The notes beneath the pieces were generated by a model that was not told where the DNA came from, searched no databases, and was given only the letters and a program-made list of their open reading frames with translations. The translations under genes and the position numbers were made by a program. From Coptis chinensis (lineage: Eukaryota > Streptophyta > Magnoliopsida > Ranunculales > Ranunculaceae), in contig JADFTS010000116.1 in the NCBI GenBank assembly GCA_015680905.1, positions 25,389-89,388 of the forward strand: a stretch of DNA of 64,000 nucleotides, given 5' to 3'. Of the stretch, positions 1 through 64,000 are shown piece after piece; the first letter of the stretch is position 1; every line of letters starts with the position of its first letter.

Positions 1-1253
1 ACATAATATGCATATGGACACTCCTTCAGAAATAATGCCTGTAATCCATTCCATTGACCACGCATATTGCTAGCACCATCATAACTTTGACCTCTCATAT
101 TTATAATATGCAAATTATGGCGAGCAAGGATATTGCATATAGCTTCTTTCAAAGTTAAAGCGCAAGTGTCTTTAACACCAACAATACCAAGAAAATACTC
201 TCTAACAAAACCACCTCTATCAACAAATCTTAGGACAATATTCATTTGCTCCTTGTTTGAATTATCTTGTGTTTCATCAACAAGGACACAAAATTTTGCA
301 TCACTAATTTCCTCACGAATTCTCTCTCTCACTTTATCGGCATAAATATGCAAAAGTGTCTTTTGAATTGAATGTGAGGTATATGTGGCATTTCTCGGAG
401 CATCTTTTAATAATTCTGCAACCTTGTCACTCAACATCGCTGCAAATCCCAACACTCCCTTGAAATTTCCACCATTTTTCGACTTTTTGGACTCGTCATG
501 GCCTCTAAAAGAAATCCCTTGTAGTGCAAGAAATTGAATACACTGAAGAATAGCTTTGACTAGCAAACGGTTCTTAACAACCTCTTCTTTAGATAATGTA
601 TTTAACACATTATCCATATGTCGAGAAGGATTCATGAAATTTTCACAAGCTATCATCGCCAACCTATGAGGTGAGCATGGACCTCCTTCATGTTGCAAAA
701 AGGAACACTTCTTTCCATTATTAATTTTCTTCCAACATTTAAAACCTTCAACAATGAATGCAGGACGCTTCGGCGGATTTGTTTCAAATATAAAACATGG
801 AAAACAATAAGCTCTATCCGTATGGAGTGAGTACTCTAGCCAAGGAAAGAGTGTGAACCAAGAGGAGTTGAACCGGCGAGTTTGCTTTCCAAATATGGTG
901 GATGGGTACTCTTTCTCACTGAGTTCAAGTAACCAACACCCCTTTCCAAGAAAAGCTCGTCGAACATCATCTTGTTGATTAACCGGGTAATTATATATTG
1001 GAGTACGTTTACCCAGATCACGTTCAAATAAAGATGTGGAGTCAACTTCTTCAACACTAACTCTTTGGGCTTGAGGAGAAGGTTCAACTTGCTCAATTTC
1101 AACAACTTGAACTTGTGGAGGTTGGTCATCTCTATCAAGTCTTGAAATATCAAGACTAGATGTAGAAGTTACATCATTTCTTGGGGTGGCATCTTTGGGT
1201 TTAAAGAAGGAAAACATGGTTTTAATTTTCTTACGAGCTTGATGTTTAGACAT
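1..1253 (-). CDS. hAT-family transposase, TTF/DUF4371 type, C-terminus off window
   Basis: Starts at the ATG at 1253 and stays open for 417 codons to the window edge with no stop or frameshift. After an acidic, low-complexity N-terminus, residues 128-185 form a TTF-type zinc-finger region (FNSSWF, then CFPCF, then GFKCW). Residues 190-417 match DUF4371, the N-terminal half of the plant ZMYM1-like hAT transposase core, with FRGHDE near 249, LVDET near 324 and GQSYDGASNMRG near 388. The Asp residues in the last two motifs are candidate catalytic residues. The C-terminal hAT dimerisation region is outside the window. Such proteins cut and paste their own element; some have been domesticated, but the adjoining hAT terminus argues for a transposon gene. 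This is the only long undamaged transposon frame here. Confidence 0.88.
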   Translation of the reverse strand, partial: MSKHQARKKIKTMFSFFKPKDATPRNDVTSTSSLDISRLDRDDQPPQVQVVEIEQVEPSPQAQRVSVEEVDSTSLFERDLGKRTPIYNYPVNQQDDVRRAFLGKGCWLLELSEKEYPSTIFGKQTRRFNSSWFTLFPWLEYSLHTDRAYCFPCFIFETNPPKRPAFIVEGFKCWKKINNGKKCSFLQHEGGPCSPHRLAMIACENFMNPSRHMDNVLNTLSKEEVVKNRLLVKAILQCIQFLALQGISFRGHDESKKSKNGGNFKGVLGFAAMLSDKVAELLKDAPRNATYTSHSIQKTLLHIYADKVRERIREEISDAKFCVLVDETQDNSNKEQMNIVLRFVDRGGFVREYFLGIVGVKDTCALTLKEAICNILARHNLHIINMRGQSYDGASNMRGQWNGLQALFLKECPYAYY

Positions 1254-1649
1254 TCTTACAATCTTACCTAAGATAAATCATAATAATTTCGTAATCAATA
1301 GATTGCTCTATATTAAAAAACAAAAAAATATATCACAATAATAACTACAATAATATTCAACTAATTAAATAAGACCAAAAATTAAATGACAATATAATAT
1401 TCCAACATAAACTACAAGTTAACAATGCAATAAAGTAGAGAACACATTAGTATTTGAAAATTGGAAAACAAAAATGAAATAAAAAATATAGGCATAATGC
1501 AAAACAATTTACCTTAGTTAATGAATAGGGAATAAAATGATAAATGGATGCAGCGCGGAATTGGAACTGCTGACTACAGAAGAAGACAATAATAGAGAAT
1601 TTTTCTTTTGTGAACAGTAGAGCAAAAAGTGCTTTTGTTTTGACCTCTC

Positions 1650-1689
<40 letters not shown>

Positions 1690-1938
1690 CCTGTTTTACT
1701 TTTTGTTAGAATGTGAGGGATCGTGACTTTTGAGAAACCTGCGACTGGGCCAATGGGCTACTTTGTATTTTGTTTTACTTTTTTGTTTTTTCGATTTAAC
1801 TGTTTGTACTCAGTTGAGACTTGGGACTTCATTTTTGTTTTCGGTTTTCGCTATTGCCTACTGTTCATACTAATATTTTTTTTTTGGGGGAAGTTTGGGG
1901 TTGTAGCCCCGGTCAGCCCACCTATAGATCCGCCCCTG
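1..1938 (-). mobile_element. hAT transposon 1, 3' part beyond the window
   Basis: A class II element read on the minus strand. Its 5' end lies at 1938, where the minus strand begins CAGGGGCGGATCTATAG, a terminus close to the one seen in hAT transposon 2 (CAGTGGCGGATCTAT). The 8 bp outside it, 1939-1946 (GTCTTCAT), would be one copy of the target duplication; the partner lies off the left edge. From 1254 to 1938 there is no coding sequence, only AT-rich leader, a 39-bp poly-T run near 1651-1689 and the terminal repeat. The short plus-strand frame at 1723-1995 is T-rich and not credible. Confidence 0.8.
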
Positions 1939-1946
1939 GTCTTCAT

Positions 1947-2396
1947 TGTCAAGTTCAAAATACATAATCCTTTGTGTTTGTGTGTTCCAACTTGAGGGGG
2001 AGAATATGGAGATATGAAATAAAACGAGATTGGCTCAACAGCAAATTTAAGACATTCTTAAGTGTTCAAGTAGCAGTCATGCCTTTACTGCGAGAGTATT
2101 CAGCAGTGACATTGGTAGCAGCAACCAAGTAGTGCACATAAAGTCAATTGTATAGTTTGTAGTTTGCAATTCGACAACCATAGCAACAATGGAATGAGCA
2201 GCAGCCAAGAGCGGGCCATCAAATTGTTGTTATATATAGTTACAATTGCATAAGAGTTTTAGTATTCAGGTTTAAATCTCATCTAAAGTAGTTCTTTGCA
2301 AAAAGGGAGCAGCATTGATATTTCTTTGAGCAATATTTATTTCCGTAATCCAAACTGTAATATACATAGTTTGTATATTCACGGCTTGAGGGGGAG
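1947..2396. other. Non-coding, degenerate retrotransposon-like DNA
   Basis: No credible reading frame. Two copies of a CTTGAGGGGGAG polypurine motif, at about 1990-2002 and 2385-2396, resemble copia polypurine tracts. The stretch may be the decayed 3' untranslated end of a copia element. Confidence 0.35.
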
Positions 2397-2665
2397 TGTT
2401 AAGAAATAAATTAGTCGTAGGAAGAGATCTTTCCTACCACCCAAAATACACAATATAAGATCTTTCCTTAAACTGAAAATACAATATTATATTGTATCCC
2501 ACATATTCTATAAATTTGGGCAGGTATTATTTCCTTCCTATTTGGTAGGATGGTAATCAGCACCCACACCAATTGTAGTTTTAATCTCTTAGTAGTAGTC
2601 TACTTAGGCTAATTATGTTTATAATAATGTGAGTTTATCGCTATCTACTTGTTTTTGTCTATTAC
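2397..2665 (+). repeat. Copia-like LTR remnant
   Basis: Begins TGTTAAGAAATAA directly after the purine tract GAGGGGGAG, the usual junction between a copia polypurine tract and its 3' LTR. It contains a TATA-like TCTATAAATT near 2510 and may end at ATTACA (2665). The ends are not a perfect inverted repeat and no second LTR or target duplication was found, so the right boundary is uncertain. Confidence 0.4.
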
Positions 2666-3016
2666 AGATCTTGAAGCTGAATATGTGTATAAAGACATCA
2701 TTTTTACATGAAAAAATAGCTAAGATGATTGTTAAAGAAGTTCTACGGTTAAAGCCCAAGTTTCAAAGAGAAAACGTCTTTCAGATAACAGGCCCATAGA
2801 ACATAATTGAGAATTAATTTAGCTTCTAGTTTGGGTCGGCAGATAATTATGGCTTAAGGACAAACCGGGTTGACCACTGCTGAAAGACGATATTATCCTC
2901 ATTTAAGTTTTTATCAGTTAAATCAAAATCCCACGTGACTTTTCAATTTTGTTTTTGACCCTCAGCACACTCACATTTTATGTTAGGACTAACATAATAA
3001 ATTTCATTTATTTCAT
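2666..3016. other. Non-coding stretch left of hAT transposon 2
   Basis: I see no gene, RNA or clear repeat. The sequence at 3011-3024 continues into the locus right of the hAT element (12231 onward) and is part of its target site. Confidence 0.5.
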
Positions 3017-3024
3017 GTTGTACA
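3017..3024. repeat. Target-site duplication of hAT transposon 2, left copy
   Basis: GTTGTACA, immediately outside the left terminus. An identical octamer stands immediately outside the right terminus at 12231-12238. Eight base pairs is the standard hAT duplication length. Confidence 0.93.
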
Positions 3025-3085
3025 TAGTGGCGAAGCCAGGAAATTCATCCAAATAGGGCACCACATAATAACTACTAAATATTTC

Positions 3086-3122
<37 letters not shown>

Positions 3123-3222
3123 GACAAGATTAGAAGAATGAGTATAGATTGTTTATTTAGTAATAATATAAATGCAAAAAATATCAATTCACATACCTCC
3201 AATAACATAATAATTTTCACAA

Positions 3223-4398
3223 TTACCCTCGGCGAGTAGAAGGATGCCCTGAAGCTGAACGACCCATCTTTTGGAAGCGTTGAAGGATTGCTTCATCATA
3301 AACACAATCAAAAATGTCTTTTTCGATGTATGTAACCAAACAATCATTCAGCCAACCATCTCCCATTCAGTTGCGCAATCGGTTTTTTATGATGTGCATA
3401 GCAGAAAATGCTCTCTCCATAGTGGCAATAGCAACATGCAAATGGCAATGTCATTAGCAAAAACACTAACAGATAGACGATACTTTTCTTTATCTCTACC
3501 ATCTTCCTAACAAGATCACTGACTCCATTTAATTCTGAAAATCCATGGCTAGCACATTGATAATATAGTTATCTAGCTGATCATGAAGTATCATAAGAGT
3601 TTCAGGGGGAAAATCACTCGGATAAAATTCCACAAGTCGTATCAAACCTTTCTTATCAAATGCAACAAACAAATTACTTGGATTCAAGTATGCTACACAA
3701 AGAAGCAGTTCTGTATTCACTTTATCAAATCAACTGTTTAACTCAAGAAGCTGCCAGTCTATACATTTGTAGAATAAACCCACACGATAATAATGAAGGT
3801 TTGTTGTCTCTTCAGCATTACGTGGAGATCCCCCTCTTGCTACAAACTTGTCTTCCATGTTAGGGATGGTGATGATATTCTTAGTGCAAAAAGAAGATAC
3901 CTCGGTTATAAGAAGATCCCATCCGTTATCTCTCATAGTTTGCAATCGTTGTTTGGACACTTTAACAAGTGTCATTGCATTGACAATGTCTTGATCACTT
4001 TTTTGCAATGATTTTGACAAATCATTAGTAATTCCAAGAATCTTTTTCATCAAATGTAATAAGAAAATGAAATCAAAAGATTGCAATGATACCAGTAAAG
4101 TAGATGATTCTCCTCTTTGTTCTGGATTTAGACCATCTCCCACTACACGCTCAAGAACTTCAATAACTGAAGGAAAAAGGATAAGAAAGCAGACAAGAGT
4201 AGCATAATGCGACCACCCAACGTGTGTCTCCATGACGTTTCAAACAATCTCTTGATTGAGACCCTATCCAGTAGGAAGTTCACCATTTTCTACTACTTCA
4301 AGAACTTTTGTATTGTGGTTATCCATTAGAATTTCTCAACGTTTGCACAAGTCTGCACAAGTATTCACGGCACTAGAAACCAAGTTAAAGAACAAAGC
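3223..4398 (-). pseudogene. hAT transposon 2 transposase, C-terminal half
   Basis: On the minus strand the frame resumes left of the LINE with the helix that follows the DUF4371 core (HVALFFNLVSS), then the segment corresponding to TRWGSHYATL, here degraded to THVGWSHYATL near 4225. A long alpha-helical central region follows. It ends with the hAT C-terminal dimerisation region, seen as RAFSAMHIIKNRL near 3420, followed by a stop codon inside the motif and then MGDGWLNDCLV. The natural stop is at 3223-3225. At least three in-frame stops and frameshifts are visible, so it is inactive. Together with 10428-11624 it forms one gene. Confidence 0.85.
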
Positions 4399-4412
4399 AA
4401 CATGGGTAATGT
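4399..4412. repeat. LINE target-site duplication, left copy
   Basis: AACATGGGTAATGT, repeated exactly at 10414-10427 directly after the LINE poly-A tail. The length and the poly-A neighbour are typical of target-primed reverse transcription. Confidence 0.93.
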
Positions 4413-4870
4413 CAGAAAAAAAAATCTCTAATTAACACAAACTTTCAATGGGGACCAAAAGCTTGGAACCCGGAGGTGACATAACTTAAACAGCTTAAGT
4501 GATCCAGTGCCCATTTTTTTGCCGCTTTTAGTAACAAAACAAAGAGGGCGATAGCTTCTTATCTTTAAACCTTTAGGCTTCTTTCTGTTTTAGGAAATTC
4601 TTGCCAAAGATTATTCTTGTCAAGGACTCCTCCTCCTCTTGTTTTCATTGACTGATCTTCCCCGGTGAAATCCTTCACTGCTTGAGCGTGTGAGTTCGGG
4701 AAAGATTTCTTGGTAGCTGTCTTTTGTGGTAAAATCCTCCACCGAAGTTACAAAGGTGAGTTTGCTTAAGATAGCTAACTTCTATTCTGGTAAAATCCTT
4801 CACTGAGAACAGTGCAAGTTCAGAGTAGGTATACATAAGCTTGGGACGCTATTCTCTTGCACTCATCAGC
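4413..4870 (+). promoter_or_regulatory. LINE 5' UTR with three spaced repeats
   Basis: A 17-base motif close to GGTAAAATCCTTCACTG occurs at 4664-4680, 4728-4744 and 4789-4805, spaced 64 and 61 bp. Monomer-like 5' UTR repeats often carry the internal promoter of LINEs; that role is inferred here. No coding sequence precedes the ATG at 4871. Confidence 0.5.
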
Positions 4871-6005
4871 ATGGCTTCATCTAGCAACCCGCAACAGTCA
4901 TCCACCCAGAACCGACAAGCTGGAAGTCGCCCAACTTCATGGAGTGCCCTGTTTAATAGAAATGGGAGTCAACAAGATGCGACTGTAGCACTTAAAGCCT
5001 TCACACCAGTCCTAGTAAATGGAGTTGCACAATTCCCTCAGGACTTGATAGAACAAGGTATTCAACGTCAAATGGTGCTGGAAGAAGGACCAGTGTTTAT
5101 AGCTGGGAAAGTGTTTGTAGTTAAGCCTTGGACAGTGGAGGTGGATAGCTACAGAAACAAGGTTGCCTCGGCACCGGTCTGGGTTAAGTTGATGGATGTT
5201 CCTAAGGAAATGTGGACGTTTGATGGGTTGTCCTATATATCTCGCGAGCCTAGTCGAAGGAACACCTATGTTTATGGATGCGGCTACTGCACAATGGAAA
5301 AGGCTTTCATTTGCGAGGTTTTGCATTGAATTCCCTGTGAATCATAAGTATAAGGAGGTACTAACAGTGCAAGCAGGTACTCGAGAGGTTGTAATCCCAC
5401 TAGAATACCCATGGAGGCCAGTTTCCTACTCAAAATGTAATCGGTTTGGGCACTTAGAAGACAAATGTCGTGGAAGAAATGTTCGAGCTTGGAGAAGACG
5501 AAATACTCAGCATAGCAGCCAGTCACAAGCTAATGCAGATACTACTATGCATGAGTGTGCTCATGAAGGTGATACCTCGAGGGAGCTGACAGTAGAGGAA
5601 GGAGAGGTGGCCGAGGGAGAAAGAGTGGTGGCTATTGCTCCTGTAGAGGTGAGCTTGACGGATGGTATTGGTAGCAGGGCAATAGTCCCATATGAGGGTG
5701 GTACTCAAGATGTTAGTGAAGGAACTGAGGAGCTAAATGTTGGAGTGTTAAACTCTTTCACCTTTGGAGCTGATGTCGGACTAGAGGCAAACATAGTGGA
5801 TCGCTTAGTTGAGACCATCTCGAGACAGGATGCACCAAATGGGTTCGAAACCCGAGAGGCAGCTCCATTGGATGTTAGTGGAGGTAGCTTTGCCATCCTC
5901 CAAAACACACGCCAGAAGATAATGAACATAGTACGGCGTGATCATCCATTGTGGAAACCCCAACTCTTCAAAGAACCTGCGGTTCGGGATGAGCAAGTGG
6001 TGTAA
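4871..6005 (+). pseudogene. LINE ORF1, gag-like DUF4283 protein with zinc knuckle
   Basis: Starts at MASSSNPQQ (4871). A DUF4283-type nucleic-acid-binding domain runs from about residue 50 (VALKAFTPVLVNG) through VFVVKPWT and VWVKLMDVP. A frameshift near 5236-5242 moves the frame to IYLASLVEGTP, so the domain is split between two frames. A zinc knuckle follows at about 5428-5472, reading YSKCNRFGHLEDKC; the first Cys of the expected CX2C is a Tyr, a TGC to TAC type change. The tail is acidic and ends at TAA 6003-6005. ORF1 proteins bind LINE RNA and form the RNP. Both the frameshift and the lost Cys argue against function. Confidence 0.85.
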
Positions 6006-6221
6006 TGGCAACAATGTTGGAAGAAGGCATCATTGAGGATGACCTTTCTCGAACTAGAAACGGAGCTCTTTAATGACGAAAGCAGCCACAACAAGCGGCC
6101 TCTGCAGAAATTTCGTGCTTCCCCTTCAAGTTATAACACGGTCAAGCAAGCCAAAGACCCGGAAGAATGGAAAGGGAAAGAATAAGGGCTCGAGTAGGAA
6201 AGGGAAACACAAACAATAGTA

Positions 6222-7184
6222 ATGACAAAGATAGCTATTTGGAATGTGCGAGGTCTTAACGACAATAATAAAGCTAGATTTATGAATAAATTTAGAAATG
6301 AGAATAAATTGTGTATTTTTGGTATGTTGGAAACAAAAGTCAAGATTGAGAAGTTTCAGGCTATCAGCAGCCTCTGTTGCCCTTCATGGGCCTTTGTTCA
6401 CAACTATACGAGTAATCCAAGTGGTCGAGTATGGATATCATGGGATCCGGGCATTATTTCGTTGATGAAAATTATGGAAACGGAGCAGCTAATTCACTGC
6501 AAGGTGGAGCTGTTACCTATAATGCAATCGTTCTTCTTAACTGTGGTATATGCTAGCAACTCAAGTGCTGACAGATTGAGGTTATGGGGAGATATTTGTT
6601 CTATTCACTCGGGACTTCAGGGGGAGTGGTGTGTGGCAGGGGACTTTAACAATGTCTTATACTCCTTTGAACGTATTGGAGGGGAGGCGGTGCATGCCAG
6701 GGAGACAGGGCCTTTTTCGGACTGCCTAGTCCAAGCTGAACTGTATGATATTAAAGCTTCAGGGGGATTCTACACTTGGACTAACTTTGCCAGGAAGTGG
6801 TCTAAGATAGATGGGTGCTTGGTAAACATCTCTTGGAGCTCGTCTTTTCCTTTCTCATTTGCTGATTTTTTGCCCCCAGGCACGTCTGACCACTCACCCA
6901 TTATTATCGCTATATTGAATATTGCCTCTATAAGTCCCCCTTTCAGGTTCAGCAACTTTTGGGTTCTACATCCTGATTTTTTGGGCACGTTGCTGGCAAG
7001 CTGGAATGAAGCAGTGTTTGGGTGCCCCATGTTCGTCCTCACCCAAAAACTGAAGAATCTAAAGAGTAAGCTAAAAGGGTGGGCAAAATTCTTCCGCTCG
7101 AATTATCTAAGAAGACGGCGAGAAGGAAAGAGCTCAAGAGCATCCAGAAAGAGCAACAAAGCAATCCAGAGGATAGACTGTTAA
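6222..7184 (+). pseudogene. LINE ORF2, endonuclease domain
   Basis: Start of ORF2. The apurinic endonuclease-like domain shows IWNVRGLN near residue 6, LETKV near 37, AGDFNN near 141, KIDGCLV and SDHSPI. These correspond to the Asn, Glu, Asp and His residues of the EEP fold that nick the target DNA. The usual RID(R)xLV motif has Gly after Asp. A frameshift near 7080 moves the frame into the segment that continues to 7546. It lies 217 nt after ORF1, as expected for a dicistronic LINE. Confidence 0.87.
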
Positions 7185-8866
7185 GCATACGGGAGAAGGA
7201 AGCCAGAACCACTCTTTGTCAGCTTATTATCATGGAAGGGGAGGACCTCCGACATAGAACAAAATGTGATTGGATGAAGTACGGGGATAAATGCACTGAA
7301 TTTTTCCACAAGACGCTCAAAGAGAGAAAAGGCAGGAATCTTATATGGGCTATTCAGGACTCTACTGGAATTATGAGGGAGGGACAGGTGGGAGTATCAG
7401 AAGCATTTGTAGATTATTACAAAGGGTTGTTGGGGCAAGCAGCCCCGGTTCTATGTGATGCGGCAAGTATGGAGGAGCTCCACTTCCCAAGAGTGCTCAC
7501 TACACACGGCCGGCGAACTTATGGTCTTTTTTTTTTTAAGGCGTAAGTACAACTAGCTTTGTTTGAGATGGATGATAATAAGGCCCCAGGGCCTGATGGG
7601 TTCAATGCATACTTTTTCAAAAAGAACTGGCAGCATGTGAAGACGGAGTTTGTTAAAGTTGTTACTTCGGTGTTTGCAATGAGGACAATTAATAGAGGAG
7701 TCAATTAAACTCACATCAGTCTCATCCCTAAATGTGCAACTCCCTCCAAAGTAGAAGAATTCTGACCTATTGCCTGTTGCAATGTCATCAATAAGTGTGT
7801 ATCTAAGCTCCTCACGAATCGAATGAAGCCGTATATGCCTGACATCATCTCCAAGCAACAATCGGCCTTCATCCCTGGCAGATCGATCCAAGACAACCTC
7901 CTGTTGGCTCATGAGCTTATCAGAAGCTATAATCGGGCACACGGGACTAAAAGGTGCTCAATCAAGATTGATATAACCAAAGCATATGATACAGTCAGCT
8001 GGCAGACTATTGAGAAAGTAATGGCGAGATTCAGATTCCATGAGAAGTTCATTGAGTGGACAAAGATGTGCTATTCCTCACCTTTCTATTCTATTATAGT
8101 TAACGGTGCACCACAGGGCTACTTTGCTGGCTGTAGAGGTCTCCGACAAGGGGATCCTATATCACCGTATTTGTTTGTCCTTGTCATGGAGGTACTTGGT
8201 GGAATGCTGAATCGGAGTGTGATGGCGAAAGAAATTTCTTACCACTCTAAATGTAAGAAACTCGACATTACGCATCTGTGTTTTGCTGATGATGTCTTGG
8301 TGTTCTGTAAAGGGGATGAAAAGACAAATGAGGCGAAGAAGAAGACTATTGATGATTTCTCTGCGTGCACTGGTCTGAAGCTAAGTAGACAGAAGACGAC
8401 ACTCCTTGCTGGCAGTATGAGTAATCACGAGGCACAGGAATTGGCGGATATTTTGGAAGTGCATGCGGTGTGCCCCCAGAACTTACCTAGGATTGCCTCT
8501 CACCGCAGCAAAGAATGGGTATTAAAGAATGCTTGCCACTGGACGGAAATGGTCACCAAGAAGATTTCTAATTGGAAGAACAAATTCGCTCTCTCATGCG
8601 GGAAGGCTCCAATTAATCCAATCTGTCCCTATCATCTCTTCATGTTTATGTTCTTGGGCTCGAGCGTTTGTGTTACCCAAAAGAACATTAGAGATATTGC
8701 TAAGCTTTGTAATAGTTTCCTATGGGCAGGGCCAGACATGACACCGAAGATGCACCATGCTAGCCACACTCTCACTAGAATGGATAAAGAACAGGGAAGA
8801 TTGGGCATTGTGGACCCTAGCATGTGGAACAAGGCAGCTTACTGTGGCCTGGTGAGCCAGCTATGA
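7079..8866 (+). pseudogene. LINE ORF2, reverse transcriptase domain
   Basis: The linker (7079-7546) is followed by the RT core. Motifs in order are DNKAPGPDGF near 7570, SAFIPGRSIQDN near 7863, KIDITKAYDTVSW near 7962, LRQGDPISPYLF near 8141 and the catalytic FADDV at 8282-8296, which is intact. Damage includes a frame change near 7540, TAA at about 7706 and a Trp-to-stop type TGA at about 7767 inside the usual FRPI region. After about 8460 the sequence departs from the usual order and may have a small deletion. It is read through to 8866. Confidence 0.87.
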
Positions 8867-8927
8867 GGACTCTTTATGGGTCAAATGGACAATTGAACAT
8901 CATGTCCGGAAGCAACACTTCTGGACA

Positions 8928-10355
8928 ATGGAGATCCCAGCTGACTGTTCATGGGTCTGGAGGAATGTACTAAAGCACCGCAAAGCCGCTCAGAAGTTTG
9001 TTAGGCATCAGATAGCGAGAGGCGAGCAAACATATGTATGGCATGACCCATGGTGCCATGACACTCCGCTCATCTTTTGGGATGAAGCAGTTCTACTGCT
9101 ACAGGTTCCTCACACTGCTTTGGTTGGTGATCTTATTGTTGATGGTAGGTGGAATCACATTGTTTCTAGTCTGCCTGATAGTGCACTGAAGAAGAAGATT
9201 GAAGGCACCGAAATTAATCACATGCTCTGGCAGGACCAGTCATCCGACAATCGACTTCTCTGTAGATTTTGATCAAATCAGCGCATATGTCCTTAAAAGC
9301 AGCTCGGACCAAAGAGTGAAATGGCATCGTGGTTTGGGGCAAGTTGGTTATACCGAAACACTCGTTTACTGGATGGCAGTTATTTTCGAATAGCTTACCA
9401 ACCCAAGACCGACTGGTTAAGAAGAAAATTATCCACCACTCTATGTGCGACTTTTGCAATGCTTCTAGGGAGCATTCCAAGCATCTCTTTTTACCGCCGT
9501 ATACAAAAGAGGTTTGGTCTAGTGTCAAAGGTTGGCTGGGTTTGAACACGCAAGTGAAGGCATCGACTGCTGAATGGTACAGCCTCCTCAGGATTTGTCG
9601 TTATGCCTCGCTTGAATCTGAGATTACTAGAGCAAAGAACCTCTGCCACAATATATGCCATCCGGAGAGAGGAACTTAAGGAAATTTCAGCGTGACGGCA
9701 CTCGAAGCGCCAGGTAGGTGCAAAGGTCAAGTCAGAGATGAAGACGTATCTACAAATCATGTTGACTGAAGTGCCTGGAACAGTAGCATCAAAGGTACTT
9801 CTGGACAGGATCGGTATCCAAGTGCAATACACAGTTCACGCTCCGGTGTGGTGCAAATGGTCCAAGCCGCAACCAGGGGATTTACTGGTCAACACGGATG
9901 GGTCAGTTTCAATTGACGCGAATGGGTATGGTGGTGTTATTCGAGATGAATTCGGTCCCGTCAAACTAGTGTTTACAGGGAACTCGACTAAAAGATCGGT
10001 TATCACCTAAGAGTTGCTAGCAGTTGAAGCTGGAATGAAGGGAGCAATCCAGATAGGAGCGAGGAGGATTTGTGTATGCTCAAACTCGAAGGGAGCAATA
10101 GGATCTATTACTGGAGAAGAGGAGCCGCCTTGGTACTGCCTCAACATAGTGGCTGCTATTGCATGTTTAAAGTTACACTTTGAATGGGTGGATTTTAAAC
10201 ATGTGTTCAGGGAATCAAACCGAGTTGCTGATTACTTCTCAAAGCTAAGCAAGGAACATGAGAATTCTATTTTGTATTTCCTACCTCCTTTAGACTATGA
10301 AATATCAGAAATGGTGAAGGAGGACGCACAAGGGAAAATGTATTTGAGAACATGA
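8928..10355 (+). pseudogene. LINE ORF2, zf-RVT and RNase H domains
   Basis: The piece at 8928-9272 resembles the region before zf-RVT. At 9329-9679 the zf-RVT signature appears (VIPKHSFTGWQ, then MCDFCNASREHSKHLF). From 9738 an RNase H follows, with VNTDGS as the first catalytic site, an in-frame TAA at 10008-10010 just before ELLAVEAG, and FRESNRVADYFSK near the end. The third catalytic position, usually an SDS-type motif, reads CSNSK, so the Asp appears replaced. Plant L1 elements are known to carry such an acquired RNase H. Stop and substitution both indicate inactivity. Confidence 0.85.
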
Positions 10356-10413
10356 GTTTCTTTTTCTTTAATGCAGGTCGAGGTCAGCCTAACCTTTAAA
10401 TGCTTCAAAAAAA

Positions 10414-10427
10414 AACATGGGTAATGT
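10414..10427. repeat. LINE target-site duplication, right copy
   Basis: AACATGGGTAATGT, identical to 4399-4412, directly following the LINE poly-A tail. Confidence 0.93.
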
Positions 10428-11624
10428 TTTTAGCAACAGCAACCAATGCCAACTGAAGTTGATGGGCAAAGCAATGAACATAAAAAGCAAATCCGTTTTT
10501 CTTCATGATGAGGGCTTTAAGACCGTTGAACTGACCTTGCATATTACTAGCTCCGTCATAACCTTGACCATGCAATCTTGATATACATAATCCTTGTTTG
10601 CTGAAAAGTGAATCAAGAGCTACTTTGAGTGATAAGGCACTAGTTTCTTCAACGTGCACAATGCCAAGAAAACGTTCAACCAAACATCCATCTTTATTTA
10701 TAAAGTGCAAAAAACAGCCATTTGTTCTTTAATTGATATGTCTCGAGATTCATCAACCAAAACTAAGAAAAAAAAATCTCCAAGCTCTTTAAGGATGGCG
10801 TTTGTAGTTTCTACTGCAGCTGAATTGACAATATCTCTTTGAATATCAGGCGAAGTCAAACAGATATTCCCAGGAGAATTTCTTATCACATCCTTAACGA
10901 CATCATTGTGATTCTCTGCAAATTTCAACATGCCTAGAGAGTTCCCTGGATTACTTGAGGTAGGGGATTCATCATGACCTCTAAAGGCTAATCCTTGTCG
11001 TAAAAGAAATCGAGAACAATCAACCATTGTTTGCAAATGAATTCTGTATGCACTTTGAACCTTGTCTGACTGTCTAGATAAAAGAGTTCGAACTTGTTGC
11101 TTCTGATTTAGTAAAGCTTGCCTTTGCCTATATACATGATTGTGAGTAGTATTAGGCCCCCCCAACATGACTCTGTAATGCGACCTTTCTATTTTTCCAA
11201 TTTTTAAATCCTCTAAATACAAAGGAATCTCCCCCTCCTTGCTGCCCGTGTTCCGGTCGAAAAAGATAACAATGTAAACAAAAAACAGCATCATCATGTA
11301 TGATATACTCTAACCAATCACCACCATCATTGAACCAGGAAGCATTGAATCTTCGTAGTTTATTGTATATAGGTGTTAATAGAAACTTGTGCTCCGCGGG
11401 CCTGAAACCCTTTAGTAGATATGATCGACGAACAAACTCTTGCTCATTATGAGGATAATCTGAAATTCGAGGATGTAACCCCGGATCGGCAGGAAGATTT
11501 GTATGATCATTCTCCACACGGTTTCACTTTAGCGTAGGTTGCACTTGATTAGGGGGAGTATTTTCTACTACCACAACCACAGGTGATTGATCAAGAATAG
11601 GCTTCCTTATGAGGAATTTCTCCA
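10428..11624 (-). pseudogene. hAT transposon 2 transposase, N-terminal half
   Basis: Probable start at 11624 (MEKFLIRKP), with an in-frame TGA about 33 codons later. It then shows the TTF-type zinc-finger region (FNASWFNDGGDWLEY, CLHCYLFRP, FRGFKNWK) and DUF4371 (FRGHDESPTSSN, LVLVDESRD, LHGQGYDGASNM). A frameshift between about 11150 and 11300 separates the two. The frame runs up to the LINE junction at ALVAVAKNITHV and continues at 4398 in the same frame. It is a diverged homologue of the transposase at 1-1253. Confidence 0.87.
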
Positions 11625-12230
11625 TATCTACACAAAAATCAATTACATATCACTACAACAAAAATTATTTATTCCTTAAAGGCTAACCGAATATAGATGA
11701 AACGTGTATGTTATCAATCAATTAGAAAGGTGGAAACATGTTTTTCAACAAATATCCACAGAATTGTATTATTTGTTCATAAGAAAATACTAAAACATAA
11801 GTAAGAAATGAGAAATAGAGAACATACCGAAGTGAAAATTGGTTGGTTCTGACTTCTGAAATTCTGAGTGCAATGATGGATTGATGGTTAATTAATATTG
11901 GTTGGTAACGAGAAGTTCTGAGTTCTAGGAGAGAAGGAGAGACCGAGAGAGAGGTGTTGTTATTTAACCCAAACCTGCAATTGAAGACTGGACCCTCGCT
12001 AGAAAGAAGGTATCTCCCCAAAACTGGAATTACTAAACAACAACCATGGACCCCAACTGATTTGGAGGGAATCAAAACTGAGAGAGAAGGATAAACTTGA
12101 GAAGTCGAGAAAGAGATGTGTATTTGTGGGCTTGTGGCCGGGTTGCTCAAATAACAACACTACTATTTTTTTTGGGTCCAAAATTGAGCGGGGGGGGCGC
12201 CTACCTGGTCCATTAATAGATCCGCCACTG
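11625..12230 (-). other. 5' untranslated and terminal region of hAT transposon 2
   Basis: No credible coding sequence. It contains the hAT leader and probably an intron, and ends with a G-rich tract and the terminal CAGTGGCGGATCTA read on the minus strand. Confidence 0.65.
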
Positions 12231-12347
12231 GTTGTACACATGCATAGTGGTGTTTGCATGTTTGTTGCACATGCATAATGGTGTGTGCATATGTGGTATA
12301 ATAATATTTGCATGTGTGTTATACACATACATAATGGTGTGTTCATG
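12231..12347. repeat. Minisatellite-like locus, left part
   Basis: Begins with the right copy of the hAT 8-bp duplication (12231-12238). It consists of about four degenerate units of roughly 30 bp resembling ACACATGCATAATGGTGTGT. It continues after the nest at 48335-48420, so it is the original locus into which at least two elements inserted. The AATGGTGTGTTCATG at 12333-12347 may be the left target duplication of the LINE fragment. Confidence 0.65.
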
Positions 12348-12559
12348 TTTTTTTTTTTTTTTTTTTTTTGCTAAATAAGTTAAAAATTATATTAAAAGTA
12401 AAGTATTATACAAGTACATTAAAAGGACATCACTCCCCCTAATCTATTTGGTTCAAGCAAATCTCATAAAGGTTTGATAAGGCACCTCCTATTTATGAAT
12501 CCAAAGGGGTTTCTCATTACAAACAATTAACAGATCTTTCTCTAGGTTTGAGGCTTTTT
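12348..12559 (-). mobile_element. 3' tail of a 5'-truncated LINE, first half
   Basis: Starts on the plus strand with a poly-T run of about 20 bases, that is the poly-A tail of a minus-strand LINE. The remaining approximately 190 bp is its 3' UTR. The other half, which codes for the end of an RNase H domain, is at 48095-48334, beyond the copia insertion. Confidence 0.7.
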
Positions 12560-12815
12560 TGTTGGAAAACTAAACCAAATTTCTAGAAGTCAAAGAGTCT
12601 TAGTGAAAGTTTAATTGTGTCTAGGATAATGAAAAGTCTAATTAAAATGTGTAATATAGTTAATGAGGTTTCTAGTATCTAGAGTCTTCTTTAAAGGCTA
12701 TATAAGCCATTTATGTATCTGTTTATAGATTAAGAATAAAACTAAGAAACAAATAATTGAGTTGTTTGATGGAAATTCTTCTCCCAAAGTGATAATCTAA
12801 GTTACTTTTATAACA
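12560..12815 (+). repeat. Copia 5' LTR
   Basis: 256 bp, TGTTGG to ATAACA. It matches the 258-bp 3' LTR at 47837-48094 apart from roughly ten substitutions and small indels. A TATA-like TATATAAGCC lies near 12700. Confidence 0.93.
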
Positions 12816-12818
12816 AAG

Positions 12819-12830
12819 TAGTATTAGAGC
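12819..12830 (+). promoter_or_regulatory. Copia primer-binding site
   Basis: TAGTATTAGAGC, three bases after the LTR. It differs at two positions from TGGTATCAGAGC, the site complementary to the 3' end of initiator Met-tRNA used by many plant copia elements. Confidence 0.7.
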
Positions 12831-12848
12831 TGAAACGATCTTGTGTAG

Positions 12849-13850
12849 ATGGCAAACACAAGTAACATGGGTCTCTCATTACCCGTTTCAATGGAGAAAA
12901 CTATGATTATTGGAGCAACAATATGAAGGTGCTATTAAAATCAATGGAGCTGTGGAATATTGTTGAAGTAGGGTACAATGAACCTAAAAATGAAGTAAAT
13001 TTGGAGGAAGGACCAAGAAACATTTTGAATGAGAATAGGAAGAAGGACAGCAAGGCACTTTTCTAGATTTATCAAGCAATCGAAATGCCGGTGTATGAGA
13101 GAATTGCCAAAGCTAGAAATGCAAAGCAAGCTTAGGATCGGAGGTCATCCAAACAGCATACAAAGGAGAAGAAAAGGTGAAAAAAGTTCGACTTCAAACC
13201 TTAAGATCGGAGTTTGAAAAATTAGAAATGAAAGATCAAGAAAGTATTGCGGAGTACTTCACGAAAGTAACTTCAATTGTAAACCAAATGGCATCGAATG
13301 GAGAAATCTTAGAAGATGAAAGGGTTAGTTATTGAAAAAATTCTGCGTAATTTGCCCCCGAAGTTTGATTATGTTGTGGTTGCTATCGAAGAATCAAGAG
13401 ATTTGTCCACTCTCTCTCTTGAAGAGTTGCAAGGTACTTTGAAGGCCCATGAAGTCAGAATTAATCTGAGGAACCCTCCCCTCCTTCTCAACCCGATCAA
13501 GCTCTCAAATCCAATGTCACGGGAGGTCGTGGATCTTCTCATAGTCGTGGACGTGGAAGAGGTCGAAACTATAGAGGATGAGGTTCAAATTTTCGTGGGA
13601 GAGGAAGAGGTCGTTCAAGCAATAACCAAGATGAAAGAGAAGAAAATCATAACTCCATATTTTTCCAAAGAGGTAGAGGTCGTGGAAATCAAAGAGGCAG
13701 GGGTCGTGGCTACTTTGAATGCTACCATTGCCACAAACCAGGACACACTATCAGCAAGTGCTGGTATAAGCAAGAGGATAACAAGCAGAATGAGGCAGGT
13801 TATGTACATGAAACAAAACATGAAGAAAGAAGTATTCAAGACACTTCGTT
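12849..13850 (+). pseudogene. Copia gag
   Basis: Starts MANTSNMG (12849), and shifts frame almost at once to YDYWSNNMKVLLKS. The UBN2/gag region runs through [31 protein letters not shown] and NLPPKFDYVV. It is followed by an Arg-Gly-rich stretch and a zinc knuckle CX2CX4HX4C at 13720-13761 (CYHCHKPGHTISKC), whose Cys and His residues are all present. The parts lie in different frames, with at least three frameshifts. Gag forms the virus-like particle and packages RNA. Confidence 0.85.
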
Positions 13851-15126
13851 GCTTGCTTGCTTGTCATGGTGATGACTTGGATGATGTGTGGTATCTTGAT
13901 AGCGGTGCTAGCAAGCATATGACAGGAAACAAGAATTTGTTTACAAGCTTAACAAAATCTGATTGTGGCCAAGTAACGATTGGTGATAATAAAGCATACA
14001 AAATCGAAGGAGTTAGTGAAATAGCTTTCAAAGCAAAGTCGGGGGAGCATCAAGGCGATGGCTGATGTTTACTATGTCCCGGTTAAAAAGTCATAATCTT
14101 CTAAGTGCGGTCATCTTTTTAAGGAAAGGATTTGATATCCATTTCCGAGACAATGCTTGTTTCTTGTCAAAGAAAAGTCAGCTTGTTGCATAGATTGGCG
14201 TTGCTGAAAATAATTTGTTCCCTCTAAAACTTCAAACCTCGAATTTGTCTTGCTTCACTAGTGTTGATAATGGGAACTGGAAGGCTCGAAGCTATGGCAT
14301 GATAGGTTTGGACACTTGAACTATGGAAGCTTGAAGCAGTTATCAACGAAGGCGATGGTCAAAGGACTACCTCAAATTTATCTTACAGATGATGTTTGTG
14401 AAGATTGTCAGATTGGCAAGCTTCATAGATCTCCATTCCCTTCGCAGTCCACTTGGTGAGCAAAGAAGCTACTATAACTTGTTCATTCAGATTTGTGCGG
14501 TCCAATGCGAGTTACATCTCACGGAAGTAATCGATATTTTATCTCCTTCATTGATGATTATTCAAGGAAAGTGTGGGTTTATTTTCTTAAAGAAAAATCA
14601 GATGCCTTCCAAGCCTTTAAGGATTTCAAAGCTAAAGTTGAAAAAATTTCTGGTTTGCGTATACAATCGTTGAGAACTGATCGGGGTGGCTAATATCTTC
14701 CGACTGAATTTGAAATATATTGTAGAGATCATGGAATAAGACACCAATTGACAGCTCGATATACACCACAACAAAATGGTGTTTGTGAAAGAAAGAACCA
14801 CACTATCATGGACATGGTGAGGTGTATGCTTAGTAGGAAGAAGTTGGAAAAAGTACTATGGGCTGAAGCTGTTTCATGTGCTGTTTATTTGATAAACAGA
14901 TCACTGACGAAGGGCTTGATGGACAACACACCTCATGAGGCACACATCCCTGATGCAGCAAGGAGCAAGCTCGATGACAAGGCAAAAAAGTGTATATTTG
15001 TTGGCTATAGTGAGAGGAGCAGGGCCTACAAGTTGTACAATCTGTAACAAATAAGATAGTGATCAGCTAGGATGTTCGGTTCGATGAAACTTTTGCCTAT
15101 AATGGTGGTACAAGTACAACTGATTT
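13851..15126 (+). pseudogene. Copia protease and integrase
   Basis: The aspartic protease active site appears as VWYLDSGASKHMT near 13888-13925. The GAG-pre-integrase region follows in broken frames. The integrase core includes SDLCGPMRV, FIDDYSRKVWVYF, LRTDRGG and PQQNGVCERKNHT; these contain the Asp, Asp and Glu of the DDE triad. A TAA replaces the residue after LRTDRGG near 14691. The domain ends with CIFVGYSERSRAYKLY near 15000-15040, typical of copia. Confidence 0.87.
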
Positions 15127-15130
15127 TCCT

Positions 15131-15661
15131 ATGCTAGAAAGTGAAGAAGTTGGCTCTCACACAGACAGTGCACCCCCGACTTCATCAAGAGATGATGACT
15201 ATGAAAGTCCTCCCCAAAAAGTGAGAAGTATACGAGAACTTTACAACTCGACTGAGCAAATTGAACTAGATGATGTTGTTTACTTTGCTTTCTTTACGGG
15301 AGAGGATCCAATTTCATTTTATGACGCGAGTAAAGAAGAAACATGGAAACAAGCAATGATAGAAGAGATAAAGTCCATTGAGAAGAATGGCACTTGGGAG
15401 CTCACAGATCTGCAACCACACAAGATTCCTATTGGAGTGAAATGGGTATACAAAATAAAGAAGAATCCAGATGGCTCTATCAACAAATACAAGGCAAGGC
15501 TTGTGGCGAAGGGATACAAACAAAAGGAAGGAGAAGATTATACTGAAGTATTTGCTCCTGTTTCCAGACTTGAGACCGTCAGACTAATGATTTCTTTTGC
15601 AGCTCAAAACAATTGGAAAATATTCCAAATGGATGTGAAGTCGGCGTTCTTAAATGGAGTT
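15131..15661 (+). pseudogene. Copia reverse transcriptase, first part
   Basis: After a variable linker, RT starts with [20 protein letters not shown], then [19 protein letters not shown] and [11 protein letters not shown]. It breaks at [11 protein letters not shown], exactly where the gypsy element inserted. The first catalytic Asp (MDVKSAF) is present. The same protein resumes at 46638. Confidence 0.92.
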
Positions 15662-17116
15662 TGATAAGCACCCAAAAGTGTATTATGAAACCCCATTGAG
15701 ACATATAAATTTGGTTAATTATGTGTTTAATAATCATGAAATAAATATGTTTTCATACTTTTGCAGGTATTTGCAGTAAACATGGAAATATTGGTTAAAC
15801 CTGCGATAAAGCACGAGGAACGGCGTATATATGAATTCTTCCAAATCCGCACAGAAGCATCAAAATTCCAAAGCTCCTACCTCTCGAACCAGGACTCCGA
15901 ATGCGACAAGAGAGCTGCTCAGACAATCAGGACGATGAACTCTACGCATAGGCGCGAAGTTGTAAAAACTATCCAAAATACCGGACCGCCACTGGACTGC
16001 ACATGGACCCACTATGCGGGGCCACAAGATTGGATGAGTCATCAATCATGGAGCATGTCAAGACAAAAATAACAAATTATTGGTGCAAAGTTGACACCTT
16101 GCATGTAATAAATTAGATTAGGTGTTAATAGTGAAAAAAAAAATGCAAGGTGTCACTTTGTTTTAATGTGGTGGATAAAAATGAATTAATGTGGTTTGAT
16201 GATTCACGTGGGAGGAAATGAGATTTCTCTCAAATGGAGAAGAAATTAGACAAGGGTGGGGGACACTCCATTTACTCCCTTGACTTATTTTTCTTACATT
16301 GCATTATTTTAGTTCCTTAGTGAGAAAAATCATAAGTTAGTTTTTAGTTTTTATAAGAAAAGCTTGTAATAGTTTTAATGGAGGAAACACTTGTTTTCTT
16401 CTAGAAAATAAATAGAAGTGAGTTTGATTGTTTAGCTTTCTCCTCTCTCTCTCTTTTGTTTTTTTTAGTTTATAAATCCTTGTCCCAAGGATCATGAGCT
16501 AACTTCCCTTTTGGGGAGTTAATCCAACTCATGTGAGGGTAAATCAATTTTTGTTGGTTTGGTAGGTTGTTAGGAAGAACAACTAGCTCTACACCCTATC
16601 CCAAAATGATAGTTGGTGTAGTGTCTAGTTAGGAATCAAAGCAATGAGCTTAGAGATAAGTCATTGCTTAGTTCCCACTTGCTAGCATGTGTGAGCTCTT
16701 AAGTGAGCCATACATGCTAGGGATCAAATCTTTTCTTCCATTAGGGGCTTGTCTATGAGTCTAGGAAGGATCAAATAACCTTTTTCAAATCAACAACTAA
16801 TGATAGTTTCACATGAGTAGGATTAACTCTCCACCTTTTCTTTCAAATCTCTATTTTGGTATTAAGTGCATGTTTTCAAACTTTAATGTCTTTCTTAATG
16901 TTTGTGTAGGAAGGAAAACCTAGCATCAATATTATAACCTTACTCCTTAGTTCCCTTTATTGTAACATCCAATTTGTAGTTGTTCTAAAACTTTAGGTTA
17001 GATCGAATCCTTAATCCAACTCTACGAAACGAAGATCGTGAGTAAAGAACTTTGAGTGCTTTTGCATCAATTTAGAGAGTTCAAACCTCTAAGTAGTAGT
17101 AAAGAGGCATATATCA
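15662..17116 (+). repeat. 5' LTR of Athila-type element A
   Basis: 1,455 bp, paired with 45181-46637. From about 16030 to the end the two LTRs are nearly identical, while 15770-16030 differs by many clustered substitutions and indels. A TATA-like TTTATAAATCC lies near 16469. Confidence 0.95.
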
Positions 17117-17118
17117 AA

Positions 17119-17130
17119 TGGCGCCGCTGC
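17119..17130 (+). promoter_or_regulatory. Primer-binding site of element A
   Basis: TGGCGCCGCTGC, two bases after the LTR. It resembles the TGGCGCCG-type site of Athila-lineage elements. The same motif is present next to the LTR of element B (39251-39263). Confidence 0.85.
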
Positions 17131-18746
17131 TATTCTAAAGCCATAGGACTTGTGCTACGGATCGGAAGTTGCATCAAGGGGGAACCCCCATTCTCTTTCT
17201 TCCTTTCCTTTTCGTTCGTTTTTACGTTTTTGTTGTTTTTTCGTATTTTTGCCTCATGATAGACACGTAAGCTCACGGATTTTTCGTTCCACTTCCAGGT
17301 ACCAAAAGTTAGGACTGGGAAAGATAAATACAGGCGATTATAAGACTTCTGAGAAAATTTGAAAGTATTCTGATTCTTGGACAAAGCGTCTTGCCGGTGT
17401 GGAGTCAGCGTGGCGAAGTGGGACCCGCGTCTGCGGGTGAATTTCTTCAGTTGGTGCTCCTGTTCAACCACCAGCATCTCCTGATCTACCTTGATCCATT
17501 TACAAGCCTAAATATCTGGTCCTGTACCTGAAAAATTCGATAATCCTTTGGGATTAATCGCGTCGACGAATTGAAACGTTTGTTTCAGTTCACAAGCGGA
17601 AAAGCGGAAGCTACAGGTTCCAAATTTTCAGTATTATTGTAATTTTTTTATGTTTTTTCTGCATATATGCCATGTATATAGTATTAGGAAAAATTTATGG
17701 ATTATTATTTAAGTTTTAGCCTAGAATTATGCATGAATCAAGTTCGTACACCGGTAAATATTTATATACGACTACACGGACATGAATTGCATATTAATGT
17801 ATATTTACATATTAATGGTACTGTTTTGCATGGGTATATGTCTTTCGACGTATAAATGTTTCTTGTTACATGTTTAATATTTCTCTACGTATACGTACAC
17901 GGTATTGTCTAATAAGTCGATTTTGTTAAGAAAGAGGAGAACATTCCAACAAGGGTTAAAATCTGAGTTGGGTAAGTTGTTTCTAAACCCTACGGGGTAA
18001 ATCTCAATGAGTATTGTCGAAATCGAATTATTATGCAATACAAGAGTCGTATTTTAGTTTATGTATAATACCTTACATGTTTAGTTTTGTCGTATTTATC
18101 TGCGTATGTATACTATATCCGTATGCTTATGTATTTAGATCATTATGAGTGATTCAAATTTGCACATTCTTGTTGATATATCGTTTACGTAATATCGATT
18201 TACAAATTAAGCGTACATATCACGTATTATTCGCGATGTATATTTGCTGTCGTATGGAAATATTTATCGATGACACAAGCTTGCCTATCATTATAGCTAT
18301 ACGTATGAGTAGAGTACCTTCACATGCTACTGCACCTAGTATTGTATGAGTAGATTGTATTTGCATGTTTGTATTTTCACCCTTGCATAAATCTTTAAAA
18401 AAATAATAATAATAAATTAATTAATTAATTAAATTAAAATTAATACCGCCTTTGCATAAATTTTAATTCCATAAATCTTAATCATATTCCGATGGTGTCT
18501 AGGAAACTTGAAAGATTGAGGTTACTTAATTAGAACCGTGCTTGCACGAAAAGTCTCCCTCATATCTCTCTTGTGACCTGGCTGTTGGTTTATGCACACG
18601 TATTCCTAGCTTCACTGCTACGTTAGCAGCAGCTTAGGCATATGTTGTTAAACTCTAATGCTTAAGATAATAATAAAATTCGAGTCCTACTAAATTCCTT
18701 CTGTAAGTTAGATCTAATTTTATGCTTGCATGAGATTAAGGTCTGG
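17131..18746 (+). other. Untranslated leader of element A
   Basis: About 1.6 kb without a credible gene. AT-rich, with many TACGTA-type steps. Long leaders before gag are usual in Athila-type elements. Confidence 0.7.
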
Positions 18747-20575
18747 TTCCACTAAAGAAATTGAACATACCTATCGTCGAAAAAATCGATAAGCAATTGC
18801 GTAAGCTCTCACCTAAAAATTGTTCTTCTTCTGCTAATTACCTTCATCACAATCCTTCGTCGCCATCAACTTCTGTCATTATGGCCGACGATCCTCCACC
18901 AGAGAGAGCCCCTCTCGGACTTCTATCTTTGCATTCTGGGAAGGACCTTCTTCCCGCGCATCAAACTTGAGGACATTGTCGGTGATTTTCGTTATCCCAC
19001 CAAACGTTTTCAGTTTGTTACCTATATATCATGGTTTGGAGCACGAAAAACCTTACAATCATCTTCGTGAAGCTTCAACAAGTGGCAACAACATTTCACC
19101 ATCCGGTCTCTAAGGAACAACTCTTTGCTTCCGGATTTTGTTTCCATTCACTTTAAGCGGAAAAAGCGTCAATCGGCTAGCGGGACAACAGCCACAATCC
19201 ATAGACACATGGAATAAACTAGTTCAAGCTTTCATGCTTCAATTTTACACTCGAAGAAAAAAACACCGAAATGCTTGAAAAATTCAATTCTTTTCGTCAA
19301 AATCCTCATGAATCCTTTCTGAAAGCATGGAGTCGTTTCTTGATCTTCTGTTAGAATGTCCTCATCACCAACTGGACAAAGCTGTCCTTGTTCGTTCATT
19401 CTTTAATGGTCTTTCGATCATCAAAAAGAAACTCTTGATATAATGAGCGGAGGTTGCTTCATGGACAAAGGAGCTCTTGAAGCTTATACTTTTCTTGAAA
19501 AACAAAGCGAAAAAAGGTACACCTTGGGGTAACAACGAGTCGTCTAGATCATCAAAGGATCTTGTTACAAAAGCCACATCTATTTTTGAGGTAAAACCCG
19601 ATCCCGAAATAAAAATTTGATAGAATCCCTAACTAAAAAGTAGATGCCCTTGCGGTTCAAGTAAACGATCAACTACCAAAACCGGTCATGAGCGTTGACA
19701 CACCTCCTTGTGTCCTTTGTCTTAGTCCCGACCATCGATGCATATTGTCCCTTGTTATATGCTTCCCCTACTCAACAATCGGAGGAGGCATGTGCATTCA
19801 ACATTCCCAATGCACCGTGGAGACAACATCGAATTTAAACTTGAAGCAAAATAACCAACAAATGGGGGCTCCTCCGGTTTTAGCTAATCCACTTTGTTCG
19901 CCTACCAACAATTTTATTCCATACCGCCAAGGAAATAATCAACAATACCAACAAGGTCAATTTCAAAATAATTCCAATGCTAACTATCAAATCAGCCGCA
20001 GCCTTGTTCGTGCTAATCCAGATCCAAACTATAATCACCAACTTCTAAGCAATAATCGAGAACTACTACCTGTTGCACAACCTACGCCAACCATTACGGA
20101 TAGGACAAATGAGACTTTCTTGGCTTACATGAACCAACAGTCTCAAATTTTAACGTCTATCCAACAATCACTTCAACAATTGAAGAAAAGAGTCGAAGAA
20201 AAGTGTTTCCTGCAAGCGGTTCAAACCCTAAACCGGCAAACCACGACCTTTGAACTCACCAATGCCCACAAGCACCCCCAACCAAGGTGAGGTGCATGCA
20301 ATCACTACTCTATGATCTGGAAAAACTGTGGACAATCAGATACGTATGCCAGATGATCAACCAAAGGAAAAAGAGGGTTCCAAGGAATCTATTTCTAATA
20401 ATGAACCTACAGAAGATTCCCCATATCCAACAAAGTCAACACCTCCGAATGTAGGAAACAAGCAAGTAGACCCCTTTGCCAAATTCCGCCTTAAGGCACC
20501 GTTTCCTGCACGCTTGGCAAAGAATAAACCTGATGAGAATTTTTCTTTGAAATTCGAGAGACTTTTCAAAATTTA
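18747..20575 (+). pseudogene. Athila-type gag of element A
   Basis: Recognisable pieces in shifting frames: STKEIEHTYRRKNR at about 18750, YHGLEHEKPYNHLRE near 19030, FPFTLSGKS near 19150, IDTWNKLVQAF near 19205, SFRQNPHESFLKAWSRFLD near 19290-19345 and CPHHQLDKAVLVRSFFNGLS near 19360. These follow the order of Athila gag. A Cys/His-rich piece (PPCVLCLSPDHRC) lies near 19705, then a Gln/Asn-rich segment (19850-20200). The segment PFPARLAKNKPDENF near 20500 leads towards the protease. Many stops and frameshifts are present. Confidence 0.82.
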
Positions 20576-20778
20576 ACAATCAACTTACCTTTTTCTCGAT
20601 GCCTTAAAACTATTACCAAAACATGCAAAATTTCTGAAAGATATGTGCACCACAAAAAGGAGAACTAATGTTCCTCAACAAAGCGTTCCTCATCGAGCGG
20701 TTTCCTCCATCACCGAACACAATGGTATAGTAAAATACAAGGACCACTGGTAGACCCAATCGGTTCCATGCACCTTAG

Positions 20779-21546
20779 GTGACAAATACCGCGGCTCTTG
20801 CACTACTAGACCTAGGAGCTAGTGTGAACTTACTTCCATATTATTTATTTAAACAACTAGGTCTTCATGAGCTCAAACCTACCACCATGACTCTACAGTT
20901 AGCAGATCGTTCCATAAAGTATCCAAAAGGAATTGTGGAAAACGTCCTTGTAAAAGTCCAGGATTTCTTCTATCCTGTAGACTTTGTTATTTTGGATACA
21001 AAAGTTGTATGTGATTCCATTCCTATCATCTTAGGACGTCCATTCCTCGCCACTGCTAATGCTCTTATTAACTGTAGAGATGGTTCCATGACCATGTCTT
21101 TCGAAAATCTTTCGGTCGAGGTGAATGTGTTCAAGTTGATGAAACAACTTCCAGAGCCTGACATTGATGGTGAGGTCAACAGGGTTGACAGCATTCTGCA
21201 AGAGTATTTCACAAACTCTTTTCCTGAAGATGAAGTGTACCAATTTCTTTCCTTTAGCGAATCTAAGTTTGAGGACGATGATTATACACAAGAAGTAAAT
21301 GAGTTATTAAAGTCAGTACCATTATTTGACCCTACAACAATGATGTCAAGTAACTTGGATGATCATCAATCTGTTTACTACATGGATGATGACCTTCCTC
21401 AAGAATCTTTAATACCCACTCAGCCCACCCCTGAATTAAAACATTTTCTTTCGGAATTAAAATCGCGTGACTTGATGCCGATGGTGCGTCACCCGATTAT
21501 TATTTCTTCCATTGGTGACCGACGATCAAGAAGCTCGTTTAATTAA
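20779..21546 (+). pseudogene. Retroviral-type aspartic protease region of element A
   Basis: A 255-codon open stretch. The active-site region reads ALLDLGASVNLLPY, where DLGAS replaces the usual D(T/S)GA; this DLGAS form is characteristic of Athila-like elements. It continues with LQLADRSIKYPKG and PIILGRPFLATANA, the flap and hydrophobic-Gly motifs. An acidic linker follows up to 21530. The frame shifts near 21512-21546 into the RT. It would process the Gag-Pol polyprotein. Confidence 0.85.
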
Positions 21547-22540
21547 TGTCATTCAACAACATCGTTCTGCTATTGGATGGTCCCTCGATGACATTAAAGG
21601 CATTGAACCTAATGTGTGCACCCATCGCATACACTTGGAAGAAAATGCTAAGACATCGCGTGAACCACAATTATTAATAAGCCTAAACCCTACCATGAAA
21701 GATGTGGTCCGAGAGGAAGTGTTAAAATTACTAGATGCGGGTATTATTTACCCTATCTCTGATAGTGTTTGGGTGAGTCCTGTACACGTAGTTCCAAAGA
21801 AATCTGGCATTACAGTTGTGCGAAATGATAAAGATGAATGCATTTCCGCTCGTATCCCAGTAAAATGGCGAATATGCATTGACTATCGCAAACTTAATGT
21901 CGTCACTCGTAAGGATCACTTTCCACTTCCATTCATCGATCAGATGCTCGAACGTTTAGCCGGTCATGCCTATTACTGCTTTCTTGATGGTTATTCAGGT
22001 TATTTTCAGATAGTCATAGACCCTGCTGATCAAAAAGACAACGCGTTCACTGTCCATTTGGTACATTTGCATATAGGCGAATGCCTTTTCGGCCTTTGCA
22101 ATGCACCGTACTTTCAATATTTGCATGCTTCATATTTTTCAGTGATATGGTTGAGCGGTTTATGGAAGTATTCATGGGCGACTTCTCAATTTATGGAGAT
22201 TCTTTCGATAGTTGTCTATCAAATCTTGAAAAGGTCTTTACGTTGTGAAGAAAAACCTTGTTCTTAATTGGGAAAAATGTCATTTCATGGTTACTAAAGG
22301 AATAGTTTTATGACACATCATTTCAAAGGGCCGGAATCGAAGTCGACAAAGCTAAGATAGAAAAAATTGCTTCACTTCCTATACCAAAAATAGTTCGAGA
22401 CATTCGCGCATTCTTAGGACACGCAGGTTTCTATAGGAGATTTATTCAAGATTTCTCAAAGGTTGCTAGACCTTTAACCAATCTCCTGCTTAAAGATGTC
22501 GTTTTTTATTTCAGTTTCAGTTGCAAACAAGCCTTTGAGA
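21512..22540 (+). pseudogene. Reverse transcriptase of element A, catalytic motif altered
   Basis: RT motifs in order: HRSAIGWSLDDIKGIEP, HRIHLEENAKTSREPQ, LLDAGIIYPISDSVWVSPVH, WRICIDYRKLN, FPLPFIDQMLERLAGHAYY, FLDGYSGYFQI and LFGLCNAP. The YxDD-type catalytic box near 22170 reads VFMGDFSIYG, so one catalytic Asp is Gly. Frameshifts lie near 22060 and 22140, with further breaks before AKIEKIASLP near 22350 and FLGHAGFYRRFI near 22410. It is typical Athila and inactive. Confidence 0.88.
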
Positions 22541-23000
22541 TATTAAAAACCGCATTAACTATCGCTCCCATAATTCAACCACCTGATTGGTCTAAACCTT
22601 TTGAATTAATGTGTGACGCGAGCGACTATGCTATAGGAGCTGTACTAGGGCAACGCCAAGAAGATAAGCCAGTTGTCATTTACTATCTTGAGTAAAACCC
22701 TTAATGAAGCTCAACGTAACTATACCACCACCGAAAAGAGTTTCTGCCCGTTGTATATGTGTTAGATAAGTTTAGTCCTTACCTAGTGGGTTCTCCAACT
22801 ATTGTCTACACTGACCATGCGGCACTTCATTATCTATTAGCGAAAAAAGATGCAAAACAAAGGTTGATCCGATGGATTCTCCTTTTGCAAGAGTTTACTC
22901 TCGAAATTAGAGATAAAAAAAGTAGCGAAAATGTGGTTGCAGACCATTTATCAAGACTTATCGGTGATGTTGATCGCGATATGCGAACCTATCTGTGATT
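22541..23000 (+). pseudogene. RNase H of element A
   Basis: APIIQPPDWSKPFELMCDAS near 22560 carries the first acidic residue, followed by AIGAVLGQRQ and a stop near 22695. At 22759-22998 an open piece reads [20 protein letters not shown], then [11 protein letters not shown] at the end. The domain removes RNA from the RNA-DNA hybrid. Confidence 0.85.
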
Positions 23001-23059
23001 CCTTTCAAATGAACACTTGTACTCTATTTTTGTGTCCCTTGGTATGCGAACATAGTAAA

Positions 23060-24335
23060 TTACTTAGTTACCGAGGAAGTCCCTTTATCTTGGTCTCAGT
23101 AATGACCGGAAAAAGTTGTTATCCACTATGAAATTCTATTTCGGGATGATCCCTACCTCTTCAAGTATTGTTCGGACCAACTAATCCGTCGTTGCATTCC
23201 CGGGGGAACACAACGATGTGTTATCCTTCTGCCATGAACAATCTTGTGGTGGTCATTTTAGTGGTAAGAAAAGCTGCGGCCAAGGTTCTACAATGTGGTT
23301 TTATTGGCCAACACTGTTTAGAGATGCACATGAGCATTGCAAAGCATGCAATCGCTTGCCGGCCAGTTAGGTCGCATTACTCAACGCAATATGATGCCCT
23401 TAAATCCCATTCTAATTGTGGAAATCTTTGATGTATGGGGCATCGACTTCATGGGTCCATTTCCAAATTCTCATGGCTTCCTATACATACTTGTAGCAGT
23501 TGACTATGTGTCAAAATGGATTGAGGCATTAGCATGTCGCGTGCTAACGATCATAAAAGCGATTCGTTTTGTTAAGTAAAGAAAATATTTTCTCGATTTG
23601 GTGTTCCAAAAGCTATAATTAGTGACGGGGGAAAACATTTCTGCAATAAAATTTTTGAATCATTAGTAAAGAAATATGGAGTCACGCACAAAGTGGCAAC
23701 TCCATATCATCCTCAAACCAGTGGTCAAGTAGAAGTCTCTAATCGAGAAATCAAATCCATTTTGGAAAAAACTGTCAATCCATCTAGGAAAGACTGGTCT
23801 CTACGATTATCTGATGCCTTGTGGGCATCTGAGCGACTTTTAAGACACCTATAGGGATGTCTTCGTATCGCCTCGTTTTTGGAAAACCTTGTCATCTGCC
23901 GGTTGAACTTGAGCACCGTGCTCTATGGGCCATCAAAAGCCTCAATTATAACACTAACGTGGCGGGCAAAAAGAAAATTGCGGTTAAAATGAGCTTGAGG
24001 AAATTCGAGTGATGCCTATGATCTCTCGAAATCCTATAAAACCAACATGAAAAGAGTGCATGACAAGCACATATTGAGAAAAGAATTCAAAGTCGGTCAA
24101 AAGTTTTGATGTACAACTCAAGATTACACATTTTTCGGAAAATTATAAACTTCGATGGTCCGGTCCTTTCATCGTCTCTGCTGTCACCCCTTATGGGGCT
24201 ATCTCTCAATGAAAAAAAATGATGGTAGCAAATTTCAAGTAAATGGCAAAGCGCTTAAACATTATCATGAGTTGCGCTCTCCGGATGTCGAAGAGACTCT
24301 TCTCGATGATCCGGTCTACCTGCGGACTAATAGAT
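23060..24335 (+). pseudogene. Integrase of element A
   Basis: The HHCC zinc-binding region is broken (FIGQHCLEMH frame; Cys at ACRPV and related sites). The core shows [17 protein letters not shown] near 23430, [27 protein letters not shown] and [19 protein letters not shown] near 23705, which hold the DDE residues. A frameshift near 23575, changed residues near ALWASERLL (23820) and later frameshifts follow. The C-terminal GPF region (RWSGPFIV and YHELRSPDVEETLLDDPVY) ends at about 24335. No chromodomain was recognised. Confidence 0.87.
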
Positions 24336-24491
24336 TATTTGGTGTACTTCTTTCCATTTATTTAAACAGGAAAAGTATGCCATTAGGGTAGCCAGGCCCT
24401 CTTCTATTTTCTTTTCTAAAAATCCCTAGAGTGTGTGGTTGCAAGCGCCGGAACCTTAGTCTACAAAACTCTACTTCAGAACTGAGTATAA

Positions 24492-24837
24492 ATGTCTTCT
24501 GATAATCGAGCAAATGTGCCTTATGGAAAACAATGGGTACCAAAAATTTCATTTCCTTCTTTTTCTTCCCTTTTCTATTCTCTTCCTCGCGAACTCCAAC
24601 TCATCATTTGGTGTAAATCTCACACATCTCGAATTGGTAATGGTCGTAGTACTTTTGCTCGAAAGGCGTCGCGAAAAGGATGGGGTGGTGTATGAACCTA
24701 TCAAACTCCTTTCTCGTCCGTGTCTTGATCTTCTATCCGAGATGGGCCGGTATAAGGTATATTATTGTCTGACACCAGCTCAGCAGGATAAACTTCGTCG
24801 TCGTCCCGTTATTCCCACAGGTTGGGAATTGTCTTGA
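24492..24837 (+). pseudogene. Candidate short ORF0 after integrase in element A
   Basis: Two overlapping frames are partly conserved with the inverted element (36900-37200). One reads KQWVPKISFPSF and LPRELQLIIWCKSH, then GNGRSTFARK. The other ends in KVYYCLTPAQQ, RRRP and GWELS before TGA 24835-24837, and the matching end in element B (KVYFCLTP, RRP, GWDSS, TGA) stops at the same place. A frameshift in one or both copies seems likely. Function unknown; it might also be the very end of pol. Confidence 0.4.
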
Positions 24838-25758
24838 GGATCTGACGTTAAAAGACTCAACATGTATATACTCGTTTTTTTTTTTTTTTTTTATTATTAT
24901 TATTAGCACCCAGCATGGTGCCCAAAGAGAGTCGTGATATGCACCATCGGATATTTCCTAGTTCGTACGGGCAATGGATTCCACCAGGCCAGCCCCGATC
25001 AGTTTTCTATGTGATGTTTCGGGGTGGTTTGAGGCTATACCATATATACCAAGGGTAATATTATTATTAGACCATTGCACATTGGTCAAGGATGAATGCC
25101 GATCACGAACCCTAGGCCCCCAAAACATAAAGGATAAGCCACGGTCACGGGGATTGGGTTAAGCCGAAAATGGCATGAAAGTTGCCTGAGTTAAGTTGTT
25201 TTGATGTGTTGTTTTATTTGGACTTCTGGTGTTGTTGACACGTTCTTCTCGACTTGTACATTTGTATTTAAAAGTGTAAATAAATAAAAACCAAAAAAAA
25301 AAAAAAAAAAAAAAAAATTATTTGAATGTGATTTTTTTCATATTCTAGTGGATGGCAATTTTAATGCCGATCGTTTTGATATCTCATCCGTTCAATTTGG
25401 AGTTGAAACGAATCGAATTTCCACGTTTGAAATTTCGGAACATTTCGGGACATAAGGGGAATTTCTGTTATTCATTTGGGCTTGGGCCAAAATTTTGACC
25501 CGACCCAAAAATCAAAAATCCAGGTACAAAGCCCACGCGCGAGGCACCCACGCGTCCACCCCTCTCATTTCTTCTTCCACAGTACAAAAATCGGATCTTG
25601 GTCCCCCCCACACATCACCCGCGCGCGCGACTAGGCAGAGTTGAATTCGACCCGCGCACGCGGGCCAAAGTCCACCAAACTCAACCACCTTCCTCCAGCA
25701 CCATCTCCTCCACCTCTTCTTGCTATTTGCACCCTCAAAATATCCTCTACACCGCACT
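24838..25758 (+). other. Non-coding spacer before accessory ORF1 of element A
   Basis: No gene seen. It holds a poly-T run near 24876-24890 and a poly-A run near 25294-25317. Similar sequence occurs in reverse orientation at about 36020-36890 in element B. The last 150 bp are GC-rich with an alternating CG run (25621-25630). Confidence 0.6.
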
Positions 25759-26724
25759 ATGGCAGCACGAAGGCGAATTACAGTTGAGAGCAATTTCGCA
25801 AATCTCTACAATTTCGGGATGTTTCACCCATTTTTCGATGAAGAAATTGCTAGTAAAGAGTGGGAATATCTATTGCACCGAATTCCAGCTCAGTACTCCG
25901 AAGATTTAGTGTTGAAATTTTACAACAATGGAGGTTTCCGGGGTGACGAATTTTGGATTACGGCGGATGGGTTGGAACGTGAACTCACACTGAAGTTGAT
26001 TTTGAATACCGCACAGATTCCGATAAACTCTGATAGTCCGACCCTGTTATTGTCAGAGTATCCAACCACGAGGGATTTGATGTTTGACACGCTTCTCGAG
26101 GGAGAGTACAACACTGGCTCGAACTGCGTGTACCAGCATTCGCTCAGACGAAACCAATTAGCCGTCACTCAATGGCTGGCGTACAACGTCATTGGAACTT
26201 CAAAGACGTCTGACGTGAACAAGACTTTCTTGCACCTGCTGTGGATCCTACAGGAGAGGAAGAACACTTTCTGTATGGTCCATTTCCTGGGCCATATTCT
26301 TACGACCGCGTCAAACAGGTCAGCTCCTCTTGCTGTACTTGTTACTCAGCTTATGCTTAACTTAGGGTTCCAGTCCGCTACTCCTTTCATTGAAACAAGG
26401 TCTTTCGAGAATTTTGGAATTTTTGAGACTTGTGTTTTAGACCACTGGGACCCAGTAGCTAGAGATGACATTGAGCATGATAACGTACCTCCTCCTCCTC
26501 CTTCACCACCCGACTGTTTTAATGAAGATACCATGCGTTGAATCAATACTCCTATGGATGCCTTGAGGCACATGAATACTAGTATGCGCAGGATGTTTCT
26601 TCGCCAGGAAGAGATGCTTACTTCCCAGAATGACTTCCAGCAAGAAATGAGAAATCGCCAAGGCCGTTTCTAGAGAATGATGATGGCAACTCAGCAGCAA
26701 TTCCAAGATCGATTTACTTTCTGA
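25759..26724 (+). pseudogene. Accessory ORF1 of element A, plant transposon-associated protein
   Basis: Open from MAARRRIT (25759) for 260 codons to TGA 26539-26541. The same frame continues with a Met/Gln-rich, coiled-coil-like tail to about 26724, broken also by TAG near 26671, so the original protein was about 320 residues. Motifs: GMFHPFFDEEI near residue 21, YSEDLVLKFYNNGGF near 46, NQLAVTQWLAYNVIGTS near 140, HLLWILQERK and APLAVLVTQLMLNLGF. The order resembles the 'putative plant transposon protein' domain (FYxN, RG/GxxF, WLYxxxxxTSHTSE-like), recalled from family knowledge and not searched. Function unknown. Homologues: ORF1 of element B and ORF2 of both elements. Confidence 0.72.
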
Positions 26725-27040
26725 TCTATAGGCCACATTCGGACCCGTCGGCTCACCTGAAGTTAAGTCGCGTGGCGTAAGGCGTAAAAACACGGGTTCA
26801 TCTTCTGCTAACCCGGAGGATTCCCAGTAGCTGTTTATTTCCCTTGGTTTAGAAATGACTGTCATTTATTTCCCTTATGCATTGCATTTTTATTTATTTT
26901 TAGTGCTAAATTATTATATATCGGTTGATTTCTCATAATTTTGTATCTCCAGACGGTTTGAATGAGAAATTATTTATGTTATGTGAATATAGTACTTTCA
27001 AAAATATGAGTTTGCTCCTTGATTCATTGGGCCTACTCTC
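26725..27040 (+). other. Spacer between ORF1 and micro-ORF promoter, element A
   Basis: AT-rich non-coding DNA. I see no conserved element up to the AACGG cluster. Confidence 0.5.
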
Positions 27041-27044
27041 AAAG

Positions 27045-27114
27045 CCCAACGGTCAGAACCCAACGGACTGATCCAAACGGTCGGATGCCGATCGGTCAAA
27101 TCAAGTTATAAATA
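27045..27114 (+). promoter_or_regulatory. Putative internal promoter with AACGG motifs and TATA box, element A
   Basis: CCCAACGGTCA at 27045-27055 fits the plant mitosis-specific activator (MSA) consensus with core AACGG. Further AACGG cores occur at 27062-27066 and 27076-27080. TATAAATA follows at 27107-27114, and then a CT-rich leader. Element B has the same order: four AACGGTCA copies, TATAAATA, CT-rich leader. The downstream gene is the 39-codon micro-ORF. The promoter role is inferred from spacing and conservation. Confidence 0.55.
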
Positions 27115-27197
27115 CAACTCTCCTTTCCACTTTCACTCATTCCCTTCTCTCACTCTTCACAAATTCTTCTTCACAAATTTTCAATTCCTTGAACATA

Positions 27198-27317
27198 ATA
27201 AATCAAATAGACCGATGGGAAAAGGAGCAACGCGAATGGGCTATCACATTAATCGTGATAATAGTGTTTATCATTATTCTCTTGTCACTCATGCATAACA
27301 TGATCCAGAACATCTAG
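27198..27317 (+). pseudogene. 39-codon transmembrane micro-ORF of element A, start codon lost
   Basis: 39 codons followed by TAG 27315-27317. The first half is charged (DRWEKEQREW). The second half is one strongly hydrophobic segment of about 18 residues (AITLIVIIVFIIILLSLM) and the protein ends QNI. Element B has an ORF of exactly 39 codons in the same place (34249-34368), ending SNI, with 11 identical positions in an ungapped alignment and Met where this copy has ATA. This copy has therefore probably lost its ATG by one transition. Predicted single-pass membrane peptide with unknown role. It is too short for ordinary gene finders. Confidence 0.62.
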
Positions 27318-27940
27318 ATCTATGTAACCGTTTTTCTTTTTTTTCTGATTTTCATTTTGTATATTAGTATGGTATGTTAAATAATTCTCACACATTTGTA
27401 CGGGTTACGTATTAAATGGAGAAGTTCCGTATTAAATATTTGTGTATATTAGTTGTTTTTTCCTCTCTAAAATAATAATAATAATAAATAAAAAATAATA
27501 ATATATAAATATATAAAAAATAAAAAATAATAATATATAAAAAATAATAATAATAACAAAAAATAATAATAAATAAATAAATAAACAAACAAACCATAAC
27601 AAAGAAAGCCCATCCAAAACTCACCCAAAATAATTAATGGATACACATGGTGTTCGGAGAAAATCATAAGACGCTACAAGGTACACATAACACTTGTCAC
27701 ACATGCGACTTCGATTATTCTATCCATATTCTATTCTTGAGTTATGATCATCATTTCTGAAATTACGTGTAAGTCTAACTACCCCAATGAAACTTTCCTC
27801 CGTATTTTCTAACATTAAACCATCTCATTAATTGTATTTGGATATCGACATGACAAAGACTTCTATGGATCCCCTATGATCTTTGTTCATAATCACATGA
27901 GTCATTAACTACACTTGGACTCCAGATTGGTATAGACTCA
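27318..27940 (+). other. AT-rich spacer before ORF2, element A
   Basis: Holds an (AAT)n-type low-complexity tract at about 27465-27590. Reading frames across it are artefacts of the repeat. Confidence 0.6.
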
Positions 27941-27949
27941 TAGATTGGC

Positions 27950-27957
27950 TATAAATC
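27950..27957 (+). promoter_or_regulatory. TATA box before ORF2, element A
   Basis: TATAAATC, 62 nt before the ORF2 start. In element B a TATTTATA (read on the coding strand, near 33937-33944) stands about 70 nt before its ORF2. A polypyrimidine-CAG (27961-27970) next to it could alternatively be a splice acceptor. Confidence 0.4.
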
Positions 27958-28011
27958 TCTTCTTTTTCAGCCATTCTTATTCAAACAATTTTCACTATCC
28001 TTCCATCAGTA

Positions 28012-28094
28012 ATGGCTCAACCAAAAAAAATAACGGCAGAGAAAGACTACCTGAAAACTTTCGAAGAGGGCCGGTTTTCTCCTTATTTTGACAC
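28012..28094 (+). pseudogene. Accessory ORF2 of element A, 5' exonic piece
   Basis: Starts MAQPKKITAEKDY at 28012 and is cut after GRFSPYFDT by insertion of element B. The last five bases (GACAC, 28090-28094) are the target duplication. The frame resumes at 41107. Confidence 0.75.
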
Positions 28095-29934
28095 TGATAA
28101 AACTTAATTTACAGTCCGTTTATTGGCTTTCAATTACTTAATTTCTTAAGTCCGAGGTCCACAGTCCAAAGTCCAACGTCCGTATAGTCTTACGTTTTAG
28201 TCAAGTTACCTTACTCACGTGGGTTTGGTAGGATAGGTCGAGTAAGGGATCGTCCAAACCTTAGGGCTCGGATAGGTTCACAACTGGAATTACAACTTGG
28301 TGAGTAGGATTTTTAGGTTTCTTTTTAGTTGGTTTTTAATTAAAATAACGGTAATGCAAATAATATAAATTACTACGGCGATTATATGTAGGTAAACAAA
28401 AGTAGAGAAATAGGGAGAGAGTTAATCATGCTCATGCAAGAATCATTTTTCAACAGTTTTTATTACCAAATCACTACATCTCTAATTAGCCTCTCGTTTG
28501 GGAGACGACGCCGAAAGTATTGATCCCATGTGCATGCCCACATCTCTAGGTCGCATTTCACTAGCATAAGGAGTTTCAATAATACCTCATCTCCGGTATA
28601 TTATTTAAGCTCTGGCTCGATTCACATCACCGACCGAGTTTGAGAGTTGTGCGACACCGAGAGAGTCGGCGTGAGAGGTTTTGGTCTGGAGCATCGGCCG
28701 CATCCAACTTTATGCAGTCTCGATCATTTTGGGACGGGATGTTAATTCTATGCCTAATTCTAAGTAGTGATTCTAGAATATTAACAAGTCAATCCGGATT
28801 TTTACATCGAAACATAACCCTCCCCTCGGGGGGGATTAACTATCATCATAGAAGGAATAATAAAACTTCTTTGTATACATTAAGTAAATAAATGCAGGAC
28901 AGAAATTAAACTAGAAAAGAAGTGAATTTATTATTAAAGGTAAAATAACTTACGATATTAAAAGGCTTTGAAATGGAAATGGCGGAAGGTAAATCTTGAA
29001 GAAGAAAAAACTAAAGCGTGGCTAAAAGCATTAATACGTTGAAGGAGGATATATGAAGGCCACCCCCTCATATTTATAGGCATCATAGGATGACTATCCG
29101 CGTGAATGATTTAATTGGCTTTTGGCCTTATGCTAATTGAATGGTTCAAACTTTGAAAATCAAAGTTTTGTTTTAAACTTTTCGTTTTAACTTTTCGTCT
29201 TTTTCTTTGTTTTAAGTTTCATCTTGTAGCTCATTTCAATTCAAACCACCGGGTTTGAATTGGTGCGATCATCTTCTCTCTTGTCGTGGTATCAAATTGA
29301 AACCATCATTTGCCACCTGCCTATCTTTGACTCATCATGCCTTCACGGGCCCAGAGTGTGTCCGATGGCGGCGCCGATTTTGGTGTTTTTACGACTTTTG
29401 TCCTTGTCGCGAGTTAAATTCGCCGCCTCGGTCGCTATGGCGGCTTCACTAGCCAACGTCGGCACCTAGATTTATCGATTTGAGCTTGAAGTTTCCCTTT
29501 TCTTTATATGTGGCCCGATTACGCGACCGGTTACGTTCTTTTGGAAACTTGACTCTAGTCGGGGCTTTGTTGGGCTTCACGGGATTGAGTGGGAATTCCA
29601 AATATTCCTGTATTCTCTGGCGGCTTCACTAGCCAATGTCGGCATCTAGATTTATCCGATTTGAGCTTGAAGTTTGTTGCTTCTTTATATGTGGGCCCGT
29701 TCCGCACTGGTTCTGTTCTTTTAGAAACTTCGGCTTCACGGGGGTCGAGTGGAAAACTTCAATTATTCCCGTATTCACATCTTCGATGCATGTTTTATCA
29801 CTATATTTATTTTAATTGCGGAATCCCCGCAAAAGTAAATGCGAAAATATAATTATTACATGATTATTAAACACATAATCGACCAAAATGTTACGCCTCT
29901 CGGGGTTTAATATTACAGTTTTGGGTGCTTATCA
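28095..29934 (-). repeat. 3' LTR of Athila-type element B
   Basis: 1,840 bp, paired with 39266-41106. An internal tandem duplication of about 180 bp starts at CGGCTTCACTAGCCAA (29441 and 29621). Differences from the other LTR are concentrated in C/G-rich blocks such as 28630-28700 and 29330-29450. Confidence 0.94.
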
Positions 29935-29949
29935 CACCACCCCCAAACA
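29935..29949 (-). promoter_or_regulatory. Polypurine tract of element B
   Basis: On the minus strand TGTTTGGGGGTGGTG directly abuts the LTR start TGATAAG. It primes plus-strand DNA synthesis in LTR retrotransposons. Confidence 0.85.
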
Positions 29950-31667
29950 GCACTTTGCTTGTCCTCAAGCAAAGAAGAGACATTAAGGCGATAAGCGGTC
30001 AAAATGTGTTGTCCTAAGCTAAATCTCATTTCGCAGAGTTTGCGGTTGCATTGATATGCAACAAGGCCTTGAACCACTAGGAATTCCCTAGTGGACGAGT
30101 TATAACCTCGTGAGAGTTTTCTAGAGAAGATACTCACAAACTTCATTTTATACTACAACGACTTCAAGAACAAAGGCTTGTTTCCTTAATTAATCTCGGT
30201 ATCTAGACATCTTACTAGCGGGAAACAAGGATTTTATTCTTTCGAAATTCAAGTTAATATACATACAATAATTGAAACATTTACGTATGAGCATGCATGC
30301 AGGAATCTAATAATGAAATGTACGAGCAGGGCCGTTTCTGGATCCTTTGGATAGCGTCCTTAAGTAGGTTCTCACAATTTCTCTCTTATTTTTCCACTCA
30401 AGCTTTGCTATCTCTAGTGTGCAGTGGGCACACGTTTCCTCACATACTCAATGACAGTTAGAGGAGCCGAGGTCGAGAAGTCACAACTACTACTTATTAT
30501 CATACTATCCTATTCCTAATTGAGCTAGAGTTCTTTATTAGGTTTTATGGGGCTTAGGTGGTAGTGTAGAAGAAAATGGAATGGAAAGTTCAAAAAAATG
30601 ATAAGTATGAGAGAATAAGGTCTTCGAGATATTTATACTAGAGAATCCTTATTTTCCTTCCTGCTTCTAACATGGGTTTCCATACTTGGATTTTTCAAGC
30701 TTTTGTATTCCCTTTTGATTTGATTTTTGGCCTTTTGATTTTTGGAAACATATTTCTATTTTCTTTTTCTTTTCTTCTAAAACAGGTAACTGATTTTGAT
30801 TTGTGACAAGGTTTTTCTCTTCATTTTTCTGCACTTCATCCTATTTCTCATACTCATCATCTAGGTAGGCTTATTTATTTGTGGTTACTAGATGGGTAAT
30901 GATTTTTTTGGTGAAGTAGAAAGGATTAATGAAAGGTTCAGATTAGGCGACTAAGCGGTAAAAAAAAACAGTCGCGAATTTTTTGGCTATATCGATCCAA
31001 AGAAGGCCTAAATTCTAGCCTAGGATTTGGGTAGTGATCAAGTAAGTAGGCGTATGAACTTCTCTATTCTGAAAAACTACTCCTCTCGTGTCATTACTCA
31101 TATATCATACATTTTGAGGCTTTTGGTTAGATTCTTACAGGGATATGGAAACTAAGTTGTCTAAACAACCGGGTCCCGTAAACTTCTTCTTTGTGTACAT
31201 TTAATGATAGTCAGTGCATGAATGCTCATGAAAAGATGTAAAAACTATTGCATACGTATTAAATTAAGTTTCTAAGAACAAGTCCTAATTTTGATGCTAG
31301 GGTGAGATTTCTAAATATTTTTCATCATAGAAAGAGAAACGAGAATTTGTCACTAAATACGTTTATTTAGACATTAAGTAACTATATATATACAACTATG
31401 CATGCCTAATTTTTGCAAAAGGTTCTCACCACCCCCAAACAGTCGGACACTGTGTCCTCAAAGTGTTTAAGAGGAAAAAGAGTATACCTGAGAGGCTTTG
31501 AGTAAAAATAAAGTTGACATCTTCCACAGAAATTTATTGTAACTCACTATATATTATACATCATAAAAGTAGAAACACACTGTTAGAGTAGCACACTGTT
31601 AGGTTATTTATTTATTTCACATCAAAACATAAAACAAATATGTACATGCATCAACTCACATTGCCCC
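29950..31667 (-). other. 3' non-coding region of element B
   Basis: About 1.7 kb without a supported gene. It is homologous, in reverse, to 43290-45167 of element A. A second polypurine-like motif with an adjoining GAGGACA segment lies at 31429-31455. Confidence 0.65.
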
Positions 31668-32626
31668 ATCCTTGAACTGGGGGATAGTCCCTCCTTGCCT
31701 CGTCCCTGTAGAAATGTCATTCCTTCGCATCCCGCCAATCTATCATAGCTTTCCAGACTTCACTCCACTTCCTCTTCTTTGCATTGTCTAGATGAGCTAT
31801 CATTTTATCATCGTTAGGGAAAGAACGAACTTTCTTAAGATACCTTGCAGGGCGTGTCCATGTCCGAAATCGCAAGGAACGAATTATCTTGTTTGTTGGA
31901 CACATAGAGTCGACCTTTACCCGATTAGAAGGTGGCTGCAAAACTTCGAGGGAAGTATGTCATCACTATCCCGCATCTTTATGCTGGCGAGGGGTGATAT
32001 AGTGTTGCCGAAAAAACCGAGCCTTCTTAAGATTCTCAATTACTAGTTACGTAATGTCGAAGGTGTAATGCGTTCTTTGGGCCAATGCATGGAATGTCTT
32101 ACCGCGCTTTGATGCGTGGAAAAATGTCAATCTCCCATGATGTTCGAAGAATAAATAACATGGCGGTTCAACATTCATGGTCATCTTGGCTAGTGGAATA
32201 TTGAATTACGGCCATCGCCCCGACTTTGGCACGTTCTTTGGCGTGGGCAAGGCCATCGCCATAGCGGGCAAAAAATCTTCCCTAGAGTAGTCATTAAGGT
32301 CATTCTCTATCATGTATTAGATGGGGAGATCTGGGTGAAGAGGAGGAAGGTCTAGAGCCATAGCCACCGCCGGCTCATAAAAGCGTGTCGGGTGTTACCA
32401 ATAAGTAGTGTAAACCCATTCAAAGGGAAACCCCGGACACGGTGGTAGATCTTCCATGTTATTATAAAAATAAGTTGCCAAACACGGGAGTATATGTCTG
32501 CTCCGGGTGTAGAATGAGAGAGTTCCATCCAACTTGAGTGATGTAGTCTCTGAAAAGATGTCCATATGCCGGAGAATTTAGCAAAGAATGGAAAGATTGT
32601 TCTGGAATCATCTTTGGAGCTTCCAT
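31668..32626 (-). pseudogene. Accessory ORF3 of element B
   Basis: Starts at 32626 (MEAPKMIPEQSFHSLLNSP), then AYGHLFRDYITQVGWNSLI and QTYTPVF. It parallels ORF3 of element A residue by residue. Frameshifts and stops follow after about 60 codons. The C-terminal part, PTNKIIRSLRFRTW to WSEVWKAMIDW near 31740, again matches element A (WAEIWRTIIYW). Where element A has TAG, this copy has TGG. Function unknown. Confidence 0.65.
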
Positions 32627-32774
32627 TGTGTGAAAAAATTGTGACCTGTTTAGACAAGGATAAACAAATATTAGAGCATGATGAGAATAATTAAGTAAAA
32701 AAAAATTACCATACGAAAATTAAAAACTAAAAAGAAAATGATAAATAATATAAAATTGCAAAATATAAATGGTT

Positions 32775-33868
32775 TCATTTGCCCAAGTAACGGCGAGGAT
32801 ACTTTTGTGGGAGGAATCCGTTTATAAGATTCTCTATGCCGTCAATCCGTGCAACAGCTTGTTGCAACATTTTGTTTTCTGTCTGGTAAATCTCGGCGTG
32901 GTTCTCCATTATGAGAGTGTGATTTGCCAAGAATTGGTTGTGGCTGTGCAAGAATTGTGCTTGTTCCTCTTCGTTTATTGTCCGTAGGTCCTGAAATTCA
33001 AGAAGGCTGGTGATAATAATGTTCTGATGTTTGAATAAAGTCATCAATCCTTGTTGAATTAAGCGAAGCCCTTCCATGGGATTAAATACGTTACATAATG
33101 CATTTTCAGTAAAGATGTTGTCGGTGGAACAATCTTCATTTGGTCCTGTACCGACATGGTTCTTTGCAACGTCGGGGTTCCGAATCCGTTCCTACATAAT
33201 GAGTGAATGGTAAGAATGTTAGTCGCTCAAGAGGTGTGAGGAGAAGTACTAGAAAAACCCCAATGTATCATGATAAGTGTCACAATGGTTGGTAAAGGGG
33301 CTGCCTTTTTTCCCGCACGCGTCGCGATCGCATTCGAGAGAAATTTAATAATGCAAAAATCATTGCAGTTAGTCCGCAACACCCGTGAGTAAATGGAGGA
33401 GTGGTTTGGTTATTTTAAAGTCTTAGATGTGCCTAGGACATTATGAGTTACCCATTGGATCACAGATAATTGGTTCTTTTGTAAAGATCGGCCGATAAAC
33501 AATCACGGTTTTTCGGTTGTATTAAGCCGTGAAGGATAGTTGCAAACATCGGATGCGAATATTATCGAAAGGTGAATCTGAAGGTGTACTCCTTGGGTTG
33601 TAATAGGAATTTGAAGTACCTCGAGATGATTTCTATAGTCAATTCATGCTCAAGATCCGTTAGCACGGACAAAGAATTGTCCGTTTTGGAAATAACCGCT
33701 TTTATAAAATAACAAGACTAATTCTCTGGAATAAAATGTTTGCTTATGGTGTAAAAGAGGGTACCATCCTCGACGTAATATTTCAGTGTCAAAAAAAGGA
33801 TGAAAAAGACCATTTTGAAAATTTTCCATAAAATTTTGCTCAGGCACGAAACTTCGAGTGAGGGCCAT
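32775..33868 (-). pseudogene. Accessory ORF2 of element B
   Basis: Starts MALTRSFVPEQNF at 33868. The N-terminal module reads NGLFHPFFDTEILRRGW, then YSRELVLLFYKSGYF. The centre (33080-33640) is frameshifted. The last 100 codons (32775-33077) form a Gln/Asn/His-rich coiled coil with repeats such as QFLANHTLIMENHAEI, matching ENHSQSLQNHALLMENQ of element A. Layout: transposon-associated domain, then coiled coil. Homologous to ORF1. Function unknown. Confidence 0.68.
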
Positions 33869-34098
33869 TAAAGATGGAGTGGTGAAAAATTATTTTGGAA
33901 AAAGGGAAGTTAAATTTTTGAGGTGTCTATCCTTGGTATAAATAGGCACCCATCCGAAAATGTAAAAGATACGTTTCGAGGTGTCACAGGGTAGTTAGAC
34001 CACGTGTATCTTCTAAGATATGCGCAAAAGTGGATGAAGTGTGGATGAGAAGAATGGGGCATGTGACAAGGAGTGCCCCTTTGTTTGTTTGTTTGTTT

Positions 34099-34141
<43 letters not shown>

Positions 34142-34248
34142 CGTAAGTAGAAGGAGAAGGAAAATGTAGATATACTATCACAATAGAATGTAAGAACATA
34201 CAATGGTATGGAAACACAACATAATGATACGATGACTTAACTACAAAC
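33869..34248 (-). other. Spacer between micro-ORF and ORF2, element B
   Basis: Contains a (TTTG)n plus poly-T tract of about 60 bases (34080-34141) and, closer to ORF2, a TATA-like TATTTATA on the coding strand near 33937-33944. No gene seen. Confidence 0.55.
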
Positions 34249-34368
34249 CTAAATATTAGATAGAACTATATGCCACATTAACAACATGACTATAATAAAA
34301 CAGCCGAGCATGAAAACTTGAGTAGCATATTCAATCTGCTGCTGCTCAAACTTTTCTAGTGCATCCAT
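34249..34368 (-). CDS. 39-codon transmembrane micro-ORF of element B
   Basis: ATG at 34366-34368, 39 codons, TAG at 34249-34251, no damage. N-terminal half polar and Gln/Glu-rich (MDALEKFEQQQIEY). The C-terminal half is a hydrophobic helix (VFMLGCFIIVMLLMWHIVL) ending SNI. It lies between ORF1 and ORF2, as does the 39-codon counterpart of element A. Identical positions include E8, Q11, E13, A15, F24-I26, L29, H33 and N38-I39. Predicted single-pass membrane peptide; no family recognised. Since gag and RT are deleted in this element, its intactness need not mean current function. Confidence 0.65.
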   Translation of the reverse strand: MDALEKFEQQQIEYATQVFMLGCFIIVMLLMWHIVLSNI

Positions 34369-34464
34369 GAATCTTGAGCTTGGAGTGATCCAAAAACGAT
34401 TTTTAGAATAAGAAGTGTAGAGGGAAGAATATGAAATGAGTGAATATGGAGGAAGGGTTAAACT

Positions 34465-34559
34465 TATTTATAGCAAGAAAATTTCTGTTTTCTGACCGTT
34501 TTTTCGATGTGTTTTCTGACCGTTTTTTCGATGTGGTTCATGACCGTTTTCTGACCGTT
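34465..34559 (-). promoter_or_regulatory. Putative internal promoter with four AACGGTCA repeats and TATA box, element B
   Basis: On the minus strand four exact AACGGTCA octamers (plus-strand 34493-34500, 34517-34524, 34541-34548, 34552-34559) precede TATAAATA (34465-34472), about 97 nt upstream of the micro-ORF start. The first copies sit in a 24-bp tandem repeat. AACGG is the core of MSA sites bound by MYB3R factors. Order and spacing match element A. Confidence 0.58.
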
Positions 34560-34934
34560 TTTTATGCGTTTTCATTATCAGTTTCTGAATGTTTTATAAA
34601 ACATTAGTTTACGTTAAAATTTGTTGTTTAAGTATGACATTTAAAATATATATTTATATATATATAATTTATTATTACCAATATATGTTCCTACCTATAT
34701 ACTAAAATATTAGATATAGCTAATATATTAAGATAGAAATATTTAGGAACCATCTACTATTAAGCTGGAAAATGCAAACACGTAAATAAAGTATCTAATA
34801 AAAATATTATACAAGACTAGAAAAAATAAATCTAGCTACTGATGATCCTCTGGTGCTATAGCAGAATCCTCGGGGGCTACTGAAGAAGAACCGGAGTCCC
34901 GGGACGCCGCGGCAAGACGAGCTCCCCGTGGAGG

Positions 34935-36016
34935 CTAACTGCTCTGGATATCACCAAGAGTATCCATCACCGAGCTCGAATCGATCTTTGGCTCGCCATG
35001 ATCATTCACTGAACTGGTTCCGCGAGTAAGCATATTGTCTTGAAATGCAGTCATGGAGGCTCTCATTTCTGCTGGAATTAAGCCCATGCCGCCCGCATCA
35101 TCGACTTCGTGGCGAAAGGTCATATCCGTCCCTTAACTCGCCCAAAGGTACGTCTCATCGATACCGGGCGAAAGTACATGTCTCTCGGACCATCGCTCAC
35201 GCGCGTAGTGGGGCCTCTATGGGTTGGGTGATCTTACTCATGGCAGTCTCATCAAAGTATGGTGGGTGAGAGGATCCTACGCTAGCGTGCTCGGCAGCCC
35301 TAGGTGTTGTGGGTTCCCAAGGGTCTTGTATGCATTTCTTAAAGACCAGCATATTCTCATATTGTGGTATAGGGAGTAGTGGGGTGGCAGACAGAAATCC
35401 CAGATTAATCATGACTTGCGTTACTAGAACGGCAAGGGGGGCTGACCTAAGAGTGGCATGTGTGATAATATCAAAAAGAAAGGTAACGATGCGTAGTTAC
35501 CTTTTTAAAATCTCTTGAGGATCGAGAGAAGGTGGAGGAAGGTCTTGTTGATGTCGTAAGGCTTCGAGTGCCAATGACGTTCAGTCCCAGCCATTGAGTC
35601 ACTGCTAGCTGGTTCCGTCGCGCATCGAAGCGTACCGATATCGCATTTCCGTCGATGTTGTACTCTCCCTCGATTAGCGCGTGTCGAGCATTAGGTCAGA
35701 AGTCCATGGGTACCACGGACTGCTTTCTTCGAGTCGATGCGTGGTCGACCAGTGGAATGCCCGTGATCCCGGAGAGCAACACCGGTGTGACTTCATGGCG
35801 CACACCCTCGACGGTGACCCAAAAATGGTCGCCATTAAAGCTCCCATTGTCATAGAATTTCATCACCAAATCCTTGGAATAAATCCCTCCATTGGCATAT
35901 AACAAACTCTCCCATCATCTAGAGTGAATTTCGTGATCAAAGAATGGTGCAAACATCCCGTTTTCAAACAAATTCCCAAAAAATATTTCAACACAAATCC
36001 GCCTGTTTCCGGCCAT
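34935..36016 (-). pseudogene. Accessory ORF1 of element B
   Basis: Starts MAGNRRICVEIFF at 36016. Motifs: NGMFAPFFDHEI, then a stop before WESLLYANGG, YSKDLVMKFYDNGSF, FWVTVEGVRHEV, RNQLAVTQWLGLNVIGT near 35590, and a frameshifted centre. The last 60 codons (34935-35123) form an alpha-helical, Met-rich tail. Aligned with ORF1 of element A along its length. Function unknown. Confidence 0.68.
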
Positions 36017-36432
36017 TTCTGGTTGTAGAGAGAGGATGGATAATGATTACTGATGAGGGGGAGAATTGGGATGATCTGACGGAAGGGATTCTTGATCGGA
36101 GATGTGAGGGTCTCGCGCGAGACCTGGTTTTAGTGTGGGCCTATCTCGTGCGAGACTGATTCGAGAGGGGGCAAGATCCGGTTTTTTAGGAAGACGAATC
36201 GTGGATTTGTGGACGCTGCGTGTTATCGGGTTTTGGGTTTAAATGGACCGAGAAATCGATATTTTGGTTGGGCCAAAAATTTCGAAGCCCAAATCAAGCC
36301 TAAAGCCCGATTTAAACCTAAAAATCTAAATCGCATCTACCGACTCGTTTGGACTCCGAATTGGACGAATGAGATATCGAAACGATCGGCACGAAAAATT
36401 CTATCCAATTGTATGAGTCATTCTTGAAAGTC

Positions 36433-36494
<62 letters not shown>

Positions 36495-36890
36495 AGAAGG
36501 AGAGTGTAAAGGTTTTATTTACATACAAGGGAGATATACGTGAAAAACACTGGATGTCCAGGGGAGTCACCATCTTAAATCATAGACAATTGTCATGTCG
36601 GCTCCGGAGCGAACCCAATCCAGCCAGACTGTGGCTTCACCTCTATGTATTATGAGGTTAGGGCGGGGCGGTACCATCTGGACCGTCGCGTTCACGTTCT
36701 GTCTAATAAAATTGCCCATTTTACATACGGCTATCCTCAAACCACCCCAAGGGACTCAAAGTAACCAATTCTAGGGTTGGTCTGGTGGAATCCATTGCCC
36801 GTTTGTGTTCCAAGTATGCAACATCTGCGGTTTGACACGAATCCCATGTGCAAAACTTAATGCAAAGGGAGAAGGTAAACATATTTACAA
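36017..36890 (-). other. Spacer upstream of ORF1, element B
   Basis: No gene seen. A (TA)n microsatellite occupies about 36437-36491. Homologous to 24838-25758 of element A in reverse. Confidence 0.6.
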
Positions 36891-36892
36891 GG

Positions 36893-37200
36893 TGAGTCTT
36901 TTAACGTCAGATCCTCAAGACGAATCGAGTCTTTTAACGTCAGATTCTCAAGACGAATCCCAACCCGGGAGGAAAAGCGGTCTTCGCGGCGAAGATTATC
37001 TGCGCAGTGGTGTTAGACAAAAGTATACCTTAAACTGGCTAGTATCGGATAGGAAGTCCGGGCCTAGACAGAAGGGTGTTTGGCAATGCATACACCAGCC
37101 CATCCTTCGCGCACGTCGTTTACGAGCAAAAGAACTACGACCATTTCCTATTCGTGATGAGTGAGACTTACACCAAATGATTAGCTGAAGTTCGCGAGGT
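36893..37200 (-). pseudogene. Candidate ORF0 of element B
   Basis: Counterpart of 24492-24837: LPRELQLIIWCKSH, GNGRSSFARKR and, near the end, KVYFCLTP and GWDSS before TGA. In-frame stops are present. A 33-bp piece around TTTTAACGTCAGAT is duplicated at about 36897-36960. Confidence 0.38.
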
Positions 37201-37579
37201 AGAGAGTAGAAAGGGGAGAGAAGGAAGGAAGTGAAATTTTAGGTACCCATCGTTTACGAAAAGCACGCTTTGCTTTCGTGTTCTGAAGACATTTATACTC
37301 GGTTACGCAAAAGAGTTTTTAGTGGACTAAGGTTCCGCTTTGCAACCACACACTTCAAAAGAACTTTGGAGATCATAAGATAGAAGATGGCACGGCTACC
37401 AAAATGGCGTACCCTCTATAGAAACAAGATTGAGTACATGAAATGAAACATCTAGTCGATGTAAACCGGATTCGAAGAAGAGTCCGTTCAACATCGGTGG
37501 CGTAATTCATGGTAATGTTTTAGGCGTTGTCCATTGACTTGAAATTATTTGTTATCTTTTGGATTAAGCAAAGAGATTG

Positions 37580-38800
37580 CCCCATAATGTTTCACGCGGT
37601 GACCTGATGAAAGGATTAGACCATCGTGTTTTCAATTTACGGGGAAAGATGTGTAATGCGGGTTGTATAGTAAAACTTTTGGCCAATTTTGAAATCCTTA
37701 CGCCAAAATGTGCTTGTCGTGCACTCTTTTCATATTAGCTTTGTAGGATTTCGAGAGATCATAAGCATCACTCTGAATCTCCTCCGGCTCATTTAATTGC
37801 GGTTTTAAACTTCTTCTTTTCGATGATATTGTAATTGAGGCTTTTGATGGCCCAAAAGGCCGCGGTGCTCAAGTTCAACCGGCGGATGACAAGGTTTTCC
37901 AAAACAATGCGGTAAGGAGACATCCCTATAGGTGTCTTAAATGCTTGTTTGGTATGCCCACAAGGCATCCGATAAGCGGAGAGACCGATCCTTTCTTGAT
38001 GGGTTGACGGTTTTCTCCATAATAGACTTTATCTCTCTATTGGAGACTTCCAGCCCAGCCCTTTCGTTTGTGGGTGGTATGGAGTAGCAACCTTGTGAGT
38101 AACTCCATATTTCTTCATTAAAACCCAAAATTTTGTTACAAAAATGTGTACCCCATCATCGATGATAGCTTTGGGAACACCAAAGCGAGAAAAATGTTTT
38201 CTTTACAAATCTCACGACGAGTCTAATGGTCATTTGAGCGACATCGCGAGTGTGCCTCAATCCATTTGGACACATAGTCTACAAATGACTAAAATGTATA
38301 GAAAACCTTGAGAAATAGGGAAGGGTCCCATAAAATCAATGCCCCAAACATCAAAAATTTCCACAATTAAGATAGGATTTAGGGGCATCATATTTCGTTG
38401 GTAATTAGACCTAGGTGTTGACAACAAGAATGCAAGCTACTGTGATGTTAGGTGTGCATCGCGAAAAAGGGTAGGCGGTAAAAAACCACATTGTAACACC
38501 TTGGCGCGTTTTCTTTCCACCGAAATGACCTCCGCAAAGATTGTTCATGGCAAAGGATAATACGTCGGTGTGTTCCCGGTCGGGGAATCGGCGACGAATG
38601 AGTTGGTCGGAACAATACTTAAAGAGGTAGGGTTCAATCCCGAAATAATGTTTTACTGTGGATAAGAACTTTTATGATCGGGGCGTGACGTACGAAGGGG
38701 ACTTCCTCGGTAACTAGGTAGTTAACGATATCCGCGTACCATGGAGATGAGAAAATAGAGTACAAGTATTAGATGCGGGAAGGAATCACCGATAGCTTAA
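37580..38800 (-). pseudogene. Integrase of element B
   Basis: Minus-strand pieces match integrase of element A: FDVWGIDF-type region near 38350, [11 protein letters not shown] near 38170-38190, then [19 protein letters not shown] and [12 protein letters not shown] in the open frame 37937-38128. The FxTPIGMSPYRIVL-like and HLPVELEH-like parts follow near 37880. Several frameshifts. The 37200-37580 stretch is its broken C-terminus. Confidence 0.8.
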
Positions 38801-39240
38801 GAATCACTATCGATGTCACCAACCGGCCTTGATAAATGGTCGGCTACGACATTTTGGGTTCCTTTCTTGTCTTTGATTTCGGGGTGAATTCTTGTAAGAG
38901 AAGGATCCAAATGGAACAATCGTTGTTTTCGTCCTTTTCGCGGTAAGTACCCGAATTGCTGCATGGTCAGTATATACTATGGTCGATGTTCCAACTAGGT
39001 AGGCTAAACTTATCCAAAGCATAGACAACATCTAGGAACTCTTTTCTCGGTTGTGGTATAATTACGTTGGCGTCATTAAGAGTTTTACTAAGCGTAGTAA
39101 ATGACAACGGGTTTGTCGTCACGTCGTTGGCCTAGCACGGCACCAATAGCAAAGTCGCTAGCGTCACACATCAGTTCGAATGGTTGAGACCAATCAGGGG
39201 GGTTTTATGGATGTATTCCAGTTATTACGTTAAGTCCAGA
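38801..39240 (-). pseudogene. RNase H of element B
   Basis: Begins almost at the PBS with PDWSQPFELMCDASDFAIGA near 39200, then [32 protein letters not shown] lies at 38945-39000, and VVADHLSRP-like sequence near 38830. Damaged by frameshifts. The RT that should precede it is missing. Confidence 0.82.
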
Positions 39241-39250
39241 GTCCTTCCCC

Positions 39251-39263
39251 TGCAGCGGCGCCA
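39251..39263 (-). promoter_or_regulatory. Primer-binding site of element B
   Basis: TGGCGCCGCTGCA on the minus strand, two bases after the 5' LTR end, same as in element A. Confidence 0.85.
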
Positions 39264-39265
39264 TT

Positions 39266-41106
39266 TGATAAAGCTTAATTTACAGTCCGTTTATTGGCTT
39301 TCAGTTACTTAATTTCTTAAGTCCGAGGTCCACAGTCCAAAGTTCGAGGTCCACAGTCCAAAGTCCAACGTCCGTATAGTCGTACGTTTTAGTCAAGTTA
39401 CCTTACTCACGTGGGTTTGGTAGGATAGGTCGAGTAAGGGATCGTCCAAACCTTAGGGCTCGGATAGATTCACAACTGCAATTACAACTTGGTGAGTAGG
39501 ATTTTTAGGTTTCTTTTTAGTTGGTTTTTAATTAAAATAATGGTAATGCAAATAATATAAATTACTACGGCGATTATATGTAGGTAAACAAAAGTAGAGA
39601 AACAGGGAGAGAGTTAATCATGCTCATGCAAGAATCATTTTTCAACAGTTTTTATTACCAAATCACTACATCTCTAATTAGGTCTCGTTTGGAGGAGGCG
39701 TCGAGTATTGATCCCTAGTGCATGCCCACATCTCTAGGTCGCATTTCACTAGCATAAGGAGTTTCAATAATACCTCATCTCTGGTATATTATTTAAGCTC
39801 CTGGCTCGATTTCACATCAGCTGGACGAGTTGGAGAGTCTGTCGACACCGTGTCGTCATGCGAAGATCGTCACCGGAGCATCGCTAAATCCAACTTTGTA
39901 CAGTCTCGATCATTTTGGGACGGATGTTAATTCTATGCCTAATTCTAAGTAGTGATTCTATAATATTAACAAGTCAATCGGTTTTTACACGGCGCGCATA
40001 GATAACCCTCCCCGGAGGGGATTAGCTCATCATCATAGAAGGAATAATAAAACTTCTTTGTATACATTAAGTAAATAAATCAGGGATAGAAATTAAACTA
40101 GAAAAAAGAAGTGACTTTGTTATTAAAGGTAAAATAACTACGATTATTAAAGCTGGCGAAATGGAAATGGCGGAAGGTAAATCTTGAAGAAGAAAAAAAA
40201 CAGTAGCTAAAGCATTAATATCTAAAGGAGGATATATGAAGGCCACCCCCTCATATTTATAGGCATCATAGGATGACTATCCGTGAATGATTTAATTGGC
40301 TTTTGGCCTTATGCTAATTGAATGGTTCAAACTTTGAGAATCAAAGTTTTGTTTTAAAAAATTTTAACTTTTCGTCTTTTTCTTTGTTTTAAGTTTAGCC
40401 TTGTAGCTCATTTCAATTCAAACCACCTGGTTTGAATTGGTGCGTCTTCTTCTCTCTTGCCAGGTGGTATCAAATTGAAACCATCATTTGCCACCTGCCT
40501 ATCTTGACTCATCATGCCTTCGGGCCGCAGAGTGTGTCGATGGCGGTGCCATTTTGGCGTTTTATGACTTTTGTCCCTTATGAAGAGTTAAATCGCCCGG
40601 GTACGCTATGGCGGCTTCACTAGCCAACGTCGGCACCTAGATTTATCGATTTGAGCCGGAAGTTTTACGCTTCTTTATATGTGGGCCCGTTACGCCGGTT
40701 ACGTTCTTTTGGAAACTTCGCTCTAGTCGGGGCTTTGTTGGGCTTCACGGGGATTGAGTGGGAATTCCAAATATTCCCCAGATTCTGTTCTTAGCAACTT
40801 CACTAGCCAACGTCGGCATCTAGATTTATCCAATTTGAGCTTCGGAAGTTTGCTGCTTCTTTATATGTGGGCCCGTTCCGCACTGGTTCTGTTCTTTTAT
40901 AAACTTCGGCTTCACGGGGGTCGAGTGGAAAACTTCAATTATTCCCGTATTCCTGTACTTCGATGCATGTTTTATCACTATATTTATTTTAATTGTGGAA
41001 TCCTGCAAAAGTACGAAAATATAATTATTACATGATTATTAAACACATAATCGACCAAAATGCTACGTCTCTCGGGGTTTAATATTACAGTTTTTGGTGC
41101 TTATCA
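39266..41106 (-). repeat. 5' LTR of Athila-type element B
   Basis: 1,841 bp, the partner of 28095-29934, with the same internal duplication of about 180 bp (40612 and about 40795). Followed on the plus side by the GACAC duplication. Confidence 0.94.
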
Positions 41107-42102
41107 GACACCGAAATCATACGTCGCGGATGGACGCCTCTTCTATATCATTCAGCAGCTGGTTATTCCCGAGAATTGGTTTTGATGTTCTACCAATTTA
41201 GCGGATATGAAGATGGAAAATTCTACTTCAATGCCTATGGACAACTATTGGAATTGAATAAGGAAATGATCTCCGACATACTTCAAATCCCAATACATAC
41301 CCAGGAGTGCCTTATTCAAGAGTCATCATTTGATTCCGCAAAAACTTTGCTGCGAGCTACCGTATCTCATGGCGACATCGAAAATACACATCACATTGTT
41401 CTTCAACGCTCTTTGAAACAAAATCAACGTGTTGTGCTCCACTGGTTGGGACATAATGTGGTAGGTACATCACACCAATCAGAAGTCACAAAGCCTCAAC
41501 TTCACCTACTTTGGATTTTGCAAACTCAAAGAGATGACTTTTTGTCGATCGACACCTCTGGAACGTAATCACCAAGAAAACAAGAAGGTCAGCACCCCTA
41601 CCCACTTTAGTAACGCAGATTATGATGCGTTGGGGTTATCTAATAATTTCTCCAGAGACACCCCTTCAAAAAGCATATATAAAGGTACTCCAAACAGACT
41701 ACTCCGTTGGTTTTTGGACCCCTGATACTCTGATAGATGAGTAGAACAACCCAAGCTCAAATTCTGACCATTTATTTGATGAAAATGTCATGCTGAATAT
41801 TATTAATCCCATAGAAGGCATTAAACTTCTTCATCAGGGTTTGAGGGAACTACACGCTCGTCAAAATATCATCATCACAACTCTTCAGGATTTCCAAGAT
41901 CGTCAAGCAACGCATGATGTTGAACATGAGAAGATCTTGGAAAATCATTCTCAATCCTTGCAAAATCACGCTCTCCTAATGGAAAATCAAACTGTACTCT
42001 CTGCCAGCCAAGGGGACATTCAGATGTAACTCGGCCAACAAATAGAAGACCTAAACAATCTGGTGCAAAATATGCATCTCCAAGATCAATATAAGAATCC
42101 AT
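41107..42102 (+). pseudogene. Accessory ORF2 of element A, main part
   Basis: Continues the ORF2 started at 28012: DTEIIRRGWTPLLYH, YSRELVLMFYQFSGY, NQRVVLHWLGHNVVGTSHQS and LHLLWILQTQRDD. A frameshift near 41550 leads to APLPTLVTQIMMRWGY. The C-terminal coiled coil (EGIKLLHQGLRELHARQNI, then ENHSQSLQNHALLMENQ) ends at TAA about 42027, or 42102 if read through. Same layout as ORF2 of element B and homologous to ORF1. Confidence 0.75.
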
Positions 42103-42338
42103 GATATTACTAAGTCAATAAGTATATAATCATATATGTTATTACGTTTTTCCGTCGTACTATGTATTTTGTCTTATCTTTTTGTCTTCTTTTGTATACA
42201 ATGCTTAGTAGGATTGTCATCATTTCCGTTGTGACTAATATCAATTTTAACATGTGCTACAGGAGGGTCTATTTTCTTACATACTCATTTTTCCATACAG
42301 TTGCCGGTATCGTTACACATTTCTTTACTTCACCCACC

Positions 42339-43286
42339 ATGGCATCTTCATCAAACATTGCATCTTCATCATCCATGGTACCTCCCAAACTCATTCCTGA
42401 GCAATCCTTTCAATCTATGATGGATTCCAATGCCTATGGCCATCTCTTCCATGATTACATCACAAACATTGGGTAGTCTTCCCTAATTCTTCAACCTGAC
42501 CAAACTTATTCTCCGAGTTTGGCTGCATACTTTTATGCTAATATGGAAGACACGCTAACATTCAACCATGTGCATGGTTTCTACTTAGATGGGTTCACAA
42601 TCCGAGTTGGTGACACACCTCATATCTTTTCTGAACAACAACTTGCCCTAACTTTGGACCTTCCATACCACGAACCTGCTGCATCTTGGCATTACATCTA
42701 TCAAAATTCTTACCGTTCCTTTTCTTTCGGTGGTGGCAAGCATTTCGCGACTCTTATGGTGATGGTCTTGAGATCAAACGAAGGAGATGGCCATGTGCCA
42801 TGGCGCAACATCACCATTCCATTAGCAAGCATGATCATGAACATGGGACTTTGCAATGTTATTTGTACTCCACGAACATTATGGGAGATTGGCATTTTTC
42901 TCTTGTCAATGAGGCCGCTATAAAATTATTGATTACACTAGCTTCGGGGGTCATGCATTATTTAACATTTTAGGTTGTGTTGTCTCCAACCTGAAGCGAG
43001 CTCGCACTTTTCGGGATCGTATATACTTTTACCGTCCACCGCTTGCGGATCATGAAGACACATTTCCCACGGTTTGCGGCAACTTTTCATGATCGGTCAA
43101 GGTGGATTCCATGTGCCTAACAAAAGCGAATCATTAAGCTCATTTGAGGTTTACATCAATGGAAGGCGTCCTTCGATACGAGGCATGTTCGATGTTACCC
43201 AAAGGGACGAAAAGATGAAGACCAATTTGAGGGAATCGGGAGACAAAGAATGGGCAGAAATTTGGCGGACTATTATCTATTGGTAG
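42339..43286 (+). pseudogene. Accessory ORF3 of element A
   Basis: Starts MASSSNIASSSS at 42339, then LIPEQSFQSMMDSNAYGHLF and YITNIG followed by TAG (42474-42476, Trp in element B). At 42519-42923 it reads LAAYFYANMEDTLTFNHVHG, LDGFTIRVGDTPHIFSEQQ, LTLDLPYHEPAASW and VPWRNITIPLASMIMNMGL. Frameshifts near 42900-43070 precede the C-terminal WAEIWRTIIYW (43286). The FYAN and GF-x-RVG pattern resembles ORF1/ORF2, so it is probably a third, more distant paralogue. Upstream frame 42162-42338 is hydrophobic but T-rich and is not conserved in element B. Function unknown. Confidence 0.68.
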
Positions 43287-44305
43287 CGATGCTAAGGAAA
43301 TGCATTTCCTTAAAGAGGACACCAGACCTTCACATCCTGCTGGATGGTAAACTTGAGTTTGCCATTGTACATATATCTAGCTAAACCTTATGCTTGGTGT
43401 GCTATTGTTTTTCATGTTTCGTATGCTATTGTTTTTTATTTCAATTCGTGTGCTATGTTTAGTGTGCTATTGAACATTTTCTTGTTCTTTCTGAATAATA
43501 TATTATGCTCTCTAACCTTTACATTCGGAATCTAGCCCTAATTTTGCTCCGCGGTTCTCGGGTACTTTCTCTCTTTAATTATTGATCCTTCGAGGACTAA
43601 GCATCATTCTTTTTGGGGTGCTTTAAACTGTGTAGCAAAAATTAGGCATCTTGTAGCCTGTATATAGTTTTTATTTTCATATTAATAATTGTACTTAGTG
43701 AGAAAGTCTTGTTTCCTTTTCAATGATGAAAATTGTCTAGAAATCTCACATTAGTATCCGAATTAGGATTTGTTTTAAGAAACTTTAGATAATAATGTAT
43801 GCAATAGTTTATACATCTTTTCATGAATATTCATGTACTGAGTATCATCGATTGTACATAGCAGTAAGTTTCTGGAACCAACGGTTAGTTACTTAAACTA
43901 TAAATCCTTTGAGAATATAACCAAAAACCTTGACATGAGTGAATTGTGTGTGATGACACAGAGTAGTTTTTCCGATTAGAGAAATCACGCGTCTACTTAC
44001 TTGATCACCACCCGAACCCTAGGCGAGAATTTAGGCCTTCTTTGGATCGACATAGCTAAAAATTCTTACATGTTACAAATTTTACCGCTAGTCACTCCAC
44101 TAAACCGTTCATCAAACCTTTCACTTTCACCAAAAATTCCTTACCCATTTATTAAACCAAATAAAAGAACCTACCTAAGTGATGAGTATGAGAAATAGGA
44201 TGAAATGTGGAAAGAATAAAGAGAAAGACTTGTCCTAAATAAAAGTCAGTTACTTGCTTCAGGAAAGAAAAATAGAATCATGTTTTTAAGCCATCTAAAA
44301 AAATA

Positions 44306-44375
<70 letters not shown>

Positions 44376-45167
44376 AATAATCCATTAGAGGCTTAAGAAC
44401 AAGGTTATAAAACTCGGTTAGAAGAAGGAAAGAAAACAAGGATTCCTCTAGTGTAAATATATGAAGACCCTATTCTCTCATACTCGTAAATTTTGATTAT
44501 CCATTTCCATTTTCTTGTACACTATCCACCTAAGCCCCACAATACCTAATAAAGACCTCTAGCTCAATTAGGAGTAGGGTGGTGTGATAATAAGTCGTAG
44601 ACGTGATTGATCGACATCGGCTCCTCTGACTGTCATTGAGATGTAAGGAAAAGTGTGCCCACTGCACACTGGAGTTAACAAAACCTGAGTGGAAAAATTT
44701 TGAGTGAATTTGTGTTTCAACACATACCTGTGAGAACCCATTTAGGTATGCTCTCCAAACGATCCAGAAACAACCCTGCTAGTACATTCCAATGAAAAGT
44801 TCACTGCATGAATAATCATATGTAGATGTTTTAATTATTGAATACATATTAACTTGAGTTTTAAAGAAATCAATCCTCGTTCCCTGCTAAGGAGATGTAT
44901 GGATATCTGAGATTAATTTAGGAAACGAAGTTTACGTCCATTTGAGTCGTTGTAGTATAAATGAAGTTTGTGAGTATCTTTTTTCGGAAAAAACTCTCAC
45001 GAGGGCTATAACTTCGTCCACTAGGGAATTCCTAGTGGTTTAAGGCCTTATTGCATATGGTCAATGCAACCGCACTCTATGAAACGAGAATTAGTTTAGG
45101 ACTACACATTTTTGGCCACTTATCTATTTTAGTGTCTCTTCTTTGCTTGAGGACAAGCAAAGTGCTG
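43287..45167 (+). other. 3' non-coding region of element A
   Basis: No supported gene. It shares stretches with 29950-31667 in reverse. A second polypurine-like TTTTTGGGGTG with a GAGGAC segment lies at 43591-43620. An (AT)n and (AAT)n microsatellite spans about 44310-44380. Confidence 0.65.
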
Positions 45168-45180
45168 TTTGGGGGTAGTG
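45168..45180 (+). promoter_or_regulatory. Polypurine tract of element A
   Basis: TTTGGGGGTAGTG immediately before the 3' LTR start TGATAAGC, preceded by CTTGAGGACAAGC, as in element B. Confidence 0.87.
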
Positions 45181-46637
45181 TGATAAGCACCCAAAAGTGT
45201 ATTATGAAACCCCATTGAGACATATAAATTTGGTTAATTATGTGTTTAATAATCATGAAATAAATATGTTTTCATACTTTTGCAGGTATTTGCGATAAAC
45301 ATAGAAATATTGGTTAAACTGCGATAAAGCACGAGGAGCGGCATATATATGAATTCTTCCAAATCCGCCGCGAAGCATCAAACTTCCAAAGCTCCTACCT
45401 CTCGAACCGGGGACTCGAATCGCGAAGAGAGCTGCTTCGGACAATCAGGGCGATGAACTCTATGCATAGGGGAAGTTGTAAAAACTGCCCAAAATACCGG
45501 ACCCCGCCATGAATTGGATCATTATGAACCCACTATCATGGGGCCACAAGATTGGATGAGTCATCAATCATGGAGCATGTCAAGACAAAAATAACAAATT
45601 ATTGGTGCAAAGTTGACACCTTGCATGTAATAAATTAGATTAGGTGTTAATAGTGAAAAAAAAAAGGCAAGGTGTCACTTTGTTTTAATGTGGTGGATAA
45701 AAATGAATTAATGTGGTTTGATGATTCACGTGGGAGGAAATGAGATTTCTCTCAAATGGAGAAGAAATTAGACAAGGGTGGGGGACACTCCATTTACTCC
45801 CTTGACTTATTTTTCTTACATTGCATTATTTTAGTTCCTTAGTGAGAAAAATCATAAGTTAGTTTTTAGTTTTTATAAGAAAAGCTTGTAATAGTTTTAA
45901 TGGAGGAAACACTTGTTTTCTTCTAGAAAATAAATATAAGTGAGTTTGATTGTTTAACTTTCTCCTCTCTCTCTCTTTTGTTTTTTTTAGTTTATAAATC
46001 CTTGTCCCAAGGATCATGAGCTAACTTCCCTTTTGGGGAGTTAATCCAACTCATGTGAGGGTAAATCAATTTTTGTTGGTTTGGTAGGTTGTTAGGAAGA
46101 ACAACTAGCTCTACACCCTATCCCAAAATGATAGTTGGTGTAGTGTCTAGTTAGGAATCAAAGCAATGAGCTTAGAGATAAGTCATTGCTTAGTTCCACT
46201 TGCTAGCATGTGTGAGCTCTTAAGTGAGCCATACATGCTAGGGATCAAATCTTTTCTTCCATTAGGGGCTTGTCTATGAGTCTAGGAAGGATCAAATAAC
46301 CTTTTTCAAATCAACAACTAATGATAGTTTCACATGAGTAGGATTAACTCTCCACCTTTTCTTTCAAATCTCTATTTTGGTATTAAGTGCATGTTTTCAA
46401 ACTTTAATGTCTTTCTTAATGTTTGTGCAGGAAGGAAAACCTAGCATCAATATTATAACCTTACTCCTTAGTTCCCTTTATTGTAACATCCAATTTGTAG
46501 TTGTTCTAAAACTTTAGGTTAGATCGAATCCTTAATCCAACTCTACGAAACGAAGATCGTGAGTAAGGAACTTTGAGTGCTTTTGCATCAATTTAGAGAG
46601 TTCAAACCTCTAAGTAGTAGTAAAGAGGCATATATCA
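45181..46637 (+). repeat. 3' LTR of Athila-type element A
   Basis: 1,457 bp, paired with 15662-17116. Followed by GAGTT, the right copy of the 5-bp target duplication (46638-46642). Confidence 0.95.
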
Positions 46638-47350
46638 GAGTTCTAAAAGAAGAGGTGTATCTCGAGCAACCTCCTGGTTTTGTTAAGAAAGGAGAAGAAG
46701 GTAAAGTTTACAAATTGAAGAAAGCATTGTATGGGCTTAAACAATCACCAAGAGCTTGGTACAGTCGGATCAATTTGTAATTTGAGAAGAGTGGATTTCA
46801 TAAATGTCCTTATGAGCATACTCTCTATACAAAAGGAATATCAGATGGAAGCTTCATTGTTGTAAGTCTTTATGTTGATGATCTCATTTTCACTGGAAAT
46901 AATATGGAGACATTGAAAGAATTTAAGCTTTCCATGATGAAGGAGTTTGAGATGACCATTTAGCGGTCGAGCTACATCACTTTCTTGGTATTGAGGTTCA
47001 TCAATTCAAGAAAGGTGTCTTCATTTCTCAAGAGAGTTATCGCGAAAGAAGTCTTGAAGAAGTTTAAGATAGAGAATGCAAATCCGGTTTCATCTCCATG
47101 TGTAGCAGTCGAAATTGAGTAAAAAGATGGTGAAGGAAAGCTTGTTAACTCCACCATGTCCCGTAGTTTAGTGGGAAATCTTATGTACTTGACGGCCACA
47201 AGACCTGATATAATGTATGCAGTAAGTATAGTGAGCAGATTCATGGAAAAGCCTTACTCAAATCATTGGGAAGCAGCTAAAAGAATATTGTAATATGTCA
47301 AAGGGACCATAGACTATGGCATTTTATATCAAGCTAATGTTCTGGTTAAT
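46638..47350 (+). pseudogene. Copia reverse transcriptase, second part
   Basis: Resumes as [35 protein letters not shown], stop near 46778, then the intact catalytic YVDDLIFTGNN near 46872. HHFLGIEVHQ follows, with frameshifts and stops around 46960-47300. It belongs with 15131-15661. Confidence 0.9.
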
Positions 47351-47863
47351 CTTGTTGGCTATACGGATAGCGACTTGGCAAGAAGCATTGATGATAGCAA
47401 GAGCACTTCAGGTTACGCCTTTAATCTTGGAAGTGGAGTTATCTCATGGAACTCGAAGAAGCAACCAGTTGTAGCGCTTTCTACTACGGAAGCTGAATAC
47501 ATTGTTGTGTCTAGTGCTGAATGTCAACTCATTTGGTTGAGAGGAATTTTGGAAAGCCTTAAGCACAAGCAAAAGGATGCAACAACTCTATTTTGTGATA
47601 ACAACTCTACAATTTCAGTCACGAAGAATCCAGTTCTTCATGGCAGGACAAAGCACATCCGGATTAGGTTTCATTTCTTAAGGGAGCTTGTGAATGAAGG
47701 TGAAATACGTATGGAGTATTGCAAGACAAATGAGCAGCTGGCAGATATCTTTACAAAAGCACTTGGTGGACAGGTGTTCAAACAAAACCTCGAGAGTTTG
47801 GGAGTAAAAAGGGAAAATTTGGTTTACGGGAGGCATTGTTGGAAAACTAAACCAAATTTCTAG
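47351..47863 (+). pseudogene. Copia RNase H
   Basis: The open stretch shows SDLARSIDDSKSTSGYAFNL, VALSTTEAEYI, LFCDNNSTISV and KTNEQLADIFTKAL, the four acidic sites of copia RNase H. The frame runs 26 bp into the 3' LTR and ends at 47863. Confidence 0.9.
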
Positions 47864-48094
47864 AAGTCAAAGAGTCCTAGTGAAAGTTTAATTGTGTCTA
47901 TAGGATAATGAAAAGTCTAATTAAAATGTGTGATATCGTTAATGAGGTTTCTAGTATCTCGAGTCTTCTTTAAAGGCTATATAAGCCATTTATGTATCTG
48001 TTTATAGATTAAGAAGAAAACTAAAAAACAAATAACTGAGTTGTTTGCTGGAAATTCTTCTCCCAAAGTAATAATCTAAGTTACTTTTATAACA
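47837..48094 (+). repeat. Copia 3' LTR
   Basis: 258 bp, TGTTGGAAAAC to TTATAACA. Pairs with 12560-12815 and is followed by TTTTT, the target duplication. Confidence 0.93.
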
Positions 48095-48334
48095 TTTTTT
48101 GGCTATAACATCCGCCATGGTATTCCCTTCCCTCTATATGTGAGAGAGGTAGAAAAGATGAAGTCTCTTCATGCAAGTATGCTATCTAAACCTCATCTGC
48201 CACGACATTGAATTGGAGGTGAAAGCAGTAACCGCAGTAGCCACATCCGATTCTACCCACACATTCAGCTAGCCCTTCTCAATAGCTATTTCCACACTTT
48301 CCAAAATACAAATGCACTCGCCCCAGTAACTTTG
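48095..48334 (-). pseudogene. RNase H end of the 5'-truncated LINE, second half
   Basis: On the minus strand: NVWVESDVATAVTAFTSNS, then REGNTMADVIAKK, the third catalytic region and C-terminal motif of a plant LINE RNase H, with two or more stops. Coding continues towards 12559 across the copia element. The flanking AATGGTGTGTGCATG (48335-48349) matches 12333-12347 at 14 of 15 positions and is a likely target duplication. Confidence 0.75.
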
Positions 48335-48420
48335 AATGGTGTGTGCATGTTGGTATACACATGCAGTGCATATCATACATGCATAGTGGTGTTTTCATGT
48401 ATATCAAAGAAGGTTATAAT
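48335..48420. repeat. Minisatellite-like locus, right part
   Basis: Continuation of the ACACATGCATAGTGGTG-type units seen at 12231-12347. Confidence 0.6.
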
Positions 48421-49748
48421 TGGTATTAATAAAAAAATAACTTGCTGACGTCAGCCCGAAAATGTCCTTATGCGAAATTATTAATGATAGATGCTGATGT
48501 CAGCCCGTTTTTGTTCTAAAATTGTAATTATTGGTAAACCAGACCTAAAACCGAAATTATTGGTCAATTTATATGTTTGGGCCTAAATTTATGAAAAGTC
48601 TTTTAAAGCCTAGTCAAAGTCAAATCGAGCAGAAACAACATAAAGTCAACAGAACTTCAACATGTCGTATCTTTGGACTCATAACTCAGAATTTGACCCA
48701 TTTTATATCAAAACGATCGGCTCAGAAATAGATTTCTAATAGTCTATACCTTGACCCAATCAGAGTAGTAAAAGTGGGTAAAATGGGTAGAGCAGTAAAT
48801 TCCAACATTTTGGACCCTTTTATATTTAAGTATTTGGGGTTTGGGCTTGATTTAGTGGCCCAAAACATAGCTCCCAGGCCCATGCACGAAATTATAATCT
48901 AAACCTCCATTATAAAGAGGATTAGGGCAAAAACAATTGTGTTCTTCCCTCATTAATTTAGTACAATTTAGTTTTTAGTTTTTAGCATCCACTCCATTAA
49001 ACCTCCATTACTAAAGCTTCCACCTTTTTTCTTTCATATAGTCTAATGTCTTCTTTTAATTATATTATTGTTATTCTTCTAATCACATTAGGCCAATCAT
49101 CTCATTAGAGAGAGTGATTATGAAGCCTAATGAGAAATAGATTGTTTGAGTTGAATTATTTAATTGTGTATATGTTTCAATGAGTTTAATTTATTGTATG
49201 ATTTACAAAATAAACATATAGTAAATTAAACTAGGGATTGTTATGATTAAATCGAGAGATTTAGTTGTAATAATACTACATGCTAGTAATAATGACTATA
49301 GAGATTTAGGTTGTTGCTAGGGATAATAAAGTTTGAGACTTTATGTTGGATTATTGTGGGAAAACCTAAAGAAGATTATTTTTCAATGAATAGTTCGATT
49401 CTTCCATAAAATTAATCATTAGGTGGATTGTTACTCTTCTCTATTAACTTTTATTCTATCCAAACCCTATTTCTATTAGTTTAGTTAATTTAGAATTATT
49501 TGAATCCGCAATATAATCATATAATAGAAATCACTCAACATATTATTACTTACACATTTTTCCTCTTTGATTTAATTAGTTGAATTCTATTTAGTTTTGA
49601 TAGTTTAAGAGTGGAACGAACCTTTACTAGATCTCTATTACTTGATAGTATAAAGAGATAGTAGGGTATTGAACTAAACGCGTGTTTGTTAGGATTATTA
49701 TTAGTGTTTATGCATTAATATTGTGTTTAGAAATTTCGTGTTATATCA
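48421..49748 (+). repeat. 3' part of a further gypsy LTR, left end unclear
   Basis: Ends TTATATCA at 49748 followed after two bases by a primer-binding site. A TATA-like ATTATAAAGAGG lies near 48910. I could not place the TG start; it may be anywhere from about 48395 to 48600. A perfect palindrome GCTGACGTCAGC is at 48444-48455. No gene seen. Confidence 0.55.
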
Positions 49749-49750
49749 AA

Positions 49751-49763
49751 TAGCGCCGCTGCC
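49751..49763 (+). promoter_or_regulatory. Primer-binding site of the third gypsy element
   Basis: TAGCGCCGCTGCC, one mismatch from the TGGCGCCGCTGC sites of elements A and B, at the same two-base distance from the LTR. Confidence 0.7.
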
Positions 49764-51130
49764 ATCTTAAATATATCAAGACAAAGATTTTCTTGTTTGA
49801 ATCAAAGGGAAAATCCCCCATTCTCAACCCACCCACCATTTTAAGTTTTCATTCTTGTTTTTCACATTTTCGTTAATTTTTTACTAGATATTCTTACTGC
49901 CGATTATTTTCTGACTACCGGTTGGAGCATACGACTAAAGAAAAGTTGTACAGATGTCTATATGAGTCATTCGTGAAAGCTTCAAGTTCAAAGGTTAAGG
50001 TTAGGAGGCGCACACCCTCCTTTTTACCTTGAAAATAGAGTGCACGCCACTTGACATTGTGGTACTAACAATAAAGAATACTCCGGTAAATATATTTCTA
50101 AATTTATGAAAATTCTGAAATTGTGCAAGCACAATCTGTACGGTATTAGTGATTTACTGGAAATTTTTCATATTTTTCGTAGTTATTTTACCTAGTGAAC
50201 AAATATCATCTTTATAGTGCTGCATTTTAGTTTTCAAACCGTAAGTTTTTGGAAAAATAGACGAGCAGGGTTACTTAAACAGTTCCGAAAATTCTAAAAT
50301 TATTACAGGAGGATATTTTATAAGTCAGTAGGTTCGTGTGAAAATTTGAAGATTTTTTAACTTGTTTTGACCACCTAACTAGTTTCTTTTTTCCAGTGTG
50401 TTTCTGCAGTTTTTCGATACTTAATTTTAAGGAACAACAGCCGATAAGGAGGGTCTTCCGTATTCCAATTTCTCTCAAAATTTTATAGGAACACATGATC
50501 TCTCAGGAGTTTCCAATAAATTTTGGAGATTTTTGGCGCTGTTTTGATTGGTTAACCATTCAGTTGTTTGTATTGTGTACTGAAAATTGTTTCACAGATT
50601 TTGCAGTGCAATAGAAAGACTTTCCTAGCTCTAATTGTTCTAAAAATTTACAGGCTACTTCTTGGACATCTCAACAAACTACTATAAAATTTTCCGATTT
50701 TTTGGAGGGCGCCCGCCCCCTGTTCGCACTCATATAGAGGGCGCACGTGCCCCTAGACCAGTATTCATACGGTCAATTTCTTAAGTCCGTCATAATTTAG
50801 ACTCAGGAGTACAACCCAGTACTCATGCCCAGTCAAGTCTAAGAAGGCCAGTATACAAAGCCCAGATCCACAATACGACCAAAGGCCTAGTCCTTAGGAA
50901 CCATCCAAAGCCCACAGGAGAGAACATGTCTCTCCAATCCACAGTTAAGGCGCCCTATTTGTACTTGAACTAAGGGCGCACGCCCTCGTCTTATTTCTGA
51001 TTGTTCTGAATTTTTATAGGTCACACATAGTTAACTTCCAGGATCTAAAACAGTGCTGGTACGGTGCTCTAGTCATCTACAGAACACTGTAATTCGTGCT
51101 TGAAGGCGCTAGTAAGCATAGCAAGGAGCC
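49764..51130 (+). other. Leader-like gypsy DNA with repeated GC-rich palindromes
   Basis: No gene. GC-rich near-palindromes resembling AGGGCGCACGCCCT occur at about 50003-50021, 50704-50722, 50737-50754 and 50973-50986. They stand out in an AT-rich background. Confidence 0.5.
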
Positions 51131-52883
51131 AAGGAGGAATACAGGTTTTTTCTCCTAACACTCCTTGAGTCTTTTGTCAGAGGAGTAATTTCCTAGTATA
51201 ATCAGGTTGTGTATTTGCATGATATAGTTGTGTTTGTTTGAATTTAGACTTGATTATTGTATGAGATTAAGGCTACTTTATTATTATATGTAGACGTAAA
51301 ACACTCGCCTATCTAGGCTTAAAGCTAATAGCCAAAAGTAATTTCCCTTCCTTGTTGCAAACTACTAAACGTAGGCCTGCAAGAGATGAGCAAGCAGCAC
51401 CACCAATATCTATAATTTAGAGTTTTAGACTTGGCATCTGTTCAGGGAGCAATCCAATCGTCTGATGGGTTAAAAACTGGTCTATCTAATTTAAGATAAA
51501 GCTTTCTTTCTAGGAGAGGTTTAGTTTCACTTTAATTACATAAATTCTCATTGTTGGATTTCAGGCTTTCAGCCGTTCTAAGAATGTAACAAAAATCCGA
51601 GTTTTGGGAAGCAAATGGTACTTAACAAATACATTTTGGGTGATAAAATATGAGTGAGGAAAAAGGCTTTCTTTTCCTTTTTTTTTTTTTTTTTTTTTTT
51701 TGGTAAAGATAGATATGGAAAAAGGCTTTTTCTTAAATGCCAGAAAAAAAAAATAGACAGAGAATTTCTTACAGCAGTGAGTTCGGATCGGATTGGATTA
51801 ACCTCCTTCGGAATTTTTCCAAAAAAAATTCGGAACCTAATATGCTTACCAAATCTGATCCAATTTTTTTTCGGATTCAAAATATATTTCCAATTTCAGA
51901 ATACTTGGTAAATTTTCAAAGATCTCTTTACTTTCAATTATTTTTAGAATATCATACGCCAATGTTAATTGTAGAGAGAGAAAACCATGTCCACAACATC
52001 AATATACCAACAGCAATATTTTACTGGGGAAACTCATTTTCATTCAAACAAGTGATCCAAGAAAAAATGAGAAAAAGAACCTGCAGCCACCAACTGCAAG
52101 CATTGCATCCTGTTGAGGTCTGGGTATTTGTAATGTTTCAATCTTTTTTCGTGTGTGAAAATTGAAGCGTGAAGTTAATGCTGCATGCATAATAGATTCT
52201 GATCTTGGACTCTAAATAGCTTTACATAACATTCTATCTATTGCAATTTGGCTTTTGGGTTGGTCTGGAATTCATTGTATGACTCAATAGCATTTTTTTT
52301 TCATATCATTGTTGTTATGGCAGACGGGCGTAATGGCAATTAGGTGGTCCAATTCAAATGGGGAAGTAGTGGCTAGGTTATGGTTTTGTTTTGTTTTTGG
52401 AAGTAAAAAACTATAAAATGAATGAACGGTCGAGATATAATCAAGTAGATAGTGAGAGAAGTACATATTTTCAAAATAATTTGCAATAACATCAAAATTT
52501 TTGGATCGGCTATATATCGAAACTTTCGGATCGGATTGGTTTTTAGAGTTATATCCGAATCCGATCCAATTTTTTTTAGGAATTTTCGGAAATCGTCGGC
52601 CCATGAAAACTACACCAGAGCCATACCAATTTCAGGTCGGATTTCGGAAAAATCGGAAATTCGGCAAAAAGAGACACCCATAAGCACAACCATTAAACCA
52701 TATCCAGGCCGAGATCTGATAAACTGGACTTTATTGTCTTTTTCCTTTTATTCACTGATAAAGCTTGTTTAGTATGCAGGAGGAACTTGACCCTCAATTA
52801 TTAATGTACACCAGCACTACCTTCATTCCTCATATGGACAGTGATCCGGCTAGCAAGTTAAACTAGCTTAGTGATCATTTTAC
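51131..52883. other. Non-coding DNA with two related hairpins
   Basis: No credible gene. TCGGATCGGATTGG at 51783-51796 pairs with a diverged complement at 51852-51865. An identical TCGGATCGGATTGG at 52526-52539 pairs with 52553-52570. Both right arms run into a T tract. Poly-T lies at about 51678-51701. Frames on either strand here reflect these repeats. Confidence 0.5.
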
Positions 52884-55800
52884 TTACACAAATTCCCAAT
52901 CAGATTCAGATATATCATGAGCAGATATTTTCTTGAAGTGCAAGTCCTTGTCGAGGATACAAGGAGCTGAACTTTCTCTTCTAGGGTTGATATCAGAGTC
53001 CAAGTCGGCATACAGAATTGCCAGCTGCTTTCGTACTCGGCTTTGATCTCATTCTAGAAGCCAAGGCATGCTTGATTTTTTTCTAAAAAAAGAATGGTAA
53101 ATTTTGTCTGCATGAGAAAAGGCAAAGATAAGGAGAGAAACATCAAAGGGGGTTAGAAGCTATGTACCTTGTATGATCTGTGGTTGCCAGCAGCAAGAGA
53201 CCTGAACAAATCTTTATTATCCACCAGTATACAACTATCCCCGAGCTGTACATCATCAAATAGTTCAATGTCATCCATACATGATTCCACAGGATCAAGG
53301 CTTGATCTTCCTGTAACAGCAAAAATGGTGTTAGTACTGTAAATACATGATGAAGATGTATGACATGGCTTAGCCACAAAGCAACATGGAATAACTAGGC
53401 AAGATTATACTATAAATACAATAATGCGAATGAAGACTTCCACCCGAATGGTAAGAAAAATGGGGTACACTTCATTTGATAATATATTAAGATATTAAGA
53501 AAAAATATCTTAAGATATTCTATTTTCTCCCTGAATGCTTTCATTACAGAAATCCAAGGGAAGAGTACTTACATAGAAAACTAAGCACTCTACCATTCCG
53601 GACAGCAGGTATAATTAATGGAAATACATTTTTCAAAAGTATACCATATTGAGAAGCACAAATGAAATGCATTTTTGTTCAGAGTGCAGAACAAAGATGA
53701 AACTTACTGAGAACCTGTCTTTATCTATATTTTGCATGAAAATCATACATGAATCATAACTGATAGTCTAACTCTTATGGAGAAAAAAAAAAAAAGTAAG
53801 CCCTAGGCATCCAATGGATCAAACGTACTGAATAAAGCCTTCCAATTTCTACTCTTTTTCTCTCTTAATTTAAGTTTCACCTTTAGGTACTAGAATTCCA
53901 CACCCTAAACATGACAGAAGTACGACCAGTTGAGACATGTCTTGAAAGGAAAATGAAGATATGAATAGAATCTTTTCGGTCTAGCTGCTTTACGGTTCAC
54001 AGCTTAAATCTAGTTAGGTGTAAAATGACATTTTACTGATGCATGAGTTGAAATAATGGTGTACTTGTCACTGCCTACAAAAATAAGTTAACTAGATGTA
54101 TAAAAGTAAGATAATGTATACCATTTGATTCAGTTGATAACATGCTGCTGGCAAGAGAGGATCCGAATGCTAAATCATCATAGTGTACAGTTGGAAGAAC
54201 CAAATTGGACGATGCTATAGAACTTGAAACATCACAGATACAGTCACTCGCATCTAAAACATTGTTGTACAAAATTTTTGATTCTTGAGAGGAATCATTC
54301 CCGATATTTTCCCCAAAGCCAGTGGTTGGAAGTTTTGTCAGAGAGTCACATGCCTTCTCATGAACTTCATTGCTTATTTCAGTGAAAATGGATGATGGAC
54401 TCAAATCTTTCAATGCGGGAACATCTGATGGCTTGGGAGGTTGTGGTTCCACATTCTTAGCATTTCCTTCAAGACTTGGACAGTACCGCTCATATATCAG
54501 AGAGTCACATGGTTTTTCATGAACTCCATCGCTCATTTTAGTGAAAATGACTGATGGACTCAAATCTTTCAAGGTCGGAATATCTGATGCCCCAACAGTT
54601 TGCAGTTCCATATAGACAGTATTTCCTTCAAGATCTACACAAGACTGCTCATATACCAAAGAGTCACATGCTCTTTTATGATCCTCATTTATGATTTCAG
54701 ATAAATTGGATGATGAGCTCAAATCTTTTAAGGTGGGAACATCTGAAGCCCCAGTAGGTTGTGGTTCCACATTGACAGTATTTTCTTCAAAACTGGCAGA
54801 AAACAGCTCATATATCAGATAGCCATACGCATTTTCATGATCTTCATTGCTGATTTTTTTGTAGATAAGGATGATGGACTCAGTTTGTTCAAGGAAGGAC
54901 AGTTTGATGCCTCATTAGGTTGTGCTTCCACATTGACAGCATTTTCTTCAAGGCGTACAGAAAACTGCTCACACTTTCGCATGCATTTTCATGACCTTCA
55001 TTGCTGATTTCAGTAAAATGGATGACGGTGGTTCCACACAGACAGTATTTCCTTCAAGACCTAAACAGGACAGCTCATGTATCCGGATGTCCTCATCCTC
55101 TTTCACAGTTGAGTTAGAACCTATCCCTTTGGGGGGTTTAAAGAAGCTTCAGGATCGATATGAATTGTGTTGTGAGAACTGCTCGATAATGATGCTTGAT
55201 TCCCAATAGGAGCAACCACATCTGACAGACAAGGAGGATGTTTCTCAATCTTTTCTGAATCCTCTTCTTCACTAGTTGGTTTTGATATCTTAAGAATGTA
55301 ATTTTCATCAAGAGTAATTTCCAAACCACCTGCACCCCCTATGAGGTCAACAGAAGAAGGAAGAAGCAGATCACCATCCTTGACGCTACAGTCTTCAGTG
55401 GATATAGAGGATTGACATGAATTTTCCATTGAAGAACCACTTACACAGTAATCCTTATCAGAGGGCTTCCCTTCTAAATGATCTCTGCTAATACCATTTT
55501 TCACTACAGATGAACCGGAATCTATCTCATGTGCAGGAGGCGTGCAAGATGGAGGTAGGAAATCATGCACGATTCCAGCAAAAAATTTATTGACATTGAC
55601 ACCAACTGTCTCCACTTGACTTTCAACAAATTTAGCATCCTGTTCAAGAAAAAGATGATGTTCTTATATCAGTTCCACTCCAAACAGAGACACATGAACT
55701 GATTTTGTAAAAGATATGATTTCTGTCTTGCTCTTTTTTTACAAGCCAATTAGGATATTACAACGTCAGTTATAGATTTGACTAGAACATTACAATGTCA

Positions 55801-56473
55801 GTCGAATCTGAGATGTAAGGAGCTGTGCTCCACTCCTTTATGTTTCTGTTTTCCTTCTTTTTATCTCCTTGTATTTTTACTTATAAATTTTGTACTACAT
55901 TTTAAATTCTTTATAAAATGCTCACCTTTCCTGCAGACCATTTTTCTGTTTATGTAAATATGTAAACACCATGAAGCACCTACTTTACTTTCTTATTCTT
56001 TTTTTTTTTCACATTTCAGTAAGAGAGAAATTTGAAAGTCGCATATTTCATTGAGTTTCCTTCTTCAGAATAGATATCCTAGTATCTACAGCAATCATCA
56101 TAAAAGCATTACAGTTAAGTGACTCGGGGCCTTTTTTCATTATTGGATATATGAAGGATATATATATGAATTTGCATATATTGACAGGTTTCAAACAAAC
56201 TATAACAACCAAACACTACAAGAAAACCATCAGAAAGTATTTATTATTTAAAATAAAAAAGCGTTAAATTTAGCTGAAATTTTGGATTTTCAGTATTTTG
56301 TGAATTCCAGAATTCTTCTAAAGTTCTTAGCTAATTCCCAGCATATTAACCAAAATAGGTCTTTGGGAAGAAGCACATACCTGGCATAGTTTTTCCTCCA
56401 CTTCCTCGAACATAATTTCAAGCTTTTGACATACATTTCCGACCCATTTCATACCTTTCAACTTCAAATCCAT
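52884..56473 (-). pseudogene. Plant gene of unknown function, four coding exons, frame damaged
   Basis: Coding exons on the minus strand are 56473-56381, 55639-54122, 53310-53168 and 53082-52884, all with GT/AG borders and matching phases. The N-terminus, MDLKLKGMKWVGN then KLEIMFEEVEEKL, continues across the splice as DAKFVESQVETVGVNVNKFF. I recall this start from an uncharacterised family conserved in flowering plants, as well as the later LGDSCILVDNKDLF and HRSYKKKIKHAL parts and the SDWEFV end. The large exon is acidic, Ser-rich and carries a repeat array. Damage: TAG at 55121-55123 after a C6 run, one or more frameshifts near 54980-55090, and another near 53035. These could be real or assembly errors, so a living gene is not excluded. 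Confidence 0.7.
54341..55088 (-). repeat. Coding repeat array, about 160 bp x 5
   Basis: Units at about 54341-54499, 54500-54659, 54660-54819, 54820-54976 and 54977-55088 (shortened). Three are in frame and encode about 53 residues each, with EPQPTGASDVPTLKDLSPS-like and HEKACDSLIYE-like parts. The two upstream units carry deletions that shift the frame. Confidence 0.85.
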
Positions 56474-57937
56474 ATCAAACATCAATAAGTATTGCGTATC
56501 TGAAATTCCTCCACTTCCACCCGATTCTGCTTGTCTGCGCACATTCAAAATTTCATTGAGTATTACATGACAAAGTATTTGGAAAATGATGTTAGCCTTG
56601 TCACCAATGTACGAGGAAATATATGTTAAACAGACATAGGGATGATCCAATAAGAAGTAGCAGCAATATCCAAATTAAACCCTTAAGCAAACCACTGTTG
56701 GAATTCTCTTGAGGTATTTCAAACTACTTGTGAGTGTGCAAAGTGGTTCTTCATTTTGGGCTTTGGTGATAGTCCCACATTGGCAAGCCACCACTAACCT
56801 TGCAAGTATATATTGATTTTCTATAGCATAAGGGTGTGCCGTTAGGGTACAAATACTTTTGTGTTAGGAGGGAGAACGCACACAAAGCCATGGGCGCATG
56901 GCCGCACCGAGCCGAGTCGCGTCGTGACGTGACGGCTCGGGTGTGACAAGTTAGTGGGCTTGGCCAATTCCTTAAAGTGTTTTTGCTTCTCCACCACGTT
57001 TATGTTTTCTAATTACAGTAGGATTCTAATACTGTATTAGAAACTGAACTGTCTTTGGATTTCTATAAAATCAGGACTCATGTCCAGATCTAATTACTCG
57101 ATCATCAAACCCTAAAACTCTTCTTCTTTCTCTTCTCACTTAAGCCGCCAGAGAGAGTTGTATTGTCGTTCTTGAGAGTAGCCTGTTTAAGTGCATATCA
57201 GTCTAATGTATACCATTTTATACTGTGAGGAAGACGTCTGCTGTAGCCTTTCTGCACCGTTCGAAAGGGGGCGAAATATTTCCTTAAGGATAGTGTCTAA
57301 CACGCCTTGGTAGCTACTGTTTGTTTTGTCCTCATCCTCTTGGTTGTTTCCAAACCCCGGTTCTAACAATCTTACTGAAAGATTTCGCCCCCTTCGAACG
57401 GTGCTAAATCTTTCCTTAAGAACACGCGAAAATTGGTATCATTAACAACAAAACTACGCAATAGATAAAGAAAAATCCAGTCATTAAATCAACAATACGA
57501 AGGTGTTTTACAGCTCAAACAGTTGAGAACTTCCCATGATAATCTAAAAAATCAATAAATTAAGACTAATGCAACTACTGTGGAGCATAAATAAATACAG
57601 ACTCATACATATCATAAACCCAAAACCCACCAGTTCAGAAACACTATAATAACATGCTCATATAATAAAGTAAAAACATACCAGAACACTGAACATAAGA
57701 TAGAATTAAACAAAAAGTTGATCAACTTAAGAAGAGCTGGAAAGAAAGAAAGAGAAGAAGTACCTTACTAATATAGTGGAACAGAATCTACAAGAAGATT
57801 ACATGCGAAGTGAGGAGAAGGGGAGGTTGTACTTAACTTTTAGGAGAAGAAAAAAAGAGGAAACGTTGAAAGTGGGAGTTGATGAGGAGACAGAAAGAAA
57901 CAAGAAAAGGAAATAAGTTTTGGACGAGTTATATATT
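56474..57937 (-). promoter_or_regulatory. 5' UTR, 5' UTR intron and promoter of the unknown plant gene
   Basis: A probable non-coding first exon ends at 57764 (AAG then GTACTT). A matching acceptor (GCGCAG) at 56535 joins it to the exon that holds the start codon. AATATATAA on the minus strand at 57929-57937 is a possible TATA box, placing transcription start near 57900. The intron of about 1.2 kb contains the LTR-like insertion. Confidence 0.5.
56696..57368 (+). repeat. Copia-like LTR in the 5' UTR intron
   Basis: Begins TGTTGGAATTC and ends GGTTCTAACA, has a TATA box TCTATAAAATC near 57061 and a CT-rich stretch after it. The 5 bases on either side differ (ACCAC, ATCTT), so a solo LTR with duplication is not shown. 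Inverted segments GCACCGTTCGAAAGGGGGCG (57256) and CGCCCCCTTCGAACGGTGC (about 57385-57403) face each other across its right end. Confidence 0.5.
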
Positions 57938-58334
57938 CCTACCAGGAAAGCTGTTCCTCTTTGGTGGGGTTACTACTGGCCCCACTCATCACTTCAATGA
58001 TTTTTTGTTCGCCTTCTGGGCCCATACTATTTCCCGACAACGCTCAATTTGATTCGAAATGCCATGGTTTTATATAGTAGCCGAAATTCATATGCATTGT
58101 TGCTAGAATGTTAGTATCTCAGGGAGGGAATGTCTTCAATTCATTCACGATTCACTCTCGTGTATGAAGCATTGAAGCTGAAGGGCCTTATTTTTTTATT
58201 TTATTTTTTTTTGTGCTTTTTTGAAGCTAAAAGTGCTGATTTCGGTATCTTTATATATACATATATAATAGCAGTCTCTTTTCGGGCTCATTGAGATTGT
58301 CCACGTAAGCAGGGAAATTAAGAAAAAATAGGAG
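57938..58334. other. Intergenic region upstream of the plant gene
   Basis: No gene or repeat recognised apart from short AT-rich runs. Confidence 0.5.
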
Positions 58335-58640
58335 AAAAAAAATAGTAATTAAGAATCCCAATTAATTATGTTTCCTTTATATACTAAATCTCTTCTCTTT
58401 TCAAGAATCTTAATTAATTATGTTTCCTTTATATACTAAATCTCTTTTCAAGAGTAGTAATTAATTATGTTTCTTGTTTCCTAATCTATACACATCTAAA
58501 CAAAGAATAATAAGGAATATAGGAGAGACTCTCTTCTTCAAGAGTCCTAATTAATTATGCTTCATGTTCCTAATATATACACATCCAAACAAAGAATAAT
58601 AAAGATTACAAAGAGAGACTTATTCAAATCAGGAGAAAAA
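58335..58640. repeat. Two adjoining tandem repeat families
   Basis: About three units of roughly 55-60 bp containing TTAATTAATTATGTTTCC, followed by two units of about 100 bp with ACACATCTAAACAAAGAATA (second unit ACACATCCAAACAAAGAATA). Both include the TTAATTATG motif, so the larger unit probably arose from the smaller. Confidence 0.7.
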
Positions 58641-60459
58641 AATTGCTGATAAAAAAGGTAGAGAAACAAACTGCGAGAAAAAACTAAATAGGAACTAAAA
58701 GTCCCAATTCTTGAACTTCCAAGTATCCCATATTCTCAAGTTCTTCAATTTACAACTATTGTACTGATTTCAAAAGTCTTCTTTCTACAAGTCTTCTTTC
58801 TCTACCTCCCCAGTATGTGCTGATTTCAAAAGTCTTGCTTCTTTCTTTTGATTTGTGTTTATCATAAAGTTTGGAGTGTTAAGGGAGAAGGTAATGCAGG
58901 TCTAACATTAGTACGTTTGACTGTGACTTCCGAGATTGACAAACTATACATTTTACGTATATATACCAACCCTAACTGTTTATCAACTCAATCTAATTCT
59001 TCATCTAGGGAGAAGGTTAAGTTATTTATTTTAGTTGTCACTATCTATATACTATCCACATATTTTGGTATGTTCCATAAGAACGTTAGTAAGTGGATCT
59101 AAAGTTTTAAACCTTACATGTATAGTTTTGGAGCTTTGAACTTCTCTTTCATATGAGCAATTCTTTATCAATAAAAATTTTCAAGTAACTATTTTCACTC
59201 ACCTAATCCTCATCTACTAGCTGTATTTTATATAATGTGTTTAAGACTTATATTTCCTTTTATGTAGTTATTAGCATGCCCCATCCATGCTAACGGATAA
59301 ACTTCTTTTGACATAATAATAAGATTTCAGTGCATCCTAAAGATATGTAAATGTAGTTACTTATTGATGGATTTGATAACCAAGTGTTTTTTTTCCTCAT
59401 ATTCTATATTATTTTTATTTGTTTCAATATGTGGTTGTTTTTTTATTCTTCACTCTTAATTTCCTAAAAGCATTTCTAGACCAATTCGTGTATGGGTAGA
59501 CATCAATGATTCTATCCATAATATCTTTAGAAGTTGACTCTACTTATTTGGTTGTTATTTGGTTATATTTGCATAATCTGATAAGTTCATGGTCGTTGTT
59601 TAAATTTTGAATGGGGTTCTTGGTGTTAGTAGTGTACTCAGGTGGGAATTAATTACTTTGTACATGTTTAAGGTTTGTGTGTTAGTAGTTTGCATGCCAA
59701 TGATATTTTGGAGTAGATAAATTTCTTAAGGAGTGTCAGTGGCGCTGCCAGAAATAGGAGATTCTTACATGGAAACACAAATAGGAGATTCTTCAACAGA
59801 AGGTGAGTTAGTAGACTAAATGAGGTTTTTTTATTTTTTAGGGTATGTTTTGCTGAATATATATATATATAACCTCGCAAACCTAATATATATAACTGAG
59901 TTAGGTTGTGTTTTGTGAAGTTGTTGGACTATATATTCAAAACTTGAAACTGTACTTCTAAAATTTTTAGCCGCACTAATTTTATTGTGTACATATGTTT
60001 ATGTTGGAATATTTGTGCCGTTCAGACTAACATTCTTCAAATGCATACTTAAAGTAAAATGATGTAAACCCACATGATAATATAGATACTTGAGGGAAAC
60101 CTAACGGTTCCATGATCATGTACCATAATAGTTGAGTAATATGTTCATATGGATTTATTTTCTTAAATTTGAAGTTCAGACACACAACATAATTCATATT
60201 TGATATTTTTTAAATTTTGTGGAAGTCGGGTTTCCGATTTTTGGTTCACAAGTTAATGTTTAATGTATCTTAAAGTTAAAGCAATCGGTGCTGGTTTTTT
60301 AGATTGGATACGTTTGATTGATTTTCTAACCTGATTGTTTTGTATATTCTTAGATTCAGGTGTGTTATTAATCTAATATAATGCTGATTTTCTTTCATAT
60401 GCGTTGTTTTACTATATTTTTGTTAGCCTTAAGCTACTTCATTGATAATTTCGTCCCAT
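58641..60459. other. AT-rich intergenic DNA
   Basis: I see no convincing gene. An 84-codon frame at 58848-59102 has no recognisable motif. A sequence at 59741-59755 (GTGGCGCTGCCAGAAAT) resembles hAT termini but no partner was found. Confidence 0.45.
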
Positions 60460-60770
60460 TTACAATTACAAAAGGAAGGATTTCTTAGCACTTTGTTTCT
60501 TTTGCAACAAATTGAAGATGAAGAATCTAAAAAAGCATCACATTTTGGGTATGAATTTGAAGGTCTTGGTTCTCCAAGTCATGGCTCAGTCCTGAAAGTT
60601 GGACGACTCATTGATTCTTATCTAGCGGAAATTGCGCCTGATCGATCCATATCTAGATCTGGAAGAATTCATTGCTATCATTGAAATTTTGCTTGACTAT
60701 GCCCAAGTTATTGATGATGGACTCTGAGAGCAGCCGATATATATTTAAAAGCAACTTATCCAACTTTTTG
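60460..60770 (+). pseudogene. NPH3-domain gene fragment (BTB/POZ-NPH3 family)
   Basis: The open part includes LLQQIEDEESKKASHFGYEF, then EGLGSPSHGSVLKVGRLIDS and YLAEIAPD. After a one-base frameshift near 60640 it continues DPYLDLEEFIAIIEILLDYA and QVIDDGL, then a second shift and RAADIYLKA-like sequence. This is the NPH3 domain of plant BTB-NPH3 proteins, adaptors of CUL3 ligases in phototropism and auxin transport. The BTB domain, the start and most of the C-terminus are missing and there are two frameshifts, so it is a relic or captured fragment. Confidence 0.83.
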
Positions 60771-61230
60771 TTTTGTTAGTGTTGCGGTCTGAATTCATTT
60801 CTAATATAGAGTGATCTTATGATTAGTATTAATTGACTCTTTCTTATGTTTTACTTCACTTTAATTTGTAATGGGATTCTAATTAATAGATTTCTTTTGT
60901 AGAACAAAATTGAAATTTTTATCACAGATTTATTTTGAAATTTTCATGTTTTTAAGAGTGATTTTGTTTTGTAATTGCACTATTAGTAAATTAAGTATTT
61001 ATTTGCCTTCTACCATGGACCACATTCCACATTTGTCTCTGATGGTTTTCAAATATTAAACCATGAAGAGGAGTACCTGAGTTTTTGGAAAAAGGGTCAT
61101 TGAATCAATACACATATCAGTGCTCATGTTTTTTACGTGCTAACATGAATTAGCAAACGACGAACATTCTTATTATCTGCTTTGAGGACTGTATATAACG
61201 ATAAATAGAAGTTGGTATTATACACCAACT
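60771..61230. other. Intergenic DNA before the satellite
   Basis: Nothing recognisable. Confidence 0.5.
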
Positions 61231-63343
61231 TTGATAATTATCAGGAAATCAGAAACTGGACACAAATGCATTAAACCAACCCCAAAAAATAATTAATGGG
61301 AAATAGGATAATAATGAGAAATCGCAAGTTGGATGAAACAACATTGAACTAACCTCAAAGAGTAATTAAAGAGAAATAAAAAAATGGATGCAACACTGCA
61401 TTGAACTAACTCAAAATAATTAACGGGAAATAGAAAAATGGATGCAACACTGTATTGAACAAATCTCAAAGAAAAATTAATGGGTAACCGAAAATGGATG
61501 TGAGTGCATCAGACTAACCTCAAAGAATAATTAGCGGGTAATTGAAATAGAGATGCATGTAAATGCATCGAACTAATTTCAAAGAGTTATTAATGCAAAA
61601 TCGGAAAATTGGATGCAAATGCATTGAACCAGCCAACGTCAAAGAATATTAATGGGAAATCGGAAACTTAATGCAAATGCATTGAAGAAATCTCAAAGAA
61701 TAGTTAACGAGAAATCGGAAATTGGATGCAACATTGCATTGAACTAACATAAAAAGAATAATTAACGAAAATCGAAAATTTGATGCAAATGCATCGAACT
61801 AACCTCAAAAATAATTAGTGGAAAATTGGAAATCAATGCAACTATATTGAACTAACGCCAAAGAAAAGTTAGCGATAAATAAAAAGCGGATAAAAAATAC
61901 ATTGAACTAACCTCAAAAAATAATTAACGTGAAATTAAAACTATATGCAACTACATAAACTAACCTCAAAGAAATAATTAACGGAAATAAAAATTGGATG
62001 CAAATACATCAAACTATCCTCAAAGAATAATTGGCGTGAAATTGGAAGCGGATCCAAATGAATTTAACTAACCTCAAAGAATAATTAACGGAAATTAGAA
62101 AATGGATCAACCGCCCTTTGAACCAAAAGAATAATTAACATGACGCGAAACTAGATGCAAATCCAGCTTTAGCAACCTCAAAGAATAATTAATGGAAAAT
62201 CAAAAACCCGGATGCAAATGCATCGACTAACCTCAAAGAATAATTAACAGAAAAAAGAAACTTGATACAAATGCATTAAGCTAACCTCAAAAAATAATTA
62301 GTGGGATGAAAATTGAAAAATGGATGCAAATGTAATGAACTAACATAAAAGAATAATTAGCGGTAAATGTCCCGAAACTGAATGCAACAATGCATAGACT
62401 AACCTCATAGAATAATGCGGAATCGAAAACTAGATGTAACACCTCTTGATGACCAACCTCAAAAGAATAATTAACGAGGGAACCAGGCCCGGATCTGAGT
62501 GCATTGAACTAATTAACTAAAGAATAATTGTGAGACAATGGAAACGGATGCAAATGCATTCACAAACCTCAAAGAATACTAACTAAACGAAGAATTTGGA
62601 TGCAAAATCAAACTAACCTCAAAGAATAGTGCGGATAACGTGGAAACAACATGGCGCATCAAACCAACCAAAAGAAAAAATAACGTAAAATCGGAAAGTG
62701 GATCTGTTGCATCAAACTAACCTCAAAGAATAATTAACGAGGAAAATTGAAAACTGTATGCAGCTACTTGATGAACTAACTTTAAAGAATAATTAACGGA
62801 AATCGAGAGAAAATGGATGCAAATAGATTGAACTAACCTCGAGGAATAATTAACGACAAATGCGAAACATGATGCCAATGCACGTGGAACTAATCTTAAA
62901 AAGAATCATTAGATTATGTCGAACCGGATGTGAATGCATCAAACTAACGTCGAAAGAATAATTAACTAGAAATCGAAAAGCAGATGCAAAATACATTGAA
63001 CTAACCGCAAAATAATTAACGAAAAATCTGAAAAGCTGGATGTAAAATGCATTGAACCAATTAAACTCAAATGATAATTAACTTAAATAGGAAACTAAAT
63101 GCAAATGTATTGATATAACCTCATAGAGTTGATAACGTGCAATCAAAACTAAGTCAAATTCATGGGACAATCTCAAAAGAATAATTAACAAAAATTAAAA
63201 ACCAGAAAATCGAAACTGGATATAATTGCATTGAACTAACCTCAAAGATAAATTAACGGAAAATCAAAAACTAAAATGCAATGAAGCCGATCTCAAAAAA
63301 TATTTAACAAAAATCGAAATTAAATGCTAATGCATTGAACAAA
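61231..63343. repeat. Satellite array, unit about 57 bp
   Basis: About 37 degenerate tandem units, spaced 55-58 bp where measured. Conserved parts are GGATGCAAATGCATTGAACT, AACCTCAAAGAATAATTAAC and GGAAATCGGAAA. Each unit carries the near-palindrome ATGCAAATGCAT. No reading frame runs through the array. Confidence 0.9.
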
Positions 63344-64000
63344 TCTCAAAAACATCATTGTTTTATGTGTAGTGGAAATGTCTCGACAAGAGTATATGAT
63401 TGGGAATGACTTGCTATTCAAGTATATTCAATATGAATTTAAATTCATTTGGGCATTCTCCTGAAAAATTTATCAAACTTACATTATTAAACAACAAAAG
63501 AACTTCAAGGTTTTATAAAAGATATTATTATTATTATTATTATTTTTAAGGTGTGGTTTTCAAGTTGCAAGAAATTGGATGAGTGACCAATGCAATATTT
63601 ATATCATAAATAGATCTATCTACATAGTTCAAATATTTTTTTTTAGAATAATTTAATATAGCGGCATTTGTTAGTAGGGCGAGGTTTTGAAAACTAGTTA
63701 TCTCTGATGGCGATAGTTTTCTCTTTTATATAGATGCGGAATAGTGACTTGTAATGCTATATATCAAACCTATAACACCCAGTTTTTATTCTTTTATTTT
63801 TTTTCTAAGAATAATAATAATAATAAAGATAATAATAATGAAAATAGATAAAAAAACGTATATAGGATATCCAAAGATTCTTACGGATAAAAGCCGTAGG
63901 GTAAATGAATAAGTGTTGTCATTGTTTTTTCGTTCAGTTTTTTGGGGAAAACACAAGCGAGGGTTTTAGAAAAAAATGGGGTTTCTTGAAGAAAATGAAA
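63344..64000. other. Right-edge non-coding DNA
   Basis: Contains (ATT)n and (AAT)n runs near 63525-63545 and 63811-63840. An ATG at 63977 opens the last eight codons of the window, too little to call a gene. Confidence 0.4.

What the first reader, a model, noticed from the sequence alone, without database searches (positions are those of the whole stretch)
27198..34368. A conserved 39-codon transmembrane micro-ORF in two diverged Athila-type elements
Between accessory ORF1 and ORF2, element A (27198-27317, plus) and element B (34249-34368, minus) each have exactly 39 codons and then TAG. In both, a charged N-terminal half precedes one hydrophobic helix, and the end is NI. Eleven positions are identical without gaps (E8, Q11, E13, A15, F24, I25, I26, L29, H33, N38, I39). 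Element A has ATA where B has ATG, a single-transition loss. Protein-level similarity at a syntenic position suggests past selection. I know no described plant retrotransposon gene of this kind; a role in membrane targeting or exit is speculation.
Basis: partly seen in the sequence, partly recalled or inferred. Interest (0 to 1): 0.9.

Follow-up and report, generated by a model that had tools for sequence, protein, structure and literature searches.

The report
Conserved membrane microprotein in plant retroelements
Two distantly related, virus-like jumping elements in what looks like a plant genome carry, at the same place, a 39-amino-acid hydrophobic-helix gene that has changed the way real genes change, with what looks like its own promoter in front of it.

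Summary
A 39-codon frame (B 34368-34249 minus, with ATG; A 27198-27317 plus, ATA at codon 1) lies between ORF1 and ORF2 of two collinear retroelements, 62-64% identical in the stretches of their 3' parts that align. Eleven of 39 residues match without gaps. Whole-window tblastn with A's peptide gives B's as the only non-self hit below E 0.1 (3.7e-5). Neutral divergence to the same nucleotide identity reproduces the match in 1 of 100,000 runs. Identity by codon position (19/27/16 of 40) resembles the neighbouring ORFs. Both peptides have one strongly hydrophobic stretch; B is modelled as a single helix. Best reading: an accessory membrane-microprotein gene with its own, possibly mitosis-timed, promoter. 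Expression, location and function are untested, and only two elements could be compared: the collections I reached gave no relatives. A 19-codon transmembrane ORF in a related poplar element is already in print.

The parts
27198..27317 (+). micro-ORF of element A, 39 codons and TAG, ATA at codon 1
34249..34368 (-). micro-ORF of element B, ATG, 39 codons in all and TAG
   Evidence: helix 2-38 in the model, mean pLDDT 93.8
27107..27114 (+). TATAAATA 91 nt before the micro-ORF of A
   Evidence: the stretch from here on matches B, 69% over 71 columns
34465..34472 (-). TATAAATA 104 nt before the micro-ORF of B
27048..27080 (+). three AACGG repeats (27048, 27062, 27076), MSA-core-like
34496..34559 (-). 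four AACGG repeats (34559, 34548, 34524, 34500), MSA-core-like
27486..27594 (+). A-rich tract after the micro-ORF of A
34074..34153 (-). poly(A)-like tract after the micro-ORF of B
25759..26541 (+). accessory ORF1 of A, open, 260 codons
   Evidence: no Pfam match
35197..36016 (-). accessory ORF1 of B, broken
28012..28094 (+). start of ORF2 of A, cut here by the insertion of B; alignment to B goes on at 41110
41110..42100 (+). rest of ORF2 of A, broken (end approximate); weak PF20167 match (E 7e-8, below cut-off)
32775..33868 (-). ORF2 of B, broken
42339..42923 (+). ORF3 of A, broken (end approximate)
32352..32626 (-). ORF3 of B, broken (end approximate)
15658..17116 (+). 5' LTR of A (pair at 45177-46637), BLAST boundaries
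45177..46637 (+). 3' LTR of A, BLAST boundaries
28095..29937 (-). 3' LTR of B (pair at 39266-41109), BLAST boundaries; GACAC on both sides of B
39266..41109 (-). 5' LTR of B, BLAST boundaries

Best explanation
The interval between ORF1 and ORF2 of these Athila-like elements holds a separate small accessory gene. Shown by sequence: a 39-codon frame kept as a protein between two elements about 36-38% diverged in their alignable 3' stretches, encoding one long hydrophobic helix with a charged N-terminal part and a conserved His and C-terminal Asn-Ile; and, in both, a TATAAATA with repeated AACGG just upstream. Inferred: RNA polymerase II starts about 30 nt after the TATA box, so the transcript has the micro-ORF near its 5' end (in B its ATG is then the first AUG). 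The peptide inserts in a cell membrane, probably the ER, as a single-pass protein and acts by binding other membrane or element proteins, as small membrane proteins of plant viruses do (analogy, recalled). The AACGG repeats match the core of the MSA element, so expression may peak in G2/M of dividing cells. In A the gene is probably already dead: no ATG, and the first AUG after the inferred start opens another frame.
For: Protein-level conservation. Micro-ORF identity by codon position, stop codon included, is 19, 27, 16 of 40; in the matching stretches ORF1 has 119/132/76 of 189, ORF2 136/161/97 of 234, ORF3 70/81/39 of 107 and pol 379/391/267 of 492. No gap in the 120 nt, although the interval around it has many. 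Helix 2-38, pLDDT 93.8; KD19 3.1 and 2.7. Promoter-like block: 14 TATAAATA in the window on both strands; the two with an AACGG cluster just upstream are the two before the micro-ORFs; last AACGG to TATA 31 nt in A, 28 in B. Two clusters seen; 100 shuffles of the window gave a mean of 0.1, one of 100 reaching two. AACGG as MSA core, and its forward repeats near start sites: PMC8964727, PMC10905365 (passages).
Against: Only two elements, from one window. No transcript, start-site or protein data. A lacks the ATG; its first AUG after the inferred start (27215) opens a different 27-codon frame. Similarity in frame goes on upstream of B's ATG, so part of it may be DNA-level. The AACGG copies and TATA may simply be shared DNA, and MSA function rests on motif only. 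ORF2 and ORF3 are broken in both elements and ORF1 in B, so neither is a working example. No relatives found: in collections that seem to hold no such plant elements.
Confidence: 0.55

Rival explanations
1. The micro-ORF is a conserved upstream ORF (leader peptide) in the mRNA of ORF2. Its peptide or its translation controls how much ORF2 protein is made.
For: It lies upstream of ORF2 in both elements and its stop codon sits at the same aligned place. Conserved upstream peptides are known in plants (recalled).
Against: Unspliced, 13 further AUGs in A and 4 in B lie between its stop and the ATG of ORF2. In A, ORF2 has a TATA-like CTATAAATC of its own 63 nt before its ATG, though an acceptor-like site follows at once there and splicing could remove the AUGs. 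A hydrophobic membrane-type helix is not what a leader peptide needs.
Confidence: 0.2
2. It is a relic of an env-like gene, or a membrane-anchor exon once spliced to ORF2.
For: Env-like sense ORFs between pol and the 3' LTR may have transmembrane segments, and spliced env-like RNA is reported for Bagy2 (PMC7264820, parts 1-2 of 3 read). Donor-like sites lie at or after the stop in both elements, and an acceptor-like site before ORF2 in A.
Against: The stop codon is kept at the same place, and the simple patterns used found no donor-like site inside the micro-ORF before its stop in either element; in B one overlaps the stop codon itself.
Confidence: 0.1
3. Chance, or DNA-level conservation in T-rich sequence that happens to translate into hydrophobic residues.
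For: Hydrophobic segments are common in this AT-rich DNA (872 of 18,037 segments). The ORF2-ORF3 interval gives a weak hydrophobic match too (21.7 bits). Translated similarity runs on into the leader. The count of identities alone is reached by 0.15% of segment shuffles.
Against: Score in segment-kept shuffles 0 of 100,000; neutral simulation 1 of 100,000 each way; shuffled intervals at most 23 against 66; conserved charged and polar residues outside the helix core; other frames full of mismatches and stops.
Confidence: 0.06
4. A captured host gene or cDNA: the cassette of promoter-like block, small frame and poly(A)-like tract came from the host genome and is carried by the element.
For: An A-rich tract begins roughly 100-170 nt after the micro-ORF in both elements. 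PMC1142308 suggests an integrated cDNA for poplar Tpb1-1, which has a 19-codon transmembrane ORF and a 47-base poly(A) between pol and LTR (passages). AACGG promoters are known from host G2/M genes.
Against: A cDNA would not carry a TATA box upstream of its start. A-rich tracts of this kind also occur elsewhere in the window, one of them before ORF1 of A (25268-25328). No host gene like it could be looked for.
Confidence: 0.09

Closest known systems
Env-like sense additional ORFs (aORF-3S) of plant LTR retrotransposons (Athila, Bagy2 and others)
   Same: Sense ORF between pol and 3' LTR; some have transmembrane segments (PMC7264820, parts 1-2 read).
   Different: There the transcription is ascribed to the 5' LTR promoter, with splicing in some; this is 39 codons with a TATA-like element of its own. 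That env-like ORFs are long is recalled.
19-codon transmembrane ORF of poplar Tpb1-1
   Same: Very short predicted transmembrane ORF after pol in a related lineage, with a poly(A) segment in the same region (PMC1142308, passages).
   Different: 19 codons, just after pol, data not shown there; no sequence was compared, so homology is unknown.
Grande gene23
   Same: An accessory gene between pol and 3' LTR with a promoter of its own (PMC7264820).
   Different: Antisense; its protein is nuclear.
Antisense transmembrane aORF(-) of sunflower Athila 14
   Same: An Athila accessory ORF with one predicted transmembrane helix (PMC11728184, passages).
   Different: Antisense, helix in the middle of the protein; size not seen, not compared by sequence.
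P3a of poleroviruses and luteoviruses (works like, not a relative)
   Same: A short overlooked ORF found by sequence conservation, read from a subgenomic RNA; its protein goes to Golgi and near plasmodesmata (PMC4422679, passages).
   Different: RNA viruses; no sequence relationship claimed or tested.

Membership tests
Athila-type Ty3/gypsy elements | gypsy-type pol with protease, RT and RNase H | tested here: met
   In A: PF13650 E 6e-6, RVT_1 28.4 bits (cut-off 29.6, just below), RT_RNaseH_2 E 6e-16; integrase pieces gave no Pfam match. B lacks gag and RT.
Athila-type Ty3/gypsy elements | RT in the Athila clade of a phylogeny | not tested
   No reference RTs at hand
Athila-type Ty3/gypsy elements | Primer site complementary to tRNA-Asp a few bases after the LTR | tested here: inconclusive
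   A has TGGCGCCGCTGC, B TGGCGCCGCTGCAGGGGA. PMC1142308 gives tRNA-Asp for Calypso and Diaspora (passage); the letters of that site are recalled.
Athila-type Ty3/gypsy elements | Sense ORFs between pol and 3' LTR | tested here: met
   Three in each element, collinear
Env-like aORF | Transmembrane-type segment in a sense ORF after pol | tested here: met
   Hydropathy and helix model; no dedicated transmembrane predictor was run
Env-like aORF | Similarity to a known env-like protein family | tested here: not met
   39 aa; no Pfam match for either micro-ORF up to E 5; no env-like reference protein was compared
Conserved peptide uORF | Lies in the 5' leader of the main ORF's mRNA | not testable with these tools
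   No transcripts; 13 (A) and 4 (B) AUGs in between if unspliced
MSA-driven G2/M promoter | Repeated AACGG close to the transcription start | tested here: met
   3 (A) and 4 (B) forward copies, the nearest 31 and 28 nt before the TATA box; the start itself is inferred
MSA-driven G2/M promoter | MYB3R binding and G2/M expression | not testable with these tools
   Needs ChIP or synchronised cells

The most novel reading that the evidence does not exclude
Athila-like plant elements carry a mitosis-timed gene for a tiny membrane protein. Made when the nuclear envelope opens and the cell plate with its new plasmodesmata forms, it would help element RNA or particles to reach daughter or neighbouring cells: a separate movement-type function in a plant endogenous retrovirus-like lineage.
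Probability: 0.1. Interest if true: 0.88.

Novelty: new variant of a known kind. Interest (0 to 1): 0.6.

Why it matters
[quoted passage not shown] A 39-residue peptide kept at a fixed place, with a recognisable promoter-like block, can be tested directly: ribosome profiling, start-site mapping, localisation, cell-cycle reporters. Length cut-offs in annotation would miss ORFs this short, so such genes may be widespread and unseen.

Tried and rejected
Looking for relatives outside the window led nowhere: viral contigs with ORF1, RT, an integrase-region piece, a degenerate integrase motif and the extended micro-frame alignment; genome contigs with RT and the integrase-region piece; the protein collection with ORF1 (730 candidates, none at E 1e-3). 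None gave a confirmed relative, even of pol, so these collections seem to hold no such plant elements and absence there says nothing. The genome search did not complete.

Rejected: chance similarity; DNA-level rather than protein-level conservation as the whole story (the two other frames score 5 and 12 with stops), although some leader similarity remains; simple reinitiation on ORF2 as the main reading. Tried without profit: AlphaFold of ORF1 of A alone (mean pLDDT 45.9, not searched further); a crude splice-site scan of the interval (no consistent pair); a search for other conserved short frames in the other three intervals, whose best matches were short and largely occurred in several frames or both strands. 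A formal dN/dS on two sequences at 28% amino-acid identity was not computed; the neutral simulation was used instead. The codon-position comparison with ORF1-ORF3 and pol uses only stretches that tblastx could match at 30 bits or more, which favours conserved stretches.
Full report
What is there. The window looks like plant DNA (inferred from its elements) with nested LTR elements. Self-comparison shows direct repeat pairs that I read as the LTRs of a copia-type element (12559-12815 and 47836-48094; copia-type domains), inside it element A on the plus strand (15658-17116 and 45177-46637), and inside A element B on the minus strand (28095-29937 and 39266-41109). B sits in the start of A's ORF2: B 33904-33786 aligns with A 27976-28094 and B 33787-29939 with A 41110-45176. 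GACAC flanks B and GAGTT flanks A (read by eye). A has protease, RT and RNase H matches, the RT one just below its cut-off. B has its primer-site region followed almost at once by RNase H, so gag and RT are missing. Downstream of pol both carry ORF1, the micro-ORF, ORF2 and ORF3 in the same order. ORF1 and ORF2 appear related to each other (B ORF1 against A ORF2, 57% over 205 columns, E 1.7e-4); ORF3 was not tested for this. 'Athila-type' rests on general structure and a primer site recalled as tRNA-Asp-like; I did not place the RT in a tree.

The micro-ORF is real as a conserved frame. A tblastn of A's peptide over the whole window, both strands, gave itself and then B's frame at E 3.7e-5; the next hit had E 0.11. 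Filters and composition correction were off there, which helps hydrophobic chance hits, so the gap to the other hydrophobic segments is the telling part; rows for B as query were cut from the print-out. In a tblastx of the two ORF1-ORF2 intervals it lies in the top single stretch (38.6 bits, 60 residues with its upstream part); the next ones (33.6 and 29.5 bits) are T-rich low-complexity. Shuffling B's residues within three segments, which keeps the hydrophobic stretch hydrophobic, gave -2.7 +/- 12.7 against 66, with 0 of 100,000 reaching it; the bare count of 11 identities was reached by 0.15%. Diverging A or B neutrally to the same 59 of 117 identical bases gave an uninterrupted frame with that score once in 100,000 each. 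By codon position the two frames, stop included, share 19, 27 and 16 of 40. The neighbouring ORFs share 63/70/40%, 58/69/41% and 65/76/36% by position, and pol 77/79/54%, in the stretches tblastx could match. So the micro-ORF (48/68/40%) changes like its coding neighbours, less conserved at first positions. One result is ambiguous: translated similarity runs on upstream of B's ATG, which may be leader DNA or an older, longer frame.

What the peptide is. Both peptides have a charged N-terminal part (net -1 in A, -3 in B over 15 residues) and a 19-residue stretch with Kyte-Doolittle mean 3.1 (A) or 2.7 (B). AlphaFold with the two-row alignment gives one helix, residues 2-38, mean pLDDT 93.8, pTM 0.52; this says helix, not membrane. 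Neither peptide matches Pfam up to E 5.

The promoter-like block. TATAAATA occurs 14 times on the two strands. The two before the micro-ORFs, 91 nt (A) and 104 nt (B) upstream, are the only ones with an AACGG cluster just before them. Stretches of 100 nt with three or more AACGG on one strand occur only twice in the window, exactly here; 100 shuffles gave a mean of 0.1, one of 100 reaching two. In A the three copies are spaced by 14 nt, in B by 11, 24 and 24. The stretch from the TATA box on also matches (69% over 71 columns). AACGG is given as the core of the MSA element bound by MYB3R proteins and repeated near the start site of G2/M genes (PMC8964727 and PMC10905365, passages). Hence the idea of an internal, perhaps mitosis-timed promoter. 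It rests on motif and position alone, and common descent of the DNA could explain that both elements have it. Two searches of the paper library for MSA or MYB3R terms with retrotransposon terms listed nothing that describes such a promoter in a plant element (5 of 5 listed, 10 of 40 listed; listings only).

How it may work. Shown: conserved peptide, hydrophobic helix, shared promoter-like block. Inferred: transcription from the block, translation of the first ORF, membrane insertion. Most likely the peptide is a small single-pass membrane protein acting on other proteins; P3a of poleroviruses, which goes to Golgi and near plasmodesmata (PMC4422679, passages), is the model I have in mind. The rival of a leader peptide for ORF2 suffers from 13 (A) and 4 (B) AUGs between, unless splicing removes them; a convincing intron common to both was not found.

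What is known. The review of additional ORFs in plant LTR elements (PMC7264820, parts 1 and 2 of 3 read) describes sense env-like ORFs and antisense ORFs, one with a promoter of its own, and no microprotein in what I read. The sunflower study (PMC11728184, passages) reports an antisense Athila ORF with one transmembrane helix. PMC11963269 (passages) finds no transmembrane regions in the sense ORFs of Retand elements, in a passage about ORFs over 600 bp. PMC1142308 (passages) reports the 19-codon transmembrane ORF and poly(A) in poplar Tpb1-1, the nearest precedent. PMC2410132 (passages) reports purifying selection on Gag and Env ORFs of Arabidopsis Athila. Library searches touching such elements and transmembrane or short ORFs (20 of 390 listed, 20 of 26, 15 of 79, 12 of 18, 4 of 4; listings) showed no other candidate by title or abstract. 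The library holds open-licence papers only, most listings were cut, and the founding Athila4/Calypso paper was not held, so novelty is provisional.

Limits. Two elements, one window, one organism of unknown name. A has no ATG. No expression data. The next step is a family-wide alignment, which needs plant genomes that these tools did not give.

Noticed in passing
28095-41109 inside 15658-46637: B is nested in A and so should be younger, yet B's LTRs differ at 156 of 1805 aligned sites (8.6%) and A's at 42 of 1454 (2.9%). B may have been made from two unlike templates, or A's LTRs were homogenised.
   Followed up: partly
24859-25758 (+) and 36926-36017 (-): The pol-ORF1 interval looks non-coding but is conserved (62% over 702 columns); in A it holds one of only two clusters of three TGGGCY motifs in 120 nt in the window (25477-25530), perhaps a promoter for ORF1.
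   Followed up: partly
42100-42338 (+) and 32800-32627 (-): The ORF2-ORF3 intervals are T-rich and hold acceptor-like CAG near their ends, like an intron; ORF3 may be a downstream exon (read by eye).
   Followed up: no
27949-28012: A TATA-like box (CTATAAATC) 63 nt before the ATG of ORF2 in A; B has CTATTTATACC 77 nt before its ATG. Accessory genes may each have their own promoter.
   Followed up: partly
25268-25328, 27486-27594, 34074-34153: Long A-rich tracts lie before ORF1 (A) and before ORF2 (both elements); a few others occur elsewhere in the window. Origin unknown, possibly cDNA tails.
   Followed up: no
54338-55028: Tandem copies of about 159 nt, 70-76% alike, overlapping a 278-codon open frame on the minus strand.
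   Followed up: no
61234-63360: A region of many diverged (about 66-70%) overlapping direct repeats.
   Followed up: no
4829-8866: A LINE-like element: DUF4283, a weak endonuclease match (below cut-off) and RVT_1 (E 1.4e-37).
   Followed up: no
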